Of a stretch of DNA of 41,465 nucleotides, positions 1-41,465 are shown one piece after another (the first letter of the stretch is position 1; every line of letters begins with the position of its first letter). This DNA comes from Pseudorhodoplanes sp. (GTDB lineage: Bacteria > Pseudomonadota > Alphaproteobacteria > Rhizobiales > Xanthobacteraceae): the NCBI GenBank assembly GCA_013388965.1, contig JACAEG010000116.1:1-41465 (forward strand). Reading direction: 5' to 3'. The translations under genes and the position numbers were made by a program. A model generated the notes under the pieces. It ran no database searches. It was not told the DNA's origin and was given only the letters and a program-made list of their open reading frames with translations.

Positions 1-59
1 AAACCTCCGGCGCAGCCGCGCGCGGAGCGAAATCCCCATTGCCGACAAGGAGAAGCCGC

Positions 60-434
60 ATGCGCAAGCGAAGGAATGCACAGCCCGCGCCGGACAGGGA
101 GCGCGCACGCGCGGAAGGCCCGAATTCGGCAGGTGCCGGCCCGGTGCCCGCAGCGATGGGCGAGGCCGAAACGCGCGAGGCGCTGCTGCGCCGTTTCACG
201 GCGGTGCTGGACCGCTGGCGCGAATGTCCCGCGCGCGTCTGCCGGCGGGCGCGCCGCTGTGCGGGGCCGGACTTCGCATGCATCAGGCTGCCCCCGCGCC
301 GCCCGCGCAAGCCGGAGAACGACGCGGCCGCGATGGCGCATGTGCAGAAAATCCTCAAACGCCGGCTGGCGGAGACGGGACAGGCCTATGCCCCGCCGAA
401 GCTGCGCAAGTCTTCGCCGGCGGGCGGGCGCTAG
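60..434 (+). CDS. Small Cys/Arg-rich hypothetical protein
   Basis: Encodes 124 residues of unknown function. The ORF track opens at a TTG (39), but the ATG at 60 is preceded by AGGAGA five bases upstream and is preferred. The protein is very basic. Its centre (about residues 50-75) carries a cysteine cluster, CPARVCRRARRCAG, followed by another Cys, which could bind a metal. The C-terminus is lysine/arginine-rich. I have an impression that short proteins with an RWRxC...RRARRC core are conserved hypotheticals in Rhizobiales, but I cannot name a family. It ends about 100 bp before the CYTH gene on the same strand. Its reality is supported by the ribosome binding site and by codon use; the overlapping ORFs in other frames look like shadows. 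Confidence 0.6.
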   Translation: MRKRRNAQPAPDRERARAEGPNSAGAGPVPAAMGEAETREALLRRFTAVLDRWRECPARVCRRARRCAGPDFACIRLPPRRPRKPENDAAAMAHVQKILKRRLAETGQAYAPPKLRKSSPAGGR

Positions 435-540
435 ATGTCGGCCGCCGCGCGCCGGCAGGACCGACCCTGTCCGTTCCCGCCTTGCCTTTCGTCTGCCCAT
501 TCGGTAGGCGGGTTGCGGGTCGGGCGCACCGAGCGGCGGC

Positions 541-1044
541 ATGGGTTTCGAGATCGAGCGCAAATTCCTGGTGCGCGGCGACGCCTGGCGGGCGCATGCG
601 ACGAGCCGCAGCACGATCCGGCAGGCCTATCTCGCCTGCGATTCCAGGGCCTCGATCCGCATCCGCATCCGCGACCACGACAGCGCGACGCTCACCATCA
701 AGTCGCGCGGCGCGGCGTTGCGCCGGCTGGAGCTGGAATATCCGATCCCCGTCCTCGACGCCGAGCGCATGCTGGCGCTCCGCCACGGCGCGGTGATCGA
801 GAAGACGCGCCATCTGGTGCCGTTCGGCGGGCTCACCTGGGAAGTGGACGTGTTCGAGGGCGAGAATGCCGGGCTTGTCATCGCCGAGGTCGAATTGCGC
901 GACGAGGCGCAGCCGGTCGATCTGCCGCCCTGGGCCGGCGCCGAGATCACCGGCCAGCCGCAATACTACAACAGCGCGCTGGCGCAGCGGCCCTATTCGC
1001 GCTGGCCCGCGGGCGAGGCGCGCGACGCCGCGCAGCCGGCATAG
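541..1044 (+). CDS. CYTH domain protein (triphosphate-binding tunnel fold)
   Basis: A 167-residue single-domain CYTH protein. The N-terminus has the ExExK signature (EIERKFLV, Glu4, Glu6, Lys8) that lines the triphosphate tunnel. Further strands supply alternating basic and acidic residues typical of the fold (RIRIRDHD, LTIKSRG, LELEYPI, WEVDVFEG, IAEVELRD). Family members hydrolyse inorganic triphosphate or thiamine triphosphate with a divalent metal, and some are class IV adenylate cyclases. The length fits stand-alone bacterial members; there is no CHAD domain. The sequence does not settle the substrate, with tripolyphosphatase being the commonest bacterial activity. It probably acts in the cytoplasm, as no signal peptide is seen. 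Confidence 0.9.
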   Translation: MGFEIERKFLVRGDAWRAHATSRSTIRQAYLACDSRASIRIRIRDHDSATLTIKSRGAALRRLELEYPIPVLDAERMLALRHGAVIEKTRHLVPFGGLTWEVDVFEGENAGLVIAEVELRDEAQPVDLPPWAGAEITGQPQYYNSALAQRPYSRWPAGEARDAAQPA

Positions 1045-1071
1045 GGGAGGGCCGGCCCCCGGAGCGAGCCG

Positions 1072-1137
1072 GATTCGAATCTGCAAATGCGAATGAGTTG
1101 CAAAAGTCTTGACAGCGCGGCGCGATCCTCCGAGAAT
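1072..1137 (+). promoter_or_regulatory. Promoter with upstream inverted repeat (Fur-like operator candidate)
   Basis: A sigma-70-type promoter is visible: TTGACA (1109-1114), a 17-bp spacer and GAGAAT (1132-1137), about 58 bp before the ATG at 1195. Directly upstream lies an inverted repeat with perfect 5-bp arms, TGCAA-N11-TTGCA (1082-1102), and before it the perfect palindrome GATTCGAATC (1072-1081). The TGCAAATGCGAATGAG-type sequence resembles alphaproteobacterial Fur/Mur-class boxes, but that regulator assignment is inference. The element would control the outer-membrane protein gene. Confidence 0.45.
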
Positions 1138-1194
1138 TTCGCATCCAGAAGAAATCGCCGGCGGCGCGTCCGTGCGGCGGGCGCGGGGGCGCAA

Positions 1195-2055
1195 ATGAAA
1201 TTCGCATGGTGCTGCGCGGCGCTGCTCGCCGCGGGACCGGCCTTGGCCGACGTGCCTGAAGTGCCGGGCGGCGATCTGTTCGGTTTCACCGACGCGACCG
1301 ACACCGGCGATCCCGGGGACAAGGGCCTGTCGTTCGAATGGACGGGCCTGTTCGGCAAGCGCGAGGGGTTTTACCGCGCACAGGCGCTGAAGACCGAATT
1401 CGGCGTCACGCCGGCGGAGAATCTGTTCACCGCCTTCTCGTTCTTTGCCGCGCGCCACAACATTTCGGGCGTGCCGGATTTCGACAACATCAACCGCATT
1501 GCGTTCGACGGCCTCTCGACCGAGATCATGTATCGCTTTCTCACCCGCAGCGCGGGCCAGCCCGTCGCCGCGGCTTTCTCGATCGAGCCGCGCTGGGCGC
1601 GCGTTGACGGCGCCGCCGGCACGCGGGTGGAGAGCTATTCGGCGGAAGCCAAATTGTTTGTCGACTGGGTGATCGTGCCGGACCGGTTCTATGGCGCCTT
1701 CAACGCGAATTTCGCGCCGTCGCGCCAGCGAGAGAAACTTCCCGATGCGCCCTGGGTGAACAGTTCGGGCACCAACCTGTCGACCTCGTTCGCCTGGCAG
1801 CTGTCGCCGCAGGTCTTCATCGGCGGCGAGGTGCGCCTGCTGGCGGCGTTCGAGGGCGCCTGGCTCAACCATCTCGTCGGTCACGCCGTCTATGCGGGCC
1901 CGCACATGCTGATCAACATCACCGACAAGGCCGCGCTCAATCTCGCCTGGACGCCGCAGGTGGCCGGCCGCGGCAGCGCGGTGCCGGACGCGGACCTCGA
2001 CCTGGAGAATTTCGAGCGGCACCAGTTCCGCGCCAAGCTGTCGCTGGCGTTCTGA
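1195..2055 (+). CDS. Putative outer-membrane beta-barrel protein
   Basis: A 286-residue exported protein. The chosen ATG starts a clear signal peptide (MKFAWCCAALLAAGPALA, cleavage after ALA). The longer upstream ORF extension is rejected because it would bury this signal and overlap the promoter. The mature part contains alternating aromatic/polar strands (for example LNLAWTPQVAG and FRAKLSLAF) and ends in phenylalanine, the usual terminal residue recognised by the BAM machinery. It probably forms a barrel in the outer membrane. No specific family is recognised and the cargo is unknown. A candidate promoter with a Fur-like repeat lies upstream, which would suggest metal-responsive expression. 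It converges on the adenylate cyclase gene with only 7 bp between the two stop codons. Confidence 0.75.
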   Translation: MKFAWCCAALLAAGPALADVPEVPGGDLFGFTDATDTGDPGDKGLSFEWTGLFGKREGFYRAQALKTEFGVTPAENLFTAFSFFAARHNISGVPDFDNINRIAFDGLSTEIMYRFLTRSAGQPVAAAFSIEPRWARVDGAAGTRVESYSAEAKLFVDWVIVPDRFYGAFNANFAPSRQREKLPDAPWVNSSGTNLSTSFAWQLSPQVFIGGEVRLLAAFEGAWLNHLVGHAVYAGPHMLINITDKAALNLAWTPQVAGRGSAVPDADLDLENFERHQFRAKLSLAF

Positions 2056-2062
2056 GGAAAGG

Positions 2063-3643
2063 CTACGGCATGCCGCTCCTGCGCTTCTCCTCCAGCGCGT
2101 CGAGCGCATTCTGCAGCAGCGCGCGCGTGCGCTCGATGGCGGCCTTGTCGAGCAGTTCGAGATCGAGAAAGAGATCGACGCCCTCGGCCTGCTCGCTGAT
2201 GACGCGCGGGCGCAGCTTGAGATCCTGCATGAGGCCGTCGACGGCGTATGGCGCGACTTCGCGGCTGATACCCTTCATCGTGATCGGCGGCAGCGCATGT
2301 GCGCGCACCATGTCGCGCACGAGGCTGTATGTCTCGTACGACATCACGATGCCGCCGGGCTCGGCGATCGATTGCAGGCGCGCCGCGAGGTTCGCCTCCG
2401 CGCCGATGATGGTGTAGTCCATGCGGTCGGCGCTGCCGAAATTGCCGACATTGCAGAAGCCGGTATTGATGCCCATGCGCGCCTGGAACGGGCGCTCGAT
2501 GCCGCGGCGGCGCCACTCGACATTCAGCTCCGCCAGCCGCTTCTGCATCGCCACCGCCATTGCGAGGCAGGCGCGCGCATCCTCGGCGGTGCCTTTCGTC
2601 TCGGGATCGCCGAAGAACAGGAGCATCGCGTCGCCGATGAACTTGTCGACGGTCGCGCCGTATTGCAGCGCGATCGCCGACATCTCGGTGAAATACTCGT
2701 TCAGCAGCGCGGTGAGATCCTCCGGCTGCAGCCGCTCGGTGGTCGCGGTGAAATCCTTGATGTCGGAAAAGAAGATCGTGAGCTTCTTGCGCTCGGTCGC
2801 GATCGCGGCGTCGCGCTGGCCGGAAAAGATGCTCTTGTATATCTGCGGCGAAATGTATTTCGCGATCTTCATGGAGATCGAGGCGAGGAAGTCGTTGGCC
2901 TCGGTCAGTTCGCGGTTGGCGCTCGCGATCTGCGCGGCCTGCTTGCGCTGCAGGCCGATGAAGGTCGCGCCGGCGAACGCGGCGAAGGCGAAATACGAGA
3001 GCATGTATTTGAACGACCAGATATTGGTCGCGATCGGCTGCACGACGGTAATTTCCTGGATGCCGCGCACGTCGCCGACCTTCCAGTCCTTCTTCGGGCT
3101 GTCGGGATGCGTGTTGTGGCAGGAGACGCAGGCCGCTCCGAGCGTCACGGGACTTGCCGTGCGGATGATGCGCTCCGACAGGTTGCCGGAGACATCCGTC
3201 ACCTGCGCCTTGGGGTCCGCACGCAGGGTCTCGATCGCCTTCTGCTCGAATGCATCGAGATTGTGCGGCTCGCGCCCGCGGAAGGGCAGGTCGGAAACGA
3301 AGCGATACCGCACGCTGTCGTTGCGCGCGGAGATGCGCTTGCCGAGCTCGATCGAGAGCGTCGCGGGAATGGGGATGCCGCCTTGCACGTCGCGGTAATT
3401 GTGCGTCGGATTGGCGACATGTTCGGCGACGACGCGGGCCACCACGTCGCTTGCATAGAAGTTGCGCATGTCGTCGATCACGCGGCCGATCTCGTCGGCC
3501 TGCCGGCGCAGGATGCGCTCGGACAGGTCGCGCAAATCGAGCCAGGCGGCAAGCGGCAGGCCGGCCAGCAGCGCGAGCACCAGCACGGTCACGAGCGGGC
3601 CCGCGCGACGCTCCGGCCTGGTGCCAGTCGGGGAGTCTGTCAT
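2063..3643 (-). CDS. Membrane adenylate cyclase with Tll0287-like putative heme sensor domain
   Basis: A 526-residue class III nucleotide cyclase. Residues 15-35 form an N-terminal membrane anchor, followed by a periplasmic DUF3365/Tll0287-like sensor region (about 40-205) carrying CVSCH (172-176), a c-type heme-attachment motif. A second membrane segment spans about 212-232, then a short helical linker leads into the cyclase domain (286-470). Metal-binding aspartates are Asp294 (FFSDIKDF) and Asp338 (FIGDAM). Lys334 and Asp409 (MDYTIIG) match the adenine-specifying pair, so the likely product is cAMP. The transition-state Asn/Arg region is intact (ANLAARL). The start used is the ATG at 3643; an upstream TTG at 3715 would add 24 residues and break the signal anchor. 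Inference: it turns a periplasmic redox or gas signal into cAMP. It diverges from the YfhO-like gene. Confidence 0.88.
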   Translation of the reverse strand: MTDSPTGTRPERRAGPLVTVLVLALLAGLPLAAWLDLRDLSERILRRQADEIGRVIDDMRNFYASDVVARVVAEHVANPTHNYRDVQGGIPIPATLSIELGKRISARNDSVRYRFVSDLPFRGREPHNLDAFEQKAIETLRADPKAQVTDVSGNLSERIIRTASPVTLGAACVSCHNTHPDSPKKDWKVGDVRGIQEITVVQPIATNIWSFKYMLSYFAFAAFAGATFIGLQRKQAAQIASANRELTEANDFLASISMKIAKYISPQIYKSIFSGQRDAAIATERKKLTIFFSDIKDFTATTERLQPEDLTALLNEYFTEMSAIALQYGATVDKFIGDAMLLFFGDPETKGTAEDARACLAMAVAMQKRLAELNVEWRRRGIERPFQARMGINTGFCNVGNFGSADRMDYTIIGAEANLAARLQSIAEPGGIVMSYETYSLVRDMVRAHALPPITMKGISREVAPYAVDGLMQDLKLRPRVISEQAEGVDLFLDLELLDKAAIERTRALLQNALDALEEKRRSGMP

Positions 3644-3881
3644 GAATGACCGCAATCCGGGGATGGTGCACCGCACGCAGAAGCCAGCCTGCGGATTACA
3701 CGATTTGCCAGGCAAACTCCAAGCCTTCGCGGTCAGGCCTTCGGCAATGCGGTATCGCGCGGCGGGGCGGCACTTTACCTCCCGGACCCCGTTTGGCAGG
3801 CTTGTTCCAAATCACAGGCCGGCGCGGGCCAAGCAGCCCAGGCGCCGGAAATGAGAGCTGGGGGGACGCGTCATTTCCGGG

Positions 3882-6224
3882 ATGGAGGACAGCGCGGATG
3901 CGCACGGACTCGACCTGTCCCGCAGGGCGCGCGCGTGGCGGGCGGTCGGCACCTGCGCGCTTGTTGCCGCAATCTGGGCCGCGGCCGCGGCGCGCTGGAT
4001 CGCGACCGACAGCGTCGTGCCCTGGGATTCCAAGAACCAGTTCTATGCCTTCTTCCGCTTTCTCGCGAATACGCTGCATGCGGGCCAGTCGCCATTCTGG
4101 AATCCCTTTCACTATGGAGGGCATCCGGCGGTCGCCGATCCGCAATCGCTGATCTTCGCGCCGGTCTTTTTCGTCTGGGCGCTGTTCGACGGGGCGCCGT
4201 CGATGCGCGCCTTCGATCTCGTGGTCTATGCGCATCTGCTCGCGGGCGGCATCGCGATGGCGCTGATCGGGCTGCGCGCGCGCTGGCCGGCGGCGGCCTG
4301 CGTGCTCGCCGCGGCGATCTTCATGTTCGGCGGCTCGGCCTCGGGGCGTCTGCAGCATACCGGGATCATTCTCAGCTACGGGTTGTTTCCGGTCGCCTTG
4401 CTGCTGCTGCAGATCGCGCTCGATCGCCGCTCGATCCTCTGGTCGATCCTGTTCGCATGTGTCGCTGCGGCGATGGTGCTCGGTCGCAATCAGGTCGCCA
4501 TGTTGCTGGCGCTCGCGCTTGCGGCCTTGGCAATCGCGCAGATCGCGACCGCGCCGCGGCCGCTGACCTGTCTGCGCGAGCGCCTTCCCGCGCTTGCCGT
4601 CATGGCGCTTGTGGGCCTTGCGCTGATCGCACTGCCGATGCTCCTGACCCTGCAATTCGCCGCGCTCTCCAACCGTCCCGCCGTGAGCCTGGGCGAGGCG
4701 ATGCAGGGCTCGCTGCATCCCGCCAATCTGGCGACGCTCGGTGTCGCCAATATTCTCGGCTCGCACGGAGCAGACTATTGGGGGCCGAACTGGCGGCTCC
4801 CGGAACTGCCCTTCACCGATCAGTCGTTCAACTACATGTTCGTCGGCGCGGTGCCGGTGCTGCTGCTGTTCTGGCTCGGCATTGCGGGCGGCGGCATGTT
4901 CCGTCGCGGCCGCATTCTCTTCGCAGCGATGCTCGTTCTCGCATTGCTGTTCATGCTCGGACGCTACACGCCGGTCTTTGCCGTGATTTTCGACTGGATA
5001 CCCGGCATGCATTTTTTCCGCCGGCCGGTGGATGCGAATTTTATCGTGGTCGCCGCGCTCGCGCTGCTGTGCGGACACCTGCTCGCCGATTTCGTGCGGC
5101 GAGGGCTGCCGCGCGTGAGCGCGTCGGGCCTTGCGGCGGCAACGGCGCTCGCGCTGGCGGCACTGGCCGCGGCCGTGAGCTTCTCCGGCCGCTACGGCAA
5201 GAGCGATGCGGCACTGATCGAATTCCTGAAGGTTCTGCCCGCGTTTGCGGCTGTCGCTGCGATGATCGCGCTGCCGCGCACGCGGCCGGCGCGACGGCAC
5301 GCCGCGATGCTGCTTGCGGCGTTCGCGGTCGCCGAACTTCTGTGGTGGAACGCGGCCTCGCGGCTGAATGCCGAGCCGCGCGCGGTCTATGCCGTGCTGG
5401 AAAGCCCGGCGCCGGACGATGCGAAGGCCATTGCCGTGCTCGACGAGGCGCTCGCCGCGCATCACCGCGAGGGCGAATATCCGCGCGTCGAGGTGATCGG
5501 CGTGGGCTCGGAATGGCAGAACCTTGCGATGGTGCGCGGCTGGGAGGCGACCAACGGCTACAATCCGCTGCGCATCGGATTCTACGACAGGCTGGTCTCG
5601 CCGGGCGAGGCGACCTATGCGTCGCCGCTGCGGCGCTTTCCGAATTCCTTCGATGGCTACGATTGCTCGCTCGCCCGCGCGCTCGGTCTGGAATATCTCG
5701 TGCTCGGACGGCCGATCGAGGAAATGCCGCGGCTGCAGAAGCGGCCGGTGGCCGACGTGCTGGTGCAAGGCCCGAAAGTGTGGATTTACCGGCTGCATCA
5801 TCGCGCGCCGCGGATCAAGTTCACCGCCCGCGTGCAGGTGGCCGATGCCGATGCGACCGGCGCCGGCGGACAATTGCTCGTCAATCCGGCGAACGGGCAG
5901 GTGGTGATCGACGACGACACGCCGCCGGAACGAAGCTATCTTGCCGGCGCGGCCTTTGCCGGCAGCGCGCAGATCGCGTCGTGGGCGCCGGATCGCACCG
6001 CCGTCGATGTCGATTCGAAGCAGGGCGGCGTGCTCGTCCTCAACGGCACCTATTATCCCGGCTGGATCGCCGAGATCGACGGCGTGGCCGCGCCGCTGAT
6101 GCGCGCGGACGTGTTGTTCCGCGGCGTCGAGGTGCCGCCCGGCAAGCATCGCGTGGTGTTTCGGTTTGCACCTTTCTCGCGAGCCAATCTGTGGGACGCG
6201 ATGGAGTCGATCCGGGGAGACTAG
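3882..6224 (+). CDS. YfhO-like multispanning membrane protein
   Basis: A 780-residue integral membrane protein. The first 500 residues contain about 12 hydrophobic helices in a GT-C-like layout, with an early acidic loop (WDSKNQFYAFFRFL). The last 300 residues form a soluble, probably periplasmic, beta-rich region ending with GTYYPGWIAEIDG, the typical YfhO C-terminal motif. In Firmicutes YfhO is linked to glycosylation of lipoteichoic acid; in Proteobacteria the role is unproven, probably sugar transfer onto a surface lipid or polymer. The ATG at 3882 lacks a strong Shine-Dalgarno, and the competing ORF at 3851 is a frame shadow. A 238-bp divergent gap separates it from the cyclase. The lipid kinase gene follows after 177 bp in which I see no feature. 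Confidence 0.8.
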   Translation: MEDSADAHGLDLSRRARAWRAVGTCALVAAIWAAAAARWIATDSVVPWDSKNQFYAFFRFLANTLHAGQSPFWNPFHYGGHPAVADPQSLIFAPVFFVWALFDGAPSMRAFDLVVYAHLLAGGIAMALIGLRARWPAAACVLAAAIFMFGGSASGRLQHTGIILSYGLFPVALLLLQIALDRRSILWSILFACVAAAMVLGRNQVAMLLALALAALAIAQIATAPRPLTCLRERLPALAVMALVGLALIALPMLLTLQFAALSNRPAVSLGEAMQGSLHPANLATLGVANILGSHGADYWGPNWRLPELPFTDQSFNYMFVGAVPVLLLFWLGIAGGGMFRRGRILFAAMLVLALLFMLGRYTPVFAVIFDWIPGMHFFRRPVDANFIVVAALALLCGHLLADFVRRGLPRVSASGLAAATALALAALAAAVSFSGRYGKSDAALIEFLKVLPAFAAVAAMIALPRTRPARRHAAMLLAAFAVAELLWWNAASRLNAEPRAVYAVLESPAPDDAKAIAVLDEALAAHHREGEYPRVEVIGVGSEWQNLAMVRGWEATNGYNPLRIGFYDRLVSPGEATYASPLRRFPNSFDGYDCSLARALGLEYLVLGRPIEEMPRLQKRPVADVLVQGPKVWIYRLHHRAPRIKFTARVQVADADATGAGGQLLVNPANGQVVIDDDTPPERSYLAGAAFAGSAQIASWAPDRTAVDVDSKQGGVLVLNGTYYPGWIAEIDGVAAPLMRADVLFRGVEVPPGKHRVVFRFAPFSRANLWDAMESIRGD

Positions 6225-6401
6225 CGCTCGGATGACCGGCCTTCGCGCCCTTTGCGCTTGAAGGGCCGCGGAGAATGCGCGAGAAGGCTCGGGTCCTGTC
6301 CGCGCGTTCGCGAGCTGCCGGGCCTGCAACCGAATGTCGTCTCGCGCGTTAAGGTGCGCCTTTTCAGCCAGTTCATTTTCAGCAAGCCCCGCACCTGACC
6401 T

Positions 6402-7313
6402 ATGCAGAAAGTCGCAGTCATCCTCAATGCACGCGCCGGCGCACTTATCCGCCAGGACGCACGCGAGATCAGGGCGCGGGTCGAACGGGGCCTCAGCGGC
6501 GGCGGTCGCGCGGTCGAGGTCACCTTCGCCAAGGGCAGCGCGATGCTGCGTGCGATCGACCAGGCGGTCGCTGGCGACCACGACACTGTCATCGTCGGAG
6601 GCGGCGATGGCAGCGTGAGCTATGCCGCCGGAAAACTGGCGCGAAGCGACAAGCGGCTGGGCGTGCTGCCGCTCGGCACGCTCAATCTGCTCGCACGCGA
6701 TCTCGGCATGCCGGAAGATCTGGCCGAGGCGCTCGCCGCGCTCTCCGATGCACGGCCGATGGCAATCGATCTCGCGCAGGTCAACGGACGGTCTTTTCAT
6801 TCGCTGTCCGGATTGGGCTTCTTCAGCCAGATGGCGCGCGCGCGCGAGGAGACGCGCGACTTTCCGCATCGCCTGCTGCGTGTCGGCCTTGCGGCCCTGC
6901 GGGCGCTGTCGCGCACCGGGCGCCTGACGCTCGAGCTGGACGTCGATGGCAAGAAGGAGACGATCGAAGCCTATGCCGCGCTCGTCACCTGCAACCGTTT
7001 CGGAGGCGCCGATTGGCGCCGAGACGCGCTCGACGGCGGAAGGCTCGAAGTGCATGTGGCGAAAGACGAGGGCGCACTGAAGCGCCTGATCGCCGGCGCC
7101 GATCTGATTTCCGGCCAATGGCGCGACAATCCCGGCATTCACAGTCACGCGGCGCACCGCGTCCGGATCGCGTCCCGCCGCCGAAGGGCCTGGGTCGCGA
7201 CGGATGGCGAATTGCGGCGCGAATCGGTGCCGCTCGACTATTCGCTGCTGCCGCGCGCATTGCATGTGCTGCGGCCGGCACCGGCCGGGACGCGGCTCGC
7301 CGTGCCGCGTTAA
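6402..7313 (+). CDS. Diacylglycerol kinase family lipid kinase (YegS/DagK type)
   Basis: A 303-residue protein of the DAGK catalytic-domain/LCB5 family. The nucleotide-binding signature GGGDGSV is at 66-72, and the second motif LGTLNLLARDLG follows at about 91-102, replacing the usual GTxNDxAR. The N-terminus has the standard NARAG nucleotide-phosphate loop. The C-terminal lobe includes a regulatory beta-sandwich ending in the substrate-side motif ATDGELRRE. Family enzymes phosphorylate diacylglycerol or related lipids with ATP at the inner membrane face. The physiological lipid cannot be read from sequence. The length is normal and the ATG at 6402 coincides with the beginning of the conserved domain. 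Confidence 0.9.
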   Translation: MQKVAVILNARAGALIRQDAREIRARVERGLSGGGRAVEVTFAKGSAMLRAIDQAVAGDHDTVIVGGGDGSVSYAAGKLARSDKRLGVLPLGTLNLLARDLGMPEDLAEALAALSDARPMAIDLAQVNGRSFHSLSGLGFFSQMARAREETRDFPHRLLRVGLAALRALSRTGRLTLELDVDGKKETIEAYAALVTCNRFGGADWRRDALDGGRLEVHVAKDEGALKRLIAGADLISGQWRDNPGIHSHAAHRVRIASRRRRAWVATDGELRRESVPLDYSLLPRALHVLRPAPAGTRLAVPR

Positions 7314-7429
7314 TGCTTAAATCCGGAATTCTGCATGGCTTGATCGCGTTTTGCGCATGGGGCCGCCGCATGCTGGCCGCATTTGGTCCGAACAAGCCGC
7401 CCTTGCACGTGGGCTACCCAGGAGTAGTG

Positions 7430-7951
7430 ATGATTCGATCCTTCATATTCGGACTTTCCGCGCTTGCCGTTGCAACGCCCGCAATCGCGTCGGGCTCCTA
7501 TGACTCGCTGGTGTCGGCGCACGCTGCCGCGCATGGTGTGCCGGAATCGCTCGTGCGCCGCGTGATCAAGAAGGAGAGCGGCGGGAATGCGCGCGCGGTG
7601 AGCGCCGGCAATTACGGCCTGATGCAGATCCGGCTCGGCACGGCCCGCTCGATGGGCTATTCCGGATCCGCCGCGGGCCTGCTCGATCCGAACACGAACA
7701 TGACCTATGCGGTGAAATATCTCGCCGGTGCCTATCGGGCTGCGGGCGGAAACGCCGACCTTGCCGTCCGCTACTATCAGAGCGGCTATCACGGCAAGGG
7801 CGCGAGCGGCGCCACGGCGAGCCGGGCCTACGGCGCAAGTCGCAAGCCCTCGCCCCGCACTGCGTTCGCGTGGATTGACGACCGGGCGCCCGTGACCACG
7901 ACGCGCCGCGGCAAGCGCGAACGCGCGATGCCGCGGGTCAATATCCAGTAG
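7430..7951 (+). CDS. Small lytic transglycosylase (SLT fold)
   Basis: A 173-residue periplasmic peptidoglycan lyase. A signal peptide covers residues 1-20 (MIRSFIFGLSALAVATPAIA). The SLT domain follows, with catalytic Glu49 in KKESGGN, the GLMQI motif at 63-67, and the later Tyr-rich motif AVRYYQSGYHG. It is a minimal transglycosylase of the single-domain type, expected to cleave between MurNAc and GlcNAc. The basic, proline-rich tail after residue 135 is not part of the fold. The ATG at 7430 is chosen because AGGAG lies about 5 bp upstream and the signal peptide starts there; the ORF track start at 7013 would overlap the kinase gene. A rho-independent terminator follows. Confidence 0.9.
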   Translation: MIRSFIFGLSALAVATPAIASGSYDSLVSAHAAAHGVPESLVRRVIKKESGGNARAVSAGNYGLMQIRLGTARSMGYSGSAAGLLDPNTNMTYAVKYLAGAYRAAGGNADLAVRYYQSGYHGKGASGATASRAYGASRKPSPRTAFAWIDDRAPVTTTRRGKRERAMPRVNIQ

Positions 7952-7972
7952 CAGAGCCCTCACGGGTCGAAG

Positions 7973-8005
7973 GGCGTCCGGCGGGTGCGCGCCGGGCGCC
8001 TTTTT
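7973..8005 (+). terminator. Rho-independent terminator after the transglycosylase gene
   Basis: An 11-bp stem (GGCGTCCGGCG with CGCCGGGCGCC, one G-U pair) and a 6-base loop are followed directly by TTTTT. It lies 22 bp after the transglycosylase stop codon and 74 bp before the tRNA. Confidence 0.85.
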
Positions 8006-8079
8006 CGTGCGCCGTTGCGGCTCCGGATGATCGCCGCATTGCGCGCGGTGCGGTCCCGTTGCTAAACAGGCCGGCGACC

Positions 8080-8155
8080 GGGCCCGTAGCTCAACGGTTA
8101 GAGCCGACCGCTCATAACGGTCTGGTTGCAGGTTCGAGTCCTGCCGGGCCCACCA
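8080..8155 (+). tRNA. tRNA with CAU anticodon, probably tRNA-Ile2 (lysidine type)
   Basis: A 76-nt cloverleaf. The acceptor arm is GGGCCCG/CGGGCCC with discriminator A and an encoded CCA. The D arm is GCTC/GAGC. The anticodon stem GACCG/CGGTC holds the loop CTCATAA, and the T arm is GCAGG TTCGAGT CCTGC. The CAU anticodon allows initiator Met, elongator Met or Ile2. Base pairs C4-G69 and C5-G68 are TilS-positive determinants, and the variable region TGGTTGC resembles E. coli tRNA-Ile2 more than its elongator tRNA-Met. The first acceptor pair is G-C, so it is not an initiator tRNA. Ile2 is preferred. Confidence 0.9.
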
Positions 8156-8258
8156 CGCGCTCTCCTGAATGGTGGGTTTTCCCGGTTAGCGACGAAAGCC
8201 CCGCTATTGGCGGGCATGTGCAAGAACTGACTGTCTCTGCTGAGCCATCTGCGGCCGG

Positions 8259-8426
8259 TCAGCGCCACAGATAGAGAACAATCGTCGCTGTGACGGCGAA
8301 GCCGGCAACATAGGCGACAAGTTCGGGGAGCCCTGGGCCAAAGAATGGCTCGCGCGGCTTTTCGCGTCCGTCCGCCGACCGCCATTCATGGGGCGCAAGA
8401 TCAACTGTCTTTTCGGGGTCGTTCAT
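8259..8426 (-). CDS. Small putative membrane protein, 55 residues
   Basis: Begins MNDPEKTVDLAPHEWR, continues with an acidic/basic, proline-containing middle (REPFFGPGLPE), and ends in one hydrophobic segment (VAYVAGFAVTATIVLYLW). It looks like a single-pass inner-membrane protein. No function is recognised. The reading frame continues unbroken upstream into a degraded transposase fragment, and no Shine-Dalgarno sequence precedes the ATG, so its original promoter and perhaps its N-terminus may have been replaced by the insertion scar. Support comes from its protein-like composition and codon use. Confidence 0.45.
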   Translation of the reverse strand: MNDPEKTVDLAPHEWRSADGREKPREPFFGPGLPELVAYVAGFAVTATIVLYLWR

Positions 8427-8429
8427 GAT

Positions 8430-8701
8430 CGCTGACCGAGTCAACTCTGTTGAGAGTGCGGGCGTCCCCCTCGGCTTCCTGCTAGCCTCGACCAACATCG
8501 TCGGCTCGCAGGCCGCCCGTTTGCCTGAAATCGAGGTCTCGGGGATGGCTGCCACGCATTCGCCCGTGACGTCGTCCACGATATTGCGCTTTGCGGAAGC
8601 GACGGGCCAGCGCGAATTGGTCGTGGTCGAAGTCGAGCGACCAGCGGGGCATTGACCCTGGCCTCGACCAGGATCGGAGTGCGCGTCCCGATGGCCCTGC
8701 C
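8430..8701 (-). pseudogene. Degraded IS3-family transposase (OrfB) fragment
   Basis: Three consecutive minus-strand frames each match a piece of the integrase core of IS3-type transposases: AIGTRTPILVEARVN, then RWSLDFDHDQFALARRFR, then NIVDDVTGECVAAIPETSIS and STELTRSAI. The first two are joined by a +1 shift near 8642 and the next by another shift near 8596, so no complete protein is possible. Intact relatives read roughly WSLDFVHDQ...VVDDVTRECLA...DTSISG...NGTE, which carries catalytic Asp residues. Only about 90 codons remain. The 3' end of the similarity stops at the ATG of the small membrane ORF. No terminal inverted repeats or flanking duplication are visible. Confidence 0.8.
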
Positions 8702-8981
8702 GGACGAAACTGGGTTCTGTGGAAACAGGGGCCTCGGCATCGCGCCGCCCGGCACTTCGAAGCCATTGCCGGCACCCCGAAGTTCGACGGCTCGGCTTTC
8801 GGTGCCCCCAAACATCGCTTTGATTATGCCTTGCTGAACCTTGCATCGCTCCCAAAGATGTGGCCTCAACAGTCCCGAGCGGCGGTCCATCGTTCGCTCT
8901 GGCGATTTTTCTTCGGTCCAAAGCGCATCCGCGCTGTCGGATCCCTCGCCATGTGAAGAAAAGGGTGAGGAGCAGTCGATA
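8702..8981. other. Gap with no recognised gene
   Basis: About 280 bp between the transposase remnant and the PcaC-like gene. ORFs cross it on both strands but their translations show no family and look like shadows. It may hold more decayed insertion-sequence DNA and the promoter of the downstream gene pair. The only clear element is the GAGGAG ribosome binding site at 8967-8972. Confidence 0.5.
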
Positions 8982-9362
8982 ATGAGCGAGGACAGAATCA
9001 AGCGCGGGGCCCAGATTCGCGCGGAAGTCCTGGGGCAGGCGCATGTCAGCCAGCCCGGTCCGAATCCGAGCAAGTTCCAGAAGGCTTTCCAGGATTTCAC
9101 CGTCGAGCATTGCTGGGGGAATGTCTGGGTGCGTCCGGGCCTGGATCGCAGGACGCGCAGCATTCTCAATCTCGGCATGCTCTCGGTCATGGGCCGCTGG
9201 CATGAATTCGAGGTCCATGTTCGCGGCGCGCTGAATAACGGCCTCACCGAGGACGAGATCATCGAAATTGTTCTGCAGGCCGGGGTTTATGGCGGAGTTC
9301 CGGTGGCGGCGGAGGCAATGCGGATCGCGGAGCGCGTGGTCAAGAACCACAAGCCGGACTAG
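8982..9362 (+). CDS. Carboxymuconolactone decarboxylase family protein (PcaC-like)
   Basis: A 126-residue all-helical protein of the CMD/AhpD-like family. The region GRWHEFEVHVRGALNNGLT and the end VYGGVPVAAEAMRIAERV match PcaC, 4-carboxymuconolactone decarboxylase, which releases CO2 in the protocatechuate branch of the beta-ketoadipate pathway. The length equals stand-alone PcaC. It lacks the CxxC of AhpD peroxidases. No other pca gene is in the window, so a decarboxylase or lactonase for another intermediate is equally possible. The ATG at 8982 has GAGGAG nine bases upstream; the longer ORF (8841) is rejected. The SDR gene follows after 11 bp, so the two are probably co-transcribed. Confidence 0.85.
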   Translation: MSEDRIKRGAQIRAEVLGQAHVSQPGPNPSKFQKAFQDFTVEHCWGNVWVRPGLDRRTRSILNLGMLSVMGRWHEFEVHVRGALNNGLTEDEIIEIVLQAGVYGGVPVAAEAMRIAERVVKNHKPD

Positions 9363-9373
9363 CCCCGGTGACG

Positions 9374-10156
9374 ATGCTCGCAGGCAAATGCGCGCTGATC
9401 ACCGGCTCGACCGCCGGTCTTGGCTACGCCATCGCCGAAAGTCTGGCGCAAGCCGGCGCATCCGTCGTTCTGAACGGGCTGTGTGCGCCCGGCGAAGGGG
9501 AGGCGGCTGCCGCGCGCCTCGCGCAGGCGACCGGGTGCGCAGCAATATTCGACGGAGCCGATCTGCGTGACGTCGCGGCGATCGAGCGCATGGTGGCGCA
9601 GGCTGCGGCGCGCTTCGGCGCGGTCGATATCGTCGTCAACAATGCCGTTGTGCGGCATTTCAAGCCCATTCAGGCCTTCAGCAAGGCGGAATGGGACGCC
9701 TCGCTGGCGGTAAATCTCTCGGCGGCGTTTCACTGCGTGCGGCTTGCATTGCCGAGGATGCTGGAGCGGAATTGGGGGCGGATCGTCAACATCTCCTCGA
9801 TCTATGGTGCGCGGGGTGCCGAGCACCGCGTCGATTACGTCACCAGCAAGACCGCTCTTCTCGGATTGACGCGCGCGATTGCGGCGGAGACGGCGAAGAC
9901 CGGCGTCACGTGCAACGCCGTCGCGCCCGGCACCGTGCCGTCGCCGGCCATCCTCGACCGCATCGCCGCTATTGCTGAGGCGCAGAACATCCCCGTCGAG
10001 AAGGCCGAGCAGGACTATCTTGCCACCCGCAACCCGACCGGCCGGTTCATCGCCCCCGAGAATGTCGGCGCCCTGGTGACATTCCTGTGCAGTCCGGCCG
10101 CGGCGGATATTACGGGCGCGACCCTGCCCATCGATGGCGGCTGGCAGGCCGTGTGA
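9374..10156 (+). CDS. SDR family oxidoreductase (3-hydroxybutyrate dehydrogenase-like)
   Basis: A 260-residue classical short-chain dehydrogenase. The cofactor loop is TGSTAGLG near the N-terminus, NNAV follows strand 4, and the catalytic Ser (NISSIYG) and YVTSK pair are intact. It ends with the usual DITGATLPIDGGW segment. The overall pattern, including VDYVTSKTALLGLTRAIA and the long insert TRNPTGRFIAPENV, resembles D-3-hydroxybutyrate dehydrogenases, but SDR substrates cannot be assigned this way with certainty. A GTG at 9368 is an alternative start two codons earlier. It is paired with the PcaC-like gene and converges on the TRAP permease with 11 bp between stops, so the pair may process a substrate brought in by that transporter. 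Confidence 0.85.
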   Translation: MLAGKCALITGSTAGLGYAIAESLAQAGASVVLNGLCAPGEGEAAAARLAQATGCAAIFDGADLRDVAAIERMVAQAAARFGAVDIVVNNAVVRHFKPIQAFSKAEWDASLAVNLSAAFHCVRLALPRMLERNWGRIVNISSIYGARGAEHRVDYVTSKTALLGLTRAIAAETAKTGVTCNAVAPGTVPSPAILDRIAAIAEAQNIPVEKAEQDYLATRNPTGRFIAPENVGALVTFLCSPAAADITGATLPIDGGWQAV

Positions 10157-10167
10157 CATCCGGCCGC

Positions 10168-12228
10168 CTATCCGACCTGGGAGGGCAGCCAGGTGACGAT
10201 GCCGGGGAAGGCGTAGAGCAGGGCGATAAAGGCGAGCATCAGCACGATGAAGGGAACGACGCCGAGCGTGATGTCGCGAAAGGCGACATCCGGGCTCATT
10301 CCCTTCAGCACGAAAAGCACGAGCCCGACCGGCGGCGTCACCAATCCGATCTCGACGAGCAGCACAAGCACGACGCCGAACCACAGCGGATCGAACCCCA
10401 TCGCAACGACGATCGGAAACGTCACCGACAGCGTCATCAGCATCATCGCGATCGATTCGATGAAGCAACCGAGGATCAGATAGACAATCACGATGATGAG
10501 CATAACGAGCCAGGGTGCGAGGTCCGCGTCGGTGACGAGTTGGACCATTGCCCGCGGCAGCCGCAGGAAATCGAACACCCAGCTCAGGATCGCCGCGCCG
10601 ATCACGATCAGCATGATGAACGAGGTCACCTTCACGGTATCAAGCAGCGTCTCGTAGAACGTCGCCCAGGTGAGGCGGTGTCGGGCCAGCGCCATGACGA
10701 GCGCAATGGCCGCGCCGAAGGCTCCCGCTTCGGTCGGCGTGGCGATGCCGAAATAGAGCGATCCGAGAACGCCCAGGATCAGGATCACGAACGGCAGCAC
10801 GCCGACGAGCGCCGATATCTTCTCGCGAATTGAATAGGCCTCTCCGGGCGGGACGGCCGTGGGCACGAGCAAGGTCCAGCCCAAGCCCAGTACCATGAAT
10901 AGCGCGGCAAGCAGCAATCCGGGGATGATGCCGGCGATGAACAATTGCGTGACCGCAACGCCAACGACGTTCCCGTAGATGATCATCGCGATGCTGGGCG
11001 GAATAAGGATGCCGAGCGTCGCGCCGGCGGCGATGATGCCGTAAGTCAGGCGCGCGCTGTAGCCTCTTTTCACCATCTCCGGCGCGGCCACGGAGCCGAG
11101 CGTCGCCGCCGTGGCAAGGCTCGATCCGCAGACTGCGGCGAATGTCGCGGATGCTGCGACGCTCGCATGAGCGAGCCCCCCCGGTGTGCGGCCGAACCAT
11201 TTCACCAGCGCGTCGAACAATTCCGATGTGATGCCGCTGCGCACCAGCAATGCGCCCATCAGGACGAAGCTCGGCACGGCGGTGAGCGTGAAGGTGTTGA
11301 TGCTCGTCCAGGAGCGGTCGGCGATAACGGGAAGTTGAGGAAGCGGCAGCAGAAAATAGAGCCCCAGCATGCCGACAAAGCCCATTGCGAAGGCAACTCG
11401 CATGCCGAGGAACAGAAGCACGCAAAGCGTGCCGCCGAGCAGCAAGCCGAGCCAAAGCTGCGATGCGCCTCGCGAGTAGTAGAACGCCACGCCCAGCAAT
11501 GCCGCAACGGCGATGGACGCGACGGCCACGCGAAGTCCGCTCCAGGCAATGATCCCGACAGCCATTGCCGCGCAGATGGCGATCGTACCCCAGTCAAAAC
11601 GCGTTCCGGGAATCCGTGCGTCAATGGAGCCAAGGACAAGCAGCAGAGCGATCAGCGCCATCGCCGCGGCGGGAACGATCCATTGGCCGAGTGCCGTTCT
11701 TGGAGGCTGAAGGTAGTAGATGTCGCGCAGGATGGCTGCGGCAAACAGCACGTAGCCGACGGTCATCGGCAACTGGGGAATCCATTGGGGGGTTCCCAGA
11801 AGCCCCCAGTCGCGCGCATCGTGAGCATATTCGAGAAACGTGAAGCGCGCGGTCTGCCATGCGGCAATCGCGATGAACAGGAGCCCGAGCCACAGCCCGA
11901 CAAGCTCCAGGAATCGGCGATGATCCGGCCTGAACCGGTCAACAAGGACCTCGACCTTGATATGCGCATTGGCGCGCTGAGCCTCCGCCAGGCCGAGAAA
12001 CACGATGGCGACGAAAAGATACGTGCTGATCTCCGTGACCCAGGTCGTCGGGGCGTTGAACACAAAGCGCGACGTGACCTCGTAACAGACGATTGCCGTC
12101 ATGGCGGCGAGCGCGATTGCGGCGATGAACCCGGCGGAGGCGGAGATCCGATCGACGATCCGGACGACGGGGGTCCGGTCCAGGTCCGGCAAGCCGGCGG
12201 TCAGTGGAGCGGTCTGCACCTCGCTCAT
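10168..12228 (-). CDS. TRAP transporter fused permease (DctQ-DctM)
   Basis: A 686-residue inner-membrane protein that fuses both TRAP membrane subunits. Residues 1 to about 200 form the small DctQ-like part (four helices, with TTWVTEISTYLFVAIVFLG). A linker of extra helices leads into the large DctM-like part with its 12 or so helices and conserved stretches such as VPSFVLMGALLVRSGI and IIPGLLLAALF. TRAP systems use ion gradients to import carboxylates captured by a DctP protein. The ATG at 12228 is chosen because GGAGGAG lies nine bases upstream. It is divergent from a dctP gene across a 167-bp regulatory gap; that dctP is broken by a stop codon, so this permease may lack its partner. Confidence 0.9.
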   Translation of the reverse strand: MSEVQTAPLTAGLPDLDRTPVVRIVDRISASAGFIAAIALAAMTAIVCYEVTSRFVFNAPTTWVTEISTYLFVAIVFLGLAEAQRANAHIKVEVLVDRFRPDHRRFLELVGLWLGLLFIAIAAWQTARFTFLEYAHDARDWGLLGTPQWIPQLPMTVGYVLFAAAILRDIYYLQPPRTALGQWIVPAAAMALIALLLVLGSIDARIPGTRFDWGTIAICAAMAVGIIAWSGLRVAVASIAVAALLGVAFYYSRGASQLWLGLLLGGTLCVLLFLGMRVAFAMGFVGMLGLYFLLPLPQLPVIADRSWTSINTFTLTAVPSFVLMGALLVRSGITSELFDALVKWFGRTPGGLAHASVAASATFAAVCGSSLATAATLGSVAAPEMVKRGYSARLTYGIIAAGATLGILIPPSIAMIIYGNVVGVAVTQLFIAGIIPGLLLAALFMVLGLGWTLLVPTAVPPGEAYSIREKISALVGVLPFVILILGVLGSLYFGIATPTEAGAFGAAIALVMALARHRLTWATFYETLLDTVKVTSFIMLIVIGAAILSWVFDFLRLPRAMVQLVTDADLAPWLVMLIIVIVYLILGCFIESIAMMLMTLSVTFPIVVAMGFDPLWFGVVLVLLVEIGLVTPPVGLVLFVLKGMSPDVAFRDITLGVVPFIVLMLAFIALLYAFPGIVTWLPSQVG

Positions 12229-12281
12229 ACGATCGATCTCCTCCGCATTGAAAATCGCGGTCCGGGTAGCATGCGAGTTTC

Positions 12282-12313
12282 TTGACAGCAATCAGTCCGT
12301 CATATTGTATGAT
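12282..12313 (+). promoter_or_regulatory. Promoter with palindromic operator in the TRAP divergent gap
   Basis: TTGACA at 12282-12287 is followed by overlapping -10 candidates TATTGT (15-bp spacer) and TATGAT (20-bp spacer). The same bases form the palindrome TCATA-TTG-TATGA (12300-12312). FCD-type GntR regulators often bind TNGTATNACNA-like palindromes, and a GntR/FCD gene lies 1.2 kb downstream. The palindrome would block the dctP-side promoter when occupied. The regulator match is inference. Confidence 0.5.
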
Positions 12314-12395
12314 GGGATTACAAAATTGCTGCGCTGCACCAAGACGGTCGCGGTCCGGCGCCCGATAACAAGACACGCGATACGGAGGAGATCGG

Positions 12396-13451
12396 ATGCG
12401 TTTTGCCCGCCACGTCACAGCGCCGCGCCCGCTTCATCGGCTGGCTCTCACGGGATTTCTCGCGGGACTTGCGGCGCTCGCCTGCTCGCCCGCCTGGTCG
12501 CAGAAGAAATACGACCTGACGATGGGCATCATCGTCTCGCCGGGCGACGCCTACACCGCCATGACTGCGAGCGTTCCGGAGCGCATCCAGAAGGCGACGA
12601 ACGGTCGGGTGTCGGTGACGGTTAGCGACTCGCTCGTCGCGCCTGCGCAAATCGCGTCCGCGGTTCGCGACGGCCGGCTTCCGATGTCGGCGGCACTTCA
12701 CACCTATCTCGCGGCGGACGAGCCGCGCATGGGAATATTCAATCTGCCGGATCTGATCGACAACATCGACGATTTCCACAAGGTCCGCAATGCGTTCTGG
12801 GCCAAGGACACCGCCAAGATCTGGGAAGAGAAATGGGGTGCAGTCGTTCTCGCAGAGGGCGCGTGGTGCCCGACCAGGCTCTTCTCGAAAACTCCGATCC
12901 ACAAGGTCGAGGATTTCCAGAACAAGCGCCTGCGTGTTCACAATCCTCAAACCGCCGCTCTGCTCAATGCCGTCGGCGCGAAGCCGACACCGATGGCCGT
13001 GCCCGAAATCATGCCCGCGCTCGAACGCGGCGTGATCGACGGGGTCTTCATCTCGACCTGCGTCGGCGGAGCACTGGAATTCTGGCGGGTCGCCAAGAAC
13101 GTGCAGGACTGGGGAATCGGTCCGATCACCGGCTGGGCTATCCTGATCAACAAGGCGTAATGGGAAGGTCTGCCGGCCGATATTCGCGAACAGATCCGCA
13201 CCGCGATGGCGCAGCTGGAGAAGGATGCCTATGGCCAGTACAACGCCTTCGTGCAGGCGGCGCTCGACAACATGAAGAAAAATGGCGTTGTACCCTGGAG
13301 CGCTCCGAAAGAGGAACGCGCCAAGCTCAATCAGCCGCAATACGCCAAGGCCGCATTCGACAGCTGGTACGCGCGCGCGAAGGAGGTCGGGTTTGACGGT
13401 CCCGCCTATGTCGCGAAGGTTCGCGCGGCGCTCGGCAAACCGGCTCAATGA
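12396..13451 (+). pseudogene. TRAP substrate-binding protein DctP, interrupted by an in-frame stop
   Basis: The intact design would be about 351 residues: a signal peptide ending SPAWSQ, then a TRAP periplasmic binding fold with KRLRVHNPQTAALLNAVGA and the ALERGVIDGV helix that positions the ligand arginine. At codon 255 the frame reads GCG TAA TGG, stopping after AILINKA. The same frame resumes directly with WEGLPADIREQIRTAM and runs to a normal C-terminus at 13451 (VRAALGKPAQ). The base before and after are in register, so a single substitution, for example CAA to TAA, explains the break. The truncated product would lack about 97 C-terminal residues, including the last helices of the binding lobe, and probably not function. 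GGAGGAG precedes the ATG. Confidence 0.9.
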
Positions 13452-13532
13452 GGAATTGGGGGCGGAATGTCTCCGCCCCCCGGAATATCCGACCACGCCG
13501 AGACCATGCGGGGTGGCCCACCGAGACGGTTC

Positions 13533-14234
13533 ATGAGCACTGACGTCAGCGAGATCGGCCTGCCCGAGCACGATTTCCGGGTGCACAAGGTCGCCGCGCC
13601 GCTGCGGCACAGTGTGACCGAGAGCATCCGCTACGCGATCGCGCTTGGCCGCTTCAAGGCGGGCGATCGCCTTCCGGAACGCGCGTTGTGCGAGATGACC
13701 GGAGTGAGCCGCACCCTGGTCCGCGAAGCCTTGCGTCAGCTGGAATCGGAGGGGCTGATCAGGGTATTGCCGCACCGTGGGCCCGTCGTGGCGGAGTTGA
13801 CCGCCGAACAGGCCGAAGGAATTTACCAGGTCCGCGTGGAGCTGGAGGGCCTTGCCTGCAAACTGTTCGCCGAACAGGCCTCGGATGCACAGCGCGCTGC
13901 GTTGATACGCGCTTTCGACAATCTGAAGGCTTCGTTTGACGATCCGAATCCGCTCTCGCGGCTGGACGCCAAGAACCGCTTTTACGATTGCCTGATCGAC
14001 GGCTCGGGCAACGAAGCGCTCGGCATCAGCCTGCGCATGCTGAACGCAAGGATCATGCTGCTGCGGGCGACATCGCTTCGCGCCCCCGGCCGCTCTGACG
14101 AGAGCATCGCCGAACTCGCCGAGCTGATGGATGCGCTGATGCAACGCGACGGGAAACGCGCTCGCAAGGCCGCGATCAGCCATGTGCGCAATGCTGCCCG
14201 CGTGGCGATCGCATTGCTGTCAACAAAGAGCTAA
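13533..14234 (+). CDS. GntR family transcriptional regulator (FCD/VanR subfamily)
   Basis: A 233-residue repressor. The winged helix-turn-helix spans about residues 20-85 with the standard LPERALCEMTGVSRTLVREALR recognition region and wing LPHRGPVV. The FCD ligand domain follows (about 95-225) with acidic and histidine residues that bind a metal-carboxylate effector in this subfamily (YQVRVELEG, DAKNRFYDCLIDG, ISHVRNAARV). Its effectors are usually organic or sugar acids. It lies 81 bp after the broken dctP and 12 bp before the Bug-type binding protein, so it probably controls this uptake cluster; a palindrome fitting GntR sites overlaps the upstream promoter. The ATG at 13533 is preferred over the ORF start at 13467, which adds a low-complexity leader. 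Confidence 0.88.
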   Translation: MSTDVSEIGLPEHDFRVHKVAAPLRHSVTESIRYAIALGRFKAGDRLPERALCEMTGVSRTLVREALRQLESEGLIRVLPHRGPVVAELTAEQAEGIYQVRVELEGLACKLFAEQASDAQRAALIRAFDNLKASFDDPNPLSRLDAKNRFYDCLIDGSGNEALGISLRMLNARIMLLRATSLRAPGRSDESIAELAELMDALMQRDGKRARKAAISHVRNAARVAIALLSTKS

Positions 14235-14246
14235 CAGGGGGAAACC

Positions 14247-15233
14247 ATGAAAAACGCGAGTCTGAAAACGCTTGGGTTCATGACGGAGCTGCTTATCCTG
14301 CTTGGCGCCGTTCCGGCGTCGGCCCAGGATTTTCCGAACCGGCCGATCACGATCGTCGTGCCGTTCGCGGCGGGCGGTCCGGGCGACATCATCGCGCGCC
14401 TGATCGGGCAGGCGATGAGCACCAATCTCGGCCAGAGCGTGGTCGTCGAGAATGCGCTCGGTGCCGGCGGCACGGTCGGCACGCATCGCGTCGCGCGCGC
14501 GGCGCCTGACGGCTACACGCTCCTGCTGATGCATACCGGTCAGGCAACGAGCGTGAGCCTTTACAAGAAGCTGCCCTATGATCCGGTCGACGATTTCGAG
14601 AAGATTGGTCTTGTCACCGATGTTCCGATGATCCTGGTCGGCAAGCCCGAATCCACGGCCAAGGATCTCAAGGAACTGGTCGCCCAGGTGAAGGAGCAGG
14701 GTGACAAGATGCTCTATGCCCATTCCGGTGTCGGTTCGGCGGCGCATCTGTGCGGGCTCGTGTTCATGAGCGCCACGGGCACGACCATGACCACCGTCCC
14801 CTACAAGGGCGGCGGCCCGGCCCTCAACGACGTCATGGGCAACCGCATCGACGTCTATTGCGATCCTGCGACGGGACCGACGCCGCATATCCAGGCCGGC
14901 AAGCTCAAGGGCTATGCGGTCACGACCAAGACCCGTTTGAAGACCCTGCCGGATTTGCCGACCACGGCCGAGGCCGGATTTCCCGGCATCGAAGTCTCGA
15001 CCTGGTACGGGCTTTATGCGCCGCGCGGCACGCCCAAGCCGATCGTGGACAGGCTGAGCGCAGCGCTGCAGGCCGCGCTCAAGGACCCCACGGTGATCTC
15101 GCGGTTCGCGCAGCTCAGCATGGAGCCGGTCAGCCAGGAGCGCGCGACGCCGGCAGCTCTCGATGCGTTCCTCAAGGCCGAAGTCGCCAAATGGGGCGCC
15201 ATCATCAAGGCGGCGGGTGTCACCGCCGACTGA
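14247..15233 (+). CDS. Tripartite tricarboxylate transporter binding protein (Bug/TctC family)
   Basis: A 328-residue periplasmic protein with a signal peptide ending PASAQ. The Bug fold shows its hallmark start FPNRPITIVVPFAAGGPGD, the second loop AHSGVGS, the VPYKGGGPAL motif and the late TWYGLYAPRGTPKPIVDRL segment. Such proteins trap carboxylates and deliver them to TctA-TctB permeases. No tctA or tctB lies in the window, which is common for Bug proteins in Proteobacteria; it may work with a remote permease or act in sensing. It follows the GntR gene by 12 bp with AGGGGGA upstream, so the two are co-expressed. A strong hairpin follows the stop codon. Confidence 0.92.
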   Translation: MKNASLKTLGFMTELLILLGAVPASAQDFPNRPITIVVPFAAGGPGDIIARLIGQAMSTNLGQSVVVENALGAGGTVGTHRVARAAPDGYTLLLMHTGQATSVSLYKKLPYDPVDDFEKIGLVTDVPMILVGKPESTAKDLKELVAQVKEQGDKMLYAHSGVGSAAHLCGLVFMSATGTTMTTVPYKGGGPALNDVMGNRIDVYCDPATGPTPHIQAGKLKGYAVTTKTRLKTLPDLPTTAEAGFPGIEVSTWYGLYAPRGTPKPIVDRLSAALQAALKDPTVISRFAQLSMEPVSQERATPAALDAFLKAEVAKWGAIIKAAGVTAD

Positions 15234-15243
15234 CGTTGCTTCC

Positions 15244-15268
15244 GCCGGCGTCGCTCAGCGGCGCCGGC
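15244..15268. terminator. GC-rich hairpin between convergent genes
   Basis: GCCGGCGTCGC and GCGGCGCCGGC pair over 11 bp (one G-U) around a 3-base loop. It lies between the Bug gene and the Rieske gene, which converge. There is no T tract, so it may act as a bidirectional block only in a weak sense. Confidence 0.4.
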
Positions 15269-15337
15269 AGCCCCGGCAAATGCGGCCCGCAAGCTTCCGG
15301 GCCCGGTCACGCAACGGCGAGCGGTTCCTTTGGGTCG

Positions 15338-15685
15338 TCACGGCGCGACATCGCTCAGGTCGATCCACAGTCCGTCGCCGATGACACGCACCGGATAGAT
15401 GCGAAGGGCTGGAAATGACCAGCCCGGCGATACCGCGCCGTCTTGCAGGTCGAACCATGCAGAATGACGCGGGCAGAAGAGGCTCCCTCCCGAACAGCGG
15501 CCGTGTGCCAGATCGGCGCCCTCATGCGGGCAGGCACGTTCCGCCGCAAAGAAGCGGTCCGCATCGCGGATGAGAATGACGTCCTGGCCGAGCAGGTTGA
15601 CCGCAACAATCGTTCGCCTGTCGAATGCCTCAAGACCGCAGGCATGGATCCAGCGCGCCGGCATATCGGTCGGGACAGCGGTCAT
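15338..15685 (-). CDS. Rieske [2Fe-2S] ferredoxin-type protein
   Basis: A 115-residue soluble protein with both Rieske cluster boxes: CPH (Cys52, His54) within ACPHEGADL and CPRH (Cys71, His74) within CPRHSAWFDL, followed by a proline-containing strand. The size and 16-residue box spacing fit the small ferredoxins that feed electrons to dioxygenases or that serve nitrite-reductase-type partners. No Rieske oxygenase alpha subunit is in the window. It starts on the ATG that shares its A with the TGA of the upstream ATPase gene (TGATG), so it is the last, translationally coupled gene of the transport operon. Its partner is unknown; the Fe(II) oxygenase in the same operon is a candidate only by neighbourhood. 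Confidence 0.9.
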   Translation of the reverse strand: MTAVPTDMPARWIHACGLEAFDRRTIVAVNLLGQDVILIRDADRFFAAERACPHEGADLAHGRCSGGSLFCPRHSAWFDLQDGAVSPGWSFPALRIYPVRVIGDGLWIDLSDVAP

Positions 15686-16389
15686 CAGCCGCCCAGATAG
15701 GCGCGGCGCACGTGTGCATCGTCGAGCATTTGATCGCCCGTCCCGGACTGCACCACCCGACCGGTTTCCAGCAGATAGCAGCGATCGCACATGTCCAGCG
15801 CCGCAAGCGCATTCTGCTCGACCATCAGCACGGTCGTTCCGTCGCGTCGGATGTCGTCGATAATCTCAAATATGATCTCGGTGATGTTGGGCGCCAGGCC
15901 GAGCGAGGGCTCGTCTAGCAGGATCATGCGGGGCCGCGACATCAGCGATCGCGCGATCGCAAGCATTTGCTGCTCTCCGCCGGACAAGGTGCCGGCCACC
16001 TGCATCACGCGCTCGCGCAGGCGAGGCAGCTTCACGAAGATGCGCTCCATGTCCGACCTGACGACGGCATGGTCGTGCCGCAGAAATGCTCCCATTTCGA
16101 GGTTTTCGCGCACGGTCAGCTGCGGTAAAACCCGCCGGCCCTCCGGGCAGTGCGCGATGCCGAGAGCGAGGATCTGCCGCGGCGTCGCTCCGCCGATCTT
16201 GCGGCCATCGAATGTGATCGTTCCGGCGGCGAGCGGCAGCATCCCGCTGATTGCCTTCAGCGTGGTGGTCTTGCCGGCGCCGTTGGCGCCGATCAGCGTG
16301 ACCAATTCGCCCTCGCCGACTGCGATCGAGACATCGCGCAGCGCCGTGACGGCGCCGTAGCAAACCGTGAGATTCTCAAGCTTTAGCAC
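15685..16389 (-). CDS. Branched-chain amino acid/amide-type ABC transporter ATPase (LivF-like)
   Basis: A 234-residue ATPase of the HAAT family, second nucleotide-binding subunit. Walker A GANGAGKTT (34-42), signature LSGGEQQ, Walker B MILLDEP and the switch-region VLMVEQN are all present. The early motif GIAHCPEGRRVLPQLTVREN is the LivF hallmark. It starts at GTG 16389 inside the end of the LivG-like gene (14-bp overlap), and its stop overlaps the Rieske start. It supplies ATP hydrolysis for import by the LivH/LivM-like pair. Confidence 0.95.
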   Translation of the reverse strand: MLKLENLTVCYGAVTALRDVSIAVGEGELVTLIGANGAGKTTTLKAISGMLPLAAGTITFDGRKIGGATPRQILALGIAHCPEGRRVLPQLTVRENLEMGAFLRHDHAVVRSDMERIFVKLPRLRERVMQVAGTLSGGEQQMLAIARSLMSRPRMILLDEPSLGLAPNITEIIFEIIDDIRRDGTTVLMVEQNALAALDMCDRCYLLETGRVVQSGTGDQMLDDAHVRRAYLGG

Positions 16390-17224
16390 GCTTCTTCAAT
16401 CCCGTTCCGAGATAGGCCTTGATGACTTCCGGATTGCTCTGAATCGCGGCAGGCGGTCCGGATGCGATGATGCGGCCCTGATTGAGGACAAACACCTTGT
16501 CGGAAACGCTCATCACCATATGCATGTTGTGCTCGACCAGAAGCACGGTCACGCCATCGTCGCGGATAAGGCGGACGAGCTCCTTGAACCGTTCGGTCTC
16601 CGACGGGTTGAGACCGGCAGCCGGCTCGTCGAGCAGCAGGAGCTTCGGCCGGGCGGCGAGAGCGATCGCAAGCCCCAGAAGCCGCTGTTCGCCATAGGCC
16701 AGGCTGCCGGCATTCTCCCCGGCGCGTCCCTGCAGCCCGACAAAATGCAGGACGTCGTCGACCTCGGCCCGCAGGCGCGCTTCCTCGCGCAGCGACGACG
16801 GCGTGCGAAAGATTGCGCCGAACAGCCCGCACCTGCCGCGCAGATGCATGGCGGTCAGGACGTTGTCCGCCACGCTGCAGCCTGCAAAGATGCTCGTGCG
16901 CTGAAACGTGCGCACGAGCCCAAGTGCTGCGATGTCGTCGGGCGTCATGCCGAGCAGATCGTGCCCCTCGAATCGCACCGATCCCGCGCTCGGCGTCATA
17001 TAGCCGGTGATGATATTGAAGGCGGTCGTCTTGCCTGCGCCGTTGGGGCCGATGAGGCTGACGATCTTGCCTTTGGGCACCGACAGGCTCATGCGTTCCA
17101 GAATCACCAGTCCGCCGATGTGAACGGCGAGGTCCGTGATTTCGAGCGCGGTCGGGGCGCCGTCCGGCAAGGCCGCGGAATCCATGCTTGCGGGTTCGAA
17201 AACGGTTGTCGCGGCGTTGGTCAT
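16376..17224 (-). CDS. Branched-chain amino acid/amide-type ABC transporter ATPase (LivG-like)
   Basis: A 282-residue ATPase of the HAAT family. Residues 1-28 are a low-complexity extension not found in all homologues. Walker A is GPNGAGKTT, followed by the LivG-type segment GLVRTFQRTSIFAGCSVADN, Walker B LLLLDEPAAGLNPSE, and VLLVEHNMHMVMSVSD. The signature motif is SLAYGEQR in place of LSGGQ, as usual for LivG. Its ATG forms a 4-bp ATGA overlap with the LivM-like stop, fixing the start at 17224; the ORF track extension to 17365 is an overlap artefact. Confidence 0.95.
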   Translation of the reverse strand: MTNAATTVFEPASMDSAALPDGAPTALEITDLAVHIGGLVILERMSLSVPKGKIVSLIGPNGAGKTTAFNIITGYMTPSAGSVRFEGHDLLGMTPDDIAALGLVRTFQRTSIFAGCSVADNVLTAMHLRGRCGLFGAIFRTPSSLREEARLRAEVDDVLHFVGLQGRAGENAGSLAYGEQRLLGLAIALAARPKLLLLDEPAAGLNPSETERFKELVRLIRDDGVTVLLVEHNMHMVMSVSDKVFVLNQGRIIASGPPAAIQSNPEVIKAYLGTGLKKRAKA

Positions 17225-18258
17225 GACAGCCGCGGCCTCAGATGCTCGGGCACCAGGCGAAGGCCGAGAGCCGCGAGGCGCTGCCATATCCTGGCCGCGG
17301 CGGGAACGATGCCGTTCGGGAGGAAAAAGACGATTAGAACGATCGCCGCGCCGTAGATGATCCATTGCACCTCCGGCCCGGCATAGTCGCGCAGCAATTC
17401 AGGCATGAGCCCGAAAAGGAGCCCGCCCACGATCGGACCCGTGAGCGTTCCCTTTCCGCCGGTTACCACCATGATGATCATGGTGACGGTATAGATGAAC
17501 ATGAACACGTCGGGATCGACGATCCGCACATAGTGCGTATAGAGCCCTCCCGACGCTCCGGCGATCCCGGCGGCGACCACCGTGGACAGCACGAGATAGT
17601 GCGTCACCTGGATGCCGACCGAGCGCGCGAGCCCCTCGTTTTCGCGCAGCGCGATGAGCGCGCGGCCCACCCGCGACCTGACAATGTGTGCGACGAGAAC
17701 GAAGGCGATCACGGCAACGGCGAGAACGAGCCAGTAGTTCTGCGCCTTGGTGGTGAGGGTTGTCACGCCAAGGCCCGGCAGCCACAGCGTGAAAGACGGG
17801 ATGTTGTTGATCGCCATCGGCCCTTCGGTGAGATCGACCCAGTTCAGCGCGATCAGTCGCATCACCTGCGCAAAGCTGACGGTGAGAATGACGAAATAGG
17901 CGCCGCGCACGCGGAAGGCGAGGCGTCCCACGAACCAGCCGAACAATGCGGCCATCAGGATGCCGGCCAGAAACGACAGCCAGACCGGCTTCGGCGCGAC
18001 GTCGAGCGTCAGTCCGAGGCCCAGATCGACGTCGAATCCGCGCGACAGCAACGCGCTGGTATACGCGCCGATGCCGAAGAAGGCGACGTGGCCAAGACTG
18101 AGCTGCCCGGTATAGCCCAGCAAGAGGTTGAGGCTGATGGCGGCGATGATGAAGATGCCGGCCAGGATCAGCAATCCCAGAATGTAGGGATCGCTCATCC
18201 AGAATGGCAGCGTGACGAATGCCAGGACGACAAGAAGGCTGAGGATCAGTCGGGTCAT
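17221..18258 (-). CDS. Branched-chain amino acid/amide-type ABC transporter permease (LivM-like)
   Basis: A 345-residue inner-membrane permease with about 9-10 hydrophobic segments. The conserved LLLGYTGQLSLGHVAFFGIGAY and the coupling-loop motif GRALIALRENEGLARSVGI are characteristic of LivM. It pairs with the LivH-like protein to form the channel. It overlaps the LivH-like stop by 4 bp (ATGA) and the LivG-like start by 4 bp, so the complex is translationally coupled. A short extension follows the last helix. Confidence 0.95.
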   Translation of the reverse strand: MTRLILSLLVVLAFVTLPFWMSDPYILGLLILAGIFIIAAISLNLLLGYTGQLSLGHVAFFGIGAYTSALLSRGFDVDLGLGLTLDVAPKPVWLSFLAGILMAALFGWFVGRLAFRVRGAYFVILTVSFAQVMRLIALNWVDLTEGPMAINNIPSFTLWLPGLGVTTLTTKAQNYWLVLAVAVIAFVLVAHIVRSRVGRALIALRENEGLARSVGIQVTHYLVLSTVVAAGIAGASGGLYTHYVRIVDPDVFMFIYTVTMIIMVVTGGKGTLTGPIVGGLLFGLMPELLRDYAGPEVQWIIYGAAIVLIVFFLPNGIVPAAARIWQRLAALGLRLVPEHLRPRLS

Positions 18259-19127
18259 CCCACCCGCTCCTTCGGCGCAAACAGGCCCTGCGGCCGCAGG
18301 ATGAGCACCGCGACGATGACGAGGAAGCTGAAGGCATCGCGAAAATCGGCTGAGACATAGCCGGAACCGAATTCCTCAACCAGCGCCAGGACAAATCCGC
18401 CGATGGTCGCACCCACCGTGCTGCCCAGTCCGCCCAGAATGACGATCGCGAATGCCTTCAGACTCGCAAGATCGCCCATGGTCGGGCTCACAAGAAAGAT
18501 CGGGCCGAGCAATGCACCCGCAACGGCGGCGAGGCCCGAACCGAGCGCGAAGGTCGCCATGTAGATCGTACCGACATTGACTCCCATCAGCGACGCGACA
18601 TCGCGGTCCTGGAAGGTCGATCGCATCGCGAGGCCAAGTCGGGTGTGATTGATCAGAAGGTGGAAGGCGATCAGCAGAACGATCGCAGTGACAAGCACGA
18701 AGACCTTCAGCGGCGATACCGAGACCGGGCCGAAGACCAGCGGCTGCTGCGCGAAGGGTGAGGGGATGAGCTTTGCGACTCCGCCCCAGATCAGCTGCTC
18801 GGTATTCTGCATGGCGATCCACAAGCCGATCATCAGCAGCATGACGGAATCGATGTCGGTGGTCTTGAGGCGGCGCAGGATGAAGAATTCGAGCGCCGCG
18901 CCGACGATCATGCCGATTGCGGTCGCAAGGAGGATGGCGGCGAAGAAATTGACGCCGAGCTGAGCCACGAAAAGATAGGCCATGTAGGCGCCGAGCGCGT
19001 AGAACTCACCATGCGTGAAATTCACGATCCGCATGATGCCGAATACCAGCGTCAGCCCGATGCCCAGCAGCGCGTATGTGCTGCCGAGCATGACGCCATT
19101 CATGACATGTTGAAGGAATTGATCCAC
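18255..19127 (-). CDS. Branched-chain amino acid/amide-type ABC transporter permease (LivH-like)
   Basis: A 290-residue inner-membrane permease with about eight helices. MNGVMLGSTYALLGIGLTLVFGIMRIVNFTHGEFY is the LivH-type N-terminal pattern, and AMRSTFQDRDVASLMGVNV is the cytoplasmic coupling loop that contacts an ATPase. The end GGLGSTVGATIGGFVLALVEEFG is also typical. It begins 97 bp after the binding-protein stop, with a strong hairpin in that gap, and is the first of four tightly overlapping transport genes. Confidence 0.95.
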   Translation of the reverse strand: MDQFLQHVMNGVMLGSTYALLGIGLTLVFGIMRIVNFTHGEFYALGAYMAYLFVAQLGVNFFAAILLATAIGMIVGAALEFFILRRLKTTDIDSVMLLMIGLWIAMQNTEQLIWGGVAKLIPSPFAQQPLVFGPVSVSPLKVFVLVTAIVLLIAFHLLINHTRLGLAMRSTFQDRDVASLMGVNVGTIYMATFALGSGLAAVAGALLGPIFLVSPTMGDLASLKAFAIVILGGLGSTVGATIGGFVLALVEEFGSGYVSADFRDAFSFLVIVAVLILRPQGLFAPKERVG

Positions 19128-19173
19128 GCTTCGTTTCCGTCCCGCGCCGTTTTGCTGTTGGGCGTGATTGGTG

Positions 19174-19200
19174 CCGGCCCGGCTTGCGGCGCCGGGCCGG
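19174..19200 (-). other. Intercistronic hairpin after the binding-protein gene
   Basis: CCGGCCCGGC and GCCGGGCCGG pair perfectly over 10 bp with a 7-base loop, in the 97-bp gap between the binding-protein stop and the permease start. No T tract follows on the minus strand, so it is more likely an mRNA 3'-end stabiliser or partial attenuator that keeps binding protein in excess over the membrane subunits. Confidence 0.55.
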
Positions 19201-19224
19201 AATGTCGACGGTCCGATCAGACGA

Positions 19225-20379
19225 TCACGGAAGCGGCATCGTCACCTTTCCCTGATTGAGGAGGACGATGTAGATATTCGGCTGGTTCTGGCCGCTCTCT
19301 GCGCCGGCAGGTCCCTCCTTGATGAAGGCAATGTCGCCGTTCACCGCCGGAAGCCTGGTCTTCCAGAGTGCTTCGCGCAGCGCTTCAGGCTCGGCCTTGC
19401 CTGCGATCTTGATCGCCTCGACGGCGGTGAGCACGGCATCGTAGCCCCGGAAGCCTTCGGTCAGGCCCGGAAATTCGAGTTTGCGCTTGGTCCATTCGTC
19501 GACATAGACCTTGGCGATGTCAGGGTACTTGGCCTTGTCGGGGAACCAGGGCGAGAAGAACAGCAGATGATAGCTCGACATCTCCTTCGGACCGGGATTG
19601 GCGATCAACTGATCGGGAAAGGAGCCGCCGGTCGTGATGATGCGCTGAGGCAGTTTCAGCTCGGCGGCCTGCTTCAGCGCCAGCGTCATCTGCTCGACAC
19701 CGGTGGTGATGAAAAGGGTATCGCCGCCTGACTGCTTGATCGCCGTGAGCTGCGCCGAAAGGTCGGTCGCGTCGGGCGTCATGAACTGAACCGAGCCGAT
19801 TTCCACGCCCTTCGTCTTCAGATATTTGCTGAACTCTTCGGCCGACCCGCGCCCCCAGTCGTTGTTGACCGACAGAAAGTCGATCTTCTTGATGCTGGGC
19901 TGGAAGCTGTCGTATTTGGCCAGAAAGGCCTTGGCTTCCATCTCCGAGGTCGGGCTGATGCGGAACACCCACGGATTGCCCGATGTCGTGATCTTGCCGG
20001 ACGACGAGGTCTCGACGATCAGGGGCACCTTGTATTCGATCAGCTTGGGCATGATCGCGAGCGTATACGTCGAACTCCAGGCGCCGATCAGCAACGGCAC
20101 CTTGTCGCGGAGGATCAGCTTTTCGACCGCATTCACGGCTTCCTTGGGGTTCGACTTGTTGTCCTCCAGGATCAACTCGAGTTTCTTGCCCAGAACGCCG
20201 CCATTCGCATTGATGACGTCCACCGCGATCTTGGCGCCATTGGCGACATAGTTGCCCGAGGCCGCCACCGGTCCGGTGAGCGGCTGGGTCATGCCGATCT
20301 TGATCGTCTCCTGCGCCTGCGCCGCGCTCGCGGTCAGGACTGCGGCGACTGCCGCCGTCGCCCACCTTAGCTTCTGCAT
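19225..20379 (-). CDS. ABC transporter periplasmic binding protein (LivK/AmiC-like, Peripla_BP_6)
   Basis: A 384-residue exported protein. The signal peptide ends SAAQAQ. The mature part begins ETIKIGMTQPLTGPVAASG, the usual start of type I periplasmic binding proteins for amino acids, amides and aromatic acids. The centre contains LLIGAWSSTYTLAIMPKL and IVETSSSG, forming the ligand cleft. The ATG at 20379 has AAGGAG seven bases upstream and starts the signal, so it is preferred to the ATG at 20400. It serves the LivHMGF-like transporter directly downstream. The ligand is not deducible from sequence; the surrounding catabolic genes suggest an amide, aromatic or N-containing compound. Confidence 0.92.
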   Translation of the reverse strand: MQKLRWATAAVAAVLTASAAQAQETIKIGMTQPLTGPVAASGNYVANGAKIAVDVINANGGVLGKKLELILEDNKSNPKEAVNAVEKLILRDKVPLLIGAWSSTYTLAIMPKLIEYKVPLIVETSSSGKITTSGNPWVFRISPTSEMEAKAFLAKYDSFQPSIKKIDFLSVNNDWGRGSAEEFSKYLKTKGVEIGSVQFMTPDATDLSAQLTAIKQSGGDTLFITTGVEQMTLALKQAAELKLPQRIITTGGSFPDQLIANPGPKEMSSYHLLFFSPWFPDKAKYPDIAKVYVDEWTKRKLEFPGLTEGFRGYDAVLTAVEAIKIAGKAEPEALREALWKTRLPAVNGDIAFIKEGPAGAESGQNQPNIYIVLLNQGKVTMPLP

Positions 20380-20401
20380 GAGTTTGCTCCTTGTGCTCAT
20401 A

Positions 20402-21382
20402 TCAGGCTGACTTCAGCCGGGTCTGCTGGTACTTCAGGTCGCGATATTCGCCGGACAGAACCGGCGGATATTTCGCCTTTCCGGGCGGCGCGATGCACTC
20501 GATCAGCGCGTCGTAATTCGGGTGGTGGAAGAAGGCGATCGACAGCCGCTTGCTGCGCGCCGCGACGCTGTCCGGCGGGTTGATCACGCGGTGCACGTTC
20601 GACACCCAGCGATCGTTGGTCCAGCGCATCAGGAGGTCGCCGATATTGACGACGAACGTATCCTGATCGGTCTCCACGTCGATCCAATCGCCGGAGCGGG
20701 TCTTTACCTGGAGGCCGCCGGGAACATTCTCGCCATTGAGGATGGTCAGCAGCCCGTAATCGGTATGGTCACCGGCGCGAAGCTGGCCAGGCTTTGGCGC
20801 CGAGGTCTGCTCCGGATAGTAATTGATGCGGATCGCCGTGATGTGCTTGTCGATCTTGTCCCGAAAGAACTGTTCCGGCAGATCCAGCGCCAGGGCGGTC
20901 AGCTCCATCATCGTCTCGGAGAGCTGTTCCATTGCCGTGTAGTACTGCTCCGCGGCCTCGCGGAGGCCGGCGGGATGCTGCGACCAGAGATTGGGAATGA
21001 AGTAGCGCGGTCCCTCGCCCTGGGTGTAGTAGGGTTCGTCGGGCCATCGCTCGCGTCCGAGATGGTAGTATTCCTTCAGATCGGCCGGAGTCGCGATTGC
21101 GTTGCCGGCCGAGAGCGCCTCGATTCCGAGCGCGCGATATCCGCGCGGCGTCTTGCCGTCGGGATGGGCGGCTTTTAGCTTTTCCTCGAGCGGCAGCGCG
21201 AAGAATGCGTTGGCCTTGTCGCGCAGCGTATTGATCAGGGAAAGCGGAACGCCGTGTCCCTTGATCGTGAAAAAGCCGATCTCGGTGCAGGTGCGGTCGA
21301 TCTGGGCGGCAACCGCACGCCTGTCGGCTGGCGAGCCCTTGAGCGCAGGCGCCAGGTCGATGACGGGAATGGTGATCGGCAT
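20402..21382 (-). CDS. Isopenicillin N synthase-like 2-oxoglutarate/Fe(II) oxygenase
   Basis: A 326-residue cytosolic non-heme iron oxygenase. N-terminal DIOX_N domain (IPVIDLAPALKG to about residue 120), then the double-stranded beta-helix with iron ligands His206 and Asp208 (HTDYG) and His264 (VHRV). RLS at 279-281 fits the RxS motif that holds 2-oxoglutarate or a substrate carboxylate. Family members hydroxylate, desaturate or cyclise small molecules; bacterial ones are largely uncharacterised. The ATG at 21382 has GGAG six bases before it; an alternative ATG at 21397 shares its A with the SDR stop (TAATG) but lacks a ribosome binding site. The gene sits between an SDR and a transporter, consistent with catabolism of the imported compound. 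Confidence 0.9.
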   Translation of the reverse strand: MPITIPVIDLAPALKGSPADRRAVAAQIDRTCTEIGFFTIKGHGVPLSLINTLRDKANAFFALPLEEKLKAAHPDGKTPRGYRALGIEALSAGNAIATPADLKEYYHLGRERWPDEPYYTQGEGPRYFIPNLWSQHPAGLREAAEQYYTAMEQLSETMMELTALALDLPEQFFRDKIDKHITAIRINYYPEQTSAPKPGQLRAGDHTDYGLLTILNGENVPGGLQVKTRSGDWIDVETDQDTFVVNIGDLLMRWTNDRWVSNVHRVINPPDSVAARSKRLSIAFFHHPNYDALIECIAPPGKAKYPPVLSGEYRDLKYQQTRLKSA

Positions 21383-21396
21383 CGGTATCTCCGGCA

Positions 21397-22191
21397 TTAG
21401 TGAAAATAGGCGCCGCCATCGACCACCAGCGTCTGGCCGGTGATGAAGGCCGCATCGGCGCTGGCGAAGAAGGCGACGGCGCCGACCAGATCGGCGGGCG
21501 TCATGGCGCGCGCGAGCACGCGGCCGCGGACGGACGGCTCCTTCGCACCTGCAACGAGTTCGGCATTGCGCTCGACATTGTCGCTCAGCGTGAATCCCGG
21601 TGCGACGCTGTTGACCAGAATGCCGCGCGGCCCGAGTTCCGTCGCCAGAGCGCGCGTCAACGACACCACCGCGCCCTTGCTTGCGACATAGTGTGCCATC
21701 AGCGGGTTGCCCTTGAATGCAACGCCCGATGAAATGTTGATGATGCGTCCCGATTTCTGCCGCTCGAAAATCGGGACGACGGCCTTGCAGCACTGAAACA
21801 GGCCGATGACATTGACATCCATGACCCTGCGGAATTCGACGGCATCGATCTGCTCGAATGGCTTCGGCCGCAGCGTCGAATAGATGCCTGCGTTGTTGAC
21901 CAGAATGTCCACGCGGCCGAAGGCGTCCTGCGAGGCGGCGACCATTGCCTTGACGTCTGCATCCAGCGATACGTCCGTTGCGACGCCGATTGCGCGATAT
22001 CCGCTGTCGACGAGACGTTGCGCGCCGGCTTCGGCGTTGCTCTGGTCGGCGATGACGATGGCCGCGCCCCGGGCCGCAAGGTCTGCCGCGACAGCATGAC
22101 CGATGCCGGCGGCGCCGCCGGTCACGATGGCGACCGCGCCTTCGAGGTTCGTGCCGTTGCCGGCTTTCGTGCCGTTCTGGCGTATGTCCAT
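21397..22191 (-). CDS. SDR family oxidoreductase
   Basis: A 264-residue classical short-chain dehydrogenase. It has TGGAAGIG for cofactor binding, NNAG, the catalytic Ser in NISSGVA, YVASK, and the ending ITGQTLVVDGGAYF. An Asp after strand 2 (IADQSN) favours NAD(H) over NADP(H). The reaction is presumably oxidation of an alcohol intermediate. The start is uncertain: the ATG at 22191 lacks a good ribosome binding site, while a TTG at 22209 sits directly against GGGAG. It is the first gene of the operon reaching to the Rieske gene, with a palindromic operator 72-87 bp upstream. Confidence 0.88.
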   Translation of the reverse strand: MDIRQNGTKAGNGTNLEGAVAIVTGGAAGIGHAVAADLAARGAAIVIADQSNAEAGAQRLVDSGYRAIGVATDVSLDADVKAMVAASQDAFGRVDILVNNAGIYSTLRPKPFEQIDAVEFRRVMDVNVIGLFQCCKAVVPIFERQKSGRIINISSGVAFKGNPLMAHYVASKGAVVSLTRALATELGPRGILVNSVAPGFTLSDNVERNAELVAGAKEPSVRGRVLARAMTPADLVGAVAFFASADAAFITGQTLVVDGGAYFH

Positions 22192-22262
22192 GAACTGGAA
22201 TATTTGCAACTCCCATGCCAGTTCGATGGGGCGCAGACCCCGGATTCATGGGCGTTCTAGCT

Positions 22263-22278
22263 CGTCAGTATGCTGACG
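22263..22278. promoter_or_regulatory. Palindromic operator, copy 1 (probable MarR site)
   Basis: CGTCAGTATGCTGACG, perfect 6-bp arms around TATG. It shares 23 bp of near-identical sequence (CTCGTCAGyATrCTGACGTGTTT) with the copy at 29972. It sits between the MarR gene and the SDR gene, upstream of the SDR-oxygenase-transporter operon. I see no convincing -35/-10 pair next to it. Confidence 0.75.
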
Positions 22279-22376
22279 TGTTTCGCCGGCGCGGCTTGCC
22301 TGATTGCGAAACGAGCAATTGTCGGCAAACTGGGCAGCAGGCTGAGCCGACCGGACTTGCGATGGATGCCAATCGC

Positions 22377-22862
22377 TCAGGTCAGGCGCAGCGGCGCGCG
22401 TCCGAAATCGTTGCCGGCGTCAACCAGGCGCGCCAGGGAACGCAGGAAGGCCTCACGCTCGTCCGGGGGCAGGGCCTCGATGGTTCTGATATGCGCGCGC
22501 CGTGCCGCCTGCGTCATTTGATCCAGCAGGCGCTTGCCGCGCGCGGTCAGAATGACGCGCTTCAATCGCCTGTCGGCTTTTGTCGTCGTGCGCCGCAACA
22601 GGCCGCGCGCTTCAAGGCGCGCGGCGACATTCGCCAGTGTCGTGCGGTCGACCCCGATTTCATAGGCGAGCCGCGCCTGCTCCAGCCCCGGCTGTTCGGC
22701 GACGGCGCTCATCATGCTGTACTGGACCGGCGTGACGTTGAATGCACTGCATTCCTCGATGAACAGGGCAGTGTGGATCTGGTGCAGCCGGCGGATCAAG
22801 AAGCCCGGGCGGCTGGCGAGATCGAATGTGGAGAGCCGCGGCGTGATCCGCTTATCGGACAT
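22377..22862 (-). CDS. MarR family transcriptional regulator
   Basis: A 161-residue winged-helix repressor. The HTH is DRTTLANVAARLEARGLLRR and the wing TKADRRLKRVILTARG carries the family's DxRxK-type pattern. Flanking helices form the dimer and effector region. MarR proteins usually leave palindromic operators when an aromatic or phenolic substrate binds. This gene is the last of the minus-strand operon that begins with the amidohydrolase, overlapping the preceding gene by 11 bp, and a palindrome of MarR type occurs in front of both adjacent operons. It is therefore the natural candidate to control both, including itself. The ATG at 22862 excludes a 14-residue extension predicted inside the preceding gene. 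Confidence 0.9.
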   Translation of the reverse strand: MSDKRITPRLSTFDLASRPGFLIRRLHQIHTALFIEECSAFNVTPVQYSMMSAVAEQPGLEQARLAYEIGVDRTTLANVAARLEARGLLRRTTTKADRRLKRVILTARGKRLLDQMTQAARRAHIRTIEALPPDEREAFLRSLARLVDAGNDFGRAPLRLT

Positions 22863-23970
22863 GGAAGCGGGATAGCAGGTCGCGCAACCATCGCCAAGCA
22901 ACATGCGAGATCAGGCCGCCGGCATGCAATGCGGCGCCGGCACCCGGCGTCTCCTCGCCGCGCAGACGCGCCTCGAGATTGCGTGCCACCATCGCCGCCA
23001 GCTCGGCGGCAAAGACCCGGACGATCGGGCCGCGGCCCAACTGCGCCAGCGGCCCCTTCAGCGCATATGTGAGATCGATCTCGACCGTGCTTGCGGCAGG
23101 ACCGTTCCCGACCAGGCGGAAGGTCGCCTCCGCCTGCATGCGCGTGCCGCTGGCCGTGTCGCGTCCCGATCCGGCGATCCGGCCCGTGCGCGCCATATCG
23201 TCGTAGGTCAGCGTGGCATCCCCCTTGAATCTTGCCTGGATCGGGCCAAGCGACGTCAGCATTTCACCCCGGATTCGGTCGCCGTCGCGGCTGGTGATCG
23301 TCGCGCCGGGCAGGCAACTCGCAATCAGTGCCGGATCACGGAGCGCCACCCAGACCTGCTCCGGGGGGAGGGCGATGCTCAGCGTCTCATGCAGGCCGTC
23401 GCCGGTGAACTTCGCGGAGATTTGCGCGGCCGGCGGCGCGGCTGCGTCATCGAGAGAAAACTGCCTGAAGGTTCCCCTGGTTACTGGGGGGAGCGACGGC
23501 GCGGTCACCTCCGGGCGATGGCTCAATACGCGGCGGATCGCGCGGACAATGCCGTTATAGCCAGTGCAGCGGCAGAGATTGCCTGCAAGTTCCAGCCGAA
23601 TGCGATCTTCGTCCGCATCGGGAAGCCGCAACACGATATCTCGCGCCGTCACCAGCATTCCCGGCGTGCAATAGCCGCATTGCAGTGCGTGCTCGGCGGA
23701 GAACGCCTCGCGCAACGCCGCCATCACCGGATCGCGCTCAAGGCCCTCGATGCTTTTCACGTCACGTCCCGCGCAGGTTGCCGCAAGCGTGATGCAGGAG
23801 CGCACCGGTTCTCCGTCGAGCAGGACCGTGCAGGCTCCGCACACGCCATGCTCGCAACCGATATGCGTTCCGGTCAGCAGCAGGTCCTCGCGCAGAAAGT
23901 CGGCAAGATGCGTCCGCGGAGCAACCTCGGCGCTGACGGCGAGGTCATTGACCTTGAGAGTGATGGTCAT
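22852..23970 (-). CDS. Molybdenum hydroxylase [2Fe-2S] subunit fused to a CoxG/SRPBCC domain
   Basis: A 372-residue fusion. Residues 1-155 form the CoxS-like iron-sulfur subunit: plant-type cluster Cys39, 44, 47 and 59 (CEHGVCGACTVLL), and the second cluster Cys98, 101, 133 and 135 (QCGYCTPGM, CRCTGY). Residues 175 to about 345 form a CoxG-like SRPBCC domain (KFTGDGLHETLSIALPPEQVWVAL, SLGPIQARFKGDATL). In carboxydotrophs CoxG is a separate membrane-recruitment protein, so here it could tether the enzyme at the inner membrane. The N-terminal half passes electrons from the Mo site to FAD. It overlaps the FAD-subunit gene by 4 bp. Confidence 0.92.
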   Translation of the reverse strand: MTITLKVNDLAVSAEVAPRTHLADFLREDLLLTGTHIGCEHGVCGACTVLLDGEPVRSCITLAATCAGRDVKSIEGLERDPVMAALREAFSAEHALQCGYCTPGMLVTARDIVLRLPDADEDRIRLELAGNLCRCTGYNGIVRAIRRVLSHRPEVTAPSLPPVTRGTFRQFSLDDAAAPPAAQISAKFTGDGLHETLSIALPPEQVWVALRDPALIASCLPGATITSRDGDRIRGEMLTSLGPIQARFKGDATLTYDDMARTGRIAGSGRDTASGTRMQAEATFRLVGNGPAASTVEIDLTYALKGPLAQLGRGPIVRVFAAELAAMVARNLEARLRGEETPGAGAALHAGGLISHVAWRWLRDLLSRFHVR

Positions 23971-24740
23971 GCCGCCTGCTCCATGGCGCGGCGCAGGGCT
24001 GCGAGCTGCATGATGCGGCCGATCTCATCGAGACCGCTCTGCAGCAGGGCGCGTTCGGCGCTTTCGATCCTGACGTCCGAGCCCTCCAGCACGATCGGGG
24101 CGCCGCCGACGGCGCCGATCACGGCCCTATGGATGTCGCGCGCCGGGTCAAGGAACACCGCCGCCATCGCGTGCGCGAATTCACCCGGTTTCCGACAGGC
24201 CTTGTAATAGCCCCAGCGTGCTTCCGGCGACGCCTTTGGAACACGCACCGCCTGCACGATCTCGCCAGGCTGCAGCGCATTGCGAAACGGGCCGAGCACG
24301 AATGTGGTGAGCGGAATGGTGCGGCCGCCGTCAGGCCTGAGCGTCAAAACCGCAGCGCCCAGCGCCGTCATTGTGCAGAGCCAGTCCGCCGCCGGATCGG
24401 CGTGGCAGAGGCTGCCGCCGATCGTGCCGCGGTTGCGCACCGCGCGATAGGCGATGCCCTGCGCGATCGCCGGCAGGATCCCCTTGCCGATATCCGGCAC
24501 ACGCCCGTCGGCAATCGCGGCATGGGTGACGCATGCGCCGATGATCACGGCGTCCTCGGTTTCCTCGACCAAGGAGAATTCACGGATCTGCGCGATCGAT
24601 ATGACATGCGAAGGCTGCGCGACCCGGAAGTTGAGCATTGGTCCGAGCGATTGTCCGCCAGCCACGATCCGGCCCTCGCCGGACTGCATCAGTTGCGCCA
24701 CGCTCACCGGCTGTTCAAGGGAAAAAACCGCCGGTTTCAT
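23967..24740 (-). CDS. Molybdenum hydroxylase FAD-binding subunit (CoxM type)
   Basis: A 257-residue medium subunit. The FAD-contacting loops AGGQSLGPMLNFR (27-39) and TIGGSLCHADPAAD (106-119) are intact, and the C-terminal CO_deh_flav_C domain occupies the last 90 residues. It receives electrons from the two [2Fe-2S] clusters and passes them to NAD or another acceptor. The length is slightly under the usual 270-290. Its neighbours overlap it by 4 bp on each side, so all three subunits are made in fixed ratio. Confidence 0.93.
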   Translation of the reverse strand: MKPAVFSLEQPVSVAQLMQSGEGRIVAGGQSLGPMLNFRVAQPSHVISIAQIREFSLVEETEDAVIIGACVTHAAIADGRVPDIGKGILPAIAQGIAYRAVRNRGTIGGSLCHADPAADWLCTMTALGAAVLTLRPDGGRTIPLTTFVLGPFRNALQPGEIVQAVRVPKASPEARWGYYKACRKPGEFAHAMAAVFLDPARDIHRAVIGAVGGAPIVLEGSDVRIESAERALLQSGLDEIGRIMQLAALRRAMEQAA

Positions 24741-27091
24741 GCCGACACCTTCAGACGCGAGGCGGCGAGCGCCTCCAGAACACGGTGCGGCGTGATCGGC
24801 AGCTGGTTGATCTCGGCGCCGAGAGGCCGCAGCGCGTCGTTCACGGCATTGGCGATAGCCGCCGGCGGCCCGATCGCCCCTCCCTCGCCGATCCCTTTCT
24901 GTCCGAAGGCGGTGTAGGGCGAGGGCGTTTGCATATGATCGATGCGCAGCATCGGCACTTCTGTGGCGCCCGGCAGCATGTAGTCGGCCAGTGTCGTCGC
25001 AAGCGGTTGTCCATGATCGTCGAACGGCATCTCCTCGTAGAGCGCCGTTCCGATGCCCTGTGCGACCCCGCCGCAGACCTGGCCGTCGACGATCATGGGA
25101 TTGATCAGGACGCCGCCGTCCTCGCAGAGGGCGTAGTCGAGAATTCTGACATCGCCCATCTCAGTGTCGACGGACACGACCACGGCATGGGCCGCATAGC
25201 TGAAGGTGCCGGTGTCGCGCACGGTCTTGTAGCCGCTGGTGACTTCCAGCCCGCCCGGATCAACATCCTTCGGCAATTCCTGCGGGCGCAGATACCAGGT
25301 GCGCGCAACCTCCTCGATGCGGACGCTGGCGACGCCGCTCGACACAAGTCCCTTTCCGACCTGCACATTCCCGGACGGCACCTGCAGCAAATGGGCGCCG
25401 ATGCGCGCGATGCGCTGGCCCAGTTCCCTGCATGCGGTCGCAACCGCGCCGCCGGCCATCACGATGCAGCGCGAGCCCCATGTGCCGGTCGAATAGGGTG
25501 TCACCGCCGTATCGCCATGAACGACGCGAATGCGCTCGACCGGAATGCCGAGCACTTCGTTTGCAATCTGCGCCAGCGTCGTTTCGAGGCCCTGGCCGTG
25601 CGACTGGATGCCGACCCGCAACTCCAGGCCGCCATCCGGCGTAAGCCGCGCGACCGCCTGTTCGAAGCCGGGGACCATCGGGATGCCCCAGCCGTAATAG
25701 ACCGACGTTCCGTGCGCACCCTGCTCGCAAAAGATCGAAAAGCCGACTCCGATCCGCACGGATGCGTCCGCTGAATCCTTCTGCTTCCTGCGAATGGCGG
25801 GCAGATCGATTGCCTCAACCACGCGGCGCAGACATTCCGGATAGTCGCCGCTGTCGAAATGCTTTTTCGTGATGTTGTCGAACGGCATGTCCTCGGGCTG
25901 AACCAGATTGCGCAGGCGAACCTCGTATGGCTCCTTGTTCACGGCATGGGCGATGGCGTCGATCATCGTTTCCATCGCATAGCAGACGCCCGCGCGCGCC
26001 ACGCCGCGATAGGGCACGAGGCCGGGCTTGTTCGTCGCCGAGGACCAGGTGATGCAGCGATAGGCATCGAACTTGTAGGGGCCCGGCAGGATGCTGGCGA
26101 CCTGCGCGGATTCCAGACAGGCCGAGAACGGGTAGATCGAATAGGCGCCGGTATCGACCGTGGCCGCCGCGTCCAGTGCGATCAGGCGGCCATCGCGGTC
26201 GGCATAGGCCATAATGTCATAATGATGTTCCCGGCAGTTGGCGTTGCCGGAGAGCTGCTCGCGCCGGTCCTCCAGCCAGCGCACCGGATAGCCGAGATGC
26301 CTCGCGAGGAAAGCCGCGCAGACCTCCTCCGACAGCAGCATCCCCTTGTAGCCGAAACCGCCGCCGACATCGGGCGCAACGATGCGCACATTCTCCTCCG
26401 ACACGCCAAGGCATCCGGCGAGGCCCGTGCGAATGATGTGCGGAATCTGGGTCGCCGTGTGCAGAACGATCTGGTCGAGCCGTCGGTCATAGAGGGCGAC
26501 GACGCCGCGGCCCTCGAGCGGGGACATGCATTGGCGGGCCGTGCGCAGGGTTCGGCGCACCACGACCGGCGCCGTCCTCCTGATCTCCGACAGGTCGGCT
26601 TCGACGCGGCTTTCCAGGAAGACGTTATCGCCCCAATGCTCATGCACGAGCGGTGCGCCGGGCATGCGCGCCGCCAGCATATCGACGACAGCGGGCAGCT
26701 CCTCGAAATCGACCTCCACCGCCGCTGCGAGATCCTCGGCCTCGGCGCGCGTTGCAGCCACGCAAGCCGCAATCGCTTCGCCGACATGGCGCACCTTGTC
26801 ATGCGCCAGGATCGGCTGGGCGGACGACTTGAATCCGGGCAAGCCTGAATTCGCGACAATCGGCTTCACGCCGATCAGATCGGCGGCCACGAACACGCGA
26901 TCCTCATGGCCGGCAGGCTTGCGGATATTTCCGATTCTCGCATGGGCCAGCGGACTGCGCACGAAGGCCAGCTCGCGCATGCCGGCGAGCCTGATATCGC
27001 CGACGTACTCGCCCTTGCCGCGCATATAGCGGTCGTCTTCCTTGCGACGAACCGAACGGCCGACGCCGTATCCTTCCGCGCCACCCTTCAT
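24737..27091 (-). CDS. Molybdenum hydroxylase catalytic subunit (xanthine dehydrogenase/CoxL superfamily)
   Basis: A 784-residue large subunit binding the Mo-pterin cytosine dinucleotide. It includes the aldehyde-oxidase a/b hammerhead domain (about 20-130), GGGFGYKG, the segment PYRGVARAGVCYAMETMID, the GQGLETTLAQIANEVLG motif and the catalytic glutamate in GIGEGGAIGPPAAIANAVNDA. The AYRCSFR active-site loop of true CO dehydrogenase is absent, so this is not a CODH. Such enzymes hydroxylate aromatic or N-heterocyclic carbons or aldehydes with water as oxygen donor. The ATG at 27091 overlaps the hydrolase stop by 4 bp. Given the neighbours, a heterocycle is the likelier substrate. Confidence 0.93.
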   Translation of the reverse strand: MKGGAEGYGVGRSVRRKEDDRYMRGKGEYVGDIRLAGMRELAFVRSPLAHARIGNIRKPAGHEDRVFVAADLIGVKPIVANSGLPGFKSSAQPILAHDKVRHVGEAIAACVAATRAEAEDLAAAVEVDFEELPAVVDMLAARMPGAPLVHEHWGDNVFLESRVEADLSEIRRTAPVVVRRTLRTARQCMSPLEGRGVVALYDRRLDQIVLHTATQIPHIIRTGLAGCLGVSEENVRIVAPDVGGGFGYKGMLLSEEVCAAFLARHLGYPVRWLEDRREQLSGNANCREHHYDIMAYADRDGRLIALDAAATVDTGAYSIYPFSACLESAQVASILPGPYKFDAYRCITWSSATNKPGLVPYRGVARAGVCYAMETMIDAIAHAVNKEPYEVRLRNLVQPEDMPFDNITKKHFDSGDYPECLRRVVEAIDLPAIRRKQKDSADASVRIGVGFSIFCEQGAHGTSVYYGWGIPMVPGFEQAVARLTPDGGLELRVGIQSHGQGLETTLAQIANEVLGIPVERIRVVHGDTAVTPYSTGTWGSRCIVMAGGAVATACRELGQRIARIGAHLLQVPSGNVQVGKGLVSSGVASVRIEEVARTWYLRPQELPKDVDPGGLEVTSGYKTVRDTGTFSYAAHAVVVSVDTEMGDVRILDYALCEDGGVLINPMIVDGQVCGGVAQGIGTALYEEMPFDDHGQPLATTLADYMLPGATEVPMLRIDHMQTPSPYTAFGQKGIGEGGAIGPPAAIANAVNDALRPLGAEINQLPITPHRVLEALAASRLKVSA

Positions 27092-27993
27092 CGCGCGGCC
27101 TTTCCGGTTCCGCCCCGAGCGGCGCAATGCGTCCTCGCCAGATCGAGCGCGGCCCGGGTCAACTCCCCTTCCGGATCGGTCAGATGATCGAGGATACTGA
27201 AATGGTTGGCCCGCACGATCGGCAGCAGCACGCCCGGTGCGTGCGCCATAGCCCGCAGCGCGTGCAGGTTTCGCGAATCGTTGACCAAGGCGGGGACCTC
27301 GGCGCTGCCGTATGCGATGGTCATGGGCTTCATGACCGCGGGCAGGTGCAACGGCGACAGACCCGCGATCTCGTCATCGGTCAGCCGAAGCGCCTGGTTC
27401 AGCTTCGTGTCGCGCAGCGCTTCGAGGTCATAGACACCGTAGATTGCGAGACCGGCCGCCACCAGCGGATGATCGAGCGTCATCGCCGTCAGATGGCCGC
27501 CGGCCGACCAGCCCGAGAGAATGACGGGACCCGAAATGCCGTGCCGGGGGCCTTCGGCCTGCAACCAGTCGAGCGCGGCGCGGATTTCCGACACGATATC
27601 GGGAAGGCGAGCTTCCGGCGCCAGCGTATAGCCGGGCAGGGCGGCGGACCAGCCATGCGCCTGCACGCCATTCATGAACATCGCGAAGTCCTCGCGCGTG
27701 TTGCGCTGCCAATAGCCGCCATGAATGAAGACGAGGCAGGGCGCCTCAGGGTTCTCGGCTGGATACAAGTCCCAGCGATTGCGCGCGCGCGGACCGTAGG
27801 GGATGTCGAGACCGGCCGGATGCGCCTTGCGATAGACGGCCGAGCCGGCATTGCGCCTTTCGATCAGGGCAGGGCTGTCGGCGACCGCCGCGTTGTTGTC
27901 ATAGGCGGCATCGCGCTCGGCCTGCGTCAGCGAGGCCCATCTTGCGCGCGGATCTTCGACAGCGACCGCGACGAAGGTCACGTTTTGCCTCAT
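27088..27993 (-). CDS. Alpha/beta hydrolase, kynurenine-formamidase-like
   Basis: A 301-residue cytosolic hydrolase. The oxyanion-hole motif HGGYW (91-95) is the one used by kynurenine formamidases, the nucleophile is Ser163 in GWSAGG, and His264 in ANHFS completes the triad with an aspartate or glutamate in the preceding loop. Formamidases split an N-formyl group from an aryl or alkyl amide, so a role in deformylation of an N-formyl intermediate is plausible. Esterase activity is the main alternative. It follows the DUF1989 gene by 4 bp and overlaps the Mo-hydroxylase large-subunit start. Confidence 0.85.
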   Translation of the reverse strand: MRQNVTFVAVAVEDPRARWASLTQAERDAAYDNNAAVADSPALIERRNAGSAVYRKAHPAGLDIPYGPRARNRWDLYPAENPEAPCLVFIHGGYWQRNTREDFAMFMNGVQAHGWSAALPGYTLAPEARLPDIVSEIRAALDWLQAEGPRHGISGPVILSGWSAGGHLTAMTLDHPLVAAGLAIYGVYDLEALRDTKLNQALRLTDDEIAGLSPLHLPAVMKPMTIAYGSAEVPALVNDSRNLHALRAMAHAPGVLLPIVRANHFSILDHLTDPEGELTRAALDLARTHCAARGGTGKAAR

Positions 27994-27997
27994 GGTT

Positions 27998-28624
27998 CTA
28001 GTGACCGCGCTGCCAGTGTATCAGCTGGATCGGCGTGGGCCTCCCGCCGCTGCAGGGATTGAGTTCCTGCGGACAGTTGGAGATGACGACGAGAACATCC
28101 TTCTCGGCGCGCAGATCGACGAAGTCGCCCGGCTTCGATAGTCCGTCGGCAATATGGATTTCCCCGTCGCCGCCGACCGGCACGTGCATGAAGAAGTTGA
28201 TATTCGGCGGGATATCTCGCCCATTCATGCCGAGCGTGCCGAGAGCCGCGAGGAAATTGTCCCGGCAGCTCCACTTTCCCGGCTGGCCATAGCGGACAAC
28301 ATTGATCTCGCGGCTGCAGCAGCCTGCGAGCGTGTCGTGACGGCCGACCGTGTCTTCGACCACTGTCATCATTGGCTGCGCGAGGTCGTCGTAAAGAACG
28401 ACACCCTTCGACACATAGACGCTCCCGGCGAGCTTGACCGTGTTTGGCGCATTGTAGCGCACATCGCTGCGGGCGGCGTCGAAGATGAGGGTATCGACCG
28501 CCTGGCAGCCTTCAAGGTCGACGATCCGAAGCGTCGTCCCGTGCGGGATTTTGCGATACCAATAGGCGCCGGCGGCGACGATTTCGTCGCTGACTATTCG
28601 GCCGGGAATCGCTCTGGCCAGCAT
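27998..28624 (-). CDS. DUF1989 family protein (urea carboxylase-associated type)
   Basis: A 208-residue soluble protein of the DUF1989/urea-amidolyase-associated family. The conserved core is seen in IPHGTTLRIVDLEGCQAVDTLIF, HDTLAGCCSREINVVRYG and NFFMHVPVGGDG, followed by PGDFVDLRAEKDVLVVISNCPQELNPC. In guanidine pathways paired members (CgdA/CgdB) deiminate carboxyguanidine; here only one paralogue is present and no carboxylase or allophanate hydrolase lies nearby, so its reaction is unknown. It may act on an amidine or amide produced by the neighbouring amidohydrolase. It lies 32 bp after the amidohydrolase gene. Confidence 0.9.
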   Translation of the reverse strand: MLARAIPGRIVSDEIVAAGAYWYRKIPHGTTLRIVDLEGCQAVDTLIFDAARSDVRYNAPNTVKLAGSVYVSKGVVLYDDLAQPMMTVVEDTVGRHDTLAGCCSREINVVRYGQPGKWSCRDNFLAALGTLGMNGRDIPPNINFFMHVPVGGDGEIHIADGLSKPGDFVDLRAEKDVLVVISNCPQELNPCSGGRPTPIQLIHWQRGH

Positions 28625-28656
28625 CGTCTCGTCCTGTCGCGTTCCTTGGCAGATCG

Positions 28657-29934
28657 TCAGGCGGCCACGGCCTGCGGCAGGATGGGGGCGGTGGAGTCGA
28701 ACCGCTCGCCTGCGCGCAGGCAGAATGCAGGTTGAAGAAGGCGTTCGGCGACGACCTCGGTTTTCTCGTTGTCACGCAGCAGGAAGCGCCCGCGCAGGTC
28801 GGACAACACGCTCACATCGGCGATGCGCCCGGGCTGGAGCGACCCGAGTTCGTCGGAGCGGCCGAGCATCCTGGCCGGATTGGTGGTGACCATCGGCACC
28901 ACCTGCTCGAGCGTCAGACCAAGCGCCATCATCGAACTCATCGCCTGGGTCAGGCTGAACTTCGCCTGGCCCGCAAAGGGATGATTTTCGTCGTCGGGAT
29001 GCTCTCCGGGCGTCCCGGCCGGCGCCGGCACATGCGTGTTGTAACCATGCATGTCGGCGCCGAGCGTGTCCGGCACGATGCCGGCGTCGAGGGCCTTGCG
29101 CGCAATCCGATAGGAGAAATGGCTGCCATGGCCCACATCGACCTTCAGGCCGCGATCCAGCGCGGCCTGGATGACAGAGTGAACGTTCCCCTCGCGATCG
29201 ACAAAGCCGCCGGGGTGGCGCGTGAACGGATGCGCCAGGATATCGCCGGGCTGCAGCAGCGGGATCACGCGATGGATGATGGTATAGGCATCCTCGCCAT
29301 TCGCGCCGGATTCCGGCAGGCCCCAGAGTTGTCCGAAATGCACGTAAAGCGGCAATTTCGTCTGTCGGCCGATCTCGGCAGCCATCTTCATTACTTCGAT
29401 GCCCCAGCGCGCGAAGCCGCCGATCTCCGCATGCCCCTTGATGCCGCGCACGATGTCCTTGTTGGCATTGGCCGACCGAACTGTCGCGTCGATGTCGACG
29501 CCGTCCGGACTGTAGAGATTCGGGTAGAAATGGCCTTCCAGGCCGCCGACGAGGTAGGCGGACAGGAACGCCAGCACCCGCGTCTTGGCCGTGTCGGCGA
29601 CAAAATGCCGAAAGCCGGGCAGCGTCATGCAGGAGGGGCCGCCCTGATCGACGACCGTCGTGACGCCCGATTGCACGCCGACCATGTCGGCATCCATGCC
29701 GAACCGGCCGGTGACATACTTGTAGACATGGGCGTGGGTGTCGATAAGGCCGGGCAACACAAGCTTGCCCTTCGCATCGATCAGCGTTTTCGCCGAACTC
29801 GGAAGGATATCCTTCTGCACCGCAGCAATGCGACCGCCCCTGATCGCGACGTCCATCACACCGTTGATGTCCGACGCGGGACAGATCACATGCCCCCCGC
29901 TAATGACGATATCGAAGGGTGCGTTCTCGATCAT
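28657..29934 (-). CDS. Amidohydrolase/deacetylase family metallohydrolase
   Basis: A 425-residue TIM-barrel amidohydrolase. Metal ligands are visible as His67 and His69 (DTHAHVY), Lys166 (IKGHAE, probably carbamylated), His199 (YVHFGQ), His235 (AHPFTRHPG) and Asp294 (LGADMHG). It belongs to the Atu3266/EF_0837-like group near dihydroorotases, whose few characterised members split acyl esters or amides. It could open a cyclic amide or remove an acyl group. It is the first gene of the operon and is preceded by a sigma-54 promoter and the MarR-type palindrome. The ATG at 29934 begins at the usual beta-sandwich strand (FDIVISGGHVICP). Confidence 0.9.
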   Translation of the reverse strand: MIENAPFDIVISGGHVICPASDINGVMDVAIRGGRIAAVQKDILPSSAKTLIDAKGKLVLPGLIDTHAHVYKYVTGRFGMDADMVGVQSGVTTVVDQGGPSCMTLPGFRHFVADTAKTRVLAFLSAYLVGGLEGHFYPNLYSPDGVDIDATVRSANANKDIVRGIKGHAEIGGFARWGIEVMKMAAEIGRQTKLPLYVHFGQLWGLPESGANGEDAYTIIHRVIPLLQPGDILAHPFTRHPGGFVDREGNVHSVIQAALDRGLKVDVGHGSHFSYRIARKALDAGIVPDTLGADMHGYNTHVPAPAGTPGEHPDDENHPFAGQAKFSLTQAMSSMMALGLTLEQVVPMVTTNPARMLGRSDELGSLQPGRIADVSVLSDLRGRFLLRDNEKTEVVAERLLQPAFCLRAGERFDSTAPILPQAVAA

Positions 29935-29971
29935 GCGTGTGACCCCGGCTTGAGGCGGTTTTCCGCCAACT

Positions 29972-29987
29972 CGTCAGCATACTGACG
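29972..29987. promoter_or_regulatory. Palindromic operator, copy 2 (probable MarR site)
   Basis: CGTCAGCATACTGACG, perfect 6-bp arms, 38-53 bp before the amidohydrolase start. It is the complement-form of copy 1 and shares its flanks (CTCGTCAG...CTGACGTGTTT). It covers the expected transcription start of the sigma-54 promoter next to it, so occupancy should block transcription. Confidence 0.8.
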
Positions 29988-29992
29988 TGTTT

Positions 29993-30010
29993 TAGCAAGC
30001 CCCGTGCCAG
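29993..30010 (-). promoter_or_regulatory. Sigma-54 (RpoN) promoter for the amidohydrolase operon
   Basis: On the minus strand the bases read CTGGCACGGGGCTTGCTA. This matches the RpoN consensus TGGCACG-N4-TTGCW with the obligatory GG-N10-GC spacing. Transcription would begin around 29983, inside the palindrome, about 50 bp before the ATG. RpoN promoters need an enhancer-binding activator; none is encoded in the window. No sigma-70 promoter is evident nearby. Confidence 0.8.
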
Positions 30011-30303
30011 CCTATTGGTCCTCCAAAACCGAGCCTTTTCCGCATGAGTCGGCCGATCTGCCCGCCCGATAGGCAAGAGATGCGGCTTATGTCGGCATGC
30101 AACGGCGCACGCCGCCGGCCCCGGGACTCATCGCCCATAACCGTCCTCTTGGAACACCTCGGAAGGCGGCCGATCAATCTGGCAACCCGCCGGCAGATTG
30201 CGTGGCGCATCATCCCCGCAGCGCCCGGAATGTCGCGGCGATTGCGCGCATCGCAAATGCTGGCCGCGCAGCCATTCAGGTTGGTCTGCAGGACGCCTGA
30301 CCT
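30011..30303. other. Gap with no recognised gene, between divergent operons
   Basis: About 290 bp between the sigma-54 promoter (minus) and the dehydratase promoter (plus). Short ORFs in it look random. An enhancer for the sigma-54 activator would be expected here, roughly 80-200 bp upstream of the promoter, but I cannot point to a convincing repeat. Confidence 0.5.
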
Positions 30304-30331
30304 TGTTTCCCGACTATTTGAAGCTTAAAAA
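30304..30331 (+). promoter_or_regulatory. Promoter with 19-bp repeat, copy 1
   Basis: GACTATTTGAAGCTTAAAA (30312-30330) is repeated exactly at 32211-32229. It contains the imperfect palindrome TTTGAAGCTTAAA centred on AGCT. TTGTTT (30304-30309) and TAAAAA (30326-30331) could be -35 and -10 with a 16-bp spacer, so the repeat may be an operator lying over the promoter of the dehydratase gene. Confidence 0.5.
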
Positions 30332-30368
30332 TCTGGACGAGGCGTTTCAGGGCTGCGAGGAGATGTGC

Positions 30369-30434
30369 ATGCAGGCGTCCGATCTCAGGCACGGGGCGGG
30401 GCCGGCGACGCCGCAAGGGTGCAGAGGGGCGTGA
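30369..30434 (+). CDS. Possible 21-residue leader peptide ORF
   Basis: [27 protein letters not shown] lies six bases before its ATG, and its TGA overlaps the dehydratase GTG by 4 bp (GTGA). It may couple translation of the dehydratase. Alternatively the ribosome binding site serves the GTG at 30365, giving the dehydratase a 22-residue extension, and this ORF is not used. Confidence 0.3.
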
Positions 30435-32143
30435 CGACGCTGCGTCGCTTGCGCTCCCGCATCACAACCGACGGCATCGATCGGACGCCGCACCGCGCCT
30501 TTCTGCGCGGCATGGGGCTCGATGACGCAGCGATTGCGCGCCCCTTCATTGGCATCGTGTCGACCGCGGGCGAGACCACGCCCTGCGTCGCCAATCTGGC
30601 GGAGCAGGCGGCCAGCGCGCATGAGGGGGTAACGGCGGCCGGGGGCACCCCGCGCACCTTCACGACCATTTCCGTCTCCGACGGTCTCAGCATGAACCAC
30701 CAGGGCATGAAATGCTCGCTGGTCTCGCGCGAGGTGATCGCCGATTCCATCGAGCTCGTGGTGCGCGGCCATGCCTATGACGGGCTCATCGGTTTCGGTG
30801 GCTGCGACAAGAACCTGCCCGGCATCATGATGGCGATGGTCCGCTGCAACGTGCCCTCGGTCTTCGTGTTCGGCGGCAGCACCCTGGTGGGTCAGTGGCG
30901 CGGCAAGCCGGTCTCGGTGCTGACGGCCTATGAGGGCGCGGGCGCGGTGATGGCCGGCGACATGTCCGCCGAGGATCTCGAGCAGCTCGAGCGCGTCTGC
31001 ATGCCGACCATCGGCGCCTGTCCGGGCCAGTTCACCGCCAACACGATGGCGATGGTGTCGGAAGTCATCGGGCTTGCGCCTGCGGGCTCGGCAACGATCC
31101 CGGCCGTCTACGAATCGCGCCGCGCGCTGGCGGAACGGGCAGGGCGGCTGGTAATGGAGATCCTCGAACGCGGCGGCCCGCTGCCGCGCGATCTGGTGAC
31201 GCGCAGGAGCCTCGAAAATGCCTGCGCGGTGGTTGCCGCGACCGGCGGCTCGACCAATGCGGCCTTGCATATTCCGGCGATCGCGCACGAGGCCGGCATC
31301 CGCTTCACGCTTGAGGATGTGGCGGCGGTGTTCGAGCGCACGCCGCTGATCGGAAACCTGCGTCCGGGCGGAGACTATTATTCCGAGGATGTGAACCGCA
31401 TCGGCGGAGCGCCCGTGGTCTTCAAGACGCTGCTCGCGGGAGGCTATCTGCACGGCGACACGCCGACAGTGACGGGGCGGACGCTTGCGGAAGAATGCGC
31501 GGATGCTCCCGACCCCGACGGACGGATCATCCGCGCCGCGAATGAGCCGATCTCGCCGACAGGCGGCGTCGTGGTGCTGAAGGGCAGTCTCGCGCCTGAC
31601 GGCGCGCTGATCAAGGTTGCAGGGCTGCGCAATCTGGTGCACGAGGGGCCTGCGCGTGTGTTCGAGAGCGAAGAGGACTGCATGGCCGTGATCCGCGCGC
31701 GCGCCTATGCGGCGGGCGACGTGATCGTCATCCGCAACGAAGGCCCAAAGGGCGGACCGGGCATGCGTGAAATGCTGGGTCCGACCGCGGTCATCTACGG
31801 CCAGGGCATGGGCGAGAAGGGTGCGCTCGTCACCGACGGGCGCTTTTCGGGCGCCACGCGCGGCATGTGCATCGGCTATGTCTCGCCGGAGGCTCGGACC
31901 GGGGGTCCGCTCGCGCTCGTCAGGGATGGCGACCGGATTCGCATCGATGCCGGGAAGCGGACCCTGGATATCCTGATTTCGGAGGCAGAGCTGCAGGAAC
32001 GGCGCGCCGGCTGGCAGCCGGTCAGGCGCAAAGTCCCGCTGGCCGGTGCGCTGGAAAAGTACGAGGCCCAGGTGGGTTCGGCCCATCTGGGTGCGGTGAC
32101 CCATCGCGGCAACCTGCAATGGGAATGGGAGGAGCCGGCGTGA
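30431..32143 (+). CDS. IlvD/Edd family dehydratase
   Basis: A 570-residue member of the dihydroxy-acid dehydratase/6-phosphogluconate dehydratase family. Cluster-binding cysteines are in [17 protein letters not shown] and [14 protein letters not shown], and the C-terminal half has the [10 protein letters not shown] motif. These enzymes remove water from 2,3-dihydroxy acids or sugar acids with an Fe-S cluster. The GACPGQ sequence differs from the canonical IlvD GACGGMYTA, suggesting a sugar-acid or other acid substrate rather than isoleucine-valine synthesis. The start is uncertain: GTG 30431 (starting [10 protein letters not shown]) matches how homologues begin, while GTG 30365 has a better-placed ribosome binding site. 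Its promoter carries the 19-bp repeat shared with the following ABC operon. Confidence 0.9.
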
Positions 32144-32200
32144 GGTGTGGGCCGGCAGTTGCGCGCCGCATTTTAGATACCCGATGAGCTAAAGTTGCCC

Positions 32201-32230
32201 TTGTTCGCCGGACTATTTGAAGCTTAAAAT
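32201..32230 (+). promoter_or_regulatory. Promoter with 19-bp repeat, copy 2
   Basis: TTGTTC (32201-32206) and TAAAAT (32225-32230) lie 18 bp apart and bracket the exact copy of GACTATTTGAAGCTTAAAA at 32211-32229. The preceding CCTTGTT is also shared with copy 1. It would drive the ABC importer/NicX-like operon 39 bp downstream. Confidence 0.55.
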
Positions 32231-32268
32231 AATTCAACAGCCTTGAGCCGGGTCGACAGGAGAATTCG

Positions 32269-33243
32269 ATGAAGCATGTATCCCTTGCACTCGCCGCTGC
32301 GTCCGTGCTGCTGGCGATCGATTCCGCGCAGGCGCAGGAGACGATCAGGGTCGGCTGGACCATCCCGGCCGAGGAATCCAAATACTGGATGATGCGCCGG
32401 CCGCAGGAATTCCCCGACCTCGGCAAGAAATACAAGATCGAGTGGTCGCAATTCCAGGGCACGTCGCCGATGGCGCAGGCGCTGGCGGCAGGCGCGCTCG
32501 ATTGCGCCACGCAGGGCGTGCTCCCGATCGGCCAGGGCATGGTGAACAACAGCTATCAGGTCTATGTGGTCGCCCAGCATGTCGGCGAGCGTCCGGGAAG
32601 CTTCTCGGTCTATTGGGCGGTGAAGGACGACAGCCCGATCAAGACGGTGGCCGATCTGAAGGGCAAGACGGTCGGCATCAGCGTGATCGGCGGCGGCACG
32701 CAAGGGCCGTTCGATCTCATGCTGAAGAAGAACGGCGTCGATCCGTCCAAAGACATCAAGCTGGTGGAGGTCGGCTTCTCGCTGTCGGAGGACGCGCTTC
32801 GCTCGGGTCGTGTCGATGCGGTCAACATGAACCAGCCCTTTGCCGCGCGCGCGGAGGCCAAGGGCGGCGTGCGCAAGCTGTTCGCATTGTCGGAAGCCGT
32901 GCCGAACATCGTCCATATCGTCGAAGCCTGCCGCAAGGATTTCGTCGACAAGAATCCCGAACTGGTGAAGGCCTATGTGCGCGATCTGACGCTCGGCATG
33001 AAGAAGGCGACATCCAATCGCGCCGAGACACTCAAGGTCGTGAACGAGGTTCTCAAGGCGCCGGTCGAGGTGCTGGACACCTATCTGCTCAAGCCGAACG
33101 ACTTCGCGCGCGAGCCCGGCGCGGCGCCGAACTTTGCCGGCATTCAGGCCATGTTCGATACCTATGCCGAGACGGGCTTGCTCGGCAAGAAGCTCGACGC
33201 CTCCACACTCAAGCACCCGACGATCGTCGCGCCGATGGAATAG
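32269..33243 (+). CDS. ABC transporter binding protein (NrtA/SsuA/TauA type)
   Basis: A 324-residue periplasmic protein. The signal peptide ends SAQAQ. The mature protein starts ETIRVGWTIPAEESKYWM and has the family features GTSPMAQALAAGALDCATQG, the LKGKTVGISVIGGGTQG hinge, and GRVDAVNMNQPFAA. Homologues bind sulfonates, nitrate, thiamine precursors or aromatic carboxylates. The ligand is not apparent. AGGAG lies 6 bases before the ATG. The ATPase and two permease genes follow at once. Confidence 0.92.
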   Translation: MKHVSLALAAASVLLAIDSAQAQETIRVGWTIPAEESKYWMMRRPQEFPDLGKKYKIEWSQFQGTSPMAQALAAGALDCATQGVLPIGQGMVNNSYQVYVVAQHVGERPGSFSVYWAVKDDSPIKTVADLKGKTVGISVIGGGTQGPFDLMLKKNGVDPSKDIKLVEVGFSLSEDALRSGRVDAVNMNQPFAARAEAKGGVRKLFALSEAVPNIVHIVEACRKDFVDKNPELVKAYVRDLTLGMKKATSNRAETLKVVNEVLKAPVEVLDTYLLKPNDFAREPGAAPNFAGIQAMFDTYAETGLLGKKLDASTLKHPTIVAPME

Positions 33244-33254
33244 GCCGGAGGCTC

Positions 33255-34049
33255 GTGGCTGACAGCAATCCCGTGATCGATATCGAAAGTCTGTCGAAGA
33301 CATTCGGAACCCGGCGCGGAACGTCTCATCTCGCCATCGCCGACATCTCCTTGAAGGTCGGCGATGGCGAATTCGTCTCGATCCTGGGGCCATCGGGCTG
33401 CGGGAAGTCGACCCTTCTCTATATTGTCGGCGGGTTCGAGGCGCCGTCGACGGGTGCCGTGCTGGTCGACGGCAAGCCGGTCGCAGGTCCCGGGCCCGAT
33501 CGCGGCCCCGTCTTTCAGGAATTTGCGCTGTTTCCCTGGAAGACCGTGCTCGGCAATGTGATGTATGGCCTGCTGGAGCAGGGCGTGGATCGCGGACAGG
33601 CGACCGATCGCGCACGCGAATTGCTGGCGATGGTGCATTTGTCGGCCTACGGGAATTTCTACCCGAAGGAATTGTCGGGCGGCATGAAGCAGCGCGTCGC
33701 GATTGCGCGCACGCTGGCCTATCGTCCAAAAATCCTTCTGATGGACGAGCCCTTCGGGGCGCTCGATGCGCATACGCGCACGCGGCTTCAGAATGACCTG
33801 CTCGACATCTGGGAGCGCGACCGCAAGACGGTGATGTTCGTCACCCATAGTGTCGAGGAGGCGGTCTTTCTGTCCGATCGCGTCGCGGTGATGACGCGAT
33901 CGCCCGGCCGCATCAAGGAAATCATCCCGATCGATCTGCCGCGCCCGCGCAAGCGCGCCGAATTGCTGGTGAACCGCCGCTATCAGGACTATGTCGTCGA
34001 GATTGAACGCTTGATGGAACTTCCGCCGGAGGAGGCGCAGGCGTCGTGA
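33255..34049 (+). CDS. ABC transporter ATPase (NrtD/SsuB/TauB type)
   Basis: A 264-residue ATPase. Walker A GPSGCGKST (45-53), Q loop VFQEFALFPWKT, signature LSGGMKQR, Walker B ILLMDEPFGALD and H loop VTHSVEEA are intact, as usual for this nitrate/sulfonate/taurine group. The start is a GTG at 33255 preceded by GGAGG three bases away. The ORF track entry from 32442 runs through the binding-protein gene in another frame and is not the real start. It overlaps the first permease by 4 bp (GTGA). Confidence 0.94.
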   Translation: MADSNPVIDIESLSKTFGTRRGTSHLAIADISLKVGDGEFVSILGPSGCGKSTLLYIVGGFEAPSTGAVLVDGKPVAGPGPDRGPVFQEFALFPWKTVLGNVMYGLLEQGVDRGQATDRARELLAMVHLSAYGNFYPKELSGGMKQRVAIARTLAYRPKILLMDEPFGALDAHTRTRLQNDLLDIWERDRKTVMFVTHSVEEAVFLSDRVAVMTRSPGRIKEIIPIDLPRPRKRAELLVNRRYQDYVVEIERLMELPPEEAQAS

Positions 34050-34828
34050 AGCGCATCGCCGACATTCCGGGATTCCCGCCGCTGATGGCCTGCATCGGGC
34101 TTCTCGTGTTCTGGGATCTCGTCGCGCGCTATCTGGCGATCAGCGGATTGCCGCCGGCCTGGGATGCGCTGAAGGAAGTGCCCGTCATTCTCGCCGATCC
34201 GGAGCAGTTGCTGAACATCCTCTCGTCGATCAGGCGCATGGTCATAGGGTTCTTTGCCGCGCTCGTCTTTGCGATTCCGGTCGGTCTGCTGATGGGACGC
34301 AGCCGCGCGGTCGCTGCCTTCTTCAATCCGCTGCTGATGACGATCTATCCCGTCCCGAAGGCAGCCCTGATGCCGATCATCATGCTATGGCTCGGCGTCG
34401 GCGACGTCTCGAAAATCCTCGTGATCTTTCTCGGCGTCTCGCTCCCGGTGATCTATCACAGCTACCAGGGCGCCCGGGCGGTCGAGCAGAAGATGTTGTG
34501 GTCTGCCGCCGCGATGGGCATGGGCGCGCCGGCGCGGCTTCTGCGCATTGTGCTTCCGGCGGCGCTGCCGGAAATCATGGTTGGCTGCCGCACCGGGCTC
34601 GTCCTTGCATTGATCACGATGGTGACGAGCGAGATGATCGCGCGGCAGAGCGGCGTCGGCAACATCCTGTTCAATTCCCTCGACCTCGCGCAATACGGGC
34701 TCGTCTATGCCACCATCCTGATCATCGGCGTCATGGGTTTCGTGCTCGATGTGCTGTTCGAGAAGCTGCGTGAAGCTGTCGCCGGATGGGCGCAACCCGT
34801 GCACCAGATTGCCGTAGGTTCGGCATGA
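34046..34828 (+). CDS. ABC transporter permease 1 (NrtB/SsuC/TauC type)
   Basis: A 260-residue BPD_transp_1 permease with about six helices. The EAA-loop region reads QKMLWSAAAMGMGAPARLLRIVLPAALPEIMVG. It starts at GTG 34046 overlapping the ATPase stop and its own stop overlaps the next permease (ATGA). Having two permeases is notable, since most family members use one as a homodimer. Confidence 0.93.
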   Translation: MKRIADIPGFPPLMACIGLLVFWDLVARYLAISGLPPAWDALKEVPVILADPEQLLNILSSIRRMVIGFFAALVFAIPVGLLMGRSRAVAAFFNPLLMTIYPVPKAALMPIIMLWLGVGDVSKILVIFLGVSLPVIYHSYQGARAVEQKMLWSAAAMGMGAPARLLRIVLPAALPEIMVGCRTGLVLALITMVTSEMIARQSGVGNILFNSLDLAQYGLVYATILIIGVMGFVLDVLFEKLREAVAGWAQPVHQIAVGSA

Positions 34829-35595
34829 CCTGGACGCGACGCGCAGGCGAACTCGCGGTCGGGCTCCTTCCGATCGTCCTGCTGCTGGGGCTCTGGCAGG
34901 GGCTCGTTTTCCTCAAATACGCGCCGCCCACGCTACTGCCGGGACCGGTCACCGTGTTCTCACGCTTCTTCTCGCTGCTCGGCGACCCGCAATTCCTCCA
35001 GCATGGCGCGACCACGTCATTCCGGCTGTTCAGCGGCTTCGCCCTCGCGGTGGCGGTCGGGGTGGGCCTTGGCATTCTCGCCGTGGGCAATCGGGTCGTG
35101 GCCGCCATCCTGCGGCCCCTCATTCGCGTGCTCGCGCCCGTGCCCAAGATCGCGCTCTATCCTGCCTTCATCCTGACGCTCGGTTTCGACCACTCCTCCA
35201 AGATCGCGCTCGTTTTCGTTGACGCGGTGTTTCCCATTCTGCTTGCGACCTATCAGGGGGCGCTTTCGGTCGAGCCGAAGCTGGTCTGGTCGGCGCGCGC
35301 GGCGGGGGTCTCGCAGACCCGCGCGCTTTTCACCATTGTGCTGATGGCGGCCCTGCCGTCGATCCTGACCGGTTGCCGCATCGGCCTTGTCATCGCATGC
35401 ATCGTCGTGTTTCTGTCCGAAATGATTAACTCGACGGACGGACTCGGGTATCTGCTCGTGCGCGCCGCCCGCAACTTCCAGACCGTGGACATGTTCGTGC
35501 CGATCATCTCGATTTCGATCCTCGGGCTGATCCTCAACGCCGCTTTCAATGCGCTGCGGGCGCGGCTCCTCGTGGGCTATCCGGAGGACAATTGA
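34825..35595 (+). CDS. ABC transporter permease 2 (NrtB/SsuC/TauC type)
   Basis: A 256-residue paralogue of permease 1 with the same layout: six helices and the coupling segment EPKLVWSARAAGVSQTRALFTIVLMAALPSILTG. The pair is expected to form a heterodimeric channel. The ATG at 34825 follows the ATGA overlap, and the extension in the ORF track is discarded. Its stop forms TGATG with the NicX-like gene. Confidence 0.93.
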   Translation: MTWTRRAGELAVGLLPIVLLLGLWQGLVFLKYAPPTLLPGPVTVFSRFFSLLGDPQFLQHGATTSFRLFSGFALAVAVGVGLGILAVGNRVVAAILRPLIRVLAPVPKIALYPAFILTLGFDHSSKIALVFVDAVFPILLATYQGALSVEPKLVWSARAAGVSQTRALFTIVLMAALPSILTGCRIGLVIACIVVFLSEMINSTDGLGYLLVRAARNFQTVDMFVPIISISILGLILNAAFNALRARLLVGYPEDN

Positions 35596-36641
35596 TGCTG
35601 GCCGACCGCATCGAGGGCAAGTGGATCGACGCCTTCTGCGAGGTCTTCGAGCGCTGCGCCGTCAAGCCGGGCGATACGGCTGCGATCCTGTCCGAGACGC
35701 AATCGCGCGCGCTCAATGTCCAGCTTGCGGAGTTGGCGCTGCTGCGGCTGAGGGCGAAACCCTTTCACATCGTCGTGCCGACGCCGCGCAATCCCTTTTC
35801 GGTGCCGGTGCGCTCGACCGGCGCCTCCACCGCGATCGGCAAGCTCGGGCCGGTCGTGTCCGCGCTCGGACAGGCCGGCTTTGTCGTGGATTGCACGCTG
35901 GAAGGCCTGATGCACGCGCCGGAGACGCCGGATATCCTGAAGGCGGGCGCGCGCATCCAGGTCATCTCCAACGAGCATCCGGAGGCGCTCGAGCGCATGC
36001 GCCCCGACTCTGAACTGGAGAAGAAAGTCCGCGCGGCGGCGAAGATGCTGCGCGGCGTGAAGACCATGACGGTGAAGTCCGACGCCGGCACCGATCTGAA
36101 AGTGAATATGGAGGGCGCTGTCACCGTCGGAATCTGGGGCTGGACGGAAAAGCCCGGCACGCTGGCGCACTGGCCGGGCGGAATCGTCGTCAGCTTCCCC
36201 AAGAGCGGCACCGTCGACGGCACGCTCGTGCTCGACCGCGGCGACGTGAACCTGACCTTCAAGCGCTATCTGGAGGCGCCGATCCGCCTCACGCTCGAGA
36301 AGGACTATGTCACCGACATTATCGGCGAAAGCGCGGATGCCGAGATGATGCGCCGCTATCTTGCCGCCTGGGACGAGCGCGAAGCCTATGCCGTGTCGCA
36401 TGTCGGCTTCGGGATGAACGCCAATGCGCGCTACGAGGCGCTGACCATGTACGACCAGCGCGACACCAACGGCACGGAAATCCGCGCGGTGGCCGGCAAT
36501 TTCCTGTTCTCCACCGGCGCCAACGAATTCGCCGGCCGCTACACAGCGGGGCATTTCGACATTCCGGTATTCAGGACCACGATCGCGGTCGATGGCACGG
36601 TGGTGGTGCGCGACGGCCAGTTGCAGGATGTGTTCGGGTGA
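35595..36641 (+). CDS. NicX-like Fe(II) ring-cleavage dioxygenase (M29 peptidase-like fold)
   Basis: A 348-residue cytosolic protein. It belongs to the group annotated as leucyl aminopeptidase/M29 or as 2,5-dihydroxypyridine 5,6-dioxygenase (NicX). His269 (SHVGFG), His320 and Asp322 (AGHFDIP) match, in type and spacing, the His265/His318/Asp320 iron triad that I recall for Pseudomonas NicX. The product of NicX is N-formylmaleamate. The gene is coupled to the permease by TGATG with GGAGGA upstream, so the importer probably brings in its substrate or a precursor. A peptidase role cannot be excluded without testing, as the family is poorly characterised. Confidence 0.75.
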   Translation: MLADRIEGKWIDAFCEVFERCAVKPGDTAAILSETQSRALNVQLAELALLRLRAKPFHIVVPTPRNPFSVPVRSTGASTAIGKLGPVVSALGQAGFVVDCTLEGLMHAPETPDILKAGARIQVISNEHPEALERMRPDSELEKKVRAAAKMLRGVKTMTVKSDAGTDLKVNMEGAVTVGIWGWTEKPGTLAHWPGGIVVSFPKSGTVDGTLVLDRGDVNLTFKRYLEAPIRLTLEKDYVTDIIGESADAEMMRRYLAAWDEREAYAVSHVGFGMNANARYEALTMYDQRDTNGTEIRAVAGNFLFSTGANEFAGRYTAGHFDIPVFRTTIAVDGTVVVRDGQLQDVFG

Positions 36642-36677
36642 CGACCCTTACCTTTCAGAGGGACGGCACTCACGACG

Positions 36678-37655
36678 CTACAGCACCGGCCTCCTTGCCA
36701 GCCCCAATTGTCCCAGCATGTCCACGAACGCCTTCAGCTTTTCGCGGCGATGCGCGTCGAGGTCGATATTCTTGTAGTCGAGGAAGCCCGAGCCGCTCTT
36801 GAAGCCGAGCTTGCCTTCGCGCATATGCCGCTCGACGATGTCCGGGGCGGCATAGCGGTCGCTGTCCAGCGCCTTGGTCAGGTACCGGCTGGCATAATAG
36901 AGAATGTCGTTGCCGCCCCAGTCGATGAATTCCAGCATGCCGAGCACGGCAAAGCGGAATCCGAAGCCGTACTTGATCGCCTTGTCGAGGTCTTCGGCAC
37001 TTGCCACGCCTTCCTCGACCATGCGTGCAGCCTCGTTCATCGCGAGCGCCTGGATGCGCGGCACGATGAAGCCGGGGCGCGCCGCACACACGACCGGCAC
37101 CTTGCCGACGCCTTCCAGCAGGGTTTTCAGCTTCGCGGTGACGGCGGGATCGGTCTTCGCCCCCGGCGAGACTTCGACCAGCGGCACGAGAAAGGCTGGA
37201 TTGAGCCAGTGCGCGTTGAGGAAGCGTTCCGGCCCTTCGACGGCGCCGGACAGATCGTCGACGAGGATGGTCGACGTGGTCGATGCGATGATCGGGTCCG
37301 GTCCCGCAAGCTTCGAACATTCAGCGAGCGCATCGCGCTTGAGATCGAGCACTTCCGGCACGCCCTCGAAGATCACCGCGGCGGAGGAGAGGGCGGTTTT
37401 CGCATCCGCCTGCGGCACGACGGCGACGCGCTGCATCAGCGTGTCGACCCCGGTCGCATCGAACAGGCCGAAGCTTGCAAGGGTCGCGAGCGTGCTGCGG
37501 ATTTCGGCAAGCGCCTCGCCTTTCAGCCTGTCGAAATCCGCCTGTGCGCGCGGCTTGAAATCCACCAGCGCGACGTTGTGTCCGGCATAGGCGAACACGA
37601 CCGCAATGCCGCGCCCCATGCGGCCGGCGCCGAGACAGGCGATGGGTTCGCTCAT
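36678..37655 (-). CDS. 3-hydroxyacyl-CoA dehydrogenase family protein
   Basis: A 325-residue NAD-dependent dehydrogenase. The Rossmann start is CLGAGRMGRGIAVVFAYAG, with IFEGVPEVLDLK and ASTTSTILVDDLS in the first domain and the catalytic His in NAHWLNPAFLVPLVEV. The C-terminal helical domain includes AIKYGFGFRFAVLGMLEFIDWGG. Related enzymes oxidise 3-hydroxybutyryl-CoA or L-gulonate/carnitine-type substrates, so the substrate need not be a CoA thioester. It is the last gene of the minus-strand operon and converges on the NicX-like gene with 36 bp between. Confidence 0.9.
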   Translation of the reverse strand: MSEPIACLGAGRMGRGIAVVFAYAGHNVALVDFKPRAQADFDRLKGEALAEIRSTLATLASFGLFDATGVDTLMQRVAVVPQADAKTALSSAAVIFEGVPEVLDLKRDALAECSKLAGPDPIIASTTSTILVDDLSGAVEGPERFLNAHWLNPAFLVPLVEVSPGAKTDPAVTAKLKTLLEGVGKVPVVCAARPGFIVPRIQALAMNEAARMVEEGVASAEDLDKAIKYGFGFRFAVLGMLEFIDWGGNDILYYASRYLTKALDSDRYAAPDIVERHMREGKLGFKSGSGFLDYKNIDLDAHRREKLKAFVDMLGQLGLARRPVL

Positions 37656-38743
37656 TGAAGTCCTTCCGCCAGCAGCCTCTGCAATCCTGCCTTGTCGTAT
37701 TGACCGAGCCCCATGCCTTTCAGCGTGCGTCCCGTTCGCATGAAATCCTGCCCGCAGATCGCGCCGCCGATGGAGAGAAAGGCGCGCATCAGCGGGGTGG
37801 CGACGCCCGCGAGTTCACCGACGGAGACGAAGAAGGACAGCCCGATGCGCGTATCCTCCAGCATGTAGCGATGCCGGGTCAGCACGATATGCTCGCGCCA
37901 GTCGCCGGAATCGGTGAGCTTGTCGTGCGAGCCGCGGCCGTACATCCACTCCTCGCCTTCCTTGGCGTAATGGTCGGCGAGCGGAAAGTGGGGCGCGCCA
38001 TAGCCCAGCGCCTGCCGAATCGCGATGCGCTCCGCGTCGAGTGCGTCGGTGACACGGCGCACGCTGGCCTGCGTGCCTTCCTTGTGAATGTCCCAGCGGT
38101 CGAAATGCTCCAGCGGTGCGGCATTCATGGTGATGAGCGGCGGATGGATGATCGGCCCCGCGTTCATCAGTGCGCCGGAGAGCGCGTCGCCGCAATCCTC
38201 GATCGCACCGGGGAAGGCCTGGCCGATGGCGTCGAGCGCATGCGCCTTGCGGATGAGCGGAAAGACGCCGGTCGGCAGTCTCTTGGCGCGGATCGTGATT
38301 GCGACCTCGAACGGCCCGTGCTTGCGCGTGAGCCAGGGCAGCGTGCCGGTCTCGGCATAGGCCACATCCGCCCGGTTTCCGGCATCGCGCGCGGCTTGCG
38401 CGAAAATCACGGTGCCGAAGGTGCCGGGCGGCAGGAACACGACCTGTCCGTCGGCCAGATGCGGCGCGAGCGCGTTCGCGATATCCTGCTGCGCGGTCGC
38501 CGGCGCGGGGCAGAGGATCAGCTCCGCATCCTTCACAGCCGCGGCGATGTCGTCGGTCACGAGCGCGAGCTTCGCCTCGTGCCGACCCCTGAAATCCTTC
38601 ACCAGAATCGTGCCGCCATTGGCGCGATGCGCGGCGACCGCGTCCCTGTCGCGCCGCCACAGTCGCACGTCATGGCCTGCAAGCGCGAAATCGCCCGCCG
38701 CGGCGAAGGACCCGTTGCCGCCTCCCAGAACCGCAATGCGCAT
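37652..38743 (-). CDS. NAD(P)-dependent octopine/nopaline dehydrogenase-like protein
   Basis: A 363-residue Rossmann protein. The N-terminus MRIAVLGGGNGSFAAAGDFALAGHDVRLWRR binds the dinucleotide, and the C-terminal helical domain (about 185 onward) is of opine-dehydrogenase type, with the active-site region NAGPIIHPPLITMNA. Opine dehydrogenases reductively join amino acids to keto acids or run in reverse, but many relatives are unassigned. The ATG at 38743 follows the ligase stop by one base; the ORF extension to 38791 lies inside the ligase. Its stop overlaps the next start by 4 bp. Confidence 0.88.
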   Translation of the reverse strand: MRIAVLGGGNGSFAAAGDFALAGHDVRLWRRDRDAVAAHRANGGTILVKDFRGRHEAKLALVTDDIAAAVKDAELILCPAPATAQQDIANALAPHLADGQVVFLPPGTFGTVIFAQAARDAGNRADVAYAETGTLPWLTRKHGPFEVAITIRAKRLPTGVFPLIRKAHALDAIGQAFPGAIEDCGDALSGALMNAGPIIHPPLITMNAAPLEHFDRWDIHKEGTQASVRRVTDALDAERIAIRQALGYGAPHFPLADHYAKEGEEWMYGRGSHDKLTDSGDWREHIVLTRHRYMLEDTRIGLSFFVSVGELAGVATPLMRAFLSIGGAICGQDFMRTGRTLKGMGLGQYDKAGLQRLLAEGLQ

Positions 38744-38744
38744 G

Positions 38745-40250
38745 TTAGTTCCGCTCCCGCAGCACGAAATGCTGCACCTTGCCGAGCGCATTGCGCGGCA
38801 GCGCCTCCACGAACACGATCTCGCGCGGCACCTTGAAGCGCGCGAGCTGGCTTGCGACGTATGCCTTGATTGCCTCCGCGTCGGCCTCCGCGCGCCTGAC
38901 GCAATAGGCGACCGGCACCTCCTGCCATTTCGGATCGGGCCGGCCGATCACGGCCGCTTCCGCGACGGCCGGATGTTCGAGAAGCACGCGCTCGACCTCG
39001 GCCGGATAGATGTTCTCGCCGCCGGAAATGATCATGTTCTTCTTGCGGTCATGCACGTAGAAATAGCCATCCTCGTCCCGAGCACCGATATCCCCGGTGT
39101 GATACCAGCCCTCCTTCAGCGCCTCGCGCGTCGCCGCCTCGTTGCCCCAGTATTCGAAGAACACGTTGGGCCCGCGCACCAGGATTTCGCCCGCGACGGA
39201 GGGCGGCACGTCGCGGCCTTGATCGTCCACGATCCGCGCCTCGCAATAGAGGCCGGGCAACCCCGTCGACTCCTTGCGGGAAAGATCGCCGCCGAGCCGC
39301 GTATAGATCGACACCGGGCAGGTCTCGGTCGAGCCATATACCTGCAGCACGGGGACGCCGCGCTTCTCGACGGCCTCGATCAGCGGCACGGGCACCTGGG
39401 TCGAGCCGGTCGCGATCGCGCGCAGGCTGGACAGATCGGTGGCGGCGAAGTGCGGATGGGCGATCACCGCCTGGATGGTCGCAGGCACCAGCACCGTGAG
39501 CGTGGGCCTGTCTCTGGCGATTGCGGCCAGCGTCTCGTCGGGCGCAAAGCGCGGATGCAGCGTCACCGTTGCGCCGAGCTGCAGCGCAGGCGTGGTCTGG
39601 ATGTTGAGCCCGCCCACATGGAACAGCGGCAGCACCGTCAGCACATGATCCTCCGCCGTCATCCCGTGCATGTGCTGGCTCATCGCGGCGTTCCACATCA
39701 GCGCGTCCTGCCGCAGCACCGCGCCCTTCGGCCGGCCCGTGGTGCCGGAGGTATAGACGATGAGGAGCGGGGAGGAGGCATCGACATGCGGATTATGCGA
39801 GTCGCCGGTGCCTCCCGCGAGCAGGGCGTCGAAAGTCGCACCGCCCTCGGGCGCGAAATCGAGGCCGACAATGCGCGTGTCGGGCAGCGCAGCCTTCAGC
39901 GGTTCAAGAACCGCCTTGAACTCGGACTCCACGACCAGGGCCTTTGCCGACGAGTCGGCGAGAATGAATGTCTGCTCGGGCACCGCGAGCCGCCAGTTCA
40001 GCGGCACCAGCATCGCGCCGAGTCGCGCGCAGGCATAGAGCAGCACGAGATAGTCGGGATGGTTGAGCGCGAGAATCGCGACCCGGTCGCCGCGCCCGAT
40101 GCCGAGACGCGATTTCAGCGCGCGCGCGGCGGCCTCGATACGCGCGGCAAGGCCGGCATAGGTGAGGGTCTGCCCCTGGAAGCGGATCGCCGGCTTATGC
40201 GGCGTGAAGGCCGCGTTGCGATCGATCAGATCGGAGAGGTTCAAAGTCAC
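38745..40250 (-). CDS. AMP-forming acyl-CoA ligase
   Basis: A 501-residue ANL-superfamily ligase. YTSGTTGRPKG (166-176) is the P-loop, YGSTETCP is the A5 motif, GWYHTGDIG and the hinge DRKKNMIISGGENIYPAEVE follow, and the catalytic lysine is in PRNALGKVQHF. It activates a carboxylic acid to acyl-AMP and then acyl-CoA. The acid is unknown; the size fits short- or medium-chain and aromatic acid ligases. Translation starts at GTG 40250, which overlaps the acyl-CoA dehydrogenase stop by 4 bp (GTGA). Confidence 0.94.
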   Translation of the reverse strand: MTLNLSDLIDRNAAFTPHKPAIRFQGQTLTYAGLAARIEAAARALKSRLGIGRGDRVAILALNHPDYLVLLYACARLGAMLVPLNWRLAVPEQTFILADSSAKALVVESEFKAVLEPLKAALPDTRIVGLDFAPEGGATFDALLAGGTGDSHNPHVDASSPLLIVYTSGTTGRPKGAVLRQDALMWNAAMSQHMHGMTAEDHVLTVLPLFHVGGLNIQTTPALQLGATVTLHPRFAPDETLAAIARDRPTLTVLVPATIQAVIAHPHFAATDLSSLRAIATGSTQVPVPLIEAVEKRGVPVLQVYGSTETCPVSIYTRLGGDLSRKESTGLPGLYCEARIVDDQGRDVPPSVAGEILVRGPNVFFEYWGNEAATREALKEGWYHTGDIGARDEDGYFYVHDRKKNMIISGGENIYPAEVERVLLEHPAVAEAAVIGRPDPKWQEVPVAYCVRRAEADAEAIKAYVASQLARFKVPREIVFVEALPRNALGKVQHFVLRERN

Positions 40251-41465
40251 TCATCCTTCTCGCCCGGCTCGTACAGCGTCTCGCGGCCGAGCCGGTCGAG
40301 GCAGATTTCCGCCGTCCAGGGCAGCATCAGCGCGCCGCAACGGCTGTCGCGATAGATGCGCTCCAGCGGCAGGCTCTTGAGCATCGCCTGTCCGCCGCAG
40401 GTGCGGATCGCCTTGGTGGCGATGGCATTGGCATTCTCCATCACGGTGAATTGTGCCGCATAGGCGCGCATGACCTGATCCTTGCTCGGATTGGCGCGCG
40501 CTTCCGTCACCGCCTGGAACCAGAGCGCCTTGGTCTGCTCCAGCATGATCTTCATCTCGGCAACGGCAATCTGCTTGGTTGGATACATGCGCCGCTTCAC
40601 CGGCGGCGTGCCCGGCATTTCGCCGCGCAGATAGGTCACGGTGAAGTCGTAGGCCGCCTGGGCGAGCCCCATATAGGTCGGCGACAGCGTGATGAACATG
40701 TGCGGCCAGCGCGAGGCCGCGAGGAAATACACGCCATGCGGCATCAATAGCTGCTCCTCCGGCACGAACACATCCTTGAAGATCAGGTTGCGCGAGACCG
40801 TGCCGCGCATGCCGAGCGGATCCCAGTCGCCGGTCACTGTGACGCCCTCCGCGTTCGCAGGAATGGCGAGATAGATGGTATTGCGCCGGCTGGCCGCCTC
40901 GCCCTCCGCACGCTCGGTGCAGAGCACGCCGTAATAGTCGGCGGAGCCGGAGAGCGAGGCGAAAATCTTCTTGCCGTTGACGATGAAGCCGCCCTCGACC
41001 GGCTTCGCCTCGGTGCCGAAGGCGACCGCGCCGGCCGCCGCGGCGCCGCCTTCCGAGAAGGGCTGCGCATAGACCGCGCCCTGCTCGATAATGCGCTTGT
41101 AGTGCTGTGCGCGGCGTTCGTGATGCGCCTTGCGGTCGAGGGCGCTCATCTCGAGATCGTCGGCCAGCGCGCCGGACCACAGCGTCGAGCAGACATGCAT
41201 GTTCCAGGAGAGCGCGGTCGCGCCGCAATAGCGGCCGAGCTCGGCCGCCGCCAGGCAATAGGTCTGGAAGCTTGCGCCCAGCCCGCCATAGTCTTTCGGC
41301 ACGCAGATCGCGAGCAGGCCTTCCTTGTGCATGTCGCGGAAATTCTCGATCGGGAAAGTGGCCTCGCGGTCGTGTTTCGCTGCGCGCGGCGCCAACACGC
41401 GCTGGCCGAACCGGCGAGCCTTCTCGATGATCGCGGCCTGTTCGTCGTACAGGCGAAACGCGAGC
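40247..41465 (-). CDS. Acyl-CoA dehydrogenase, 5' end beyond the window
   Basis: At least 405 residues; the frame stays open to the window edge (LAFRLYDEQAAIIEKARRFGQR precedes the ORF-track start at 41398), so the true start lies outside. The FAD/thioester-binding core includes QPFSEGGAAAAGAV, IVNGKKIFASLSGSADYYGV and the C-terminal helical bundle with LPWTAEICLDRLGRETLYEPG. It would introduce a 2,3-double bond into an acyl-CoA and pass electrons to ETF. With the ligase and 3-hydroxyacyl-CoA dehydrogenase downstream it provides three of the four beta-oxidation steps; no enoyl-CoA hydratase or thiolase is seen in the window. Confidence 0.92.
   Translation of the reverse strand, partial: LAFRLYDEQAAIIEKARRFGQRVLAPRAAKHDREATFPIENFRDMHKEGLLAICVPKDYGGLGASFQTYCLAAAELGRYCGATALSWNMHVCSTLWSGALADDLEMSALDRKAHHERRAQHYKRIIEQGAVYAQPFSEGGAAAAGAVAFGTEAKPVEGGFIVNGKKIFASLSGSADYYGVLCTERAEGEAASRRNTIYLAIPANAEGVTVTGDWDPLGMRGTVSRNLIFKDVFVPEEQLLMPHGVYFLAASRWPHMFITLSPTYMGLAQAAYDFTVTYLRGEMPGTPPVKRRMYPTKQIAVAEMKIMLEQTKALWFQAVTEARANPSKDQVMRAYAAQFTVMENANAIATKAIRTCGGQAMLKSLPLERIYRDSRCGALMLPWTAEICLDRLGRETLYEPGEKDE

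Follow-up and report, generated by a model that had tools for sequence, protein, structure and literature searches.

A conserved sigma-54 promoter element with a MarR-type operator over its predicted start ahead of an amidohydrolase/molybdenum hydroxylase operon

Gene content of the operon and its surroundings

In the present study, a catabolic operon on the minus strand was analysed within a stretch of 41,465 nucleotides, called the window here, and its genes and control features are collected in Table 1. The gene order is identical in the same-genus genome G071, whose amidohydrolase is about 90% identical. An earlier reading made from the letters alone (the sequence-only reading) had placed an amidohydrolase/Mo-hydroxylase operon downstream of the promoter site, and this was borne out by the gene content. 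The divergent neighbour on the plus strand encodes an IlvD/EDD dehydratase and is followed by transporter genes. The open reading frame 20402-22249 was considered as a fusion and rejected, as it consists of the dioxygenase gene and a shadow over the SDR gene. Just past the operon end, a GntR/FCD regulator gene (13467-14234, plus strand) lies near TRAP and TctC-type transport genes. A search of the window for RNA families by Rfam found none besides a tRNA gene at 8080-8152 (plus strand).

Table 1. Coordinates of the operon genes and of the observed and putative control features in the window
Feature	Position	Strand	Remark
Block AAGCCGCATCTnTTGCCTAnnnnGCGGGCAG	30058..30088	minus	about -105..-75; pairwise alignment with G071, surrounding intergenic DNA not conserved; candidate activator site
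Sigma-54 (-24/-12) promoter TGGCACGGGGCTTGCT	30009..29994	minus	exact consensus, conserved in relatives
MarR-type operator palindrome CACGTCAGTATGCTGACGAG	29989..29970	minus	centred at about +4 of the inferred start
Amidohydrolase-superfamily gene (PRK09237 family)	28657..29934	minus	first gene of the operon
DUF1989/UAAP2-related gene	27998..28624	minus	253 bits, below the cut-off of 284.7
Alpha/beta hydrolase (HSL-type)	27088..27993	minus
Molybdenum hydroxylase large subunit	24737..27127	minus
Molybdenum hydroxylase FAD subunit	23967..24740	minus
Molybdenum hydroxylase 2Fe-2S subunit	22852..23970	minus	CoxG domain fused
MarR-family regulator gene	22377..22904	minus	PF01047; inside the operon
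Second MarR operator copy CACGTCAGCATACTGACGAG	22280..22261	minus	between marR and the SDR gene; conserved in G071
Second sigma-54-like site TGGCATGGGAGTTGCA	22220..22205	minus	1 mismatch; identical in G071
SDR-family dehydrogenase gene	21397..22191	minus
2OG-Fe(II) dioxygenase gene	20402..21397	minus	true start near 21397
Branched-chain-amino-acid-type ABC transporter	15685..20400	minus	binding protein, two permeases, two ATPases
Rieske ferredoxin-like gene	15338..15790	minus	operon end

The best hint of nitrogen metabolism in the operon is its DUF1989/UAAP2-family gene, though this scores below the curated cut-off. Members of this family have been shown elsewhere to be carboxyguanidine deiminases, going by the title of Schneider 2020 as cited in PMC12508155, which presumably refers to UAAP1/2. 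For the amidohydrolase, the nearest solved structures include 2ogj and 2ics. We take these to be Atu3266 and EF0837, respectively. Atu3266 is an ester deacetylase, and because it is among the relatives, it is not safe to call the window protein an amide hydrolase. Of the amide- and heterocycle-type hydrolases that the sequence-only reading had assigned to the operon, the amidohydrolase and molybdenum hydroxylase genes are indeed present, but the amide-hydrolase label is not secure.

The sigma-54 site and its conservation in relatives

The minus strand at 30010..29993 reads CTGGCACGGGGCTTGCTA, in which TGGCACGGGGCTTGCT agrees with TGGCACG-N4-TTGCW at 12 of 12 positions (0 mismatches). The GG of the -24 element lies at 30008-30007 and the GC of the -12 element at 29996-29995, which gives the GG-N10-GC arrangement. 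This is the only perfect match to the consensus in the whole window and stands 60 bp ahead of the amidohydrolase ATG at 29934; counted from the -12 C at 29995, transcription is predicted to start near 29983. A perfect match arises in 6 of 400 dinucleotide-shuffled windows, and genome-wide the pattern was found 30 times with no more than 1 mismatch (2 perfect matches), against 33 times for the reversed-pattern control, so that it is not enriched. The match by itself therefore makes a modest case for a promoter, which is suggestive and not proof, and it is the position of the site and its conservation in relatives that place the promoter call far above chance.

Amidohydrolase orthologues were taken from genome contigs and from 300 genomes of the family, 64 of which carry one, and the comparison set comprised 93 non-redundant upstream regions, including 50 from alphaproteobacteria. 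A GG-N10-GC site scoring at least 9 of 12 was found in 62 of the 93 regions, and TGGCA-N7-TGC was kept at a single invariant spacing in 40 of the 50 alphaproteobacterial ones, in which the flanks have diverged. In these 40 loci TGGCA and the -12 TGC are invariant, with the T, C, A and T positions, which were not used as selection criteria, 100% conserved; the spacer and flank columns mostly hold less than 0.5 bit, near background. GG-N10-GC survives in Cupriavidus, Paraburkholderia and Alloalcanivorax as well, and the betaproteobacterial and Alloalcanivorax sites have it in diverged form, e.g. CGGCACACTATTTGCG. The near-perfect RpoN promoter proposed earlier was accordingly confirmed as a conserved element, and the search for GG-N10-GC in orthologous loci that had been suggested with it gave a strongly positive answer.

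Departures from this pattern were also seen. In L009, L010, L060 and L145 (Bradyrhizobium and related) the operator is kept and the -12 element has GG instead of GC, so these sigma-54 promoters are possibly weakened or lost. L148 carries MarR-type palindromes and a sigma-70-like TTGACA element in place of the sigma-54 site, suggesting an exchange of sigma factor under the same repressor, and in L150 and L151 an operator lies upstream of the amidohydrolase with no sigma-54 site. The lost -12 GC in the first four loci and the TTGACA of L148, all of them relatives with MarR, indicate that sigma-54 can be dispensed with.

Members of the Xanthobacter clade (L003, L004, L005, L006, L007, L011, L012 and others) have an FNR/FixK-type box (e.g. 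TTGATCTAAATCAA) at about -43..-30, which immediately precedes the sigma-54 site. It may perhaps be a third, oxygen-linked input.

The MarR operator, the proposed mechanism and its rivals

The MarR palindrome pointed out by the sequence-only reading is real: it recurs as a second copy in the same operon, which also encodes a MarR-family protein. The palindrome had been flagged as a terminator on the plus strand, and this was rejected, as the motif is an operator present in more than one copy and does not lie at the end of any plus-strand gene. A palindrome core of MarR type was found in 40 of 40 promoter-bearing alphaproteobacterial loci. Counted from the -12 C, its centre lies 15.5 bp downstream in the window and 18.5, 19.5 or 20.5 bp downstream elsewhere, which corresponds to about +4 to +9. 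The operator sequence is CACGTCAGTATGCTGACGAG in the window and TACGAAGYATRCTTCGTA, present one to three times, in most other alphaproteobacteria; between the genus of the window and the other alphaproteobacteria the MarR proteins differ likewise. The marR gene lies within the operon in the window, whereas most relatives have it in divergent orientation to the amidohydrolase gene. A linked MarR-family gene was present in 67 of the 93 loci, and the promoter accompanied it in 58 of these 67, against 4 of the 26 without such a gene (Fisher p ~1e-10, with shared ancestry ignored). The genome of the window has two operator copies at up to 2 mismatches, both in this operon, and the CGAAG-type operator occurs in 50 of the 300 family genomes, nearly always at this promoter; so few copies, nearly all at one promoter, are as expected for a pathway-specific regulator.

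The second operator stands 40 bp upstream of the second sigma-54-like site, at about -76 relative to it, and both are conserved in G071. This site precedes the SDR gene, and a transcript predicted from it would begin about 3 nt before the likely ATG (22191). A start so near the ATG is odd and not impossible, and a second promoter here is possible rather than certain. Between marR and the second operator there is also an inverted repeat, ATTGC-N7-GCAAT (22303-22319, minus strand), which is conserved in G071; relative to the start predicted for the second site, it lies at about -110 to -125.

We consider it probable that the catabolic operon has a genuine sigma-54 promoter, the start region of which is covered by the operator of its own MarR regulator, in the manner of an AND gate. 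In this mechanism, sigma-54 polymerase on the -24/-12 elements would stay closed until an AAA+ enhancer-binding protein remodels the closed complex, and melting or initiation would be blocked by a MarR dimer occupying about -6 to +14. A pathway metabolite would act as the ligand that frees MarR from the operator, and the enhancer-binding protein, perhaps NtrC, would supply the second, global signal. Since both an RpoN activator and relief from MarR would be needed, the promoter would combine a global signal with a specific inducer, and the operon is probably on only when the global signal is accompanied by the specific substrate. The double control envisaged by the sequence-only reading is supported in so far as the operator at the promoter and the linked MarR gene can tell.

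The genome of the window encodes rpoN (Sigma54_DBD match) and four true enhancer-binding proteins with strong Sigma54_activat matches, namely NtrC (sharing 89% identity with its G071 counterpart), FlbD, an unassigned one of response-regulator type and one taken as NtrX because of its position, 3.8 kb away from ntrC. Judged by open-frame lengths and pairings, and for some by sequence as well, G071, G170 and G141 appear to have this core set too. No enhancer-binding protein gene was found within the operon or locus. The upstream sequences of the window and of most relatives showed no NtrC site (GCAC-N7-GTGC or looser), and no consistent consensus site for NtrC, NifA or IHF was found there. Use of the substrate as a nitrogen source, as had been supposed, is partly supported by the UAAP2-like gene and by sigma-54 itself; with the missing NtrC/NifA consensus and the lack of an activator gene in the operon, nitrogen control is no more than a possibility. 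At the PatzR promoter, NtrC can act without upstream sites. NtrC is the leading candidate for the activator of the promoter, and the conserved block AAGCCGCATCTnTTGCCTAnnnnGCGGGCAG is a candidate activator site.

Other explanations were weighed against the proposed gate. MarR could be an accessory or anti-activator that bends the DNA or blocks looping of the enhancer-binding protein, and does not stop initiation directly. This would suit the operator upstream of the second site in the window and the related palindromes of Alloalcanivorax and Cupriavidus, which lie farther upstream (about -110 and -160) and not over the start site; however, those of the beta- and gammaproteobacteria perhaps serve the divergent marR gene and its promoter, and each of the 40 alphaproteobacterial loci with the promoter has its operator over the start region, at a distance that hardly varies, so we regard the idea as unlikely. 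We give still less credence to a chance or vestigial motif in an operon driven by a MarR-repressed sigma-70 promoter. The absence of genome-wide enrichment and the relatives with an operator and no sigma-54 site (L148, L150 and L151) would fit such a reading, but no sigma-70-like site was found in region 29900-30420, and the core and spacing are invariant among the 40 non-redundant loci with divergent flanks. Finally, it is scarcely credible that TGGCA...TTGC is recognised by some other transcription factor and not by sigma-54, as the element is asymmetric, fits sigma-54 at each conserved position and keeps the N10 spacing, even if the Xanthobacter site comes directly after an FNR-type box and the first T of its -12 element is variable.

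Relation to known systems

To our knowledge, direct repression of sigma-54 promoters is uncommon, because these promoters are silent without an activator. RutR is a uracil-responsive repressor, a role to which the title of Shimada 2007, cited in PMC8743547, also points. In Escherichia coli, the catabolic operon rutABCDEFG serves nitrogen scavenging; it has an RpoN site, and rutR is encoded divergently (PMC8743547). It resembles the present operon as a catabolic operon in which an RpoN site is joined with a linked specific regulator, and the gate proposed here is likened to the AND gate expected for rut. RutR, however, belongs to the TetR family, whereas here the operator of a MarR-family protein is fixed over the inferred start and the catabolic genes are others. 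PatzR of Pseudomonas sp. ADP (AtzR/NtrC) is a sigma-N promoter without upstream activator sites, with NtrC as its activator and a bound specific regulator as its repressor. It shares with our locus a sigma-54 promoter under the repression of a specific regulator, but AtzR is of LysR type and represses its own gene, and here a MarR protein would act at the promoter of a catabolic operon. In ordinary MarR-repressed catabolic operons, too, the MarR gene is local, its product has few targets and a palindromic operator overlies the promoter; their promoters are sigma-70, in contrast to the sigma-54 promoter here. Dual control of this type is thus known from RutR/rut and AtzR/PatzR, and the well-conserved pairing of MarR with sigma-54 is new. 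Our literature search found no description of MarR over a sigma-54 start site, which is weak evidence of absence as subscription papers were outside its scope.

With its fixed geometry and its conservation across dozens of species, the pairing is a clean natural system for asking by what means a repressor can stop a sigma-54 polymerase which is perhaps already bound. The inducer of the operon and the global signal become directly testable, and a physiological role is indicated for an uncharacterised amidohydrolase/Mo-hydroxylase pathway. A wider reading, which we put forward tentatively and with more doubt than belief, is that sigma-54 promoters at which MarR gates the open-complex step itself form a widespread class; MarR, and not sigma-54, would be the constant part of the control, and L148, L150 and L151 would have retained the repressor and changed the sigma factor.

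In a record of Streptomyces sp. NBRC 109706 (L054), a 75% identical amidohydrolase was seen together with an alpha/beta hydrolase, which reflects either horizontal transfer or contamination.
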